Source: Clavelina lepadiformis
Taxonomy: Eukaryota; Chordata; Ascidiacea; Aplousobranchia; Clavelinidae
DNA length: 64,000 bases
Reading direction: 5' to 3'
Assembly: GCF_947623445.1 (NCBI RefSeq)
Contig: NC_135242.1
Location: 2,852,001 to 2,916,000, forward strand
Below the pieces are notes generated by a model that ran no database searches, had not been told where the DNA came from, and saw only the letters and a list, made by a program, of their open reading frames with translations. Numbering within the stretch: position 1 is the stretch's first letter; each line of letters begins with the position of its first letter. Shown here in pieces: positions 1 through 64,000 of this stretch. A program made the position numbers and the translations under genes.

Positions 1-75
1 CTTTAAGCTTGAAGCATTTTCTCAAATAGTAAATTTAGCCACTAATTTTATCCCACCCGACGATATATTTCTTAC

Positions 76-3000
76 GTTCGCAAAATGGCACAACGCCGTC
101 GAAATTTCCGTCCGCCTGGCACGTGACATCTTCTTCACCAATCAGATTATAACCGGGCAAGCAGTTGAACAACAACCGTTCCCCGACTTGCCAGCCTTGC
201 TGCGAGGCAGGCCCCAGAACTTGACCGTTCTCTGGCGGCGGAAGTCTTTCGCAAGTGATGCTGGCGGGTACTACGACGCGAGGTGTAGGTGTGGCGATGA
301 CGATCGCTAAAAGATGTCATGAATTGTTGGATTTATGGATTTAACTGCTCAAAATCAGCCATCTTAAAGTTTTAGCCTGGTACGTACCTACACACCGCGG
401 TGCTGGCGGGTCGAAAACACCGGTGTTCAGACAGAAAGCTGTAGAAGCACCAACTATCTCAAATCCCGGGTTGCAATTATATACCACAACGTCATCGACC
501 AGCCAGGTGCTCTGAGGGTTTCCTACGGCGCCGTCGACAGGTGGAATAGGAGCCGGGCAAGTTTGAGGTCTCGGTGGCGGTTGAGTACGGGGTGCCGTTG
601 GCGGTTGAGTAGGGGGTGCCGTTGGCGGTTGAGTTACAACTGGTTGTGGCACTAGACATTCAAAAATTGTTAACTGCACAACTGACCGCCAACTCTGGTT
701 TTCATTTATTCTTATACATTTATTCGCTTTACGTGTTCAATCTTGGATATTTATTAAGAATGTAAGTTTACCGATACAGAACGTTGCTCTTTCATCGAAG
801 GTGCCGTCTTCTTGACATTCCCAACTTCCGCTGCCAACTAGAATGTAGCCCTGTCGGCAAATGAAAGTGACTCTCTCACCAGCTGTCCATTCTGCAGGAA
901 CCGGTGGCGCGATAAGTGCATTGGTCGGTGTCCGGGGATTGGCGCAAACCGTACGTTGAACCTGACCTGAGAATCATAAACGCCGAAAAGGTTTATTACA
1001 AAACAAAAGCGTTTCTTCACAGCGCCGAGGTTTAAACAGGTTATTTTAGTAGAAGGAGAAGGGCAATATCACCTGCGCAGGAGGGGAAAGGGGCGGAGTA
1101 GGTCCCATCGTTTTGACAGGTGATGGTGGGTCCACCCAAGATCGTAAAGCCTTGCCTGCAAGTATACGTCACAACATCACCCGGGCCCCAAGAAACACGG
1201 CCAGGATCGTTAATGCTGCCGCCGAACGGTACCACGGGACTGGGACAGGAAACTCTTCCTAAACATAAATTCCGATTTCAGCTGTGGCGCACAATTGGCA
1301 AAGGTACAATCATTGTCTGCTGATGAAAGTCAACGAAGCCTACCTTGGCAGGTCGGCGGGTTGCTGGTGTAAGTGCCATCAGCTTGGCACGTAGCAATGG
1401 GCGAACCATTTAGGACGAAGCCAGTGTTGCACGTGTATGTGACTGTGTTTCCTGTTGTCCAAAGAACCTGGTTTGGTCCAAAATTCCCGTTTGGTGGCGC
1501 AATCGGCGCTGGGCAAGCACGAACTGGACCAGGTGGAGCTTTAAGAGCAAAAACATTAAACCAGTTAAAAATATCAACCGAGTGAAAAAAGATTAATTAA
1601 AAGATATAAACAACAACAGACTATAGGTCAATAAATTTTTCATACGTTGAACAGCCTACCGTAGAAAAGTGGTCACACAATTACCTCTGCGTCTGCATTC
1701 ATTTGAATATGGAGAGAATTGTCCGTTAGCCTGGCACAATGACGTTTGATCTCCCCTGAATTCAAAACCTCGATTGCAGCCAAAGGTTACAAATGTGCCG
1801 ACACCAAATACCGTCTGGCCTCGCGGTGACGTAAAGCCGTTAGCCGGCGCCACGGGATTAGAGCAAGAAACAGGAGTAGGAATGGTCGAAGGGATGACGG
1901 TTGCCCGCGGTGTTGCTAAAATATAAACATATTTAAATTAAAAACGTTAAATAATAATGTAGTCTAACATTTTCTATTAAAATCTGATACATTGCATATA
2001 ATTCATGATTTACCTGTTGGTATAGGCGCTGTACAAGTAGGTGGGGTTGCTAAAAATGAGCCACTTTCGGTGCAAATAGATCTGCGACTGCCTCTGATAA
2101 TGTAGTTATTCTCGCACGCGTAGATGATTCTCTCGTTAACTTGCCAGACCTGTTGATTTCTGTCCGGCAGAGTGATACGATTGGGTGACTCAGCGGGTCT
2201 ATTGCAAGCAGGCCTGCTGGTCGTGACGACGATGGCTCCAGGTCGAGCTAAAAATAATCCGAGCCGTTATTGAAAAATTGGTCTTATCGATCATCGATCT
2301 CTTGTGATAAGTAGTTCAGTGCAGTGCTTGTTGCTGCCATCCTAAATGCTAAATCAAACGATGCATATAGCCAATGACTTGAGGCTAAGCAAGTGAGTTT
2401 TAATCCGGCCTGGGGTACCTTGGGGTCTTTGTGTTACCAATAAAATATTTCAGCAAATTTTATAGCATTGGTGAAAAATTTAATCTCAATTATCATGATG
2501 TAAAACGAACCAAATAGACCTCGGTCTGTATTATCATATAATTTTACAGTTATTCCAGCAATTTGGTTTAACATATTTCGTCGGCATTCCTTTTTTAGCC
2601 AAAGTAGGCCAACTAAATACCTAAATGAAATAAAATAACATTTATCTCATGTCAAAATTGTGGTCTTTGCAGATCAGATTTAACATTTAATTATTGTACT
2701 TGTTGTCCAATTTTGAACATTGTTTGTTGAATCTATTTTTAAACGGAGCTTTTCGTTATTACGACATCTATAGGGACAGCATTGTTTAAACATAGTGATA
2801 AGCACCTGCTTTCATATTTTTGACCTGCCTGTTGGCAATGTAAGTTTGTATGACAAGTGGGGTGATGTTCGGTCTCGTTTTTTTAAATTTGCCCTTTGTT
2901 TTTTTTTATTTGTCTCTTTTTGATGATCTTACGTAGCTTGGAAAACAAAATTTTTGCAATAAACAATTTCGTGTTTTGTTTCATTTTTTTGGAATGCCTT

Positions 3001-4977
3001 TTTCAAAACCTTTGTAATGGTGACTAACCTTATAGGCGATATATGATATATAAGAGCTATTTGCTAGGTCAAGGCCAGGTCCAATTGATTTACCACGTAA
3101 GAAGCTCAAATATTATATTAATTTATAAATGATTAAGTTATTTACGCGTTTTACTAATAAAATACGCTATAGTTTTGATTCATAAAACCTTAATGGTAAA
3201 GTGGAGCATTCTCTTTGTAGTTGAATTAAATTACAAAAACGGTGAAGTCGGTAGATGAACATCTTAATGATATTTGTTGGCGTGGGATCAAATGGACATA
3301 CCGTTGAGATCGGAATCGACTAACTATAGGTCTATAGTTGAAACGATTAAACACAGTATCCTGTACGTGCTACAGGATATGGTCAAAAATTTGATTATTG
3401 TCATTGGTCGTCATGCTGGCTGCTCCATCCCCGTTTAAAACGACGTTCTTTTGCATCGTAATCTATCATTACAGTAAAATGTGCTATAAGCTAAATCGAA
3501 GACACAAGTTGAAATTTTGGACTATATGTTCGTGCAATAACGCGAGTTATGGATGGTTGCTGTTTCATTGTGAATTTGGAAAGAGTTCTGCCAGCTACCA
3601 ACCAATTTCCGCCGTGAACTTTTTTCAATCTCGCAAAATCTTGTCGACGTTTGTCGTAACCTGCCCTCGGGGCATGGCACGAAATGCCCGCGCTACCCGT
3701 CCACGCCCCGAGCCATCCTGCTTGCCGGTTAAGCTACTTTTATGTGTGAGAGTATTTTCATATTTGTGTTATCGTTAATTGGAGAAAATTGATCTCATTT
3801 TTGAAATCGATGAAAGGTTCTCTTGCAAAAACCTGCCGCCATTTCGAGTTTAGGGAATTTTGATTGATATGACGATAAAGAAAATTTAATCTTTTTTGAA
3901 AATGAAGTCGCATGTTTGTCTTTGTCACAAAGTTTCATGCGTTCACAAAGAAACAAAGTAATTTAAAATATTTTGTAACGAATACAAATAAATCATAAAA
4001 CCAGAAATTATCAACCAGTAACCAGACTTACAGTAACCGTACAGTAACCAGACTTAACCCACCAATACAAGATGTCCTTTGGTAGACAATATAACCGGGG
4101 TTACAAATGCAGACAAGCCGATCACCGTAGAAACTACATCCCGAGTTGGCAGGACAGCGGTTTGAACATTCCGCTGCCGGTCGTGGCTGCACGATTGTTC
4201 TAGCTGAGAAAAAATGAAATAAGTTACAAAAACGAAACTGACATGAAAGCGATTTGCTAAATCATATATTCTGGTTGCTGTTGTATAAATCGTATCAATA
4301 ACTTACGCTGGCAGCTTCCTCTGCTCCCAAAACCACTTCCGGGAACTTCAAAGTATCCTGGACCACAGATGCACGTTGGTCTCCCTTCGAGAAGCGCGCA
4401 AATTGTGTTTGGTATCGGGCACCCCCGTGGGCATGTCAGCTGGCCTGGTGCCACCGGCGGGATCACTGGAGCTGCGTGGTTACGATTAATAAATTTCAAA
4501 ACTTAATCAAAAGAGGAAATGTCAATCTGTGTGTGAACTAACTAACCGTTTGGCACGCATCTTGGAATTCCTAAATTGCTGTCGTAAGTCCACTGTCGAT
4601 TTGCGCACCTCACCGGGTTTGTACCTTGGCTGACGTAGCCAGGTTGACAGGTGTAAAGTACTGAAGCGCCGATGCTGTACCTGTCTCCCAGATCTGGGCC
4701 CGGTGACATGGAAAGCATTCCTGAAATTCGCGGCGGTGGAAGACAAAATCCATCGGTGGGGACTTGAAATAATGATAAAATTTGGTTATTTGCTGAAAGT
4801 TTTGTGAGAAACTGATTAATTAGTTATCGAAACAATTGGCATTTAAACATAGTTTACGAAGGTTTGTTTAAGAAAGTGCACGGTTTTATTACAAGAATGT
4901 CACTTACTTTGCGCATTAACCTGAATTCCGATGAAACATGCACATGACAGCACAACTTGCCCTAATAGTAATCCCAT
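76..4977 (-). CDS. Secreted CCP (sushi)/EGF-like mosaic protein, 3'-partial
   Basis: Eleven exons read on the minus strand: 4977-4908, 4762-4547, 4471-4307, 4203-4063, 2247-2014, 1915-1685, 1538-1344, 1258-1073, 966-772, 651-388 and 306-76. Every junction is phase 1, the usual phase of shuffled extracellular modules. The 709 residues in the window begin with a hydrophobic signal peptide (about 1-21, MGLLLGQVVLS...), then one CCP (24-95), two EGF-like modules (96-150 and 151-197, each with the C-x-C near the end) and seven CCP exons with the four-Cys pattern and conserved Trp or aromatic positions. Exon 651-388 starts with a Thr/Pro/Gln linker. Such proteins are secreted or cell-surface and act in adhesion or complement-like recognition; which of these applies cannot be told. 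The gene runs past position 1, so a carboxy-terminal anchor may exist outside. The start ATG is the first codon before the signal sequence. Confidence is high for domains, lower for exact function. Confidence 0.88.
567..632 (-). repeat. 24-bp coding repeat in the Thr/Pro linker of the CCP gene
   Basis: About two and a half imperfect copies of a 24-bp unit encode an eight-residue Thr-Gln-Pro-Pro-Thr-Ala-Pro-like repeat ahead of a CCP domain. It forms a likely O-glycosylated spacer, and repeat number may vary between alleles. Confidence 0.6.
2248..4062. other. Long intron of the CCP/EGF gene
   Basis: This intron separates the last EGF-like exon from the second CCP exon. I read both strands for a further phase-1 Cys-rich exon and found none. 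A CpG-rich patch near 3650-3740 contains a short imperfect hairpin but no convincing gene. Confidence 0.6.
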
Positions 4978-7900
4978 TTTGCCTTGAAAATTTACAGAAC
5001 GAATAATTTCTATCATCAAAGTTAGGTCGCAGACATTCCTGACTGACTAATGTACTAACGGTTGCAAGAAATTGCAAAGATCGTTTGGTTTACTCGTTCT
5101 ACGCTCTCAGAAAAAATCTCAGGTCCTTCTTTGTCAGATTTATCATTATTTCCAGGTGTACAACCTTTTATTTTGTCTTGTGGTTGTAAACGCGGACCAA
5201 GCACCCGCCTTTTTACGACCTTATGACCAACTGCTTGGTTTGTTTGTTATTTAGAAAACTGCAATAACTTATTCACGTCTGTAAATAATCACTCCTTATA
5301 GGGCTATAGGGGATGCAGTTATAACTTATAACTGTAATCGCTGAGGTCAACTATCGTAATTTGTCCGAATTTGCTGATACAGAATTTTTAAATACGTGTT
5401 CTTGTCGCTCCTAATTTCGCCTGCAGTGTTTGTTTTTCTTTATTGTTTGAATTACTTTGTTGCTGGTCGTATTTCGTTTTCAACTCGTAATAATTTCAAT
5501 TCTTTTGTCATAATCCGAGTCTCCTCTTGTCTGTGCCACAAGCGACGGTAAATCACTGAAGAAAATAGACCTCGAGACTACTTTAAACACGCCGGTGGTT
5601 GTGTGGTTGTGCACCGCACCCAGAAAACCAGGACCAACCAGCATGTTTCCGCTTTTATTTGGCACGATTCAGTTATGTCATTCAACCTCGCGGCTATTTG
5701 GACAAACGCCATGTACAGGTTAGAAAAAAATGCCGGCCTGACACCGCGACTCGCAAGAAATGTCTGCCTCCCATGTTTTGTAATTTTGGTTTAAACCGAA
5801 CACAACTCTAATATTCCGCGACTGCCGATCTTTTTTCTGAATACAAGATTTCGTAATTCGTCCAGGTGTCATTTTAAAAAAGAACTAAATATTTGTTTGC
5901 GACGACATAAATGAACTGGGCGAGTCCAACAAGTAACATAAACAAACTATTTGCCGTGCTGCGCTCCTTTGCCTAGTACAGAGAAACCGGTTGTCACCGT
6001 GTCCTAAAAGCAAAAATACTGCCTGCCATACTGTCTGAGGACATACATGGCTGCTTTTATATCGCTTCAAACTTTGGCTGCTTTGAAATTATTGAAACAT
6101 TTTTACAAACGTCACGACCACAAATGAGCATTGTAATTATCATCAGAATAGTCGTGAAGGATACTACATGGTCATGTATTGAAGGCGTTCATGTCTTGGA
6201 GTTGTCTATGACATGCGAATACTTCCTTTTTTTCACATTTATCGAATGACAAACTATGATCTTATAATTAAGGCTCAAAAACTGCTCGTTTCAAACCGCC
6301 GTTGGGTGATTTCTTCTATTTCGTTGTGCCCCCAACCAAAAAATGCTAACTAATAAGGCCCAACCCATCCGTTTTCAGTCATTATGACGCAGTTAATTGT
6401 GACGCCTTTCTGGTAATTACCGGCACTTTATACGCAGTTGATCGCAACTTGATTAGCGTTTCATGTCGTAATAATTGCAAACGTCACGTATTTTGTTATA
6501 CGGCGTGAAATAGAATGGTTCCGTTCTACTCTTATCCTCTCGCTATAAAATAAAATTTGCGAAATAAAGCAATTTGTGACGCAATCATAGATCACAACGA
6601 CCGTCTCATAAACCTCTCTGAAGGATTTTATTGCGATGCTGTCTGACGTTCATTACTAAAGTTCTATTTTCAGTTTTTTCTATAAATATAAAAGTTAATT
6701 TATACATTAAACAAATGCTGTCCATGTTGCCACAAAATATTCGTTCGTTTCGTAAAAATTAGTCTAATTCAAGATTACAATCAAACATTCACACAAAATT
6801 AAATTTAACAAAAGAAATTGCGCACGACTTATAGGCGGATCGCAACTTATTGCGAACGCCCTGGCATATCCGTCACCGCTTGGCGGTGCAAGGCGGTTAC
6901 TTTCCCGGGAAATTGTCACTGAGTTTGCGGTCGTTGGTTCAACTTTATTGCCCAAGGCGGGAGTTTATCATTTTAGAAACTTATGCGTTTATCTGCTGAT
7001 GTCAAACGAGGTAAATTGAAAGTAATATTAATTATTATTATTTGTCGACCTCATAGATTTTAAGAGGCTGAGGTCACAACTTAACAAAAATTAAATCATT
7101 TCTGCTCAACCGTTCTTTTCGCCCTTCGGCCTCAGCTAGCAAAATGGATCAATAAGACCGGTTGTAGGATTCTACATTTAAACTTTGATTTGGAAAATGA
7201 AAATTCATTCAGTTCAGAAGTGAATAACACGCAGCCAAATCATCGCATCGTCATCCTTGCTGTAATAGTAATTACTTATAATGTCTTAAGGCAATGCAAG
7301 ATTTTCCTCCAGAAAATTTCAGATACACGCTTCAGATTCTGTCGTTTTGAAATAATGATGAATGTATGTTAAGGATAATGTATCTTGATACTTGGAAAAT
7401 CATCTAAATCTTGTGTAAATTCAGTTTTTCTCCCTTATAATATTTTCATGCAACCTCAATTGCTAACAATGTATCTATTCATGGCATTAACGTTTCATGT
7501 TCCAATGCAGCAGGTTCCCGATGTATCGAATGTCGAAGATTCCTTTGTCGTTTCTGTATAGAAAATGTATAAGAGTGTTAGAGAAATCCTGTAAGCAAAA
7601 ACGACGACAGAGAAGTTCAAACAGAACGATCTTGACAGGAGTGTCACCCGATATGACAAAATAGAGATGAATTGGTTGGCATGTTGGTATGTAAGCCCAA
7701 ATAAACATGATAAGAGTCGGCGTTCTGGCAGCTCTATCGCCTTTTTCCTCTGCACTCCGTATTCATGCCCTTACTTTTTTTCAGAGGGAATCCCCGGCGT
7801 TGAGAGTCACGTGATAGCTCCATCTGAATGTTTTTCAGAAGGGATCTCGGGTGTGGTGCAATGAGATTCACGTGACACACATGCAACGCGGGACGCGTTT

Positions 7901-10900
7901 GTGCAACGGGACCGTATCATGTGCGAGGTAAGACACGTCGCAGCCCTGCCGCTTTGAATACACTGCTTTATGTGTGACGTCAACTACCGTGAGAAAATGA
8001 CGTAGTTTTATTCTAATTCCCAGACGCCACGAGCTTTTAATTAAAGGGTGTATCATACAATTAACGGGAGGAGTTTGTTTATTGTTGAAAACTATGTGTA
8101 GATTATGTAGATTATACAATACTTTGGTCCATTCTGCACGATTTCTAAATATCTGTTTGGTCGTCCAGAGCTTAGCTTCATCGGCTTACAGCATTATTTT
8201 CATACATATTTGTTATGTTTACACAAGTTATAGATGTTATCTACGTCACTACGGTAAAACACTATTTCATGGGAAAAGTTTCATTAAACATACTTATGCG
8301 CCTGCCACCGCCTTCAGTTTAGTTTTTAGTGAATCTAGTAAATACTAGAAAATGCTTTCAAGGCTTTCTTTCCTGCAGTTAATGATATGTCAGCCTTTGG
8401 TAATCAAGGGAATACAGCAAAACAATGTGCTAGACCAATATTTTAGGAAGAAACTTGTTAGGAAAAACATGTCAAATTTGTGAACAAGTGTTATAGCATT
8501 ACATATAATCACAGAAACAGGGACACGATTGTTTTCCTAAGTTTTTCTTTTTTTGTTTGCGTTCAAAATTTCATAATTTTTCTTCTATTTGAATAAACAT
8601 ATAAACACTCAGCAGCACAACGTCTTTTATACAGGTTTATCATCGTAATTGCTCTCTTGCGAACCCGCGCGGAATTTTTGTTGCAGAACTTAACTCGTTA
8701 GGACGCGTGCGATGTCTTTCTTTGGTTGGGTAAAGGCATTTTTTGACATTGACTAAAAGTCTTGTATCTACAGTTCAATTGTACAACTTAATTGCTGGTT
8801 TGAACGTATGTACATGGTAAAACAACGAACCCAAGTTGCAGGTCTACCAGTTTCTTGCAGATGAAATGGTTTAGTTTCTCTTTTTAGCCTGTTTCGAACG
8901 TGTCCCAGCAAAACTAAGCTAACATATACGAAACGTGAACGTCATATCTTCATGCCTAAAAGCGTGTCGCGTCTGTTTTTTCATCTGTAAAATTCAATTC
9001 AACTGTTGTCAGAAACGTTTTGGGAAATTCTTAATCATTAAAATTATTATTTGTTTTTTGTGAGTCTCTGTGACTTTCACATCATTGACGTCACCTCACT
9101 ATGAGACGTAATTGGAGGTATGAAATAATTTCATTTCGTGAAAGGAGCAATTATGGCTTCTGCAAAATATGTTAATAAGCTCCTATACAGGACATAATCT
9201 TTTAATACGAAATACCTCTGCTCATTTTAGTGTGGTAATCAACCGTCAATATAGCGGCAACCGAGTGTGTGTATACAGTTAAAAAATAGATTATCGTGAA
9301 CAGTAAAAGTCTGTCCGGTATAAAAGTGCATTTACCGGCAAGGTTAGATATTATGTCTTGTCTATGTGAACGTATTCTTTGTGTCAAGAATGACGCAGCA
9401 GAAATTCTCAAATCCAGTTTTTATTTGAAAAAATGTTGAGCAGTCATCCTCCGTACAGTATGCTACGCTGTAATGACGTAATCCCGATTGTATGATGATG
9501 ACGAAAGGAGTTGTATTGTGTATGCATATCTCCGTGCTACGGTCATGATGTAACCACAAGCAATCTTTAAACTTATACAAAACTTTACAGTTTCGCCGTT
9601 AATCTAAAACACGTTTTTATTTATAAAGTTTGGGTGTTGTCAGCGTCGATCATTGAAACTGTTTAGAGTTTTTCTATGAGCCCCAAGGGCAGTTGGTTGG
9701 TTTAGAAGTCTTCTTAGAGTTTTGCAGCTTCTAAAACGAATTGACGTACTGTCACATGATATAGCAACTATTTGCAACGTACAAGAGAAGACTATTGGCC
9801 TCCCGGCATTGTTTATTGGCGACATTTACACAGAAATTCTTACTTGTCTGCTGCTCACCTGACCCCGATTGACCTTAAGTGCGCTAAATGTCAGTTAAAA
9901 TGAGACCGGGATTAGACTAAAAATATGTTCAAAACGTAAAGATAAAATTTTATCTTGCTCGAATAAATATCGCGTCTACCGAGCAAAAATGTTCTCTGTA
10001 TTTTAACTAGAGTGTATTCATAAGCCGTTACACTTGACATGAAACAAGCCCATGTCAAAAGCTGCAACCTTTGACTTGGGTAGGTCTGTGTGATTATCGC
10101 CAATTTTCTCAATCAAGCGAAAATTGCTATTTTTAGGACTTTTATATGTTTTATATGTCTTCAAATATAAGTGGGTTTAATTTAGGACATGAACCTTAGA
10201 ATTACTCCCTATAAGTGTAGGATAAAAGTAGCCCTCAAACTGGTTTTCTGTGACATTTCCATAAGATGGTTTGCACTGAACGTGATCTGACGAAAGTGAA
10301 TTCTAGAAAAGAAACCAACCTGGTAGAAGCTTGAACAGGTATCAGCTTTCTACACACAGCCTCCTTGTATATAGGGTTGACGTTTTGTAAGTTCAGAAAG
10401 ATCATAGCAATGCGTTTAGAATGGAAGGATTTTGTAATTGTATAGCACAGAAGCCGCTTTGTGTGTTTCACTTTTGTTATAAATAAATAGTTGCGCTACA
10501 ATCGAAAGCAAACAATAGCGGCTACCTCATCTACAGTTCGGAGAATATTGAGCGAGAACCGGTACAAAATGGATCAAAGATGACAGTGGCCCGTTGTCTG
10601 GACGGATTTAAATCAAAGTTAGGTAAATAGCAACGACCTAGTTGCTGGTATGAAGTAAATGAGTTACTACAGTAATTGAACTTCGGACGTAAATAATCTG
10701 TAGCGTTAGTTTGCAAAAACTGAACTTACGTCACGGTTTGGTTCACCTGGTATAGATATACCCCCAGATCTGAGAAACACCAGACGTCTACTTTGAAAAT
10801 CAAACTAACGATATCATTCGCTCAAAGAGTCAATTAGATAATATTCTGGATCAGAACAAGAGAAACATTTACGAAAGATTTATGGTCTTTCTCGCGTTAT

Positions 10901-11840
10901 TCTGAAAACATCTCTACACAGCCTATACTTGCGGCTTGTAAACAAGTGAAACAACACGTTGACGTGCATCACATAGTGCTTATCATGGTTGCTGTTTTGA
11001 CAGAGAGTTTAAGATAATTATACTTGTTGCGTAGAAAGTCGCCAACCAAGGAATAGATTATATTTATTCATGAACGATCGACTTGGAATTTTCATGTTTA
11101 CCGGCTATGGTTTGTTTTGCGCAGTCTGTAATTGCTACAAGTTTCTTACAACTTACATTACTAGTGTCATGACGTCGCTGGCATAGCTCATGCCACCGAT
11201 GGTATTTTGTTATACATATGTACCAGCCTTCAGAGTCTTAGATTCATATCAGTAGAAAAGTGTTTCGTGAGAGTTGAAACCTGTCATTATGTTTACTTTC
11301 TTTTGCGAAGACCAAAGCGTAGACGGAGGTTTTCGCAAAATGCTAGTTAGTATATAGAAAGCGCTCGTAAAATAATTACAGTGAAAATGTTTAGAATTCT
11401 TAAAAAAATATAAACACTCATACTCTTAATTTTTCTTTCTGGAACTGTCAGTTTGCCCTAAGGCGACCATGGCCATTTATACGTGATTATATACCTAGGT
11501 ATCTGCACGTTTGCTTTTGAGTTGTGGTTTTAATAGAATGAGCTTTATATCAGTTGAAGCAAAAGTAACAGACATTTCCAGCTGATGGCGAAATCCAGTC
11601 AGATAGTGTTTATCTGGCTTGCGGGATGCCGCATACTTTGCTTACGTCATGTTTCAGTTGTCACGTGGGCTGTAAATAAGCGGCAACTCTGAGCCATTCC
11701 TTAAGTACTTAGTGTAAGTCATACATCTTTTAATGATGTTTTTTGTGTCGAGTTAGCAGGAAATTTGAACGCGAATTGCGTCATGTTCGGTTATTTAAAG
11801 GTTGCAGTAGGTCGTGCAGGTGTTTATTTTGATGCTTCAA
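4978..11840. other. Intergenic region without a supported gene
   Basis: AT-rich sequence with scattered open frames that lack splice logic or recognisable motifs. It includes the promoter side of the CCP gene (just above 4977), two TGACGTCA palindromes (7975 and 9086), three CACGTG E-boxes (7808, 7869, 11662) and a small direct repeat near 7781-7874. A slightly GC-richer open stretch around 6800-6955 on the minus strand was considered but has no start or splice support. Confidence 0.5.
7781..7874. promoter_or_regulatory. Imperfect direct repeat carrying paired CACGTG E-boxes
   Basis: Two related blocks each begin with a TTTTTCAGA-like run and a GGGA-TC core and end in TCACGTGA or TTCACGTGA. 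The two CACGTG palindromes lie at 7808-7813 and 7869-7874, 61 bp apart. This could be a bHLH binding pair or a remnant of a short duplication; no adjacent gene is supported. Confidence 0.3.
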
Positions 11841-11890
11841 TATTTTCAGAGCTTTTTGAACGAATAATCAGTGTTAGATTGATAGCAACT

Positions 11891-11910
11891 ATGATAAGTT
11901 TGTGATGTGA
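11891..11910 (+). other. Two short upstream reading frames, one a start-stop element
   Basis: Just ahead of the ATG at 11915 are a four-codon frame (11891-11905) and an overlapping minimal ATG-TGA (11905-11910). If the transcript includes this leader, ribosomes would meet both before the main start, which would lower translation. A possible splice acceptor (TATTTTCAG, 11841-11849) lies upstream, so the leader is probably exonic. Confidence 0.4.
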
Positions 11911-11914
11911 GAAT

Positions 11915-12496
11915 ATGTCCGGGATGGTGGAAACTGCAATTGACATCTTCACCACAGAGTCGGGCGGGATGTCGAGACGAGAAGATGAAGAAAACAAGGA
12001 TGACTGGTTCAACATCATCCTCCCCGTAATGGGGACCTGCTTTCTCCTCATCTTGTTCTTCACGTTCTACAAGTACGTGGTGGTGGTTTGCAGGAAGTGC
12101 GAGTGCTGCAGGAAGTGCCGAATGTGTCTCGGAGACGCGGAAGAAGGAAATAGGCGGAACGGGAGTGCGGAAAATCCCGGATACGACCGCACGGAGGAAG
12201 CCGATCTTCCTCCCTCTTACTCCGTCGTGCAACACAACACAGACGTCTTCCGAGTAGTAACGGAAGAGGACACGAATCCGGTGCCTCCGTCGTTTGAAGT
12301 CTTCCTAGAAACTGAGAAGCTCCCAACATACTTGGAGATAATGGAACAAAAGCAGAGAGAAGAAAACCAAAGAACAACATCCGGTACTGGAGCGACAAGT
12401 AACGAGCCAGTTGCCATAGTTACAACCAGATCGTTAACTACTGTTACTTCCCAGCATCTGGGTCGAAGGGAGCTCCCTGGATCGCATCCGACATGA
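11915..12496 (+). CDS. Single-pass membrane protein with PPxY and LPxY motifs (paralog A)
   Basis: The 193-residue product has a short acidic amino end, one hydrophobic segment (about 33-58), a juxtamembrane Cys/Lys/Arg cluster (59-71) and a tail with PPSY (99-102), PPSF (124-127) and LPTY (136-139). Cysteines next to the membrane suggest palmitoylation. PPxY and LPxY motifs are established ligands of WW domains in Nedd4-family ubiquitin ligases, as in commissureless, Ndfip and PRRG proteins, so an adaptor or sorting role is inferred. No signal peptide precedes the transmembrane segment, so type III topology is likely. The stretch DLPPSYS...VFRV...EKLPTY...IM aligns with the gene at 15104. 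The whole coding region is one exon. The family was not recognised by name. Confidence 0.8.
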   Translation: MSGMVETAIDIFTTESGGMSRREDEENKDDWFNIILPVMGTCFLLILFFTFYKYVVVVCRKCECCRKCRMCLGDAEEGNRRNGSAENPGYDRTEEADLPPSYSVVQHNTDVFRVVTEEDTNPVPPSFEVFLETEKLPTYLEIMEQKQREENQRTTSGTGATSNEPVAIVTTRSLTTVTSQHLGRRELPGSHPT

Positions 12497-12667
12497 CAGG
12501 GTTAACGTCCTTCCTGACGTTGTTGACGTCACAAAGTGATATTATATGCCCGATTATGACGTTGCATAATGTCACTGTAAAGATCACTGTGCAGTACCAA
12601 GAAGAGAAATAAGTTAAGTTTGGTTTTGAGGAGAGACCTCTTGGACCAATTTGGCTCGCATCCGACC

Positions 12668-12901
12668 ATGCAAAGCGCAGTCGTAGAAAGGGAGAGCGAC
12701 CAAGAACCCGAACAACGTCCCGTTAATTGGAAGATATTTTGGGTGCTTTCGACTTTTGGTCTAGTCGCGTTAAACGTCATCGAGAGATATCTTTATGCTT
12801 GTATGTTACTTTATATATATATATGCAATTTTTGTTATTACCGGATGAGATCCTCCGGCCGGCTCCTGAATTTGTTGCCTCTGTGGAGGCTCGAAGCATA
12901 A
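12668..12901 (+). CDS. Possible small membrane protein downstream of paralog A (uncertain)
   Basis: This 77-codon frame starts at ATG 12668. It has a polar head rich in Glu/Arg/Gln followed by a hydrophobic stretch, then a second stretch rich in Tyr and Cys. Codon use in the first 45 codons looks coding-like. Just ahead of its ATG the frame reads GSHPT, the same five residues that end the upstream protein, and a TCGCATCCGAC string occurs at both places. It could be a second cistron, since tunicates do have operons, or a partial duplication of the last codons of the upstream gene, or chance. No splice or polyadenylation evidence settles this. Confidence 0.22.
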   Translation: MQSAVVERESDQEPEQRPVNWKIFWVLSTFGLVALNVIERYLYACMLLYIYICNFCYYRMRSSGRLLNLLPLWRLEA

Positions 12902-15050
12902 TGAACTGTTACGATATGAGGATATATTCAGATGGATAATAACTAACTAAATAACTAACTTAGTCACGTTTGAACTTGTTTTTAATACCTATTGCAGGCA
13001 ACTATCTATCAACTGAGTGTTAATCGTTGATTCAACATTCTGGATCGTTTCTCATCTTTACCTTAATTAATTGTCTTGATCATAAATTTCTATAAGAAGC
13101 ACAGGCTGTGTTTTACGGTTTATTAGTCTTGTGAATACGCCACTGTTATTGCTTTTCGAGATTCTGAAATTCACAATTTCAACACGAGCTAGCGCACCAT
13201 AGCAACAACAACACTTGTTTTCTTTTGTTTAATATGTTTGAATTGGTCAGTGTCTTTATCATGTTTAAACTCTCCACTTTTTGTTCATTTCTATTTTATT
13301 TATACAACAATTATGTTTATTTTCGTCGCCTACTTTTCTATTTTCTAATGCAGTTGATGAAGCTGTTCAAAGAGAACATGCGAATATAATCGTTGGCTTT
13401 TCGAATCTGTGGGAGTTGAAATTGACATAATAAGACAACTTCAACTAAACATCACCCCGCGTGGCAACGTTCATGAAATAAATTACAAGAAGCCGAATCA
13501 TCCACAATTTCCCCCATTACTGCATTGCCCAAACTATAATTATTTCATGATGTATAATTACACAATCTTTGCGTCCTAACAAAGCTAGAAAAAACTTAAC
13601 ATCGTAGGCCTACGATATCGTGCAATCATTCTTTAGGCGCAAGAACAGTTTACTGTAACCTGCATATGATATACTTTACGTAATTTGCGTCAAATGTTTT
13701 ACATAACGCCGAGAAGTAGGCTTGGTAGACGTTTTGCGTCAACAAGAAGGTAGTTAATTCTTGTAATCGGGCCATAACAAAAGCGCGGGCTAGGGTTATT
13801 GTCGGGAAAAAGCAAACAAAAGTTGTATGGATTACCGAGGCAGCGATGCGCGAAACCTTAGTGCTAGCCAGACCATGCGTAAACTTAAAAGCACTTCGGC
13901 CGAGTTCTGTTAGAAGCACAATAGGTACGGAGTGACGAAGCAGTCTCAAGACGCCCGCATATAGAAGGAAAGTTATCCGTTTAAGCACCGGAAAGTGACA
14001 GGAATCAGTAAAAGAAAGTCGCTATAATGCCGACGTATAGCTTAGTTGCACTGGTAACGATAATGTTGACTAAAATTTTACATTATGGACCGTAAATAGA
14101 TTAGATTAGAGATTGTAAATTTATAGATTAGCCTCCACAAAATGACGAACTTGTTTACCATGTCATGTGATTTCATAATTTGAATGTTAATGCTTTATGG
14201 TTAAGAATATTTGCAAAGTTAAAAACTTGTAGAAACAGCTAAGTTTCTACTTCTAAAGCCTACTGCTGGACTGAAAACTCTTTTAAAACAAACAACGACC
14301 ACCTCAGGTTCTGACAGTTGCGCAACAGTGCAAAGTTTAACCGAGTTCAAACGAGCAAAAATGTCAGACTAGCCACTGCTGGTCCGGTTCGACTAACTTG
14401 ACGTCACTTGTTTGAGTTATTTTTCTGAAGAAACCAAAAAAACTTTGAAAAGTGACGACAATTATTTTTCGTTTGTTCGGTGCGATACTGTTTCATGGTC
14501 GCATGTCAAGAAAGCTTGTTTTCAGCTCACCTGCCCTGCTTTTTGTTAACAGTCGTTTGCCGCTGTTTGTTTTTGAATAAACAAGTTAAAACGACGAGGA
14601 AGCCGTAACTAACTATGCTGTAACTAAGACAAACTATTATTGTAGAACAGACACTAATTTTTATAAGTTGCGCAGGGTTAGAAAATTAGGCGCCATAAGA
14701 GGGTTATGCAACAACTCAAATCCGACAAATCGAACAATAATGATTAGGGTTTGGGTGAAAAATAGAATTGGGGTTTGAATTGTTAGAAGGGAGAGAGCTA
14801 GAACTGTTAGGTTTCAGTTATCAGACAACCTTATAAAATTGACCACTGAATATTTTAGCGCAGTTTTCAAGCTTTCTATGTCCTTCAGGTTTACAAGACC
14901 AAGCACTAGTGTGAGCCTGTGCTTACAAAGCGTATCGCGTATATCAGTAATCCATCTTCATCTGCGCATGTTTTATCCGAAACGTTTGTGTTCTTTTGTG
15001 TGAAGAAGCGCTTGTGCCACTGTGTTTTCAAAGTTACACCAGTAATTTGC
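12902..15050. other. Intergenic region between paralogs A and B
   Basis: No supported gene. It contains one TGACGTCA palindrome (14399) and a TAGGCCTA palindrome near 13604. A minus-strand open frame over 13650-13988 looks like chance. A strong acceptor (GCTTTTTCAG, ending about 15059) at the right edge probably starts the main exon of the next gene. Confidence 0.5.
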
Positions 15051-15080
15051 TTTTTCAGAGCAACTATAGGGGGCAGCCAA

Positions 15081-15098
15081 ATGAAGGGGAGAGACTGA
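15081..15098 (+). other. Five-codon upstream reading frame before paralog B
   Basis: ATG at 15081 runs five codons to a TGA at 15096-15098, six bases before the chosen start at 15104. It lies after the likely splice acceptor and so should be in the mRNA leader. Confidence 0.4.
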
Positions 15099-15103
15099 AA
15101 ACA

Positions 15104-15664
15104 ATGATGATGAATGATGATGACGATGATGATAGGAGCAGTTTAAATGGCTCCTGGCTTAACGTGGCAGTGCCTGTTGTGGCGATGGTCGTCATCTTTC
15201 TAACCTTCCTCACTTTCTACAAAGTGATATGGGAAAAGCTCCGCGGGTTCTGCTGCACGAAATGTACTGACCGTCAGACAAGAGTAGCCACCGTGACCGG
15301 AGGCGTTGGTGGCCATGACAACAACGCCGCCGTTCTCGAAGACGATGTTCCGCCGTCGTACTCCGCTCTCGGAATTTCCAGGAGTAGCCTTGAAATATTC
15401 AGAGTCGCCTGCGATGAGGAAAGCCTGAACCGTGTCTCAACCGGGTCAGACTCGGAGAAGCTCCCTTCCTACGCGGAGTTCATGGAGGAAATGCGCCGAA
15501 AGGAGGAGGAGATAAGATCTTCCCAACAGGATCGGGAAACTGGAGGAAGAACGTCACATCCGGCTCCAAGAACAATGACTATTACGTCTCCCCATGCCAT
15601 AGAAGACCCCGAGGACTCAATTGCGGTTGATGTGAATATAACACAAGATGAAAGTTTACAGTGA
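15104..15664 (+). CDS. Single-pass membrane protein with PPxY and LPxY motifs (paralog B)
   Basis: The 186-residue product begins MMMN followed by six Asp encoded by a GAT-type triplet run. It has one transmembrane segment (about 19-40), a Cys pair and Cys-x-x-Cys just inside (50-54), PPSY (83-86) and LPSY (120-123), then a Glu/Arg-rich helix. It matches paralog A over the PPSYS, EIFRV/VFRV and EKLP-Y-EFM/EIM blocks, in the same order and spacing, so the two are clear tandem duplicates. The frame is open upstream to 14996 without an ATG, and a splice acceptor lies at about 15059. I therefore start at the first in-frame ATG; an upstream exon could extend the amino end. A role as adaptor for Nedd4-type ubiquitin ligases is inferred from the motifs alone. 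Confidence 0.8.
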   Translation: MMMNDDDDDDRSSLNGSWLNVAVPVVAMVVIFLTFLTFYKVIWEKLRGFCCTKCTDRQTRVATVTGGVGGHDNNAAVLEDDVPPSYSALGISRSSLEIFRVACDEESLNRVSTGSDSEKLPSYAEFMEEMRRKEEEIRSSQQDRETGGRTSHPAPRTMTITSPHAIEDPEDSIAVDVNITQDESLQ

Positions 15665-18600
15665 TGTTGAACTTCCTATTTAAAGATCCTGATATTGAGT
15701 TAATTTGACATTTTCCGTGTAGAGAATATTTTCAAGTTTAATATTTAATTCAACTTTAACACACTTTTTTGAACTCACAAAAGACTTTTTAACCGATCAA
15801 AAAGTGGACCAGACTTAAGTCAACATCGATCACAACGGGCGATATTGTTAAAGAAGACGACTGGCCCAGTGTGTACCAAGGTCTTCATGATTTGGGCTCG
15901 TCTGTACATGTCCTCGACAAATCATTCAACAGATCACAATATTCACAATATCAACAAATTTCAACAAAATGCCTTATTGAAATTATGTAGGAAATTAAGC
16001 TTATGATCAAAATGTCTGATGGATCGTAACTTTTTAAAAAGAGCTTTCGAAATATATTTCAGAGTTTAGTTGCATGACATTTTGAAGATCTTGAAATTGA
16101 ATTTTGTTTTTTGTGTTCAGATGCCACTGTGAGAAGCCACATTAGACCAAATAACCGTCCTACGCATCAGGCACTTAAAGATTTTTTAGATTTTTTTTTT
16201 TGAAAAATCTTACTAGTTCACTGTAAATCTGCATTTGTTGGGTTGTTACGTCTAGTACACACGACGGTCAATTGTGTAAAGCTTGTTGTTATTTTTATCT
16301 TTTGTTAATAATAATTCTGTTTCATTGTGACATTGCTTCTTTCCTTTTGTTGTTTTCGTGAACATTTCTTAGCATAATGTCTCAAAACCAAGCAACGGCA
16401 AATGTTGTTGTAGCTGTATGCTTTTGCCTCCTTCTTTTCTAATGAGTACATTTAGCCTTTTTCTTTGATTTTTTCATACTTTTGAGCACGTTTCTATGCA
16501 AAAAGTTTTTAATGATTTTCAGTAACACGACTTTTTACAGATCGGAATACTAATGGAACAAGTATTGAGTAAACACTAGCAGATGAATAATTTGTGACAT
16601 GTGCAGATGAACTTGAGCAAGTTATTTTTTCCGGATTCAATTTGTTAATATTTAAAATAAATGTGATAATAATACAATCACATATAATCTTTGTTTTGAC
16701 ATTTTGATGGAAATATTTGACTATTCGCTGTAGCGCAATATATCACATTACCCTATTCATGGTGAACGGTTCACATAGAAACCTTAAACTTTCGGTTTGC
16801 GTCAATCAACGACATGCTTTGTGTAGTACTTGTCTATGCAATTGGGGCCTGCTCTCCAACGTTTATGACTATGGTAAAATGATCCGACTGCACAAGATTT
16901 AGAATGGTATTATCGTAAACGTAAACGTGGTAAACGCGTCTATTTGTTTACACTAGAATAAGCTGTCTTTGCACAATTTGGCTTTGTCATTACAACTAAA
17001 ATTAGGCCTAAACAATTCCGCTTTTCATAGAGTTGCATTGAGACTTTGGTTTATTTTTATAAAATTCCGGTAGTGCTGAAGAAGCTTCGGTAAAATTGCA
17101 GTAAATGAGCAGTAAATTTTTCTATTGCATTACTCGTGTTTTTCTGGAATAAATTTTATGTTAATAAAAGTTAAGGAATAAATTAGACTTCTTAAATTAA
17201 TTTCTTGGGCGACATCTACCGAATTTTTATATTTTCTTGAGATTGATTAACTCAGCCTACGTTCGATTTAACCCATGAGGAGGACTCAACCTACTGACGT
17301 TGATTGGGTCGTCCTAGGTTTAGTCGCCTTGGGTTGACGAAGAATCAAAGTTTCAAGATTTATTGTTTTCTTGAAAATACCAAACAAGATTTTGCTTGTA
17401 AAGTTGTGAGACAATATCTGGACGGTAGCTTTATGAGTCGGGGATATTACACAATTTTATTATCAGGATTTCGTAAGACTTTGTCGTAAGAATCAAATAT
17501 AGTGTCAAAACAATATTTGCGAAGTCGAAAAGTGCATGTGGCCCAATTTGTGGCTGCGCAAATAAAATTACTGACTACTATAGATCATGAAATTTTTACA
17601 ACTTTGCGGTTTGAATCACTTCGGAACGAAGGGTCTGGATAAATATTTCTCGGCGGTCACAGGCGGCCAGCAGCAGACGGTCCATGCACGTTCCACATGT
17701 AAACAACTGACTCATTTGCATGTGACCGTCTTCACATGCACAGCACATCGCAAACTAGTTTGTGCGTTTGTATTACGCAGCAATATGGACATAACTTGCA
17801 GTATCTGCTTCCAATGTCTGCAAACTTTCCAAAAACTTGGGCCTCCGGTAAATTGGTTCAACGAGGGTTGATTGTTTGTAGCTGGAGCTGTTTATATTTG
17901 CAGAACGTGGATAAGCAAACAATGCATTGAGAGCTTGTTAATTGTTTAGTAGTTGCATAAGCAAACCTGCTGAATAAAATAAGGTTTTGAGATAGGTTCT
18001 TAATTTCGGAGGCAACCAAATTGTACCCGGCTGTAGATGTGCGTGAAACATTAATTGTTTACAGGTGGTCGATGTGCAAACGTAACCGAGCTGCGTTGGG
18101 TTAAATGAATTAATGAATAACAGTCGAAGGTGATATTGGGGAAAACTTTGAGACCAGCTATAAATAAAAAACCGAAACTAAACGACCAAACGAAAAGAAC
18201 TCAGCTAAGGAGAATCTTTCAAACATAAAATACATAAAAGTAACTCATCAAAAAGCAGATCACCTGGTCAACGACCTTAAAAGTTTTCATATCATCGTAC
18301 GCAATAAGTATCAGAACCAATTGCCAATGAGAAAATAGCCTAAAATGTTGACAAGCTATAAAAGCAAGCAAGTAAATGATTAACTTATTAGTCTGACTTT
18401 TTAATCAACGAGACAGAGTTTAGCGCAGAGAAAAATCAAGATGACAAGTCGACATTAGCAACATGTTATCAGCAAGAAACATTAGTTCTGAAAGGAAAAG
18501 ATGCATAGTATTTGGATAAACGAGCTGTCTTATATAAAAGAACGCTGACAGATACGCTGTTCATGAGTTCATTTAATAACAAGCTTTCACTGCATTACCA

Positions 18601-18820
18601 TAGAAATCTTGCACTTGAGTATTTTGAAGTTATTTGTTAAAAATCGTTATAGGTCATGTTTTACCGGCTTTACAAATAGGAAGTCCACTAAAATTGTCCT
18701 TAAATGCATTAGAGTGAACCCTTAGGCTAGATTTATGCAAAATCAAAACGTTAAACGCATTCTTTGACGTATATTCTTTGTGTTTAGAGAAAATTAGGTC
18801 AACAAGGAATTAAAGATCTT
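15665..18820. other. Intergenic region between paralogs B and C
   Basis: No supported gene. It probably contains the 3' UTR of paralog B; an AATAAA-like run is near 16655. Around 17711-17725 there is an AP-1-like TGACTCA next to an octamer-like ATTTGCAT, which may be regulatory. Other open frames lack support. Confidence 0.45.
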
Positions 18821-18826
18821 TCAGAG

Positions 18827-19345
18827 ATGTATTATTCAACTACTCAGGGCACAACTTCGACGAGCGAGCCGTCGTCAGAAAACAATTGCGACTGGCATAA
18901 CTTGGCCGGTGGGTGCAAGTACACGTGGTGGGGTCAAGTTGTTGTGTGGTTCATCCTGATCGTCGTCATAATCGGAATTGTCCTTTGCTGCAAGCACGTG
19001 TTCAAAGCCTGCAGAAGTCATACGATCAACCACACAGAAACTTGCCAGCGACGCACTGAACGCTCTTCCGGCGTTCCCACGGCGCCCAACCGCACCGGAG
19101 CTAACAATATAGCGTGGGAATCAACCGCGGAATTTCATGAAGACAAACTTCCTTCGTATGAAGAGTTTATGTTTGAGAAGGGCCAGGGAAGTGCGGGAGC
19201 TTCCAGAGAAACTGAATTTCAAGTCGAAGTGGAGTTGGTGCCCATGCCTTCGACTTCATCGCAACCTGAAGATAATAATGCAGCGACTGGAAATGATAGT
19301 AGAGCAGAGGATGAGGATGAGGATACGCCTCCTCCGCCTTACTAA
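18827..19345 (+). CDS. Single-pass membrane protein with LPxY and terminal PPxY motifs (paralog C)
   Basis: The 172-residue product has a Ser/Thr-rich presumed outer domain with two cysteines (21 and 30), one transmembrane segment (about 36-56), juxtamembrane Cys residues (54, 55, 62), LPSY (108-111) inside an EDKLPSYEEFM block and a run of acidic residues ending in PPPPY at the very carboxy terminus (168-172). The LPSY block matches paralog B, but the central PPSY of A and B is missing and a terminal PPxY replaces it. It lies in the same orientation as A and B, about 3 kb downstream. The ATG follows a splice-acceptor-like CTTTCAG, so a 5' untranslated exon is likely. Function is inferred from motifs: binding of WW-domain ubiquitin ligases and endosomal sorting. 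Confidence 0.8.
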   Translation: MYYSTTQGTTSTSEPSSENNCDWHNLAGGCKYTWWGQVVVWFILIVVIIGIVLCCKHVFKACRSHTINHTETCQRRTERSSGVPTAPNRTGANNIAWESTAEFHEDKLPSYEEFMFEKGQGSAGASRETEFQVEVELVPMPSTSSQPEDNNAATGNDSRAEDEDEDTPPPPY

Positions 19346-20159
19346 ACCGCTTGTTTCTCTACCAGGCAAGACTTGCGACTTTTCTTTTTCGGAGCACGCT
19401 AACTGTGGGATTTGCAAATGATTTTGTCGCTTGCCCGCGATGTCTTTGACTCATACCATTAGCAAAGTTTCTGTTTGACTTAGCTTGCGCTAAGTTAAGT
19501 CTTTTACTGTCTTACTGACTTTAACTTTTAACTGGTCTTTAACTGCTTTTAAGAGACTCTTTACAATTTTTAATTTGCGTGTTAACATAAACAGTGTTTT
19601 ACTTTTCGATCGTTTATTACGTTGTTTACATAAAACTATAAAACGATGTGGTATAGTCTATACATAGAGCTATTTTACAAGTGTTTACTTTTTTGAGATT
19701 TTATAGCCTTTAAAATTTTATTTTAACCTCAAGCTTCGAAAGAATAACATAACGAATCCACTTGGCTATAAACTTGACTGTATTTTCAGGCGTAAAAGAC
19801 GTGCTATTGGTATTTTTGTAGGTCCAAAATTATTATTAGAAATTATTTTCAGAAAATACCATTTGCAGACAAAACGGTTGAAACGTTTTAAGGAGGATTT
19901 TTGTTACATAGAGAATATAGATTTGCAAACAAAAACTTATGATAAAAGCATTATCACAACCTTTTGTTATGAAATATCACAAATAACCGCCTTTGACATG
20001 GAATCCGTTATCGAACTTTGTAACGTACATAACGCAATCATGTGACGTTAAAGATACTCAGTCACGTCATCAGAGTTATGTAAGCTGTGCTGGTAAGCAA
20101 ACATGTGTTGCCCGAGCTCGTAAAAAAAAATGTTTACTTCCGCATCTTACGCACGGTCG
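19346..20159. other. Intergenic region between convergent genes
   Basis: This AT-rich stretch lies between the stop of paralog C and the stop of the minus-strand gene at 20160. It should hold both 3' UTRs. I see no further coding region. Confidence 0.5.
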
Positions 20160-20753
20160 CTACGCCTTGACGTCAGTGCGTGGTGTGCGTGGTAGTGTAC
20201 TTCTTTTGTTCCAGACATTGTTAAAATTGTGCGGCAGATTTTTTCTCGCCGTCAAGTAAGACTCCAAAGAAAATCTTCCCGGCGAAACCTTGAATATATG
20301 CTTACTCCGAGTTGTATCTGACCTCGGACTACTTTCATCCTCCGGAAGCCCGTACACTTCGCGAGGTAGGGCCGTGTTCGCTAGACCCATGGTCGGTAGA
20401 GGGGGTACGTTTTGGTGGGGTGCGCTTGCGTGGGATTTCGAATACATGGAGTGAAATCTGGTGTCATGATCTTTGCTGTGACGATTTCGGACCTCGCGGA
20501 GTTGATTTCTTTGGTTGCTGGAAGAGGATTTCATCAAATCTCTCTGCTCTTCAATTTCCATCTTCAGCATCCGCTCTTTTATCTGTATTTAAAGAGAAAT
20601 CTTTTGAACTTTTAAGCTAAATATTTCATGAGCTACTTTTTGAGTGAAATTTCAAGTTAAAAGTATTGACATGTTTAGAATGTGTTAAACGTTAATGAAG
20701 TTTTGCCTTTGTATTCTAAAAGAGTTTTATGTTACGCTGTTCTGGCTAATTTT

Positions 20754-20789
<36 letters not shown>

Positions 20790-22835
20790 TAATAATAATA
20801 ATAATAATTTGCTATATCTTATAATGGTGTAACGTATGGATTTATTTATAAAAGATGGCTTAATGATGTAAACGAAACGTTGCTGTTTTTCAACTCTTTC
20901 AGTCTATTACGGACAAAACGTAGAGATGAACGCAACAGTTATTAGAAAAACTTACTTCTTCTGTCGCTTTTATTCGCGTCATGATCAAGCTTCTTCTATT
21001 TTTCTCTTGCTTTCGAAACATGTCTGAATAGACGTCATGCAATCGTTTGCTCTTCAATCTTCCAAGTGCAGTAAATGGCATTTCTTGAGGGTCAATTCGC
21101 GTCAGCTACAAGAATAAAACATAGGTGTAAAATCTAGAATAACCTAGTCAAATTAAAGCGTTGAAGTTTGAGTTTCTGTGCTCACATCAGGAAAAATAGA
21201 AACAAGTTATCTCTGAATAAATTTAGGTTTTGTCTAATACGAAAACTAAATCATAAAAACTTGCAGTTTTTTTTATTATAAACCTACAGGTATATCGTAT
21301 TTTGTGGTCAAAATAAACAAACAAAAGTTTTTTTAAAACTGCTTCACTTGATGACTGGTGATAACTTCTCTTCTTGCCTTTCTGCTGTTTTCGTCATCGT
21401 CATCCGCCTCCTGGAATCTCGGGGAGTCCTCACTTCCGCTTCCGAGTGTAGATGCTAAGCATCCCAGATCGGCACGATAAGCTGCGTACCCTTTGGCAAA
21501 ACCGGGATGTTGTCTTGATAAAGTTGACTTTCCGGCATGTCGTTTGGAAACTAGTGGACATAAAACCTCCGATTTTATTAAAGATATGCCCATAGAAATC
21601 TTTATAAGGATAATAATTTAGCACGAAATAACATTTGAAATACTAGATGATAAATTTCACAAACAACAAAATATATAATTTATTTAGCATCAGAACACTT
21701 CCGCACACAAACAACCTTCCTGGTTGCGTCTGGAAAAATTTGGCGGCAACTTTACGGCAATCTTGGACGATTCGTTCCGTGACTGCGATGTCTCTTTTTC
21801 CTTTGTACTGCTCGATCTCTCTCGGGAGGTGTATGATTGCAAAGGAAGAGGAAACTGGCTCTCCAGAGGCGCTGGAACCACAAACATTACGACAAATTAA
21901 ACGTCAGAAAAAGAAAAGTTCACCTTGACTGGTTAAAGAAATTATCCGTTTCAACGGCTCCACCTACTGGCTGGGGCTTGTCCCACGTGTAGTAACCCTC
22001 GCTTAGTGTACGATAGAGGGTCGTGAACCTTCGTTATATTTGAACCCTTTGCCAGTTGAGTGGTTCGTAGTTGCTTGGCGTCGTAGGTGGTCAAAGAGCC
22101 GTGAAAATCTCTAGCTATGAGCTTCGGTGTCATCAGAGGTATTTGAATGGATCTGTGCCGAGATTCTCTGGAAAATCGTACATTTTTTGGATCCCTTTTC
22201 TATAATAATCGAAATCCCTTTGTGAGATTTTATAACATTTTACCGGTGCTATTTTCGATTGCTTGCTATACGCCACATACCACAAGTCATTATAGAAATG
22301 TAAGTGATTTAACATAAAGTTTAACTTTTCATGTTAATGACAAATGAGCCTGAGATAATTTAACTTGCAAATAGACCTGCAGACGTAACTTATGTATAAA
22401 CTTTGCTGTTCTGAGTACCGTACATTTACCAACTGCGTGATTGCAGCATTGTAATAGTCTACCATTACCAGCTGTTAAGAAATTGGGTATATAGCCTAGT
22501 TTGTGATGAAAAACAATGTATTTTAAATTGGTAAAGGGCTATCTCGTTACAATCAAAAGACATAAAAGCAATTCTCGTAACGACCATTGTGCGAGGTAAA
22601 TAATAGAAAATTTCTTTGAAAAGCCGGACAAATCAACATTTGTTTTCTTAATATTGTTACCTTCGGCTATTTTCCGTCATTATCAATAGCATGATATAAC
22701 CTATGCTTAACAGAAGCCATAAGTGAGAATAATTGATGCGATCAATATAACCTTAACGATTGCAAACACTCACCCTGGACGTTGGCTTAAAACATATCCG
22801 TAATTTCCAAACGGAGTGTTGACAAGTTTTACCAT
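20160..22835 (-). CDS. Unrecognised coiled-coil protein with a one-base frame break in exon 2
   Basis: Six exons on the minus strand: 22835-22774, 22167-21924, 21871-21699 (end uncertain), 21550-21348, 21105-20956 and 20582-20160. Phases match at every junction except inside exon 2. There the first frame (ending about DPLSYTKRG) and the second (starting GYYTWDKPQP) join only if one C of the CCC at 21996-21998 is dropped. With that correction the product is about 417 residues. It has a basic amino end (MVKLVNTPFG), an acidic DDDD run in exon 4, a charged helix spanning exons 5-6 (KRLHDVYSDMFRKQ..., then IKERMLKMEIEEQRD) and a Ser/Pro/Arg-rich tail. No family was recognised. The ATG follows an in-frame stop. 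It is divergent with the gene at 23777. The weak GTGTTC donor of exon 3 is the least certain junction. Confidence 0.68.
20755..20809. repeat. AAT trinucleotide microsatellite
   Basis: An almost pure run of AAT units, interrupted once, lies in the last intron of the minus-strand coiled-coil gene. It is likely polymorphic. Confidence 0.9.
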
Positions 22836-23776
22836 AACTCTTGACTTTCTAATCCGATCCTGCCTGCTTTGCCGGGCATCTCTGTAAGATATTCGGGTAC
22901 TTGGTAATTCACAGAACTCTGCGTACCTTGAGAGGCAGGTATGTCGTTATAATTCGACAAGGTCGTTATAAAAAGTATTGCGATAACACGCTCATTGACC
23001 CGTGGAGAACTTAATATCCATCGAGCAACGAAGCGGTAGTTAGGAGTTAATTAGACGATTTTGTTTCCCTCAGTAGACGCGCTTGGAAGACTATGAGCTA
23101 TGATTTTCGTTTCAACAACTTTACTGCCATCATGTCCTACGTACAAGTGCAGTCATATGCAAGTTATGATTGAGACTTTGCTACTTTTAAATACATTTGC
23201 GTTTTAAAAAGACAAATCGTGGTAAACAAATGACAACGTCACAAGCTCTTTCATTAATGAATCATTAAAACTCGTGTTTTTTTGGATGTTTATGTTTAAA
23301 TAGTTTAAGGAAAATCAATTATCAGAAGCTATTTTTGTTGATGTCGGATGCAGATATCGCAGTGGGAGGTGCTATAAGATGTGAACTTCTGACTCCGCCG
23401 CTTTCCTGTCTTTGTCCGATCATGAGTCGCTCAGCTAGCGCGGTATTTACTTCCAATTACATGTCACCTAACACTGGTACCTAAATAATTAGCCACACAA
23501 ACAGCAGAGCGTCGAACAATATCAAACAATGTCGGACACCGCAGTCAAACAATGCCCAGGTCGGCTTGTATTAACCTTGCACAAAAGCTCGCGCACGCCC
23601 GGATTTATTTAGTCAGCTTGTAAAGATATTGATCCACAACAAACTTTTATTCGTCCCTTTAAAACATATCTCATGAGAGTCGGAAAATTTTTGCCAGTTA
23701 GCAGCGGCAGTCGCGCAGCCAATTTACGGAGCAGGTAAATTTCAGCTGTTGCCGGTTTTATCGAAAAAGTTTGAGC
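22836..23776. other. Shared upstream region of a divergent gene pair
   Basis: This 0.94-kb interval lies between two divergently oriented start codons and probably contains both promoters. A CpG-richer patch near 23340-23480 is open on both strands (a 47-codon frame on plus), but without splice sites I treat it as promoter-associated sequence rather than a gene. Confidence 0.45.
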
Positions 23777-25132
23777 ATGACGAGTGACGTGGAAAAGGTT
23801 TACAAGTCAAAAGTTCCCAGAGCACCGGTAAAGGCGCAATACAGCAGATCCAGGGCTCCACATCCTCATCTGACTTGTTACTCTCCGTTTAGAGTGAGAG
23901 ATGCAATTCGCGATATGCATCCTCTTCCTCCAATCGCCGTCCAGGAATCGAGAGAGAGAGAATATGTCGTTGACGCCGTAAAATCAGACGTGGTAAGTTT
24001 TTCAACTCATTGTTACATCGTAGTAAGCTTCTTCAGGTGTTATCCTACTGCACTGGCATTGACGAATTGTAAAGATGTATAGACTTATGTTGGAACCTGT
24101 TACTTTGAATGCATAACATTTTTTGTTGAAATCATGCCAAAGGGTTATGGTGGTTTTATTATGTAAAACTTAACTCATGGTCATGCCATAACCCATAAAA
24201 ATGTTGACCCATATGATATGTTGTTATTGCGTTAATATTGATACAAAAAATGTGACTCCAACTAGCATAGACCCACTGGAAACTTTCAAGTATTGAATAG
24301 AAGTTGATTAGATTGGGCAAGTACGATTTTTTTTAACTCGGCCTGTTGGAATTTTCTAGTTCTTCAACAGCCCCTACCACCGACCCAGAAGAATGTCGAT
24401 AATAAAACCCTACGATGCGATGAACGACCGCCATTCTGCGGGCTACTTTCGCTCGCCTATTGTCAAGCAGTTCGTCACCCGCACACTTTCCGCTCAGGTG
24501 GGTGGGTTCACATTTACAAAGATATATTTCAATGTTGCATCATCCTTATATTTACGTCTACGCTCAACAAAACCTTTTCACACACACATAAAAAAATAGT
24601 CCACAACACCGTCTGTTGCTCTAATTTTGAAAGAAAAAAAGCGAAGTGTGTTTTTATTTGTAGTAATTGAGTAGAGCGTTTGTAATTCTCGTCATTATGG
24701 TTTAATCTTAGTATAAGCAATGAAGCTATAAGTACTTTACACGTAACTGTTTTAAAGAAGTAGGCTGGTAAAGGAAAAAATATTATGTGCTATTTCCTTT
24801 ATTTCTATTTTCAGCAACCTCGCCAAATGCCGGCAGAAAAACGGGGGCTTCATCGCATGTCCGCTAGATGTCGTTCTGTGCCAACACCGCCACCAAGTAC
24901 GTTAGAGTCGAAAGAAAAGAATTTTATTCTTGACAACGTGAGATCGGAAAGACTACGCAACAAGCAAAACCCGATAATTCCAGAATATGACGCCTCCTTA
25001 GACAGGTATTCAAGGAGGTATTTTCAACGAAGACTGGTGCAGAATGTTCTCCGAAAAACAGTCACAACACCGTTGAGACTCTATCCGACTATTACCTTTT
25101 ATGCGCCTTCTAAAAACGATATTGTGGTTTAA
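23777..25132 (+). CDS. Unrecognised 223-residue protein with an internal duplication
   Basis: Three exons (23777-23992, 24360-24497, 24815-25132), all phase 0 with clean GT-AG borders. The product is basic and rich in Arg, Tyr and Pro, without signal peptide or membrane segment. Two halves repeat each other. An ESREREYVVDAVKSD-type segment followed by YDAMNDRHSAGYF and VKQFVTRT is echoed by ESKEKNFILDNVRSE, YDASLDRYSRRYF and VQNVLRKT. This suggests a duplicated structural unit, perhaps binding a repetitive partner such as a filament or microtubule, which is speculation. The start ATG follows the 5' leader, and the divergent neighbour starts 0.94 kb away, so shared regulation is possible. I do not recognise the family. 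Confidence 0.78.
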
Positions 25133-27118
25133 GTTGTCGATATTTTGTCCAGTCGTCGCCTGCACTGACCGAACCGACGACTCTTGCTTTGATTTTACAA
25201 GGCCTTCATCACAAACTTTTGATATCAGTGTTTTGTGCTGTTGTAATCGGTTGTATTGAATCATGTTGATGCCCTAACCCTCATACTAACAACAGAGCTT
25301 TCAGGCCTCTTTTGAAAGTTTCATTGCAGCTACTGTATATAGAAGATGGTATGTTTGATGTAATTACACAAACTTTACCGTTAATGGACACAAAATAAAA
25401 CGACATGTTTAGCTTGGTGAAAATAAAATTTATGACACCTTTTTGAGTGGGGTTTATACAAACGAAATCCTGCGCAGTATGACAACCAAGAAACTCGTGC
25501 GACGAAGGAGATAAGTTTTCGAATCACGTCCTTAAGGAGCGCAGAGGCCTTATGTTCGTCTACACGGAAAATGTTTGCACGAAAACCAGCAACAGCTGGT
25601 GAACTGAACGAGAGAGCAAAAAATATAGAGCAACAGGAAGGCGTCTCTTGTTAGCCTCTCTTGTCATCAGGCGTCTCTTGTCATCGAAGCTACTTTCCTG
25701 ACCGGGTAGAATATTCCTATTTACCAATATTTTGCATTGATTCTCGGTTTTTAACGTTGAATGGTGGACTCGCCAACTGCGTGACGTATAAATCACGACT
25801 CTATACAAATGCAGTTCATTGAAGAATTTCGCGCAGCAAAACGATGGGAAAATTAAAGACCTGGGCAAGGTAGTGGCATTTGTGGCGATGAATTTGTTCG
25901 AGCAAGCACGAAGATATCGGCAAAAACACAGCCCCTTTCCATATCATGTACAAAAAGAATTGAATGATGTGGCGTGGAGTGTTCGTTCACAGGCAGCAGG
26001 GAAGAACACAAAACTACATACTTACGGTGGAAAGGTGGGATCGTGGCAACATCTACCCATCAACGAACGAGTAAAAATGAAATGAAAAATAGATTCACGC
26101 AATTTCCAAGCGATTAATAACAACGGCGGTAAGAGGAAATGACCGTTCAATCAGACGGAAATCGACAGGTCGTAAAACCAACGACAACTTGAAAGCACGG
26201 CACAATGATTGTAAAACGTTAACTTCGTAACATATAAGACTGCACACAGTCGTAGAGGCAATTATGAGGCAACTGAAATTAACTACGCACCGATACCAAC
26301 TCAAAATATATCGTCGTTTGAACAAAGGCAATAAATTTGATCGATGCAACATCATGCACTGCGTTTACAAAGCTACAAAAACAGGTTTGCTAGGAATACT
26401 ACACAAGACTAAGCTTGCAAGATTGAACATTTGCAAAAGTGAAAGTTTAGTCCAAACGTTATGATGCATATTCGATTTCTGTGCGCGTACCTGCCAGTAT
26501 GAGACGTAAAAAACACCCAACGCTTAAAGTAAGAAATGATGATGATTGGCAGTTTCCGTATCGCCTACCACGGGCAAATTATAACGAAATGATCAAGTGG
26601 AATGTTTTGACTACAAGACAGGGATGTCCTGTTTTCATTACCCTTTAAACAACCCAACTGGTCTGCGAGTCAGTACGACAGGAAAGAAAACCACATATGC
26701 AGTAAAGTATCACAGCAACAAAGCAACATAATTAAAGTGAATCTCTGCAGAACGACACAGTACATCAAGAATAATACACATTACAAAGCCATATTGCACA
26801 TTCGCATTTCCACACAAGTACTGCTTACAAAAACAACATACATCTGGTACCGATAAACATCTATATTTCATTTAAAACATTGAAAATAGCTCTTATGAAC
26901 ACATAGAACTTTAGCTATTAGTTATGATAATAATGGTAACTCGGATTGCACAATTTGGAAAAATTGTTTTTATGCTCATCGAACTTTTCACTATAATTTC
27001 AAAGCCTATTAATTATCTAAACAAGCTTTCCATGGAAGCTGATGAAAGGATCAGGCACCTCGCATTCTGTTAAAATAGTATAAGGATGATGCTGCATGGG
27101 ACCACACGTATCTTCGTC
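25133..27118. other. Interval with uncertain open frames
   Basis: Two plus-strand frames look partly coding-like: 25826-26085, which follows a splice-acceptor-like GCGCAG and ends in a stop, and a 49-codon frame at 26499-26648. A TATAAAT string lies at 25786-25792. A 13-bp repeat (AGGCGTCTCTTGT) occurs twice near 25638-25682. No frame has complete gene structure, so this may be an orphan gene, a decayed element or chance. Confidence 0.35.
25826..26085 (+). CDS. Possible coding exon, unrecognised (uncertain)
   Basis: This open frame of about 86 codons begins after an AG acceptor and ends at a TGA. Composition is protein-like, with a stretch MNLFEQARRYRQKHSPFPYH. There is no convincing in-frame start ahead of the acceptor, and the ATGs just upstream read in another frame and stop quickly. 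It may be a terminal exon, a transposon remnant or chance. Confidence 0.22.
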
Positions 27119-28264
27119 TCAGTCGGTAAACTTTTTCTTGCTCTTCTTTTGATACTTCTCTCTTAATCGAATGCTCAAAGCGCTAAAGTCTTTCGCATGC
27201 TCGTCCAATTCTTCAGCTGCTTCTTTTACCTCGGATAAATGTTCGCTCCTCTCATGAACACTACTCTTCAGATGCTCAAACGTAGAAAATTTTTCCTTCT
27301 TAGATTCTTCTACGCTCCTTTCCACCGGTTCCGCTGACCTCGTTTTTTGTGATCTTTCAGGAGAGGTCGTACTTGTATCGCTTCCTTCTTCAAATGTAGG
27401 GATTCCACGTCGGGTCGAAATCCTGGTATCGCCGCGCCTGATTGTGGTTTGAAAGGATTTCATTGAAGTAATGCTGGATTGTGCACTGCTGCCTGACATG
27501 CTCTCTAAGGACTTTTTCAGGTTGGTGATTTCGGGTGGTTTTGCTTGTGCATTGGGTTCATGCATTTCTAGTAAAATGGTACTCGTGCCGCTTTCACTTC
27601 CGAGACCGAGAGCATTGGTATCCAAGATGTACTCGCCGAGCATTACATCTCTTTGATGTTTAAAGACGTTGTATAAACGAAATCTGAAAGATATATTTTG
27701 GAATTCTTGCATGGAGAAAGTGTAAAGACATTCATTAGAAAATCGAAGAGCACCAGTGATGCTTTCTGAAACCTCATACTTTTTACTATGACCGCGATTT
27801 TCTGTTGGTAAAATCTTTGTTCTCAGTTGAACAATTGGTTTTTCTTCAGAACCGAACAATTCAGGTGATCTTGCGAGTAAAACTGGCTTAACATTGCAAG
27901 CTTCTAATGCGAAAAGTTTCACTATATCAGTATGAGCCATTATCTTAATGCTGATCTTCAAACTGACGTTAGCATCATGCATGGCTTTCTCCAACATATC
28001 TGGATCCGTATCTGTGGATAAGGCATTGTACTTGCGAAGGATACCAGCGGCTCGGTGATAGCTGGTCACACTTTTCTTCTCATCGTTGTCTTTTGATGAG
28101 GAAGCAACTTGGGGAGGGGTCGAGATTGAGCTCTTTTCTCCCTTTGATGGATGAGACTGCACTTCCTCATCATCTTGGCCATCAGTGATTAGTGGACTTC
28201 GCTCTGGATGTTTATCATCATCCTCTCCTATGATACAGGTGAAGCAACAGCACGTAATTTTCAT
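27119..28264 (-). CDS. C2-domain protein with carboxy-terminal R-SNARE-like motif
   Basis: One coding exon gives 381 residues. The amino end carries a Cys cluster (Cys 5, 6, 7 and 10), a likely palmitoylation site. Residues about 100-235 fit a synaptotagmin-type C2 fold: the LFALEACNVKPV strand, KKYEVSESITGALRFSNECL, then FRFRLYN and MLGEYILD. The usual loop acidic residues are mostly absent, so Ca2+ binding is unlikely. A Ser/Thr-rich linker leads to residues 336-371, which match the second half of a synaptobrevin helix: Arg 339 sits at the zero layer, and Leu 343, Val 346, Ala 350, Leu 353, Ala 357, Phe 360, Ser 364, Leu 367 and Tyr 371 follow in register. No transmembrane segment follows, as in tomosyn and amisyn. 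I infer a membrane-fusion regulator. An in-frame stop precedes the ATG, and a 5' untranslated intron is likely. Confidence 0.78.
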   Translation of the reverse strand: MKITCCCFTCIIGEDDDKHPERSPLITDGQDDEEVQSHPSKGEKSSISTPPQVASSSKDNDEKKSVTSYHRAAGILRKYNALSTDTDPDMLEKAMHDANVSLKISIKIMAHTDIVKLFALEACNVKPVLLARSPELFGSEEKPIVQLRTKILPTENRGHSKKYEVSESITGALRFSNECLYTFSMQEFQNISFRFRLYNVFKHQRDVMLGEYILDTNALGLGSESGTSTILLEMHEPNAQAKPPEITNLKKSLESMSGSSAQSSITSMKSFQTTIRRGDTRISTRRGIPTFEEGSDTSTTSPERSQKTRSAEPVERSVEESKKEKFSTFEHLKSSVHERSEHLSEVKEAAEELDEHAKDFSALSIRLREKYQKKSKKKFTD

Positions 28265-28274
28265 CTTCACTTCA

Positions 28275-28289
28275 CATGGCAATCATGTT
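28275..28289 (-). other. Four-codon upstream reading frame before the C2/R-SNARE-like gene
   Basis: An ATG on the minus strand reads four codons (Met-Ile-Ala-Met) to a TGA, ending about ten bases before the start at 28264. The likely 5' splice acceptor is further upstream, so this small frame is in the leader. Confidence 0.35.
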
Positions 28290-30528
28290 AGAGGTTGTAA
28301 AATTAATTTCCTACTGGTGGAGCCTAAAAAGCAAAGAAAGAAATGTTTATCAAAGCCTAAATTTCTTCAGCGCAACTGCCCAGGGCTGAGGAATACGTTA
28401 ACAAACATCAAATACTAAATCTAGGGATAATGAAACTTCTGACACTACAAAGTGTTTCATGAGGACAATCCATTAACAAAAAGTACAGAGCGTTTTTAAG
28501 AGGAGACTAGCTAATTAAAATCATTTTCGGGTGTGGTACTATAACCCTTCAAATAATCTTTTGTTTTCTCTTTCTTGCAATCTGCAACCTTTAAAACGGC
28601 ATTAAGTAAATCTAAATATGCAGCAGAGAGAGTTATTGAATTATTTATGCTGTTTAATATCCTAAACCTTTTAAATATTTCCTAAAGACTTGGGAGATTT
28701 ATGGACAAGACTGTCAAATTTCCATTAGAGATCCTATTTTTAATTTAAAAGCTATTAATATAATCACCAATAATATATATGGATACGGACTATGATGGAA
28801 CCCTGGTAACGACCACATCAACGAGGCCAAGAATATCCTCTATCGCAATGCATAACATTCTGTTTCACCAACACGGCCACTCCGGTCTCCAAACCGTGAC
28901 TGCAATAAAGCTGGCACAAAACAACTAATTGAACCCCTCCTAACACAACAATTAATCCATTGTTAAGGAAAAATTTTCAAACTTTTTAACTCGCATTTTG
29001 TTAATCATTTAATTAATTGTAGCTATGACGTAAGCAACTAGGACTGTATTTTATCGATTGCTTGCATATGCGCGCACACAGGATAGTGCATGGTATATAC
29101 GCATACTGCAAATGATTCTGGAGCGACAGTTCATTATTTTACAACAATTTTAAAATATGTAAAACATATGAAACCGTTTCTGAAAGAAAAAGATACTACA
29201 TATCTTTTACGTTCTGAGTATGAGATTTAAAACAGTATGTACTAAATTTTACCAGTTGCATTAAAACAAGCATCTATCAAAGAGTTCTAGAAGCACAGGA
29301 GAAAGTGATTAATCCCTTATCAGATTTAGTAGATGTGTGGCACAACAACGCCTACTATTACAAATTAAATGAATATTCTGCACGCCTCAAATACAACAGG
29401 ATCACAAAAACACACTTTGTACTCTAGTCAAGGCTATACAAGCAAAACAGTCTTGAGTACAATTGTGACATCATAGTTTAGTTTAAAATTCACTAATGTG
29501 ACCACCTCGCTAACATGACCCCTTCACTACGATCCTGCAGGGGGTTGACTTACCGGGACTCTGTTGTATAAGTTTTAAGGATTAGATTGTCCTCAATATT
29601 ACAACATAAACTTAAACCGGTATGATAGCTGAATTATCCATAAACTCCTTAGTCAAAGCAAGCATCTGGTCACATTGGGAAGTAAGCCATTGCACAATTC
29701 ATGCTTGAAAAAGCAATAGCCCTTTTCGACTAATGAGGCAATCTGCATCACATGACGGATAGAGGGCGGATAAACCATGTGCTTTATTCTTATGCAATAA
29801 ACCAACCCGCCATGTGAAAATAACTTCCTGGTAAGTGTTTCCTCAGAAGCTAAGCAGACATTTATTTCGATAAAGAACATATGACTTAGCAAAATACCCG
29901 AACCGAACACTGAATAAAACTCGTACATGAAAACAAAATCCAATAAAATATTAATGAATTATTGCTTTCTCTCTATCACTCTATCACTGAGAGAGCAGAA
30001 AGAACAGATCTCAATTAAGTACCGGTATATAATAACTGATCTATGTTGCATATTTGTGGTATATTGTATTGATGTCAATGGTTTAAATGACCATTGATAT
30101 CAGGTCCAAAGTTTAACTTAATTATAATATTATACCGATATGAACAATAACAGTAAAACATTATAAATGTTTTATTGATCTATGTCTTGGCAATGCTTGT
30201 TGTTATCAGGAAATCAACTCGTAAATACTTGCTACATGTATAGCGACAAACTTGTAGCTTTGTAAAGAAAAGAATAACAACAAGCGGCAAGCAAAGAAAT
30301 TGGACCAAAATTGCTGCCTTTGTTTACAATTTATTAAAACGATATTTTACTTTTACACACTATTATTTACAACCTCCAGTGTTGACTAAATGGGTGGTAT
30401 TTTGTGGACAGTTCTGCATTATAAGTAGCTTGGTGGAAAATCAGGTTCGGATACTGCAACTAGGGTTTTGGGGTATGTTCTTTCAACGCCTCAGTTATCA
30501 GTCACCCAATAAATTTGTCAGACACAAT

Positions 30529-30581
30529 ACCTTGGGTAAGACAACACACAACCAACAACAAGACCTTGGGTAAGACAACAC
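30529..30581. repeat. 19-bp direct repeat
   Basis: ACCTTGGGTAAGACAACAC occurs at 30529-30547 and again at 30563-30581, 34 bp apart. The copies are identical, so this is a recent small duplication. Confidence 0.85.
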
Positions 30582-33041
30582 GCAACTGACTGAAACGTGA
30601 ATGACACCACCTAGATCACTAAACAAGAAGGCTATATTCCAAATGCAAGGAAAGAACTAAAGTCAAAGAAAAGTCGATTTTTGCTCCTTCAGCTAAGGCA
30701 GCAATTAACCAAAAATAATTGCATGGCGAGAAACAATAAAGGACCCCGTGTGTTCGTCATAGTCTACTGTACCAAATTCAATGTAAAGACTTGAAGGTAT
30801 TAAACAAATAATACATTAATATTATCAAATATCATATGAAAAAGCAATCACACAAACAAACAAACAAAATCTAACTAAACAGTACATATTGTAGCCAAAT
30901 TTGGAGCATTGAAATGGAAAACCACACATTCACTGCTTTAAAAAGCTTCAGTGGTGCCTAAACATAACTTGAGTTCATCAAACAATAAATACATAAAAAC
31001 ATTAGGAGTAACAACAACTACCGATATAATACAACGAATCTATTTTTAAAAATAAAATCAGACAGATTAGTATGATATGTAATGTTGTATCACATGATAA
31101 ATGATAAGGTTCAATTTTACATTTACATTTACTTCTCGTGACGAGTTTGTTTTCAGCGAGAAAACAAAACTTCATTGCTTAACTATGTACAAACATTAAT
31201 TTGCTAAATTTAATTTCTGCAAATGGCAAAATAGTAGTTAAAGTTATGGGGCAAATTAACACTGCGCTCACTGCTCATAGCCATAACCCACACTGGAAAG
31301 TATGACACTTTTCAACGAGATCTAAGGGGTGCAGATCTGTCAAAACTGGGGTAACCGGGTGCAGGACGAGTAAAATTGGGATGCAAAATGACGCATTTTT
31401 CAGTCTGGTAAGCAGCTCCAATTTCCAGAGGTAATGTGAAATGTTTGGGCAAGCACAGTATTAAAAAATCAGAAAGGTGCGGTTGCCACACTTTCCACTA
31501 TGGGTCACAACCAGATTAAAATCTTTGCTATTTTTAAGGTGAAATCCCCATGCAACAAAAATAAAAGCATTAAACAAAGTAGTGCACAGAAGCATCCCCG
31601 CGCATTTTGCAAACTTTCCAATCTGGAGCCGCAGCAAGCACCAAGACTGAGTGCTGAAGCAAAGAAGAACCTCCTTTATAACCAACCTAATAATGATAAA
31701 AAATCGCATTGCACTAATTTTTGAATCAGCAGACAGTATGAATAAGACCCTAGACTGGCGACTGGAAAGCAAAGCAGTTTTTGATGAGAGATCATGCGTG
31801 AAAAGTGCAATTAAGTGGACGCAACTTCTGGAGTGTGAGGATGCACTGAAGTCTCAAATCTTTGTTTAGGCTTATTATAAGTTGACGTTCTTCAAACAAC
31901 CAGCTTTTCTTTGTTTATTTATCACGCATGAGATTCATTAATGTGCACACTGAATATTTTACTAACCACGATGATTTACAATAAATAAACGGGTCTAGTG
32001 TAAGATTGCAAATTCAAATGACGTCACATTTTGAGTAGCTGAAGTCTAGTAGGCTATACAAATGCAACCTGTGGTTGTGCACTTCTGCACTATAGACCCA
32101 AATAAACAAAGAAAAAATGTTTGTTTGAACGCCATATAATAAATAGGTCTAGCCAAAAAATTAAGGTTTCAGTGCCCGCTATCACACCAAAACTTACGTG
32201 TTTGCAAGCACGACTTCCGTTGAAAACGGCCTTACTTTATAGTCGGGGGTTTAACTGCCTGATTGTGGACTTCTTTGTTGCATATAGGCTACTGATTTAT
32301 TCCTTTCTCGTGAACCTCCACCTTCAAAAGTATTACTTAATTGGCTATTTATGAGGAATTAATTGAAAACCACTGCTTGATGCTTTCTTCTGTATGTACC
32401 ATCAGTCCATCAGACTGCTGCTGCTATAGCCTAGGCTAGTTTGTGATCTTTCATTTTCAAACATTTTGTTTTGCACCGAAGGCCAATCGGTGTTTTTATG
32501 TGACGTCACTCTAGCGCATATCAAAGTTTTCATTTCTATGGATTTCCATAATCTTCGGTGCACATTTGACACAGAAACGGGATTCCGGTCTTTGGGATGG
32601 AGTCTCCTTTTTTGGGATTTCATACAAACACATTAAATTTTATTTGTTGTTGTACTTTCATCAAGTGTGTTTTTACCCGTTCTTCAGGACAGGTTCATCA
32701 GCTTATTAATACATTGCTCTTCGCAATTTCTGCCTAAATGTGTAATTGTCACACTGCTATTCATTTAAAAAGAACAATAATGAGTATATTTGTGTTGGTA
32801 GATTTTGTTTTATTGTTCCTATTTTTTGTATGCTTATTTGAAAAATTTATATGTTGGATTTTGTGGATGTGCTAACCATCAATCAAATAAATTAGAATAA
32901 TCTTGGCAAAAGCATATAGCCAGCTATAGGTTAGTATAATAGCCTACCTTCAAATCTTAATTATGACAGTTCATTTCAGGTTTAAAATAATGCTTGAAAA
33001 AACTTTTCACTCTATTGCTGTCTTTGTTTCCTTCAAAACAG

Positions 33042-33183
33042 TGAAACGCTTGCCATTTTTGATCAATCAACTGAACTACAGAAAAGGGAAAATGTTGCCA
33101 AACACCAACCGCGAGAGGGCGGTATAAATCCATATGCCGTTCAGAGAAAAGTGATAAAAATTTTCAATTTCTTTACAAGATAA
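33042..33183 (+). CDS. Possible terminal exon (uncertain)
   Basis: A strong pyrimidine tract and acceptor (CCTTCAAAACAG) is followed, after one base, by a 47-codon frame to TAA. It reads ETLAIFDQSTELQKRENVAK and continues with polar, protein-like composition. No partner exon was found upstream, so this may be an isolated exon of a gene I failed to assemble, or chance. Confidence 0.18.
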
Positions 33184-33845
33184 GCCAATGCATGTTTCCC
33201 CTGCACCATTAACATTGTGCCGCAAAACCAAAGTCAATAACGTTTGTATTTATGAAATTCCGTTTGTTTTAAGACGTGTAAGTGTTAAATGTTGGTTTAA
33301 TTTGAGATTGTAGTTAGCGTGTTGACATGTACCCATCTCGCTGTTGACAACAAATTAGAATAATAAAGAAGATGATAAATTTGCATGCGCAAACGGTATT
33401 AGCAAGTTTATTTTTACTTCGCATAACAAGTAGAGTTCTCAATGCAGACTCTGAACTGTTTGTACGAGCTAAATTTATGTTGCTGCAAAATGTTCCAGTT
33501 GGGTCTTAGACTACCGTTAGCTACCGTACACTTACCATACTTACCCACAAGAACCGCATGGTCATCATTGATGGCTTACGGACGACATCATATCGTTAAT
33601 TTCTCGTCATTGTTTTTAAGGAAAATAAAATGCAAATTATTATAACAGAATGAAATAATAATTTCTCGAAGAAACAAAGGAGTGTCAAAAAGCAGTAAAT
33701 GAAAGAGGTTAAAACGTGCTTGGTTTATAAGGGGACTCGATCACAAAAAATAATTGCTAAATACACCACAGCGGCGATCGGAAACAAAGTTAGTTTTGGG
33801 CTTCGCTGGGTGTCGTAAGAGAACAGTTTATTAAGTAATCTATGA

Positions 33846-34120
33846 CAGTGGTTTTCCCCACTTTCATCCATGGGCCTTCCATGTGGACCAAGTGTTATTG
33901 CTTAAAAATACAACAGTTTCCTTGTGACATATCTTCAGTTATTGGAACCAGAAGCGTGCCTGATTCATAAATTTCAGCATGATTCATAGACATTGTATTT
34001 AGAAGTTACTTTATTCTGGCAGAACCATAACCGACAAAACTAAAAAAATACCAAATTTTCTTAGCTGAACCGTAAAAACATAACGTGGACCGCTGCCAGA
34101 ACGGAGGTTGAAAACCGCTG
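33846..34120. mobile_element. hAT-like MITE, nonautonomous
   Basis: The left end CAGTGGTTTTCCCCAC and the right end, read inverted, CAGCGGTTTTCAACC form imperfect terminal inverted repeats about 275 bp apart. The 8-bp flanks (ATCTATGA and AGTTATGT) match at five positions, consistent with a decayed hAT target duplication. There is no transposase frame inside. The CAG-GGTTTTC ends resemble hAT nonautonomous elements seen in fish and lancelets, from memory. Confidence 0.6.
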
Positions 34121-36149
34121 AGTTATGTTATAGAGGTCTTTCTACATCATCTGGCACAAGTACCTGTTTGCACTGGATGGTTTTCTCAACAAACGTTGTA
34201 TATTGCTGTGTCAACATATCTCCAACCTTTAAGAAACTTCAAGACCAACATTCAAATTTGATACCTAGCAAATGTAGCTTTTGTGCTTTCGTTTAAGGTT
34301 ATTTGGTTGGACAAAAAAGTTCAGGAACCTTTTGAGCTATTTTTATTGAGCGTTTCACGAAATGCATTCCTTTCAATAAATTTCATGAAAATGTGCAGTT
34401 GTGGTGAAAGAGCTTTATTGGATTGTTATCTGTGTTTACCAAAAAACTTTTTCCTATAACTTTTAAAATCTAACAACCATCGACAAACAACGATATGGCT
34501 GGTTTGTTTGATTGCTTTACGGTTTTCGTGCTGTAATTCCTTATGTTGCAGTGGTGTTGCGTAATCCAAACGCTTTGTATGAAATCGATTTAATAATTAA
34601 CCTAGAGTTTAATGTTGCTCTTAGTTCAGTTGGCTTTGTAATCTTCGACTTTAGTTTCAGGTGATTATGTAAGCAGCAGGTTGGCACTGCAGTGGCGTAA
34701 AGGATAAAGTTACTAAAAGTAATGACTTTCTGTGACGCAAGAAAGCGAATGTTATTTTTAAAAAGATGTTTTTCCGTTCACTGAAGTTCAAGGGCGCTGA
34801 CTAAGAACGCTTCTAACCTGCAGTATTTACCTTTTTTCTTGTCGCAAGCTACATAAAAGAAATTTAACTTGTCTGAAAAATGCCAAATCACTTTGGTTAT
34901 GAGTTTAACTGCAAAGCGGCTAAAAATAAGCTGGTTAGAACATAAGCGTATGGTGATCATTTCCAGAGTTTATATGCAGTGGCCTACTTCTCACTTATTT
35001 TTAGGAAAGTCATCCGATTTTCACACACCGTGTGATCATGGACAAAGATGAAAGCTATCATGCTGGGCACTGAAATTTAGGAGATATCGAGTGTTTCTCT
35101 GTAAAGTGCCAATTAGGAATTGGCCGATACGAACCCAAACCCGAATAGATTCGCCGAATAATGCCAGTGTGGAAGATTCGGGCAAACATAAATATTAACC
35201 ATGACGAACCAGAATACAATATTACTAATAAATTTATCGATTTCTGTAAAAAATGTTGATTTAGTTTCCTGACGAAACTAAAGTATTAAGTCCACATTGC
35301 TTAGACTAGAATGAAAGTTCTTTTCCTAAAGATTTTGTTTTCTCTCTATATGGCTATATATGGCTATTTAAATCCCTATACTGCCAATGTAAGGTAATTG
35401 AGGGAGCAGCACAATCGAGTTATTGTCAAAACTCACGCCCAAAGTCAACACATTGCTTGTAAAATTTGATGACCATCAGTCTTGTGCAAACGTATAGTCC
35501 ACGAAATATGTAGCTATGCTATATAGGCTATAGGTTAGGCTACAAGGGCAATGCTATTAAATTACATAACACGTAAAATACAAATCGGGATGAAAAGCAA
35601 TAATCTTCCATCCTTCAACAACTTATTAAGGAAATAACCAGGTGTCGACAACTTAAAATTTTACTCAAAAACTATGGCGCATGCTGTAGCGCAAGCACAA
35701 AAGTTGCTATGGAAGTGAAGCCTGTCCTATTTTGTTGCATCTAGCCAACTCCATTCCAAACAAAACCGATTAAAACGTATATTTTTAATGATTTTTTTTC
35801 ATCGAGTGATATATCTTGGTAAGTTTAGTCGTATTAGCAAACGTCTTCATTTCGGCATGCTTTGCTTATAGTCCACATTCTACAGTATAAGCCTATAGTT
35901 TGTTGTGCAATCGTAAGTAGTACATTGTAATTGCAACAGATATACCGGTCTGTTTTAAACGCTTTAAATATATAAGTTTTACGCGTTTTATGTTTTCAAA
36001 ATACTTTTTGGAGAAAAAGTGATCTAATAATTCACAACTATATCTTTGACTTGCATGCATGACTGCATAACGATGTAATTTTAATCACAGGCTTAAGTTG
36101 TTATTAATAAGCAACTGTTTTTGATTAACGATTTCCATTATTAACGGAA

Positions 36150-39100
36150 ATGGCCAGCGGGAGGTCATCAATTAAAAGTGTCTCTGAGGGAGTTCACAAT
36201 GAAGCCTACACTGTGCATCAAGATCAAAACGGAAATGCAAAAGTAACAGAAAAGAGGTAGGCGGTAGGCTTTATTCATAAAATGGGATGGGGTTACCCTG
36301 TGTTTCCTGAAGTTGTTTTTGGGTACCGAAACAGTCTCATAAATTTCTCCAACGGTCTGTTAAAGTTTGTACTTTTGCAATGATAGCATAAAATTAGCAT
36401 TAGTATTTATAAGTAGCGGTTTCTTAATTTTTTTTCCGGCTTTTTAAAATTTCTTATCGGTCGCGAAAGTCAAACCGTAAAAATACACTGAGAGTAGGCC
36501 TACTTACGCATTACGTGAATATAGCATAACGTTTATAAGCACACCGGCCTGATTTTTCCTTTAAGTATATTAGCATATGCTAAGCATAATAGCCAGCTAT
36601 GTTCATTCACAAGCGCAGCACTAATCGATATTTCGGTACATATGAAAATACACATAGGGTCTATTTGTCTACCAATTATTTCCACATTCTTTTCGGTAGT
36701 GATTCTGATATTATTGCATTCGTTTTTTATCCTTACATATTCTTACTTTCTTATACATTAAATAGTTTTAGCATGCTAAGTTAATAATGCAGCATTTAGC
36801 CTAACTTGAACTTCAAAATAGCAGACTGCTACGCATAATTCAGTCTCAGTCGCCAAATTTCAGATGACTGTAGAAATACGTAGCCGACTTGGCGAGAGAG
36901 TTGGCTATGTTAATTAGATGTAAAATATATGCTCGCAAACAATTTTTTATGAACCCAGCCCTAAAGACCTATAGGGCAAATTCACCATAAAAATGGTGCT
37001 ACAAAATTGATTGCTACGTCTTAATCAAAGGTTATTAAGTTTTTCCCTGCAAACGTTAAAGTAACATAACTGCTCTAGAAACAATTAAATGTACTAAAAC
37101 CCGAGAAACGTTCAACGATTAAATTTTTACGCTGTTTCAATTTTTTTAAATTTAAAAGGGAAAAACTTACAATATCTTAAATTAAGTAAATTCGCTTCAT
37201 GTTAGGTAAATTAATTTCACTAAGATATATTTGGGTTAGGCTAGCTGCTAGCATTTTCGATTTAGTTTTTTCTTAACATAAAAACTGTTAATTTCGAAAT
37301 CTACACTGGTTTCAGTCGTTTGACTTTTGTAGAAGCAAGCAAGGCTTTTTAGTCAGTCAGAATCCGGGTTGCTTAGGGTTACAGAAGTTCTTTTGTTGGT
37401 TTGCTTGGGGCTTGGTTCGTTCTACCCTGTTGTTTACGAAGATTGATACACATCATTTTAACGAGCTGAAATAGAGGTTGTTTCCCCAGTTTCCGTTTCA
37501 AGAATTCCAAGAACGCGTTGAACTGTTGTGAACCCGCTTCTCAGCATCTGTTAGCATGCTGAGGCGATCAGCTCAAATTTCATCATAGATATAGCCTAAG
37601 ATTAACACGGTAACAGGATCATTAGAGAAAAAACCGTTAGAGTAAAATTGTCCTCGGATAAGATAGAGACCATATTTAGTTAAGCATGGGGAAGATAGAA
37701 CTATAATTTTGCTTCAATGAAATTTTCCAGGCCATAGGCTACTGAAGTTATTCTGCTGATAATGTTAATTGATATTTGTAATAAAAACGAGTCCTTAGTG
37801 ATGATACAATTTTGTGCCTTTTACCAACTGTTCTTTATGTGCAAGTTAGAATAAACGCACGTCTTTAGACTAGCCGAAACCAATCACCAGAAAAGTTGAA
37901 GTGCACAGTACGGTAGGCCTACAGTACAGTAGACAGTAGGCTACAGTTTAGGTTTTCTGTTACTTGTGCACTTCACGTTAAAAACTAATAAGCGGAAATA
38001 TTTTATAGTTATAGGCTAATTAGTAATTACTGTATCAGGGTGTTGTACTATTGTCAGGAGATCTAAAGATATGTTATTGTGGTGACATTTTGCTGCCATA
38101 TAGACAACACAAGCTTTAAACTTGTCTTGTTTTATGCTGTAGTCATAGATAGCGCAAAAAGCTTAAGACCTATAGTTTTCACACGTACCAGTGTAGCAGC
38201 CCACTTTGAAATAGTTCGTAGTCTTCGTGGAAACCTTGATATGTAGGTTAGCATGCGTGAATATGTTGTTAAACGATATACAAAACTTAGATACCATCAG
38301 CTTTCGTTTATTTCATTCGGTTGTATACGAAACTCTTGCGCAACACCAAGAAATGGGGTATTTTTGGTCAGTTTCTACGCATATTGCTTTGTTTTCACTG
38401 ATCATTGTGAAATCAGTACCTTTTCAATGACGTCACAAGGGATCGATCGAATGACGTTGACGGTATGAGGTTAAACCAGCGAACCGTGACCATTTCCATA
38501 AAAAAACGTTTTTTGATAATTTGCCTGATTTAACGTGCCTTAAGCCGGTTGGAGACATTGCTGTGTGTGGCGCAATCGCCTTTACAAAATCTAAACAAAA
38601 CGTGATAACCGCTAAGAGTTTTGTTTTACTTATCAGAAATAAACTATTACATCAGCCTTAGAAGGGTACTGATGCAACTAACCAGCGGCAGTATATAAGT
38701 CTTAACGTCATCGGCATATCGTATACGCTGAGTTGCCTGCTAATTGACAGAATGTTGGTTGTGGCAAAGGCGTACGCGGTGAGCTGAACACAAGTCGTTT
38801 ATTTAGACGTTGATCCCAAGGCTCGAAGTGTTGTCAGTCATGTTGTCGGTAATGGTTGAGATGTACAGACAGAGTAAGCCAATGACAATGACTAAAGAAA
38901 ATGGCGTTTAGCGGAATAGCTCTATTGTTCGGTAAGCGAAAGGCGAGCTCATTTTTGTATACAAATTACTTCACTCAACTAGACCCGTTATTTCTTTGTC
39001 GGAAACGTGCGCTGAAATGATCATAGTAGGCTAACTTTTAACTCGAGTTTCCGGTCGCCCGTTTAAATGTTACATGCAGACTGCAGTACAACTGCATTTT

Positions 39101-42100
39101 GACTGTTGATAGTACAGTTTTATATGAAATCCGCTGTAAGAAACTGTAGAGGCATTTTGCGTTAAAGCTAATTAGGAGCTTTGGCAATGGACCAAGTCGA
39201 AAAGTTAAGAAACTTTCCTTGTTGTTTCCGTGGACAACTGGTTGTTTGTAGTGTTGCTTTCAACTGCGTTGTGTATAAAATTGCATGACTGTGTTCACAG
39301 CTTTGCCAGCAACTTCAGTTCTCATTTTTAAAACCGAAAACGTTTAATTCGACTGAATTTCTGCGCGGAGCGGGCCAGCTAGTAAAGCCAGTTTAGGTTA
39401 AATACTGAAAAGTGAATACTCGTTTGAAACTGGCAGTTGAATGTTTTTGTCTGACTTGGTCGAAGCGCTTGGTTCAAGTTATCGGTTTAGTTAGTTTAAG
39501 TTGAAATCGATTTATGGAAAATATAGTCAAAAGGCAATGCATTATATGAGTCTTCTTGGAGATAAATGAGATATGTTACGAGTTGTGTGTGAGTAATTAA
39601 GGATGACGTAAAACAGCGTCATGATACTGACGTATCCGGCTTCAAAATCCCCTCGGTCAAGCTGAGGGGGTATTCTGCTCCGTTGGTAGCTACCATGGCA
39701 ACTGTTTGCGCGATGACTTATGAATATGAGAAGATCTTTGTAGTCCAAAGTTAGGTTTTTACGGAGCTTGAGAATATGGTTGAAACCACGATTATTTTTG
39801 CCTTTTTGCACGAAAGTGAAAGCGTACGGTTCGCACGTTATAAAGACGGCATAAAACGTGATTTTCTAGCGTTTCTTATGCGTGTCGTCATTGAAACATG
39901 ACGTTTGTATGTAATTAAAGTGCACTAATAACATGCCATAACATGCTTTCAGCGGATAGAAGTAGATAGCTAAAACAGATGAAGTCGTTCGTGCCATGCG
40001 AGATTTTGACTAGTTTTTATGCATTTATGTGTTTTTAGCTTGTCATTAATTAGTGTAGTTAGTGGCATATTTTTCTCGAAACTGTAGATCAACTGGCTTT
40101 GCATTTGGAATGGCCGACGAGGTACTACTGTCCACTACGGAAGGGCAGCGACCCGACCAGAAGGCGTCAGACTTTGCCCACTCAGGGCGATTGGCTCAAC
40201 CCGGCCTTGAACTTCGGTTCGAGCACTTGAGCTTCAGTGTCAAGGGTAAACAGATACTGGAAGACATCAGCGGCACTGCCCACCCTGGAAAAGTCATGGC
40301 AGTGATGGGACCAAGTGGTATGTGATTGTTGGTTTCGTTAATGTATGTTTTATTGTGTTTGCTGGTTGTATTGTGGACGGAAAATTGCCCATTCCTAACC
40401 TGTGGTCAGATAATGGACTTTTTAGATATTGGACAGTGTATAGATGCATTTATAGTTAAAACAAAGTTACATTTGTTATTGTATTGATATGCAGGATATC
40501 TGTTGATCGCAAGAAATATGCAGGCTATTGCGTCAACTGGGTTTTAGATTAAGAGGTTTTTTGAAGCATTACGACCGCATAGTTGTTCATCCTGAATTAC
40601 CGCTTCTGAAAAAACGTCTGAAACCGTTGAATTGAAATTTTGAAAAGCACAGCTATATCTTAAAAGATGTCTTTTAGTTGTGTCGATGGCTGTTATGAGT
40701 GGACGGCAGAAATTCCTAAGCCAAATACGTCATGCCTCCCATCTCTAAGTCAGCCACAGACTCAACAAAAACTTAAATAATTGACTCAAGCCGCCGGCTT
40801 TGAGAGCTAATACGCGACGTCTGTTAACTAAGCATTATACTCCCAACCGTATTATTGCAAGACGTTTTTATTATTTCATTAGCTCTTTTATTCCCAACTT
40901 CCTAGGATCCGGGAAGACTACTCTTCTCAATGTCCTCGGTGGTCGCGTCCAATGCGCGCGTTGTCAAGCAACCATCGGTGGACTTCCCCTGACAAAGAAG
41001 ACGAGGAGAAAGATCAGCTACGTGCTCCAGCAGGACATCTTCTTTCCCAATCTTACACTTCAGCAAACCTTGGAAGTACGTAAAAATTTTCCTCTCTATC
41101 TTTGACCGCAGTTGAGGAATTGGTTCGTCTGCGCAAGACGTTCACGTTCGTGAATTGTAAAATTTTCTTAATTTTTTAGCCTTCGGTTAGCGCTAAGACC
41201 TCCCACCTATCCTACCGCAAGTAAAGCGACCAGATAAGTTCTATTTCAATAACAAACGTCACGCGTGCTGCTGTGGGAACACCCATTATGCTTCTCGCAT
41301 ATGCCGTTTGCGTTTTGACTGGGACAGCCTCTTTTTATAGCTTGGCATGCGAATACCCTAAACTCGAAACCCCGCGCATCTTTCATGCGTTGTAAATGGC
41401 AGCAGCGAAAGAACTGGTTTTTCGAGATGTGGTTTCTTCGATAAAGTTATTTTTACTCGTTCCTTTTCTAAAATGCCCGTAGAACCAGATGACAGTAGAA
41501 AGCGTGCTTTGTATACATTTGCGGCAATCTGCTAAACCGTATGAAAGCAACAAGATTATGACCGCGTATTCACCTCAGGGTTTATTCGCGTCTGATCGCC
41601 CGATTGTCTTCCTGATACCCCGGAATCATTCATCATTCTTGCTAGCTTCCTTTATAGCTTGTACGGACCCGGGTGACCTCTTTGGCAGATTGTTTATTAC
41701 ACAGGCCTTGGCGTTAGTAGGTTTGCAGTGTGCATATAGCCGTATTAAGCTAGCATACCTCTATTGTGGCAACTTAATGGCTTAACGCGCATCACGTACG
41801 TATAGATCTGCACATGACTATAAAGGCATTTTTACAAACTTACAATCGTTTGCAATTGCACTTTGAAGTTGTATTTCTAACGACAGCGCAATTTCAAAAT
41901 CTTGCGTCTTACTGAATTGTCGACATTTTTTCTTGCAGTTTGCCGCGGAACTTCGTCTTCCAGAGAGCATGCCCACCACTTGCAAGAAGGAGATCGTGGC
42001 CCAACTAATAGAGCAACTGGACATGGAAAAATGCACAAAAACAAGTGAGTTTCTTGCACTTGCGCGTGGATTATTACGTAGCAACTTATCGTGACCTGTA

Positions 42101-45100
42101 AGGACAATTTTCTACGCTTTTTTTTTGAAACCCATTTATTAACACAGGTTTCGCTGTTAAACTGAAAGACTGGAAAATTACCTAAATATGATGATAGTAC
42201 TCTATATTTTGTCATCCGAAAGGTATTTTCAGCGTTCCTAAAACATTTGAAAGAACCTTCTATTACAGCGATAAGAAATAGTTTTGAAATTGCTAAGGGT
42301 GGTTTATGTCAGTGAGCGATTGCTTTTAATACGTCTGATGGTAAACGGGCAATTTATCAATGAGACTTTCTAGCCAACTGGTCTTTCCGCCACTTTATCA
42401 AACATTGGGACGAACTCATGTTATCAAAGAGACAAAAAGCACGTGAACTTTGTACCGGAAGAAGCTAAATGTGTTTGAAGTATTTCAGATCTTTAAGTAA
42501 TAAATGCTGAAGCTGTAATAAAATGCACCAGTGTCCATCACGCATTACGCAGTATTTGTCTAATTTTGGATGACGCGTGCTTTTTTTTTGCGCAGTCATC
42601 GGGGATAATATGAACCGGGGACTTTCCGGTGGAGAAAAGAAACGTGCCAACATCGCCAACGAACTCCTGACAGACCCGGCCGTTCTCCTTCTTGACGTGA
42701 GTACCACTGTGTTGCTATTTATGTTTTTTCTGAGATTGTTATCGGATGTTCTGAGGGTCAAATCATACAAATTTTCTTTGGTTGTTTCGATTCTTTGTCC
42801 AGACTTGCAAAAGTATCACCAGCAACTTATAAGTCCTAATAACAAAAGGTGTTCAACTGGTGAATTGAGTCTTTCATGAAGCAACGTTTTGTATTTATAA
42901 GTCTTAAGTTCTATTCAAGTAATCCGTCATAGCACGAAATGCACGGAGTTAGCGTTTGATTTTTATGAACAAGTCTGTTCGGTTCTTGATCGATGTGTTT
43001 GGGCAAACGGCTGTTAAAACATCCTGGTTTTCAAACTATAATTGCGTGGAGAGTGTGTGCTATGACGTATCGAACTAGAATTTCAAGTACTTGAAAGTGT
43101 ACTTGATAGTGCGTTGTCAAGGATAACCTCAAATTTTTATCTGTGTCTGCTCACTTTACTATCAGTTAGCGGTATAATGGGTATAATTACTGCAAGTTTT
43201 TCTTTGATGAATTTGTTAAAGCATAAAATTCGTTTCGAAATTTTCCGCTTGATAACCATATTTTGTCGCGTCAATGGTTTTACGTGACCCAGTAGAAATT
43301 TTTTTACGCTTGAAGGTGATTACGTGTTATGTTCACTGGCCTTATTTTCGGTGCGACAATCACATTAATTTACGATAATTCTAGCTTCTGAAAATTAACG
43401 CTGCCATTACAGATTCGCGAAACCGCGTCTATGGGTTCATAGGTTCTGGAAATGTGGTAAGTCCATATTAACCGTTTCGAAAAAACTTGGCTACTGGGTT
43501 ACTGTAGGTCAACACTTCAACACTTGGTAAGGTCACCTCCGGTCACGCTGCCAACGCTTTCCTGTCATTATAAGTGTTCACCTGTAGCTCAACCAAGAGA
43601 TTTCAGCGGAAAATGTACAGTTGGTTCACCTACAACAGCCTTCCGAATAAAAGTCCCAAGCTACGGCGCTTATCGTGTATGTGAATTGATGGTTTCAAAA
43701 TGGAAATTTTCTTTGTACATATTTAACAGCAGCATCGAATGCGGTTACAATGTTCAATTACCCAAGGCGGTTGTATGTTTATCAAGATTACCGACGAAAT
43801 ATTCTACCTCGCTGATCAGACTTATTTCAAGGATTTGTTCGTCGACGTAACAAGATATCAAGCGTTTATTAGACTTAGCAGCATACGAACTAATAAAAAC
43901 TTTGCGCTCGCGGCTTGTAAAGCTGATAAAACTTTCTTTGGCATCTTTCGTAATTTTCTTCGTTTGCAAACATCATCAGGTGTCATGGCGTCATAATGAC
44001 TGATGATCACGTCACGATTTATTCATATTTGAAAGGGAGTGAGTATATGGCAATGCGAGATGAGTAAATGTGTTTAGCTATTCTTTCATTTCACAACTTG
44101 TGTGTCACATTATTAAATGATGGCTAATTCGTCAGTGGCTTGTGCCCAAGTGACAGGTCGTCCAAAACAACGACGTGACAACTTTGTCACTCGCTTAACT
44201 TCGAACCGGACCACACCAACAAACTCAGAGCGCGTAGTGCATAGAAGTGTATTGCACGTAAATAGCCCTCGTCCACGAGAAAATGATTCTAAAACAATAC
44301 CGCTACGTCGCTGTCCAACGTGCAGTCGCAAAACGGAATCGGTCGTCGTGCACCATTGTGTAAGCAATCTTTGTGTTTTTAATAGCTTTAGAGTTCCCAC
44401 TCGCAGAGTAATATACCGAGTTTGCGGCTCGCATTTTCAATCATAAACATTTTTGTCAAGGAAAACAGAGTTGTCACGTCATCTTGCATAAACCACCCGC
44501 TTCCTTTTCTGTAACAAACAGGATGCCATGCGCCACTCATGCGTCGAACGTGTGTTTTAAGTATGATGCTGTTACGTAAACTCAATCTCTATAACTGAAC
44601 TGAATTGAACTTAACGTGGCCTTTACTAAACTGCTAAACTCCTGTCTACATGCGGGTTGCCATGGCGATAACAATGTATTTTGTACGTCGAATCATCATG
44701 ATACTTGTTGACCTCTTGTGTTGAAAGTTGTAGCGTTTGGCAGCGCAGATCTGAAGTCATTTGTGGACAATTTATCGGCTAATTTAACGGATGTTAAATT
44801 TTCACACGAAGCCCTCGTTGTTTAGTCGTCTTGATTTAAAGTTCTTACTGTGTAGTCCATTGACGCTAATGAAGCCGAAATAGACATCTAAGTCACGTTA
44901 TATTTTCATTCTTCGCTTGAAGCGTTGAAATAGTTGCTTTTCAAGCCACGATCAGGGTTATTAATCGATTCCAGTTATTTTTGCCAGAAGGAAGTTTAAG
45001 CGAGCACAGAAATATTGGTTTTTGCGGTCGTCTGACCTGGCAAACAGTTCGACCACATCATTGGAAATAATTAAATGCTGTCTGCTGTGGAGAAGCGTCA

Positions 45101-48100
45101 TTGTAATTGCTATGTCGATGTGTCATTGATGATTTTCCACTTCTGCTGAACCTGTTTGACGCGTTTGACGTGTTCCCGTTTATCCCCGCTTCCACAGATA
45201 ATTTGAATCATGGCGTAGGTCACTGCAGTGCGTTAATTCACTTGCTTTGTTCGTTTGAATCAAAAATCATTAGTTTCGTCTCGTTTTTGGATACACTTGT
45301 GTTCGTTTTGTCGCATTTTGAACACATATTCATAATGTTTGTAATCAGAGAAATTACCCAGGTACTATGTCAGGATCCGCATGTAGTTGTTGTTTGACGT
45401 TGGCTTTGCTTAAAGTCATTCATCATATGTTTGATTTATACGGCACGAAGTATTGCCCAGACCGCCTGTTACGTGACAATGAAGAAAGCAACATGCCCTG
45501 CGCTCAGACTGAAATTTCAAAAATGCGTCAATGTATTGCCACAATACGAAAGTTGCATTTGACGTTATACGTCACTCAGCTTGGGCAATGTCCGCCAAAT
45601 TAAGCCACTTGCGTCTTGGAACGTCTACCAACCACGTCTTCGATGTCACTTGATGTCGTTCTAAATGCTATCTTCCATGCGCTCGATCTGCGTATATCGT
45701 TCTTATAAAATGAGTTCAAACCAATTACGCTCTTATTCATTTGCATGCTTCTACATTGCAGAATCCCCCATTACTTGAAAGCGCCTATATAATTAATCGA
45801 TCGGTCGATGGTTAAGCATGAATCGCTTTATAAAGCTGCACGAATCCTGTGGTATCAGTATCGTGGAAAACGTCATTCGATTTATGTTGCTCAATATCTA
45901 TTAGTACATGCCATTAAAAATAGGCCTTCAAAAATATAACTTCAAATAAAGTATGTTAAAGTCAACATGATGATCAGGCCATTTATGTGCACCACCTGCC
46001 TGTGTTTCAACACAACCGAAGCGTCCAGCCCGATCTAAAAAAAGCACAAGCAGTGGGTTAAAGGTTTCCAGGCGTCACTCTGAGTTCGTCTATTGTTCGA
46101 AATGCCACCCGGATGAAAAACACAATAGGAAATTGGCTTTCGTTGAACAATGCGATGTTACGTAACAGCAAGTGCAATGGGAAGTGATCTTTGTTGTTTG
46201 ACAAATAATGCTTCGCGGGTGTGCTTTGATCGACTTAACAACACATCAGTTGAGGGTCCATGCGCATGTTCGTTGTGGTGACGCATTACCTTTGTGTGCA
46301 CAATACGCGTATGCTTGACAGTATATTGCAGTCGGCCAGAAAGTACCTTAACGACTCGTCTCTACGAAAGCAATGATGTTTATTGTGTACTGTATCATAC
46401 TTGTTGTGTGTGTTGTGTGGGTCGAACCAATACAGTCAATTGCTCCCGGTCGCGAAATTTATAGTAATTCGAAGTTGTGAGGAAAAATGGCGGCTGTGTG
46501 TCCTTTTCAATCTTAGCTTATCGGGATGATTTGTTTGTTTTTACAGGAGCCGACATCGGGCCTGGACAGCAGTACCGCCTATGCGTTGACAATATCTCTG
46601 AAGAAATACGCCGTACAGAGCGGCAAGACAGTCATGATGACCATACATCAGCCATCTGTTCAAGTTAGTGCTGTACTCTCATATTTTATAATAATGTGTT
46701 GGGAAATTGGGAAATTCTATTTTGCCTAACCGCCCAACAAAATTAGGCTTATTTGTTACTCTTGTAATCGTCCTATCAAATGACGTCAAACTTTCCTTCA
46801 CCAATTTATTTTCTCCAGATGTTCTACCAATTCGACACAATTCTGCTTCTGAGTGCAGGACGTATCGCTTACTACGGTACCCCCAGCGATGTAGTGAGCC
46901 ATTTCGCCGAGATGGGACATTCCTGCGATACCAGCCATTACAACCCGGCCGACTTTATACGTGAGAGAAGATCTTACTAGTATAAGAGCCTAAACTATTT
47001 ACTCATGTTGGGTTTTTACTGGATTTCATCGCAATTTGAAAATTTAATCAAACTCTAGACCGCAATCAACTCATTAACTGAGATCAGTATAAAATCTTGT
47101 CAACTTTAAAGAACTTAACTGTTTGTTTTTATATGTTCATGTTATTCTGTCAATCTTCTTATCAGCGTCAGAATTAGTGGAAGGGAATTTTTAAACATTT
47201 TAGTCCTCTTAGCCGCGCTAGTAATTGAAAAATAGATTCGTTCGTATCTTGGCCCCCCCAAACCATGTGACGTAATGGAAGAACCGCTTTAACTCATTAC
47301 TTGTCCTGACGTAATCACACCATGACACCAGTATTGACTGATTTTGTTAAACGGTGCCAAAAGTTACAGAAAACAAAGTCCATTTTCGAACAATGTGTTG
47401 CAAGTATGTTTTCGCCCGGTGAATCCACTGTTGTTACGATGAAGAAGGGTATATTATTTTCGCCTTATCCTTAACCCAAACTGGGATGCGAGTTTTAAAC
47501 AATTTGTTGTGGTATTTGTACCCACGTATTATTTTTCCTTGGAAAGTTCGTATCAATTTATTATGCTTTCATCAGTTGATGTTGTCAAGTCGGGGTCGGA
47601 AGCAGCCGAACACTTAATCGCCGATTCCAACCAGAGACGTCTGACCACCCCAGACTGTCCGATTCTGGCCGAGACAGTCGCAGGAAAAGCGAAAGACGCC
47701 CCGGTATCGAGAGGTAAGTTAACGATCCACCGGAAGAATTTGTTTTGGAAACTTGCGTTAGCTTTTAAAGCGGAAAGTAATAGAACGTGCCATTATTAAG
47801 CGTTGAATTTATGCTTGTGTGTTGAATGCAGTCACAGTAGTTTTTGTATTGCTTTAGATGACGTGGTTATAACAACAGAAACCGGGCAAGAAAAGTTTTC
47901 AAACCTAAACCTAAACGAAAGTGACTTGCGCAATGGAAATTATTCGACCGGAAACGGAAAGGCCGCCGCCAACGGCGGAAAATACATATCACGTGATCCC
48001 GAAAAAGCCGACGTGATTGGTGAGTTAAATTCAATTCCTAATTTAGATTGGTTTATTTTTATTATAGCCCCATGGGCAGTGTATGGGATATGTTTGTTTT

Positions 48101-50793
48101 GTGTCCATAGTAAGTCATCTATCTGTTTAATGTAAATAGTTGGCACGCATTGCATGTAACAATCGTTGCAATTTTGAGGGATTACGGCGGATTATCCTAT
48201 ATACAAACAAGAGTTCTGATAACGCACGTCACCTAACGTTAAATTATGTCGTTCGTTGGTACCGCATTGGCTGCTTTTATCTCCCCACTACACGCTTAAT
48301 AACAATAATATGCAAACATGACGTAATCAATTTGCCCGGAAATGCATTAATGCATACTCTTATAGATTTACGCAGAATTATTTTTCAAGGATTACTTTTT
48401 AGAAACCTTGACATTTACAGACTCAGCTGCTAAAGTTTTGCCGTAGTTGCAGAAGAATAAATTTTGAGAGACTTTGGACAAATTTAAGACACCGTTTCGG
48501 TTCCCAAATACACCGGATCTGTGATTAAACCATACGCGCTAATCATTGTTTATCCAGGCACTTCAGAAACGCATTGTTAAGCAAATAATTTGAAACCTCA
48601 TTGACAATGACTGACAATTACAATGATTGACAGATGACGTAAAATCCTCCGTGGATGAGAGCGATTTATCCTTAGAGGATGAGAACAGAAGAAGATGGCC
48701 GACGTCATTTACAAAACAACTCAGCGTGCTTACCATTCGCAGCTTCATACAAGGAAAGTGAGTATGACGTCACTTATTACGTATAACTCCACCATTGACA
48801 TATGTTCCTAAATGAAGTTTTAAGTCGCGCGTAAAAAGTTCGCGGTGCTTGAAGGTCCTAACATGTTTAAAATCGCATTTGCTGTGTAGTTTGTCCGCTG
48901 TGAAAGATTTAGCCTCAAAATAGTTTGCAAACAGTTGTGAAGTTTCTGAATAAAATTTCGAACCATCATTTCCACATCATTATTTCGTGCGCTTTAACGA
49001 AAGCTTTAAATCGCGGCAGATATCGCTACTTATCGACGCTCAAGTTTGTGAAGACGATCGGAGTCGCGCTGATAACTGGCTTGGTCTGGTGGCAGATAGG
49101 AAGAGGAACGATCACGGAGCAGCAGGCTCTCGACATCGGAGGAGCTCTCTTCTTCATCACTGTTTTCAACAGTTTCAACTCTCTTTTCGATGTCCTCGTC
49201 ATTTGTAAGTTGTTTTTGCTTTATATTAATCTATTCTGTGGTCTTGCTACAGTCTTTCAGTTAATGGGGTTTTGTGCAAAGAAATTTATGCATCGGTAGT
49301 TTGTTAAATGCTGTTTATGAAATAAATTTTATTTTAAATAATCTGCAACTGCTTTCAATAATATCCTTCGATATTCAACAACTGAAACTTCGCCACAAAC
49401 ATTACAATGTATAATATCCATCATATATCCATATAGAGAGAGAGAGACAGTAGCACCACATGCTGACCATTTTAAGACGTCCAGGGAAGTATTTAAACCA
49501 AGTTTTTGAAATTTTTCAGTTCCGAGTGAACGCGAAGTAGTGAACAAGGAGCGAATGGGCGGGTCATATCGCTTGTCGTCTTATTACATTTCCAAAACGA
49601 TCAGCGAATTGCCACTGGCCTTAGTACTGCCAAGCATATCCATGATCATATTCTACTGGATGGCCGGTCTCAATGGATACAATAACGCGTGGGCGTTTTT
49701 TGGTTCCTGGCTTGATATGATAATGGTTACTATTGCGTCACAATCGCTAGGTAAGTCTTAATAAAATAAGGATTAAAAGGATTAGCGAAAAAATTCCTGA
49801 CATTTACCAAACCAAACCACAGCATAAATTCTCAGCACCTGGCACGTTGAACACTGTCGAATAATTGAAGATGGTTGAGCGCGTTCTTTTTTCGCTCAGG
49901 TATTTTCGTCAGCGCCGCCACCATGGACTTCGAGCACGGTCTTGTATTGGCGATATTCATGATGATCACCTACATGTTACTCGGAGGATTTTACATCAAG
50001 AGTTTGCCTCCATGGCTGAGCTGGCTGCGTTATGTATCGCCTTTCTTGTATGCTTGGACGCTCATGTTGTATTTCGAGTTCGACTCCGACTACAGAGTGA
50101 TGTAAGTATACCAAAACCTTTTAGTTGTTGAAACTTGGGAAGCCAATATTTTTGGTAAATTAGAGAGTATTTTAACGCCCGCAAGGCTGCGCTAGATAAC
50201 ATTTTCTGTCCCTTTATTAAAAGCATCAGATAGTAATGTAATGACCTTAAAGGTTTATTTACTACTGCGCTTATTTGCTGGACACGCTGCGTTGTGGTGA
50301 CATTGTCAAAGTTATCCTTCACCCTCAGCATACTTTTGCTGATAATGTGCTTTAGTCATTCAAGTTGGCACAAGAGATTTTCAATTACATAACATACTGA
50401 CCGGTATGAACGTCGTTGCCGTCATAAGCTTCGTACTCCAGCGTTTACGATCTATCATGAAATCATAACGACATTTAATTTTAAATTTCGGCGACTTCAA
50501 AAGCGTCCCCAGCTTTACGACAAGACTATTTAATTTCTTTTCTCTTTCACAGTTGCAACACGGAAAACAGCCTGTACCCGTCGTGCTTGCCTCCGCAAGG
50601 TGGCGGTAACGACACGATGGCGACCATTGCAAGCAACGCGACTCGATACGTGAAAAAAAGTGAAATTTTGGTTTTCAATGGAGCGGATGTACCGGCGTGG
50701 ATATGTTGCGTGGCGCTTGTAACAACTTTAGTACTTTTCCGAGTACTTGGTTATGTATTACTTCGCTTATTTCATAAACCGATCGTAAAGTAG
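36150..50793 (+). CDS. ABCG-subfamily ABC half-transporter, complete, 14 exons
   Basis: Exons 36150-36256, 40088-40317, 40906-41075, 41939-42044, 42596-42696, 46547-46663, 46819-46960, 47576-47713, 47858-48019, 48634-48757, 49020-49204, 49520-49750, 49900-50101 and 50553-50793 join in consistent phase to 751 codons plus stop. The nucleotide-binding domain comes first, as in ABCG: Walker A GPSGSGKT (110-117), Q-loop Gln about 154, signature LSGGE (214-218), Walker B VLLLDE (234-239) and H-loop His 272. A polar, acidic linker of about 130 residues (exons 8-10) precedes a membrane domain with about six hydrophobic segments from 467 on. All catalytic residues are present, so it should hydrolyse ATP and act as a dimer. 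Substrate is unknown. It is not obviously ABCG2, ABCG1/4 or ABCG5/8. The short 36150 exon is supported by phase and an in-frame upstream stop; a second ATG at 40110 is the alternative start. Confidence 0.87.
36257..40087. other. First intron of the ABCG gene, with possible alternative promoter
   Basis: This 3.8-kb intron contains a TATATAAG box at 38692-38699. Downstream are donor-like sequences after short leaders (GCG|GTGAGC near 38780, and an ATG-led 10-codon stretch ending TTCG|GTAAGC near 38930). These could be alternative first exons leading to the internal ATG at 40110. One TGACGTCA lies at 38428. No other coding signal was seen. Confidence 0.35.
38692..38699 (+). promoter_or_regulatory. 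Candidate TATA box inside ABCG intron 1
   Basis: TATATAAG is followed within 100 bp by a donor-like GTGAGC. It may mark an alternative transcript start for the ABCG gene. The evidence is the motif alone. Confidence 0.25.
44120..44446 (+). CDS. Possible nested small gene in ABCG intron 5 (uncertain)
   Basis: The frame begins [20 protein letters not shown] and is basic, with a Cys-x-x-Cys. A donor-like GTAAGC occurs at about 44359 inside the frame, so the codons before it could be a first exon. It is slightly richer in GC than the surrounding intron. There is no recognisable domain. Confidence 0.2.
   Translation: MANSSVACAQVTGRPKQRRDNFVTRLTSNRTTPTNSERVVHRSVLHVNSPRPRENDSKTIPLRRCPTCSRKTESVVVHHCVSNLCVFNSFRVPTRRVIYRVCGSHFQS
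45367..45603 (+). CDS. Possible small Cys-rich protein in ABCG intron 5 (uncertain)
   Basis: A 78-codon ATG-led frame has a short hydrophobic, Cys-containing start ([15 protein letters not shown]), further cysteines and a polar body. It could be a small secreted peptide gene nested in the intron, or chance. Confidence 0.18.
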   Translation: MSGSACSCCLTLALLKVIHHMFDLYGTKYCPDRLLRDNEESNMPCAQTEISKMRQCIATIRKLHLTLYVTQLGQCPPN

Positions 50794-51235
50794 AGGAATC
50801 GATTACCGACCGGCGCAATCTTCTAATATAGTTTTTTTTGGCAAGCCAATCATCTTAGTTGCTAACATTCGTGACTTATTCGACTTGTTTTTTCTAACAA
50901 AAGTTATTTGTTGCGATAACCATTTTTCTGGTATTTTTGCTTGTTTAATGCTGGAACGATATCATCAGCCACTGTTTTATCCACTTAAGACGGATTTACC
51001 GTGAACTTTTAACAAAAGAGATTAGTTTTCTGGCTAATTGTTGGACGCGCGTGTTTCTTACTTAGTAGTCCGCTTTTCTAAATTCAAAATTTAGTGCAAG
51101 AAATTTCGTGTGTTTGCGATCATATTCCGTAGCCTAATTCCGACGTTATTTTGTAATCCATTTTCCTGGCTTTTTCTGTGTTTTGTGAATATTTTTCATT
51201 GTGCTTTCTTTTCTGGTAGGTTGTAATTCATACGA

Positions 51236-51241
51236 AATAAA
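51236..51241 (+). terminator. Polyadenylation signal of the ABCG gene
   Basis: AATAAA lies 443 bp past the stop at 50793, in the first clear 3' flank. No closer canonical signal was seen. Confidence 0.5.
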
Positions 51242-51707
51242 ATTTGTAGAAATGTTCTTTCAATTTCAAAGCGTGTAGTTAATATATCGTCTATTCTCTC
51301 GTTTTCCACTCTGTGTTACGAGACGTGCTTTTTCTCATGTTGTTGATGCATGTGGTGTGTAAATGAAAATCTTCGTGGCTGTTTCATAGTAAAAAACGAC
51401 ATTGCAGAAAAGATTCCTGATTGTTTGGCGATATTTGCCGCAAGAAAGTAGTTGTTGGAATACTTTTTTAAGAAATATTAACGAATGATTTTAACTTGAA
51501 AATGCGCGAAATCCATTCAACGAACAAGAAAACTTTTTCTATATCGATAAATAAATTGTTTGAGTTAATCCTTGCTTATGCGTGATGCGCTTTGATTCTT
51601 TCATTTGTCACTGAGTTAAAACGAACTTGAAAATCGGTTTCGACTTGGGGACTTACGAAGACTTCAGGACGGTATACTTTATACCAGTATGGATTCTAGA
51701 GATACAA

Positions 51708-51713
51708 TTTATT
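51708..51713 (-). terminator. Polyadenylation signal of the calcitonin-like gene
   Basis: AATAAA on the minus strand lies 54 bp past the stop at 51767. It faces the ABCG signal at 51236, so the two genes converge with about 470 bp between signals. Confidence 0.6.
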
Positions 51714-51766
51714 GTAAACGAGACCACGTTATGGCCGATGATTTCAACTCAATCGTGACGTCAAAA

Positions 51767-53835
51767 TCAACGGCGACCATAATTATTCAGCATTCCCATG
51801 TTGAAAGATTTATGTTTTGAAGAATTGAGTCTTCCTCCTAAGTTTTGGAGCCAGCAGGTCGATAAACCGCTGCATTTTCTTTGTCTTGTGGTGGCCTGCA
51901 TTGGGGAGAAACCTTCATCAGAGGGCTGTCTCGATTCTGACCGCAATCTAGATATACATGAAAGAAAGGATTAAATATAATAAAGTTGCTTATTAATTTA
52001 TTATTCATAAATATTAATTAATGATTCTAACTTACAGCTTGAAACTGAATCGACAAAAAATCATAAATAAAGTTGTCTTTATCTCCATCTCGCGTCCAAT
52101 GTAAATATAGTTTTAACCTTTTTAAATTATTTGAACAAACCGATGTTTGACTGATGAGTAAGTGGTTATACAGTATATCTATAAAGATGCTTACAGCGAA
52201 AAGCATGAACAAAAACTTATAAATATGCTGACTAACTTCCGAATTGGAGGTAGAAAATATTTTAAATATTTCCAAGAACTTTCAAACAAAGCGTCAAAAC
52301 TTTTCAACGATAACCTGTGCTTCAAAAACACCATAACTTATGCATGGAAAGTCGACATTTCGTAAACATGGAAGTCATACTTGCTGCACTGGCAACAAAG
52401 ATTTTTTAAGATTTTGAAGTGAGATAGTGTTACATAGAATAAGAGCTTCATCTCAACAAAGGTTGTACCGTCGAGGCAATGTCGAGAGAGCTTGAACAAA
52501 TAATTAATAAGTCGAACGTGACCCTTTGTTTGGTTTTAAAAATTCCACAAAATGGCACATCCATTATTTATGGGTAACCTGACGCTAAAAATATTGCAAA
52601 AAAACTAATAAGTGTCTATTGTATGAGATATATTATGTTTTTTCCCCCACACTGCCTGCAGTGTAGTTTTAGAATGAAAAATAAGTCGTCAAGTCGTCTA
52701 AATAAATAAAAATAAAGATCCTTGAAAACAAAATGAAGTAAGCTTAAAAAAAACACGAGAACTTCAAGATTTCGGCAAAACATAAATTTTTACCGCATGA
52801 CAATATTCTTCCAGGGAATTTTGAGTTCGGGTTCTTGCAAGTCCAATGCGTCATTCGGGTCTTCAAGCCCACTTGGGGCCTGCCCATAAGCAGTATACAC
52901 CTGGGCGTCGGACTGGAAAACGTCCCTTTTCGGATCCGCGAGATTCTCCGTAGCAAAATCGTGAGAAGCGAGCCGGCCTAATGCTTTATCACTGAGATAT
53001 CTGCCATAATTACATTAAGTCATGCAGTTAATATACAGTAGTTTCTGCTTGTTGATTGGTGATTAACAAGGAGTTTATTTAATTTAATCATATATCATTC
53101 AAACGCAGTGAGGCAAGAATTGCACATATACGGTAATAATTTACGGTACTCAGCAAATTACAGCAAAACGTATACCTACATATACCTTTCAAACGACTAA
53201 AGCAATTTGTCTTAATTAGAGAAGCCATAACATGGGTCGCATTAAAATTTTATGTGGACGTTACCATAAAATATTTTTTCGAATCAAGAGGCAAGTTTTG
53301 AGGTTCCCACCAGGAGATTACGTAATCACAGCAATAAATAAACAACATCTTACAAGTATAAACACGTGATAAACTGACTTGGTTTATCAATGAAATCGTT
53401 TATCGATGTACTTTTAAATATTTCCGAAAATCTTTTCACCTCTACTTATATCTACACATGCCCAAGCAAGCTAAAGCTTGAAGCTTGGGTTACCATGAAA
53501 AAAGCGTAGTCAAAAGATAGATAAGTAGATAAAAAAGTTTTGCCTGTTTTTTTTTTGCTTCTGTAGGCTAATACGATGTTGGAATTCATTTATCTCGTCA
53601 TCTTCATTTACACCCAATAAACAATTTAGTCAAAATAATTTATCAAATTATAATTCTATGGGTTTGATTTTGGGAACTTTCCACCTGGTCCTCGGTTTTC
53701 ACGCCTTCTTGAAATTAAGTCTCTTAATTTAACTTGTTTATACGCTTACCTTGTACGAAGGAGTCCGCCGGCATTTGGTCTGGGTTGAACAATCACAGCT
53801 ATGAAGAGCAGAATATTCTTGATTGAAAGAGCCAT
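51767..53835 (-). CDS. CT: Calcitonin-family preprohormone
   Basis: Three exons, 53835-53750, 53000-52794 and 51947-51767, all joined in phase 2, give 157 residues. Residues 1-22 are a clear signal peptide (MALSIKNILLFIAVIVQ...). An acidic propeptide with an internal Lys-Arg (53-54) follows. A furin-type RQRK (119-122) then releases a 32-residue peptide starting CSGLSTCWL (Cys 123 and Cys 129), and the chain ends in Gly-Arg-Arg, an amidation and cleavage signal. The mature peptide would therefore be 32 residues long with a Cys1-Cys7 ring and an amidated Tyr. Ring size, LSTC core, length and amidation are the hallmarks of calcitonin. As I recall, Ciona calcitonin has a similar STCWL ring but ends in Pro-amide; Tyr-amide is typical of amylin and adrenomedullin. 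It is expected to act on class B calcitonin-type receptors. None of its exons forms a long open frame. Confidence 0.85.
52036..52088 (-). CDS. Possible alternative first exon of the calcitonin-like gene (uncertain)
   Basis: An ATG-led stretch MEIKTTLFMIFCRFSFKL ends at a good GTAAGT donor in phase 2, the phase needed to join the hormone exon at 51947. It would give a 77-residue precursor with a poor, short signal sequence. Because the longer three-exon form has a much better signal peptide, I regard this as an alternative start at best. Confidence 0.25.
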
Positions 53836-55310
53836 TGATTCCAACTAGTTTTAACGCTATTACGTTTCTCTGTTCTGATGATATCTAAAACTTAATTTTT
53901 TTTAAAGAATATTTATTTCAAAGTTCTATAAAATATCTCACTTATAGCATTACCCAACACAACATTGGGCGACATGGGAATAACAACATAATAACGACAT
54001 GGCTTACAGACGCTTGCAAATGCACAACCCAATAGCAATTTTAGAAATTATACCTAAGTATTCACAAACAACATACTTTTCTTGAATTAATAGGCCAATT
54101 TTGCGCCTAATTTGTTTTTAACTTTGCCTATGCAGTGCTTGCTTTGCTAACCCTACTTCTCCACAAATTTCCCGAACCGTTTTTCGTCCCTTACATATAG
54201 GGGAATCTTTTTTCGTGCGCGGTACAAACTGTATTCAAAATTTATGTTTGTCGTGAAAACCCCTCGTCATTGCAAAGATATATAAATATTTTAGGTTTAC
54301 ACATTCATTTCGGAACAAAAAACGATAAATTCATAAAAGAATGACAAATAGAGTCTCACAAAGTAAAATAAACTAATAAAATATTAAAGCCGCCGATCAA
54401 CCACATTTTAACGAGCCCATCAATAATAAGAATTGCTGTTATTCTATCTTCCACATGTCGCACTAAAGGAGTTTTTCGTAAATTTGATGTGAATTCCATG
54501 CTATTGCGTAACTACGCCTTTTCGTAAATTGAATTAATTATTTACTTACAAATGGGGAATACCCAATTTTACTTTGCTCATACGGTGATGAGCTTGTAGA
54601 TTAAATAAGAAGATTGTAATACAGTTATACATTGCACAAGTTTCTAATATTGACAATAACTCAACAACGGCCACTGCGCTTTTTATAACGTGATTTGTTT
54701 TATTCAGAAAGCAAACAGTTGCATTAAAAGAAATTTAGACTTTACTTTGTAATTATATACAACTACAATATGAGTCTTGCAATTTTTGCAAAGCAAATAT
54801 AGATATAATTAATAATTGACAAAAAGCCTACCGCCGCTGCATTGTCGACTTATATCTGTATCTTACAACAGATAGGTACCTAAACAACATACTTAGATTT
54901 CCTTCTATGTGCAAAACAATCATATCCGCTGTTGCTATAGTTTTCCAGCAATGAAGGAATTTTCAAGTATGTTTAGAAAGTATTTGAAATATTCGGTTTA
55001 CGGTCGAAAACAGAATTTGTTAAGTTTTTCTCGATTCGGCCAAAATTTCGTCAAACCTATGGTAAACAAAGAAGCTTAAGTCTTAGCTACATTATACCGT
55101 ATATCACGTTAGGCGTCCATGGTGTATGAGATTTATCCATTTGATCTATCCACGCAAATCATGAAATTAATCTTCCAGAAAACTAAACTAGTATACCGTA
55201 TATATATGCTTGTCTTTCTGTCGGTTTCTAAGAAGAAAACCGAACGAATATTCGTGATACGCATAAGCCCGTGGACATTCTCTGTGCTACTTACTTTGAT
55301 ATTCTTTGAC
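53836..55310. other. Upstream region of the calcitonin-like gene
   Basis: This AT-rich stretch of about 1.5 kb has no supported coding region. It contains the calcitonin-like gene's promoter and ends at the start of the tandem duplication. AT-rich TATA-like strings lie within 150 bp upstream of the hormone ATG but none stands out. Confidence 0.45.
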
Positions 55311-57229
55311 GTATTTTTACTTTGATATAAGCATCGAACTTTTTCTAACAGGTAAGTCACACATTGCCATAGATATATCAACAAAATCTTCTTCAACTTT
55401 TCCCCCATTTTTAAGGCTTTACTTACTCTCTAATTGGATTTTCGCTTTTTTTGTTTTATTCTTCGAGTACCCTCCGCCCCTCCGCCCCTCCGCCCCTCCG
55501 CCCCTCCGCCCCTCCGCCCCTCCGCCCCTCCGCCCCTCCGCCCCTCCGCCCCTCCTGTCTCTTTTTTTGTCGTTAACCGTATAACCTCTGTTGAATTGAT
55601 CGAGGTTGAGTTGAATAGACATGGATTGGAACCATTGTCATATAATTGCTTAATGCTTTTTGTTGTTTATGTTTAGTTTGTGCAAAATTGGAATGCAATC
55701 CTCAGTCGGAAGATAAAGATTATATCATGCCATATACCACCAAGTACATAACTTATACTTAATGACCGCAGCGCCTTGTCTGGCCAGGTATAATCCTAGA
55801 ATTGAACTCGATAAATCAAGAAACTTGCACTCGAAAGGCAACGACAAACAAAGTTTAAAAGGACACCAGCCATAACATGCACTGTGGTTGCTAACGCGTT
55901 ACTATAACTTGTATAAGAGCAAGAGATATCAACCAATCACAAAAGGTTTTGGTCGCATGTTTGTGTTCTAGTCCGAAGCTACATTGAGGCATTTGCTACT
56001 TCCCTCAGTAATTTTTTTGGAAATCTAACATTTTTAGTTTCAAGTGCTCAACTGCATTTAGCAACAGGCCTAATCAAGGATTAAGTGACATGTTTGTCTC
56101 CGTTAATATTTAACCCTGGATGCGGCCTTGGTTGCTGTGTGGTTTGGATTTGTAGCCTATAGTATAGTATAGGCAAAGGCTGCAGAAACTACTTGATAAA
56201 ATTTGGTTGCGATGCATTTTGAAACATGCTTAACTAGGAAACTAAATCCGAAATGGAATATGTTTGTAGAAGGCGACAACAAGAAAAGAGCAGTTGCAGA
56301 AAGGAAGGAAAGGCAGAATTAATTTTGTAGACTCGTACTGGTGTATTGCTGCAGCAGTGAGTAAATCGCAACATTCGCCTACGCCAGATGGCTGCGCAGT
56401 TGCAGTAAAACACTCTGTTTCTCCGCAACTCTTGCTCAACCGTTTCGCGTGGTCCGGTTGGTCATATGTGTAGAATGTGAAAGGTTTAAATTGTTTTGTA
56501 TCTGCCTACACTGCTATGCCCTGTTCATTTACTGGATGATCAGCTTGGCAGTGGAAGTCTTGCGATCTATGCTCAGAAAAGGCGGTATCGTTATTAAACA
56601 AAGCGCTCTAAGACCGTCACTAGAGGGACCTTTATTTTGCAAAGATGGTGAAAGATGGTCAAGGAATTAGCCACAGACACCGATTGTCATGTGCAAAATA
56701 CGATTTCTATGCAAAGATTGGTTTCGTTTAAAATGAACAAAAACATGTTAAGTACAAGCGCATTTGATATTCTGTAAACGCAACCAGATGCAGTGTTAAA
56801 ATTTCTTTCAGCACCTTAGGCATTACCACAGGCTTGTGTTTCGATTAATACTGACGATAACGCACAAAAATGCGTTCCATTGATACGATGCTCGAAGACT
56901 GCATCGGAAATGGAAGGTATCAAGCTGCAATTATAAGCTTGGTTCTCTTGGTCGGCATACCGGCGGCTTTTATGCAAACTGCTACGGTATTCATAGGTAA
57001 GCCCACTTCAAGTTTTTTAAGAATGCATACGGCTTTGGAACTTTGTGTTTACAAGTGCTTTATGAGTTTCTACAATATCTTCCCTGTATATTTTGCGTTT
57101 TACGTTTCTTATATTTGTTATTCTGTAGCGGTAGACTCTCTTTTTTTCGATCGGTTTATTAGTTGTTGTTCATCCGGCTGTTTTTTGATCACATTTTGCA
57201 TATTTGGATCGAGTTCGTTTGCACTGTGT
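55311..57229. repeat. Tandem segmental duplication, copy 1 (portion matched in window)
   Basis: From GTATTTTTACTTTGATATAAGC at 55311 the sequence aligns, with substitutions and small indels, to the stretch starting at 62089. The offset is about 6.77 kb. The matching part includes upstream sequence and exon 1 of the SLC22-type gene and presumably continues past 57229, where the second copy leaves the window. Confidence 0.9.
55470..55555. repeat. 8-bp GC-rich minisatellite, G-quadruplex-prone on the minus strand
   Basis: About ten tandem CCGCCCCT units. The minus strand reads GGGGCGGA repeated, which could fold as G-quadruplexes. The equivalent place in duplication copy 2 (about 62235) has no such array, so it expanded after the duplication or was lost from copy 2. 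Confidence 0.9.
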
Positions 57230-60200
57230 CTGTGTGCGGATGAAACAACGGCTGTTGTTTGCTTTAAAAGTGTTCATTAAGTGCAATCATGTCTGTTTTT
57301 GCAAAAAAGTCAATGACATAAATCAACTTTGTTTTGGAAGACAGATTTTGCTGTACAGCAGTTTCACAAACTTTCATTCAAAACAATTTTCTTCTTAGCT
57401 GCTTTGCCCGATGCGAGGTGTTGGATTGAAGCTGTCGACAACGACACAGCAAGCGATGTTTTGTCCGAAGATGTCATCAAAAGCGCTCTGATACCCTACG
57501 ATGAAATCGCCCAGGTACATATTGGCCAACAAGAAGCAACATACAGTACATGTCGTGGCTGTATTGCACCGCTTTGCTTAATTCTGTTTTGTATTATGTG
57601 CTATTTACACATTTGTGCTGTGTTATGTCCTTCCGGGAAAACACAAGCAACTGCAGTACGACAACATATCATCTCCAAATTCGACATAACACAATTTCAT
57701 ACCTGACAAGAGTGTCTTCTATATATGGTCTGAAGTGGTTCTTGACTGTTCTTAAGTTTTTCAAAATTCATTCCATTTTATAATTAAATTCTTACCATGT
57801 ATTATTTCTGTGCTCCTCGAACCAGAGTCTTCTAGGCTACTCCCTAAAACCCTGTGCCTTCTGTATATACTCGCATTGGTCTTATATACCTACTTGTACA
57901 TTTCTGTTTTTAAACTTATACCCTTTATGGCAACAGAGATACGACAGGTGCCATATGTTTAATTACAATCTTACGGGTTGTGAAGGAAACCTTAATATAT
58001 CACAATGTGTCGACGATGTCACCAATTCAACTTCGCCTAACATTGGAGATTGTCAAGACGGTCATCACTTTAGCAGAGATATCTTCGAGAGCACGGTAGC
58101 AACAGAGGTAAAGAATTAAAGAAGAAACTGAACTAAAATGTTGTCCTAATACGATTGTAAATATAATCCACGTGTCTTTGCGTATCATACAGTGGGATCT
58201 TTTGTGTGGGAGACTCACACTGAAGTCGGGGTCAACTTCCGTCTTTTACTTTGGAGTTTTGGCCGGTTCCATCATCGGAGGTGCACTCTCAGACAGGTTA
58301 TTTGACGCTATGAGTACGACGTATAAATTCGTAATCAAAAACAAACGTACAAGATATTTGGCGCACAGCCAGCTTACAGTCAGTTTTTCTGAAACACGAT
58401 GGATAGAATCTTCCTGTTACTCAGCTTTTAGTACCTTAAGTTTGAGCTAGTTCGAAGATTGATAACGAGAAACTTAAAGGCAATTTTTTGCACAAAACAA
58501 ATCATTTTATGCTTGTCGCCTTTGAAACTAACACCATACAAATCAAAAAACACGTGTTAAGCAAATAAAGTTTTAAATCTCGCAGTTGACTTGATATGGG
58601 TGAATTTTTCCCGACAAATGTCCTCTACAATTTCTTATATAAAGTGTTTTTATAAAAATAAAAAAAATGTCCGTTGAACTTCTTTACTTCTGGCAGTTTT
58701 TGTTGCTACGTTTTATCCACTATTTTTGTTGCTCACAGATTCGGCAGGATCTTGATATACAAAATAGGATTGCTTGCTGGACTTGTAGTTGGAATCGCTG
58801 TTGCATTTTCTCCAAACTATTATGTATTTTCACTGCTGCGGTTTCTACTCGCGCTGCTCTTCAAACCCGCGTCACTGGCCGCCGTAGTTTACGGTAATTG
58901 GCTCAACCACTTAAAATCTTCAGACTTCTTACATAAGCTGCTGGAGACTATAATAATCATGCAAAAACTTTCACCATCTGCTTAAACTCTGATAACCTCT
59001 ACACGCAGCGTTGGAGGTTTCCCGTGAACGATGGAAAACAACTGCAGCTCTTGGCTACAACATCGTCTACGGACTTGGATGCGTGATCATGTCCGGATTG
59101 GCAATCTTCTGGAGGAATTGGCGGCCGCTGCAAATTGCTTTTTCCTTGGGGTTTCTTCCACTTGTTCTTACCAGTTTCTTTTTACCGGAATCGCCAAGGT
59201 CAGTGGATGACAATGAACCTTCTGGAACCTTGATAATCATGCGTTTGTGTATTTCGATGCGATTCACGTGATACCTCGTGTGTGACAGGTGGCTCGTGTC
59301 AAAGGAAAAATTTGTAGAAGCCGATAAAACCCTCAAGCTGATGAGAAAACGGAATCACGCGAAAGGAGTTGTCGATTTAAACACGGAACGCGATTTAGCT
59401 CCTGTTGCTGCTGATAAGAGAGAGGTAATTGCAACGACGTCACCATGTTTAAAATCAAATTCCCGCCCATTTATATGTTTGGTGAATTTATAAGCATATG
59501 GTACAGCAACTCCAACCTACGATTGTATCCCAAACACGATATGTCACGCGCGCTTGATTTTTCAAGGTAAATAAAAAAGACGGCAATTCCTTGATAGAAA
59601 CCTTCTCCAGGCCTTACTCGAGAATGATGACGATCAACAACATGTTTGTGTGGATGATCACAAGGTTAAAGTCTTCAGCGCATCTGATCTGACCATAGTT
59701 TAATCTCTGGCCTCAATCTTTAGTCTACTTTTCATTACATTTTATAAACTCTTCTCCTACGCATAATGTTTATCGATGTTTTCGATTAGCTTGGTCTACT
59801 ACGGAATTAGTCTCAATAGCGGCGCTCTGGCGGGAAATATCTACGTAAATCATGCGCTAGGTGGCGTTATGGAATTTGCTGCATGTTCTCTCTGCATTGT
59901 TGCCATCTCAAGATTTGGATGTAGAAATTGGACTGTGATAACGTTGGTATTATGCGGCCTGTCCTGTCTACTGTCAACCATTGCCTTGCACGTCGGTGCC
60001 GGTGTAACAGGTGATGCAATGAAGAAAGCCTGGAATTATGTTACACGCGTAATTGAAATATCAGCTGGTTACCACAGAGTCCCAAACCAGCGATGAAAAT
60101 GTTACGTTAATTTAATGTTGGTTTATCTTGTAGCTGCTTACTAAAAAGTTTTCCTTTTAGCAATTAAATATATTGGCCTGGTGTTGGCAATGAGTGGACG

Positions 60201-60896
60201 ATTTGGATCTAGCGCCGCTTTTGCTGTTCTTTACGTCCACACGGTGGAGCTCTTCCCGACTTCTGGAAGGTTCGAGAAAATTTTGCTTGACGACAAACCT
60301 TGAATTTGTCAGTGGATTGTAAAAAATACTTAAAAATAAAGATAAAAGTTGAACTGAATTTGTATAGAAAGAGGTTTTGTAGATATATAGAAAATATGTG
60401 TAAGTATAATCTATATATATGTCAGAATGTAGAAAATGTGTAAGTATTTTGATAAACTTTCCAGGAACACGGCACTTGGTTTAGCGTCCATGGCAGCTAG
60501 AATTGACAGCATTATAACCCCGTTTACGCTCCAAATTCAGTATCAAGTCCCCTGGCTCACTCAGGTGTGAAGTCAAACAATCGAGTCCTTTTGTCTCTGA
60601 TATTTTCGTAAACAAGAGTTTAACAACCACTTTTATTCACTTTGGGTGTAGTTCAAGAAAATATTTTGAATTATTGTAAAAACATGTATAAATCAATATT
60701 AATTGTATGCAATTTCACCATTTTAAAGGCTATTTTCGGTTTCACTGCATTGGCTGCTGCTTGCGTTGCCTACAGCTTTCCAGAAACGAAAGATAATTCC
60801 CTGCTGATGACGTTCAACGAAACAGAGAAGTATTTCGAAAAGAACCTTCGTTCCTCAAAAATGGCGAAGATTTATTGTATATCTGGAAAACGGTAA
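56870..60896 (+). CDS. SLC22-type organic ion transporter (MFS), complete, 12 exons
   Basis: Exons 56870-56996, 57399-57514, 57937-58107, 58193-58296, 58739-58893, 59009-59198, 59289-59424, 59567-59664, 59790-60010, 60161-60269, 60465-60564 and 60729-60896 join in phase to 564 residues, a normal length for SLC22. A first membrane helix is followed by a large Cys-containing extracellular loop (about 44-138). Then come the STVATEWDLLC block, the MFS loop motif ALSDRFGR (169-176), the helix-6/7 PESPRW (284-289) and a second half with LYVHTVELFPTSGRNT. These are SLC22 organic cation/anion transporter hallmarks; the loop cysteines fit the disulfide-stabilised, glycosylated outer loop. It probably moves small organic ions across the plasma membrane; the substrate is unknown. 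A close tandem copy starts at 63641. Exon 8 begins at a TTTTTCAAG acceptor, chosen because it alone preserves frame and the family sequence. Confidence 0.87.
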
Positions 60897-61453
60897 AATA
60901 AGATCTGTTATAGGTTTGTTAAAATAACTTAACGACATAAGTTCTAATTTCTATATTGATTCTATCGGAACCCAGCAAAATACCTGCACCTAAATTTTTT
61001 CGCCGCAGACATTGTAAGATAGCAGGTTAAAAATACAAAGACTTGCCGGTAATTACAAAGTTTTTGGATAATTTTGAAAATTTAGCTAATGTGGTATAGC
61101 TTAGTCATTAGTCTACAATTAATCGATAAATTTGTATAAAAAAAAGTTAAAATGTTTGTTACCAAGTCTGGATTATTTTGGAGTATTGGGCTTAAAGTAG
61201 GAACTGGACAATATAGCGTTTCAGAAATTTCCTTTTGTGTTTGTGCCCATAATATTAAAGATGTCTGGTCAATGATGTTTTGATTGTATAGAGATAGAGA
61301 CCCTGATGAAGCAAGCGTTGACGAAGAAGACGCTCTAGCAAATGAAAAGCTGTAAACTTTGTTTTTACAATTCATCAAAATACGTCGGTTAGAAACCGAA
61401 CTCAAGCAACATAGTGCAGAAAATTATCGTATTTACACGACTGTACTTGTTGA
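60897..61453. other. 3' flank of the SLC22-type gene
   Basis: AT-rich, probably including the 3' UTR. No coding signal was seen up to the target-site duplication of the MITE at 61454. Confidence 0.5.
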
Positions 61454-61968
61454 CATAGGTGGGCAGTATCGCGGTACTATAGCGTCGAATTACTGTACCG
61501 CAATACGTTTTCAGTATCGATACCGGTACCTTCGGTATTACTGAAAAAAGTACCGAATTACTTTTTTCAAGAAATTTCAATCGGTCCCGGTACTCGGTAC
61601 TTTTTACGTGATAATTTCAAAATTTTAACAAGTACGTTTTCAAAATTACATGTTAATTAATTCTTAATGCTAGTTTTACCAATTTTTGACCTTTTTTAAT
61701 CTAGAAATGTCAAGTAAAATTGCAAGCGATTAACGTCACGTATGTTTTTACCTCGAGTAACCTTTACCAGGCACATAAGTGCGGCAAACATTGCATTTGC
61801 AGCAGCATCTTTTACACAACACGTACCGGTACCGAGTACCGACAAATTACCGAACTACGTTTTTGAAATAGTACCGAATACCGGAACCGTCGGTATATTT
61901 TTTGCCAAGTACCGGTACCGTTACCGACGGTACTTTCGAAGTACCGACTGCCCATCTATGCTTATTGA
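61446..61968. mobile_element. hAT-like MITE with 8-bp target-site duplication
   Basis: The element spans 61454-61960 (507 bp) and is bounded by 13-bp inverted ends, CATAGGTGGGCAG and the inverse of CATAGATGGGCAG. Flanks CTTGTTGA (61446-61453) and CTTATTGA (61961-61968) are an 8-bp target duplication with one mismatch, as expected for hAT elements. Subterminal regions are full of GTACCGGTACC-like palindromes, and no transposase is encoded. Confidence 0.8.
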
Positions 61969-62088
61969 CCGTTAAAGAATTTTTGTAACTGGTGCTTTTC
62001 GAATACTACTAATTATATTTTTCATTTGTAGTAAGATGTTTTGCTTTCTGTCAAATATAGTGTAACACATAACATTGTGGAAAACATT

Positions 62089-64000
62089 GTATTTTTACTT
62101 TGATATAAGCATCGAACTTTTCCACCAGTGAGGTCACACTTTGCCATAGACATATCATTATCAATAAAATCTTCTTCATCTTTTTCTCCATTTTTAAGGC
62201 TTTTCTTACTCTCTAACTCGACTTTCGCTTTTTAAAGTTCTCTCTGTCACTCTGGTTTCTTCTTTTTGTAGCTAACCATGTGACCTCTGTTGAATTGATC
62301 GAGGGTGAGTTGAATAGACATGGATTGGAACCATTGTCATTTAATACCTTAATGCTTTTTGTTGTTTATGTTTAGTTTGTGCAAAATTGGAATGCATTCC
62401 TCAGTCGGAAGATAAAGATTATATCATGCCTTATACCACCAAGTACATAACTTATACTTAATGACCGCAGCGCCTTGTCTGGCCAGGTAGAATCCTACAA
62501 TTGAACTCGAGGTTTTTGATAAACTAAGGAACTTGCACTCGAAAGGCAACGACAAACAAATTTCAAAAGGACACCAGCCATAACATGCACTGCGGTTGCT
62601 ACCGCGTTACTTTAACTTGTATAAGAGCAAGAGATATCAACCAGTCACAGAAGGCTTTGGTGAAAAGCTGTTCGTTTAACTAACCAATTCCTGACCATTA
62701 GCATGTATGTGTACTAGGCCGTAGCAACATGGACGCTTTTGCAACTTGCCTCAGTAAATTTTTTGAAAACCTGCTATTACATAGTTTTAAGCGTTCAACT
62801 GCATTTAGCAACAGATTAAGTGACATGTTTGCCTCCGTAAATATTTATTCTTGCCTGTGGTCTGCGGCCTTGGTTGCGATGTGGTTTGGATTTGTAGCCT
62901 ATTTTACATTATAAGCGAAGGCAGCAGAAACTACGTGATAAAATTTGGTTGCGATGCAGTTTGAAACATGCTTAACTAAGAAAAATGAAATCCGAAATGG
63001 AATATGTTTGTAGAAGGCGACAACAGGAAAGGAGCAATTGCAGAAAGGAAGGAAAGGCAGAATTAATTTTGTAGACTCGTACTGGTGTATTGCTGCAGCA
63101 GTAAGAACATCGCAACATTCGCCTGCACCAGATCGCTGCGAAGTTGCAGTAAAACACTACGTTTCTCCGCAACTCTTGCTCAACCGTTTCGTGTGGTCCG
63201 GTTGGTCATATGTGTAGAATGTGTAAGGGTTAAATTGTTTTGTATCTGCCTACACTGCTATGCCCAGTTCATTTACTGGATGATCAGCTTGGCAGTGGAA
63301 GTCTTGCGATCTGTGCTCAGAAAAGGCGGTATCGTTATTAAACAAAGCGCTCTAAGACCGTCACGACAGGGACCTTTATTTTGCAAAGATGGTGAACGAT
63401 GTAATTGTAGAGTTGAAGCGTATCTTATGTCAAGGAAATAGCGACAGACACCGATTGTCATGTGCAGAATACGATTTCTATGCAAAGATTGGTTTCATTT
63501 AAAATGAACAAAAACATGTTAAGTACCAGCGCATTTGATATTCTGTAAACGCCATCAGATGCAGTGTTACAATTTCTTTCAGCAGTTTAGGCATGACTAC
63601 AGGCTTGTGCTTCGATTAATACTGACGATAACACACAGAAATGCGTTCCATTGATACGCTGCTCGAAGACTGCATTGGAAATGGAAGGTATCAAGCTGCA
63701 ATAATAAGCTTGGTTCTCTTGGTCGGCATACCGGCGGCTTTTATGCAAACTGCTACGGTATTCATAGGTACGTACACTTCAAGTTTTTAAGAATGCATAC
63801 AGCTTTGGAACTTTGTGTTTACGAGTGCTTTATGAGTTTCTACAAAATCTTTCCTGTATATTTTGCATTTTACATTTCTTATATTTCTTATTCTGCAGCG
63901 TTAACTTATAACTCTTTTTTCGATCGGTTTATTAGTTGTTCATCCGGCTGTTTTTTGATCACATTTTGCATATTTGGATCGAGTTCGTTTGCACTGTCTC
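62089..64000. repeat. Tandem segmental duplication, copy 2 (partial)
   Basis: Aligned with 55311-57229. Copy 2 lacks the GC minisatellite, has small insertions and deletions, and runs off the end of the window. Divergence is modest in both the coding exon and the upstream region, so the duplication is fairly recent. Confidence 0.9.
63641..63767 (+). CDS. Second SLC22-type transporter gene, exon 1 only (5' partial in window)
   Basis: The first 42 codons plus one base match exon 1 of the gene at 56870 almost exactly: same ATG context, same length and the same phase-1 donor, GTACGT instead of GTAAGC. One visible replacement is Met 7 to Leu. The rest of the gene lies beyond 64000, so whether it is intact is unknown. 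Confidence 0.82.

Follow-up and report, generated by a model that had tools for sequence, protein, structure and literature searches.

We identified a gene on chromosome 3 of Clavelina lepadiformis, near 2.904 Mb, that we are very confident is a calcitonin/CGRP-family prohormone gene, orthologous to Ciona calcitonin and single-copy within the reach of our searches. The hormone predicted from it would end in a Tyr-amide, and this predicted terminus breaks the Pro-amide rule published for calcitonin (CT)-type peptides. The gene lies on the minus strand of a 64,000-nt stretch of NC_135242.1, called the window here, and coordinates are positions in the window unless another sequence is named.

Exon assembly joined minus-strand exons of 86, 207, and 181 nt into a single 157-residue frame followed by TGA, with both introns running from GT to AG in phase 2 (Table 1). 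This confirmed an earlier note made from the letters of the window, which had proposed a three-exon, phase-2 chain carrying RQRK, a 32-residue peptide, and Gly-Arg-Arg. The precursor consists, in order, of a signal-peptide-like start, a propeptide, RQRK, CSGLSTCWLQNLGGRLNSSKHKSFNMGMLNNY, Gly-Arg-Arg, and the stop. In a hydrophobicity scan, used in place of a dedicated predictor, the highest-scoring 11-residue windows covered residues 5 to 18, as in a signal peptide. Three dibasic sites start at residues 53, 121, and 156; none falls within the mature peptide, and the latter two bound it, giving the signal peptide and bounded peptide expected of a family member. The Gly-Arg-Arg-stop ending likewise supplies the C-terminal amidation signal expected of the family. 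The GC content of the exons is 45 to 51%, versus 30 to 32% for the introns. With a disulfide and an amide, the predicted peptide has a monoisotopic mass of 3556.658. An RQRK site with Lys at the cut differs from the classic furin form. The human CALCA gene would be a close match in layout: its Arg29 is likewise split in phase 2, and a phase-2 junction precedes its peptide exon. The Clavelina peptide has Cys1 and Cys7 with five residues between them, a predicted ring that conforms to the deuterostome CT-type form of two N-terminal cysteines 4 to 5 residues apart described in the available text of PMC6002491.

Table 1. Features of the Clavelina calcitonin-type gene and other peptide-like matches in the window
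Feature	Position	Strand	Remarks
Coding exon 1	53750..53835	-	ATG, signal peptide, propeptide start; split Arg29 codon (phase 2); donor GTAAGC
Intron 1	53001..53749	-	749 nt, GT..AG, phase 2
Coding exon 2	52794..53000	-	N-terminal propeptide, KR at residues 53-54; split Arg98 codon (phase 2)
Intron 2	51948..52793	-	846 nt, GT..AG, phase 2
Coding exon 3	51767..51947	-	Propeptide end, RQRK, mature peptide, GRR, TGA
RQRK convertase site	51875..51886	-	Residues 119-122, placed from translation
Predicted mature 32-residue peptide, CSGLSTCWLQNLGGRLNSSKHKSFNMGMLNNY-amide	51779..51874	-	Residues 123-154
Gly-Arg-Arg amidation and cleavage signal	51770..51778	-	G155 R156 R157
AATAAA polyadenylation signal	51708..51713	-	54 nt beyond stop codon
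Other Cys-pair-plus-amidation matches	58784 and 58802 (overlapping)	+	Six-frame window scan
Other Cys-pair-plus-amidation match	21894	-	Six-frame window scan

The surroundings of the gene hold several other features. A short GC-rich tandem repeat lies at about 55434-55584, ~1.6 kb upstream of the calcitonin start codon. Two flanking genes lie on the plus strand. The one at 40059-50793 encodes an ABCG2-like transporter, one of whose three tested pieces matched ABC2_membrane at E 1.2e-8; the one at 56861-60896 resembles an SLC22-like transporter by eye, the one piece tested giving no Pfam match. Three plus-strand open frames that neighbor one another (11906-12496, 14951-15664, and 18788-19345) each combine, by eye, a single hydrophobic stretch with a tail rich in proline and tyrosine; they resemble duplicated small membrane proteins, with one weak WBP-1 match below the cut-off. 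At 35-4823 on the minus strand, exons that look sushi-like by eye probably belong to a CCP-repeat gene, the one piece tested matching PF00084 at E 1.9e-7.

Family membership was assessed with the Pfam calcitonin/CGRP model, with peptide queries, and against chance. PF00214 matched the assembled protein with an E value of 8.6e-4 and 20.2 bits, just under the curated cut-off of 22.3. In a search of the whole genome (209 Mb), which lacked a positive control in that 14 control genomes gave no match, the model returned this locus as its sole match, the exon alone scoring E 0.125 and 19.9 bits, again under the cut-off. A Ciona calcitonin query also found this locus as its sole genomic match (E 0.048). 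Queried alone against the PDB with phmmer, the peptide returned no calcitonin and one chance enzyme match (E 1.1), and no Rfam model reached its gathering score anywhere in the window. The ring motif by itself is unremarkable, with 1 match in the window versus 82 in 300 dinucleotide-shuffled windows. Requiring a dibasic site, the ring, and a downstream amidation site together leaves one match in the window and one in 300 shuffles, a pattern that was defined after the peptide had been seen; the PF00214 match is sequence support that is independent of this post hoc pattern. A second genomic match to the ring pattern, on C1, was rejected because it sits among stops and is without a downstream amidation site.

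The spliced frame, the PF00214 match, the Ciona query, and the CTR/CLR-type receptor gene described below bear out the proposal of a calcitonin-type prohormone in a tunicate. The earlier note had called it the tunicate member of the family; membership holds and uniqueness does not, the Clavelina gene being one more tunicate member and not the first, because Ciona calcitonin was published in 2009 (a reference in the available part of PMC12638048; described in that of PMC6283891). No other tunicate calcitonin sequence was found among the matches listed from the open-licence literature, in which Clavelina and calcitonin are mentioned together in one paper, a review of nicotinic-receptor compounds. 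Within Clavelina, six-frame genome searches with PF00214, the precursor, and the Ciona query returned no second calcitonin gene; such searches assign scores to their top candidates alone, and a second copy that had diverged far could escape them.

We aligned the mature peptide with nine peptides and scored each alignment against 500 shuffles, for the whole peptide and for the residues after the ring. PDB chains 6niy and 7tyh bear out the salmon and human CT sequences that we used; for the Ciona CT sequence, the accessible text of PMC6283891 bears out the length, the ring, and the Pro end. Over the whole peptide, Ciona CT (z 9.2) and salmon CT (z 5.2) scored highest, with 0/500 shuffles reaching either score, followed by human CT (3.2), amylin (3.0), CGRP (2.5), adrenomedullin (2.3), and the echinoderm CT-type peptides PpCT (2.1), ArCT (1.8), and AjCT2 (1.3). 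After the ring, Ciona CT (z 3.7) was the sole peptide of the nine whose score was reached by 0/500 shuffles. The corresponding post-ring values were 1.7 for salmon CT (43/500), 0.1 for CGRP (220/500), 0.0 for human CT (235/500), 0.6 for PpCT (122/500), -0.2 for ArCT (277/500), and -0.9 for AjCT2 (416/500). Much of the similarity over the whole peptide resides in the ring.

Ciona CT is the nearest of these peptides in layout as well. According to the available portion of PMC6283891, it is a 30-residue peptide with Cys1 and Cys7, the one peptide encoded by a gene of four exons. The two tunicate peptides share a single peptide per gene, predicted amidation, a ring and helix start of the form CxG[VL]STCWLxxLG, and N-x-G near the tail, and 11 of 30 aligned residues are identical. 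They differ in that the Ciona peptide has 30 residues and a Pro end, whereas the Clavelina peptide has 32 and a Tyr end. Against the four Ciona exons in all, we found three coding exons in Clavelina, and a non-coding first exon in the Clavelina gene is possible. Salmon and human calcitonins share with the Clavelina peptide the length of 32 residues, Cys1 and Cys7, and the C-x-x-L-S-T-C ring but end in Pro, and the post-ring similarity of human CT is nil. The echinoderm peptides share the ring and an amidated tail but carry an N-terminal extension and an FGxxGP-type tail, and their overall similarity is weak.

The tail sets the Clavelina peptide apart. Its C terminus is encoded as Tyr-Gly-Arg-Arg, giving a predicted Tyr32-amide where a Pro-amide is the rule, and Gly27 is sixth from the end, not fifth. 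The available text of PMC6002491 and PMC12638048 gives a C-terminal Pro (amide) for all aligned CT-related peptides except CGRPs, and that of PMC6002491 a Gly fifth from the C-terminal amide in many CT-type peptides. Ambulacrarian, amphioxus, and Ciona members have the Pro-amide end (PMC6283891, in part), as do mussel CT-type peptides (PMC7200681, in part). One peptide, AjCT1, is printed two ways within the accessible parts of PMC12638048, ending in FGSA-amide in the methods table and in FGSAGP-amide in the text. The contrast with the Ciona Pro-amide drawn in the earlier note thus stands at the level of gene prediction.

That note had likened the Tyr-amide end to amylin or adrenomedullin and suggested a bearing on how the vertebrate family diversified. 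On such a reading, the Tyr-amide would be ancestral to, or homologous with, that of amylin and adrenomedullin, and the gene would record an early step of vertebrate-family diversification. The terminal residue is indeed identical, and N-x-G near the tail occurs in amylin and CGRP too. The likeness does not extend further: the post-ring scores of amylin (z 0.9) and adrenomedullin (z 0.6) were reached by 95/500 and 138/500 shuffles, and similarity beyond the ring favors Ciona CT, so the bearing on vertebrate diversification found no support. Amylin has 37 residues, Cys2 and Cys7, and a TAT ring, whereas the Clavelina ring begins at residue 1 and has five residues between its cysteines, as in calcitonin. 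The Tyr is also five residues past the conserved Gly in Clavelina and four in amylin, and the Pro-amide ends published for Ciona, amphioxus, and ambulacrarian members argue in the same direction. We consider homology of the Tyr-amides extremely unlikely. A single lineage-specific change, with a last letter convergent with amylin and adrenomedullin, is the simpler reading, and the shift from Pro to Tyr, with the longer tail that goes with it, most likely arose inside the tunicate lineage.

Two further explanations concern the gene itself. It could be real and have, in addition, an unseen alternative exon for a canonical Pro-amide peptide, given that calcitonin genes of vertebrates (CT/CGRP) and echinoderms use alternative splicing. 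In the window, however, a six-frame scan gave only three other Cys-pair-plus-amidation matches, all far away or on the opposite strand (Table 1). Intron 2 has one G-K-K (52646), which lacks a Cys pair, and no second Cys-pair-plus-amidation exon; between 51766 and 46000, the minus strand holds no P-G-[KR][KR]. The single peptide of the Ciona gene also speaks against such an exon, which we regard as very unlikely. That the locus is a degenerate gene copy, or open frames strung together by chance, is scarcely credible. The frequency of the ring motif in shuffled windows would allow for it, but the frame is free of stops and frameshifts, its two introns match in phase, exons and introns contrast in GC, and the processing sites are in register; the locus is also the sole one that the family model returned.

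The same genome contains a candidate receptor. Starting from a fragment of the human calcitonin receptor, we found the best receptor locus at C4:15,387,646-15,392,515. Among the best 60 of 106 matches, its eight joined translated pieces scored 213 bits with human CTR and 212 with CLR, and the next type, PTH2 receptor, scored 134; judged by these scores, the C4 gene is a CTR/CLR-type receptor. The second-best locus (C5:20.745-20.7505 Mb) is PTH-receptor-like, with 221 bits versus 128 for CTR. At the site of the Trp in the WDGWLCW of human CTR, the C4 candidate has Ile (WDGILCW), and it keeps the WTNYT stretch. We take the Trp at this site to be the CLR "Trp shelf" (W72) beneath the bound peptide tail and WTNYT to be the part that holds the peptide amide. 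In another tunicate, Styela clava, a receptor is present in the published tree in the available part of PMC12638048.

Further receptor-like sequences are scattered through the genome. Family-B-like 7TM exons form a large tandem array at about 0.49-3.24 Mb of C4, a big receptor expansion with dozens of matches, mostly to CTR-query residues 146-199 and 239-316 at 28 to 42% identity. Near-alike hormone-receptor-domain exons (DGxVCWKHTKxG) on C7, C4, C1, and C3 suggest dispersed copies of one family-B receptor.

The search for an amidating enzyme covered the PHM half, and a PHM domain encoded at about 7.14 Mb of C3 scored 112 bits with amidating monooxygenase versus 26 with dopamine beta-hydroxylase. 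Apart from this locus, many of the 32 matches to PF03712 (copper monooxygenase C-domain) are clustered at C7 14.27-17.08 Mb. Neither PF04901 nor human RAMP1 gave a RAMP match in the genome, in searches that had no positive control and do not imply absence; the accessible text of PMC6283891 reports none found in Ciona.

These components suggest how the hormone might work. A convertase would cut the precursor at RQRK and RR, Cys1 and Cys7 would close a disulfide ring, and an amidating enzyme would convert the C-terminal Gly to leave Tyr32-amide. The peptide would bind the CTR/CLR-type receptor encoded on C4, the ring entering the 7TM core and the amidated tail docking on the extracellular domain. 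Binding would probably raise cAMP, as Ciona CT does in cells that express human CTR (PMC6283891, available text). Excerpts of PMC11698069 place the expression of Ciona CT in pharyngeal cells that co-express prohormone convertase 2 and in cells that surround the stomach.

The tail of the ligand and the pocket of its receptor may have evolved together. In the fuller account, this is a Tyr-amide calcitonin outside the vertebrates in which the near-universal Pro-amide was lost and the tail lengthened in the aplousobranch line, with the receptor changing alongside; we offer this account tentatively, as a possibility somewhat short of probable. The Clavelina gene alone does not explain the origin of amylin or adrenomedullin. 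As a second, diverged tunicate calcitonin, it shows which parts of the hormone have been held (the ring, STCWL, N-x-G, and amidation) and which have been free to vary (the last residue and the length of the tail). A single genome offers the ligand together with its likely receptor, each of them altered in what may be the interface that binds the tail, a pairing that is testable in cells.
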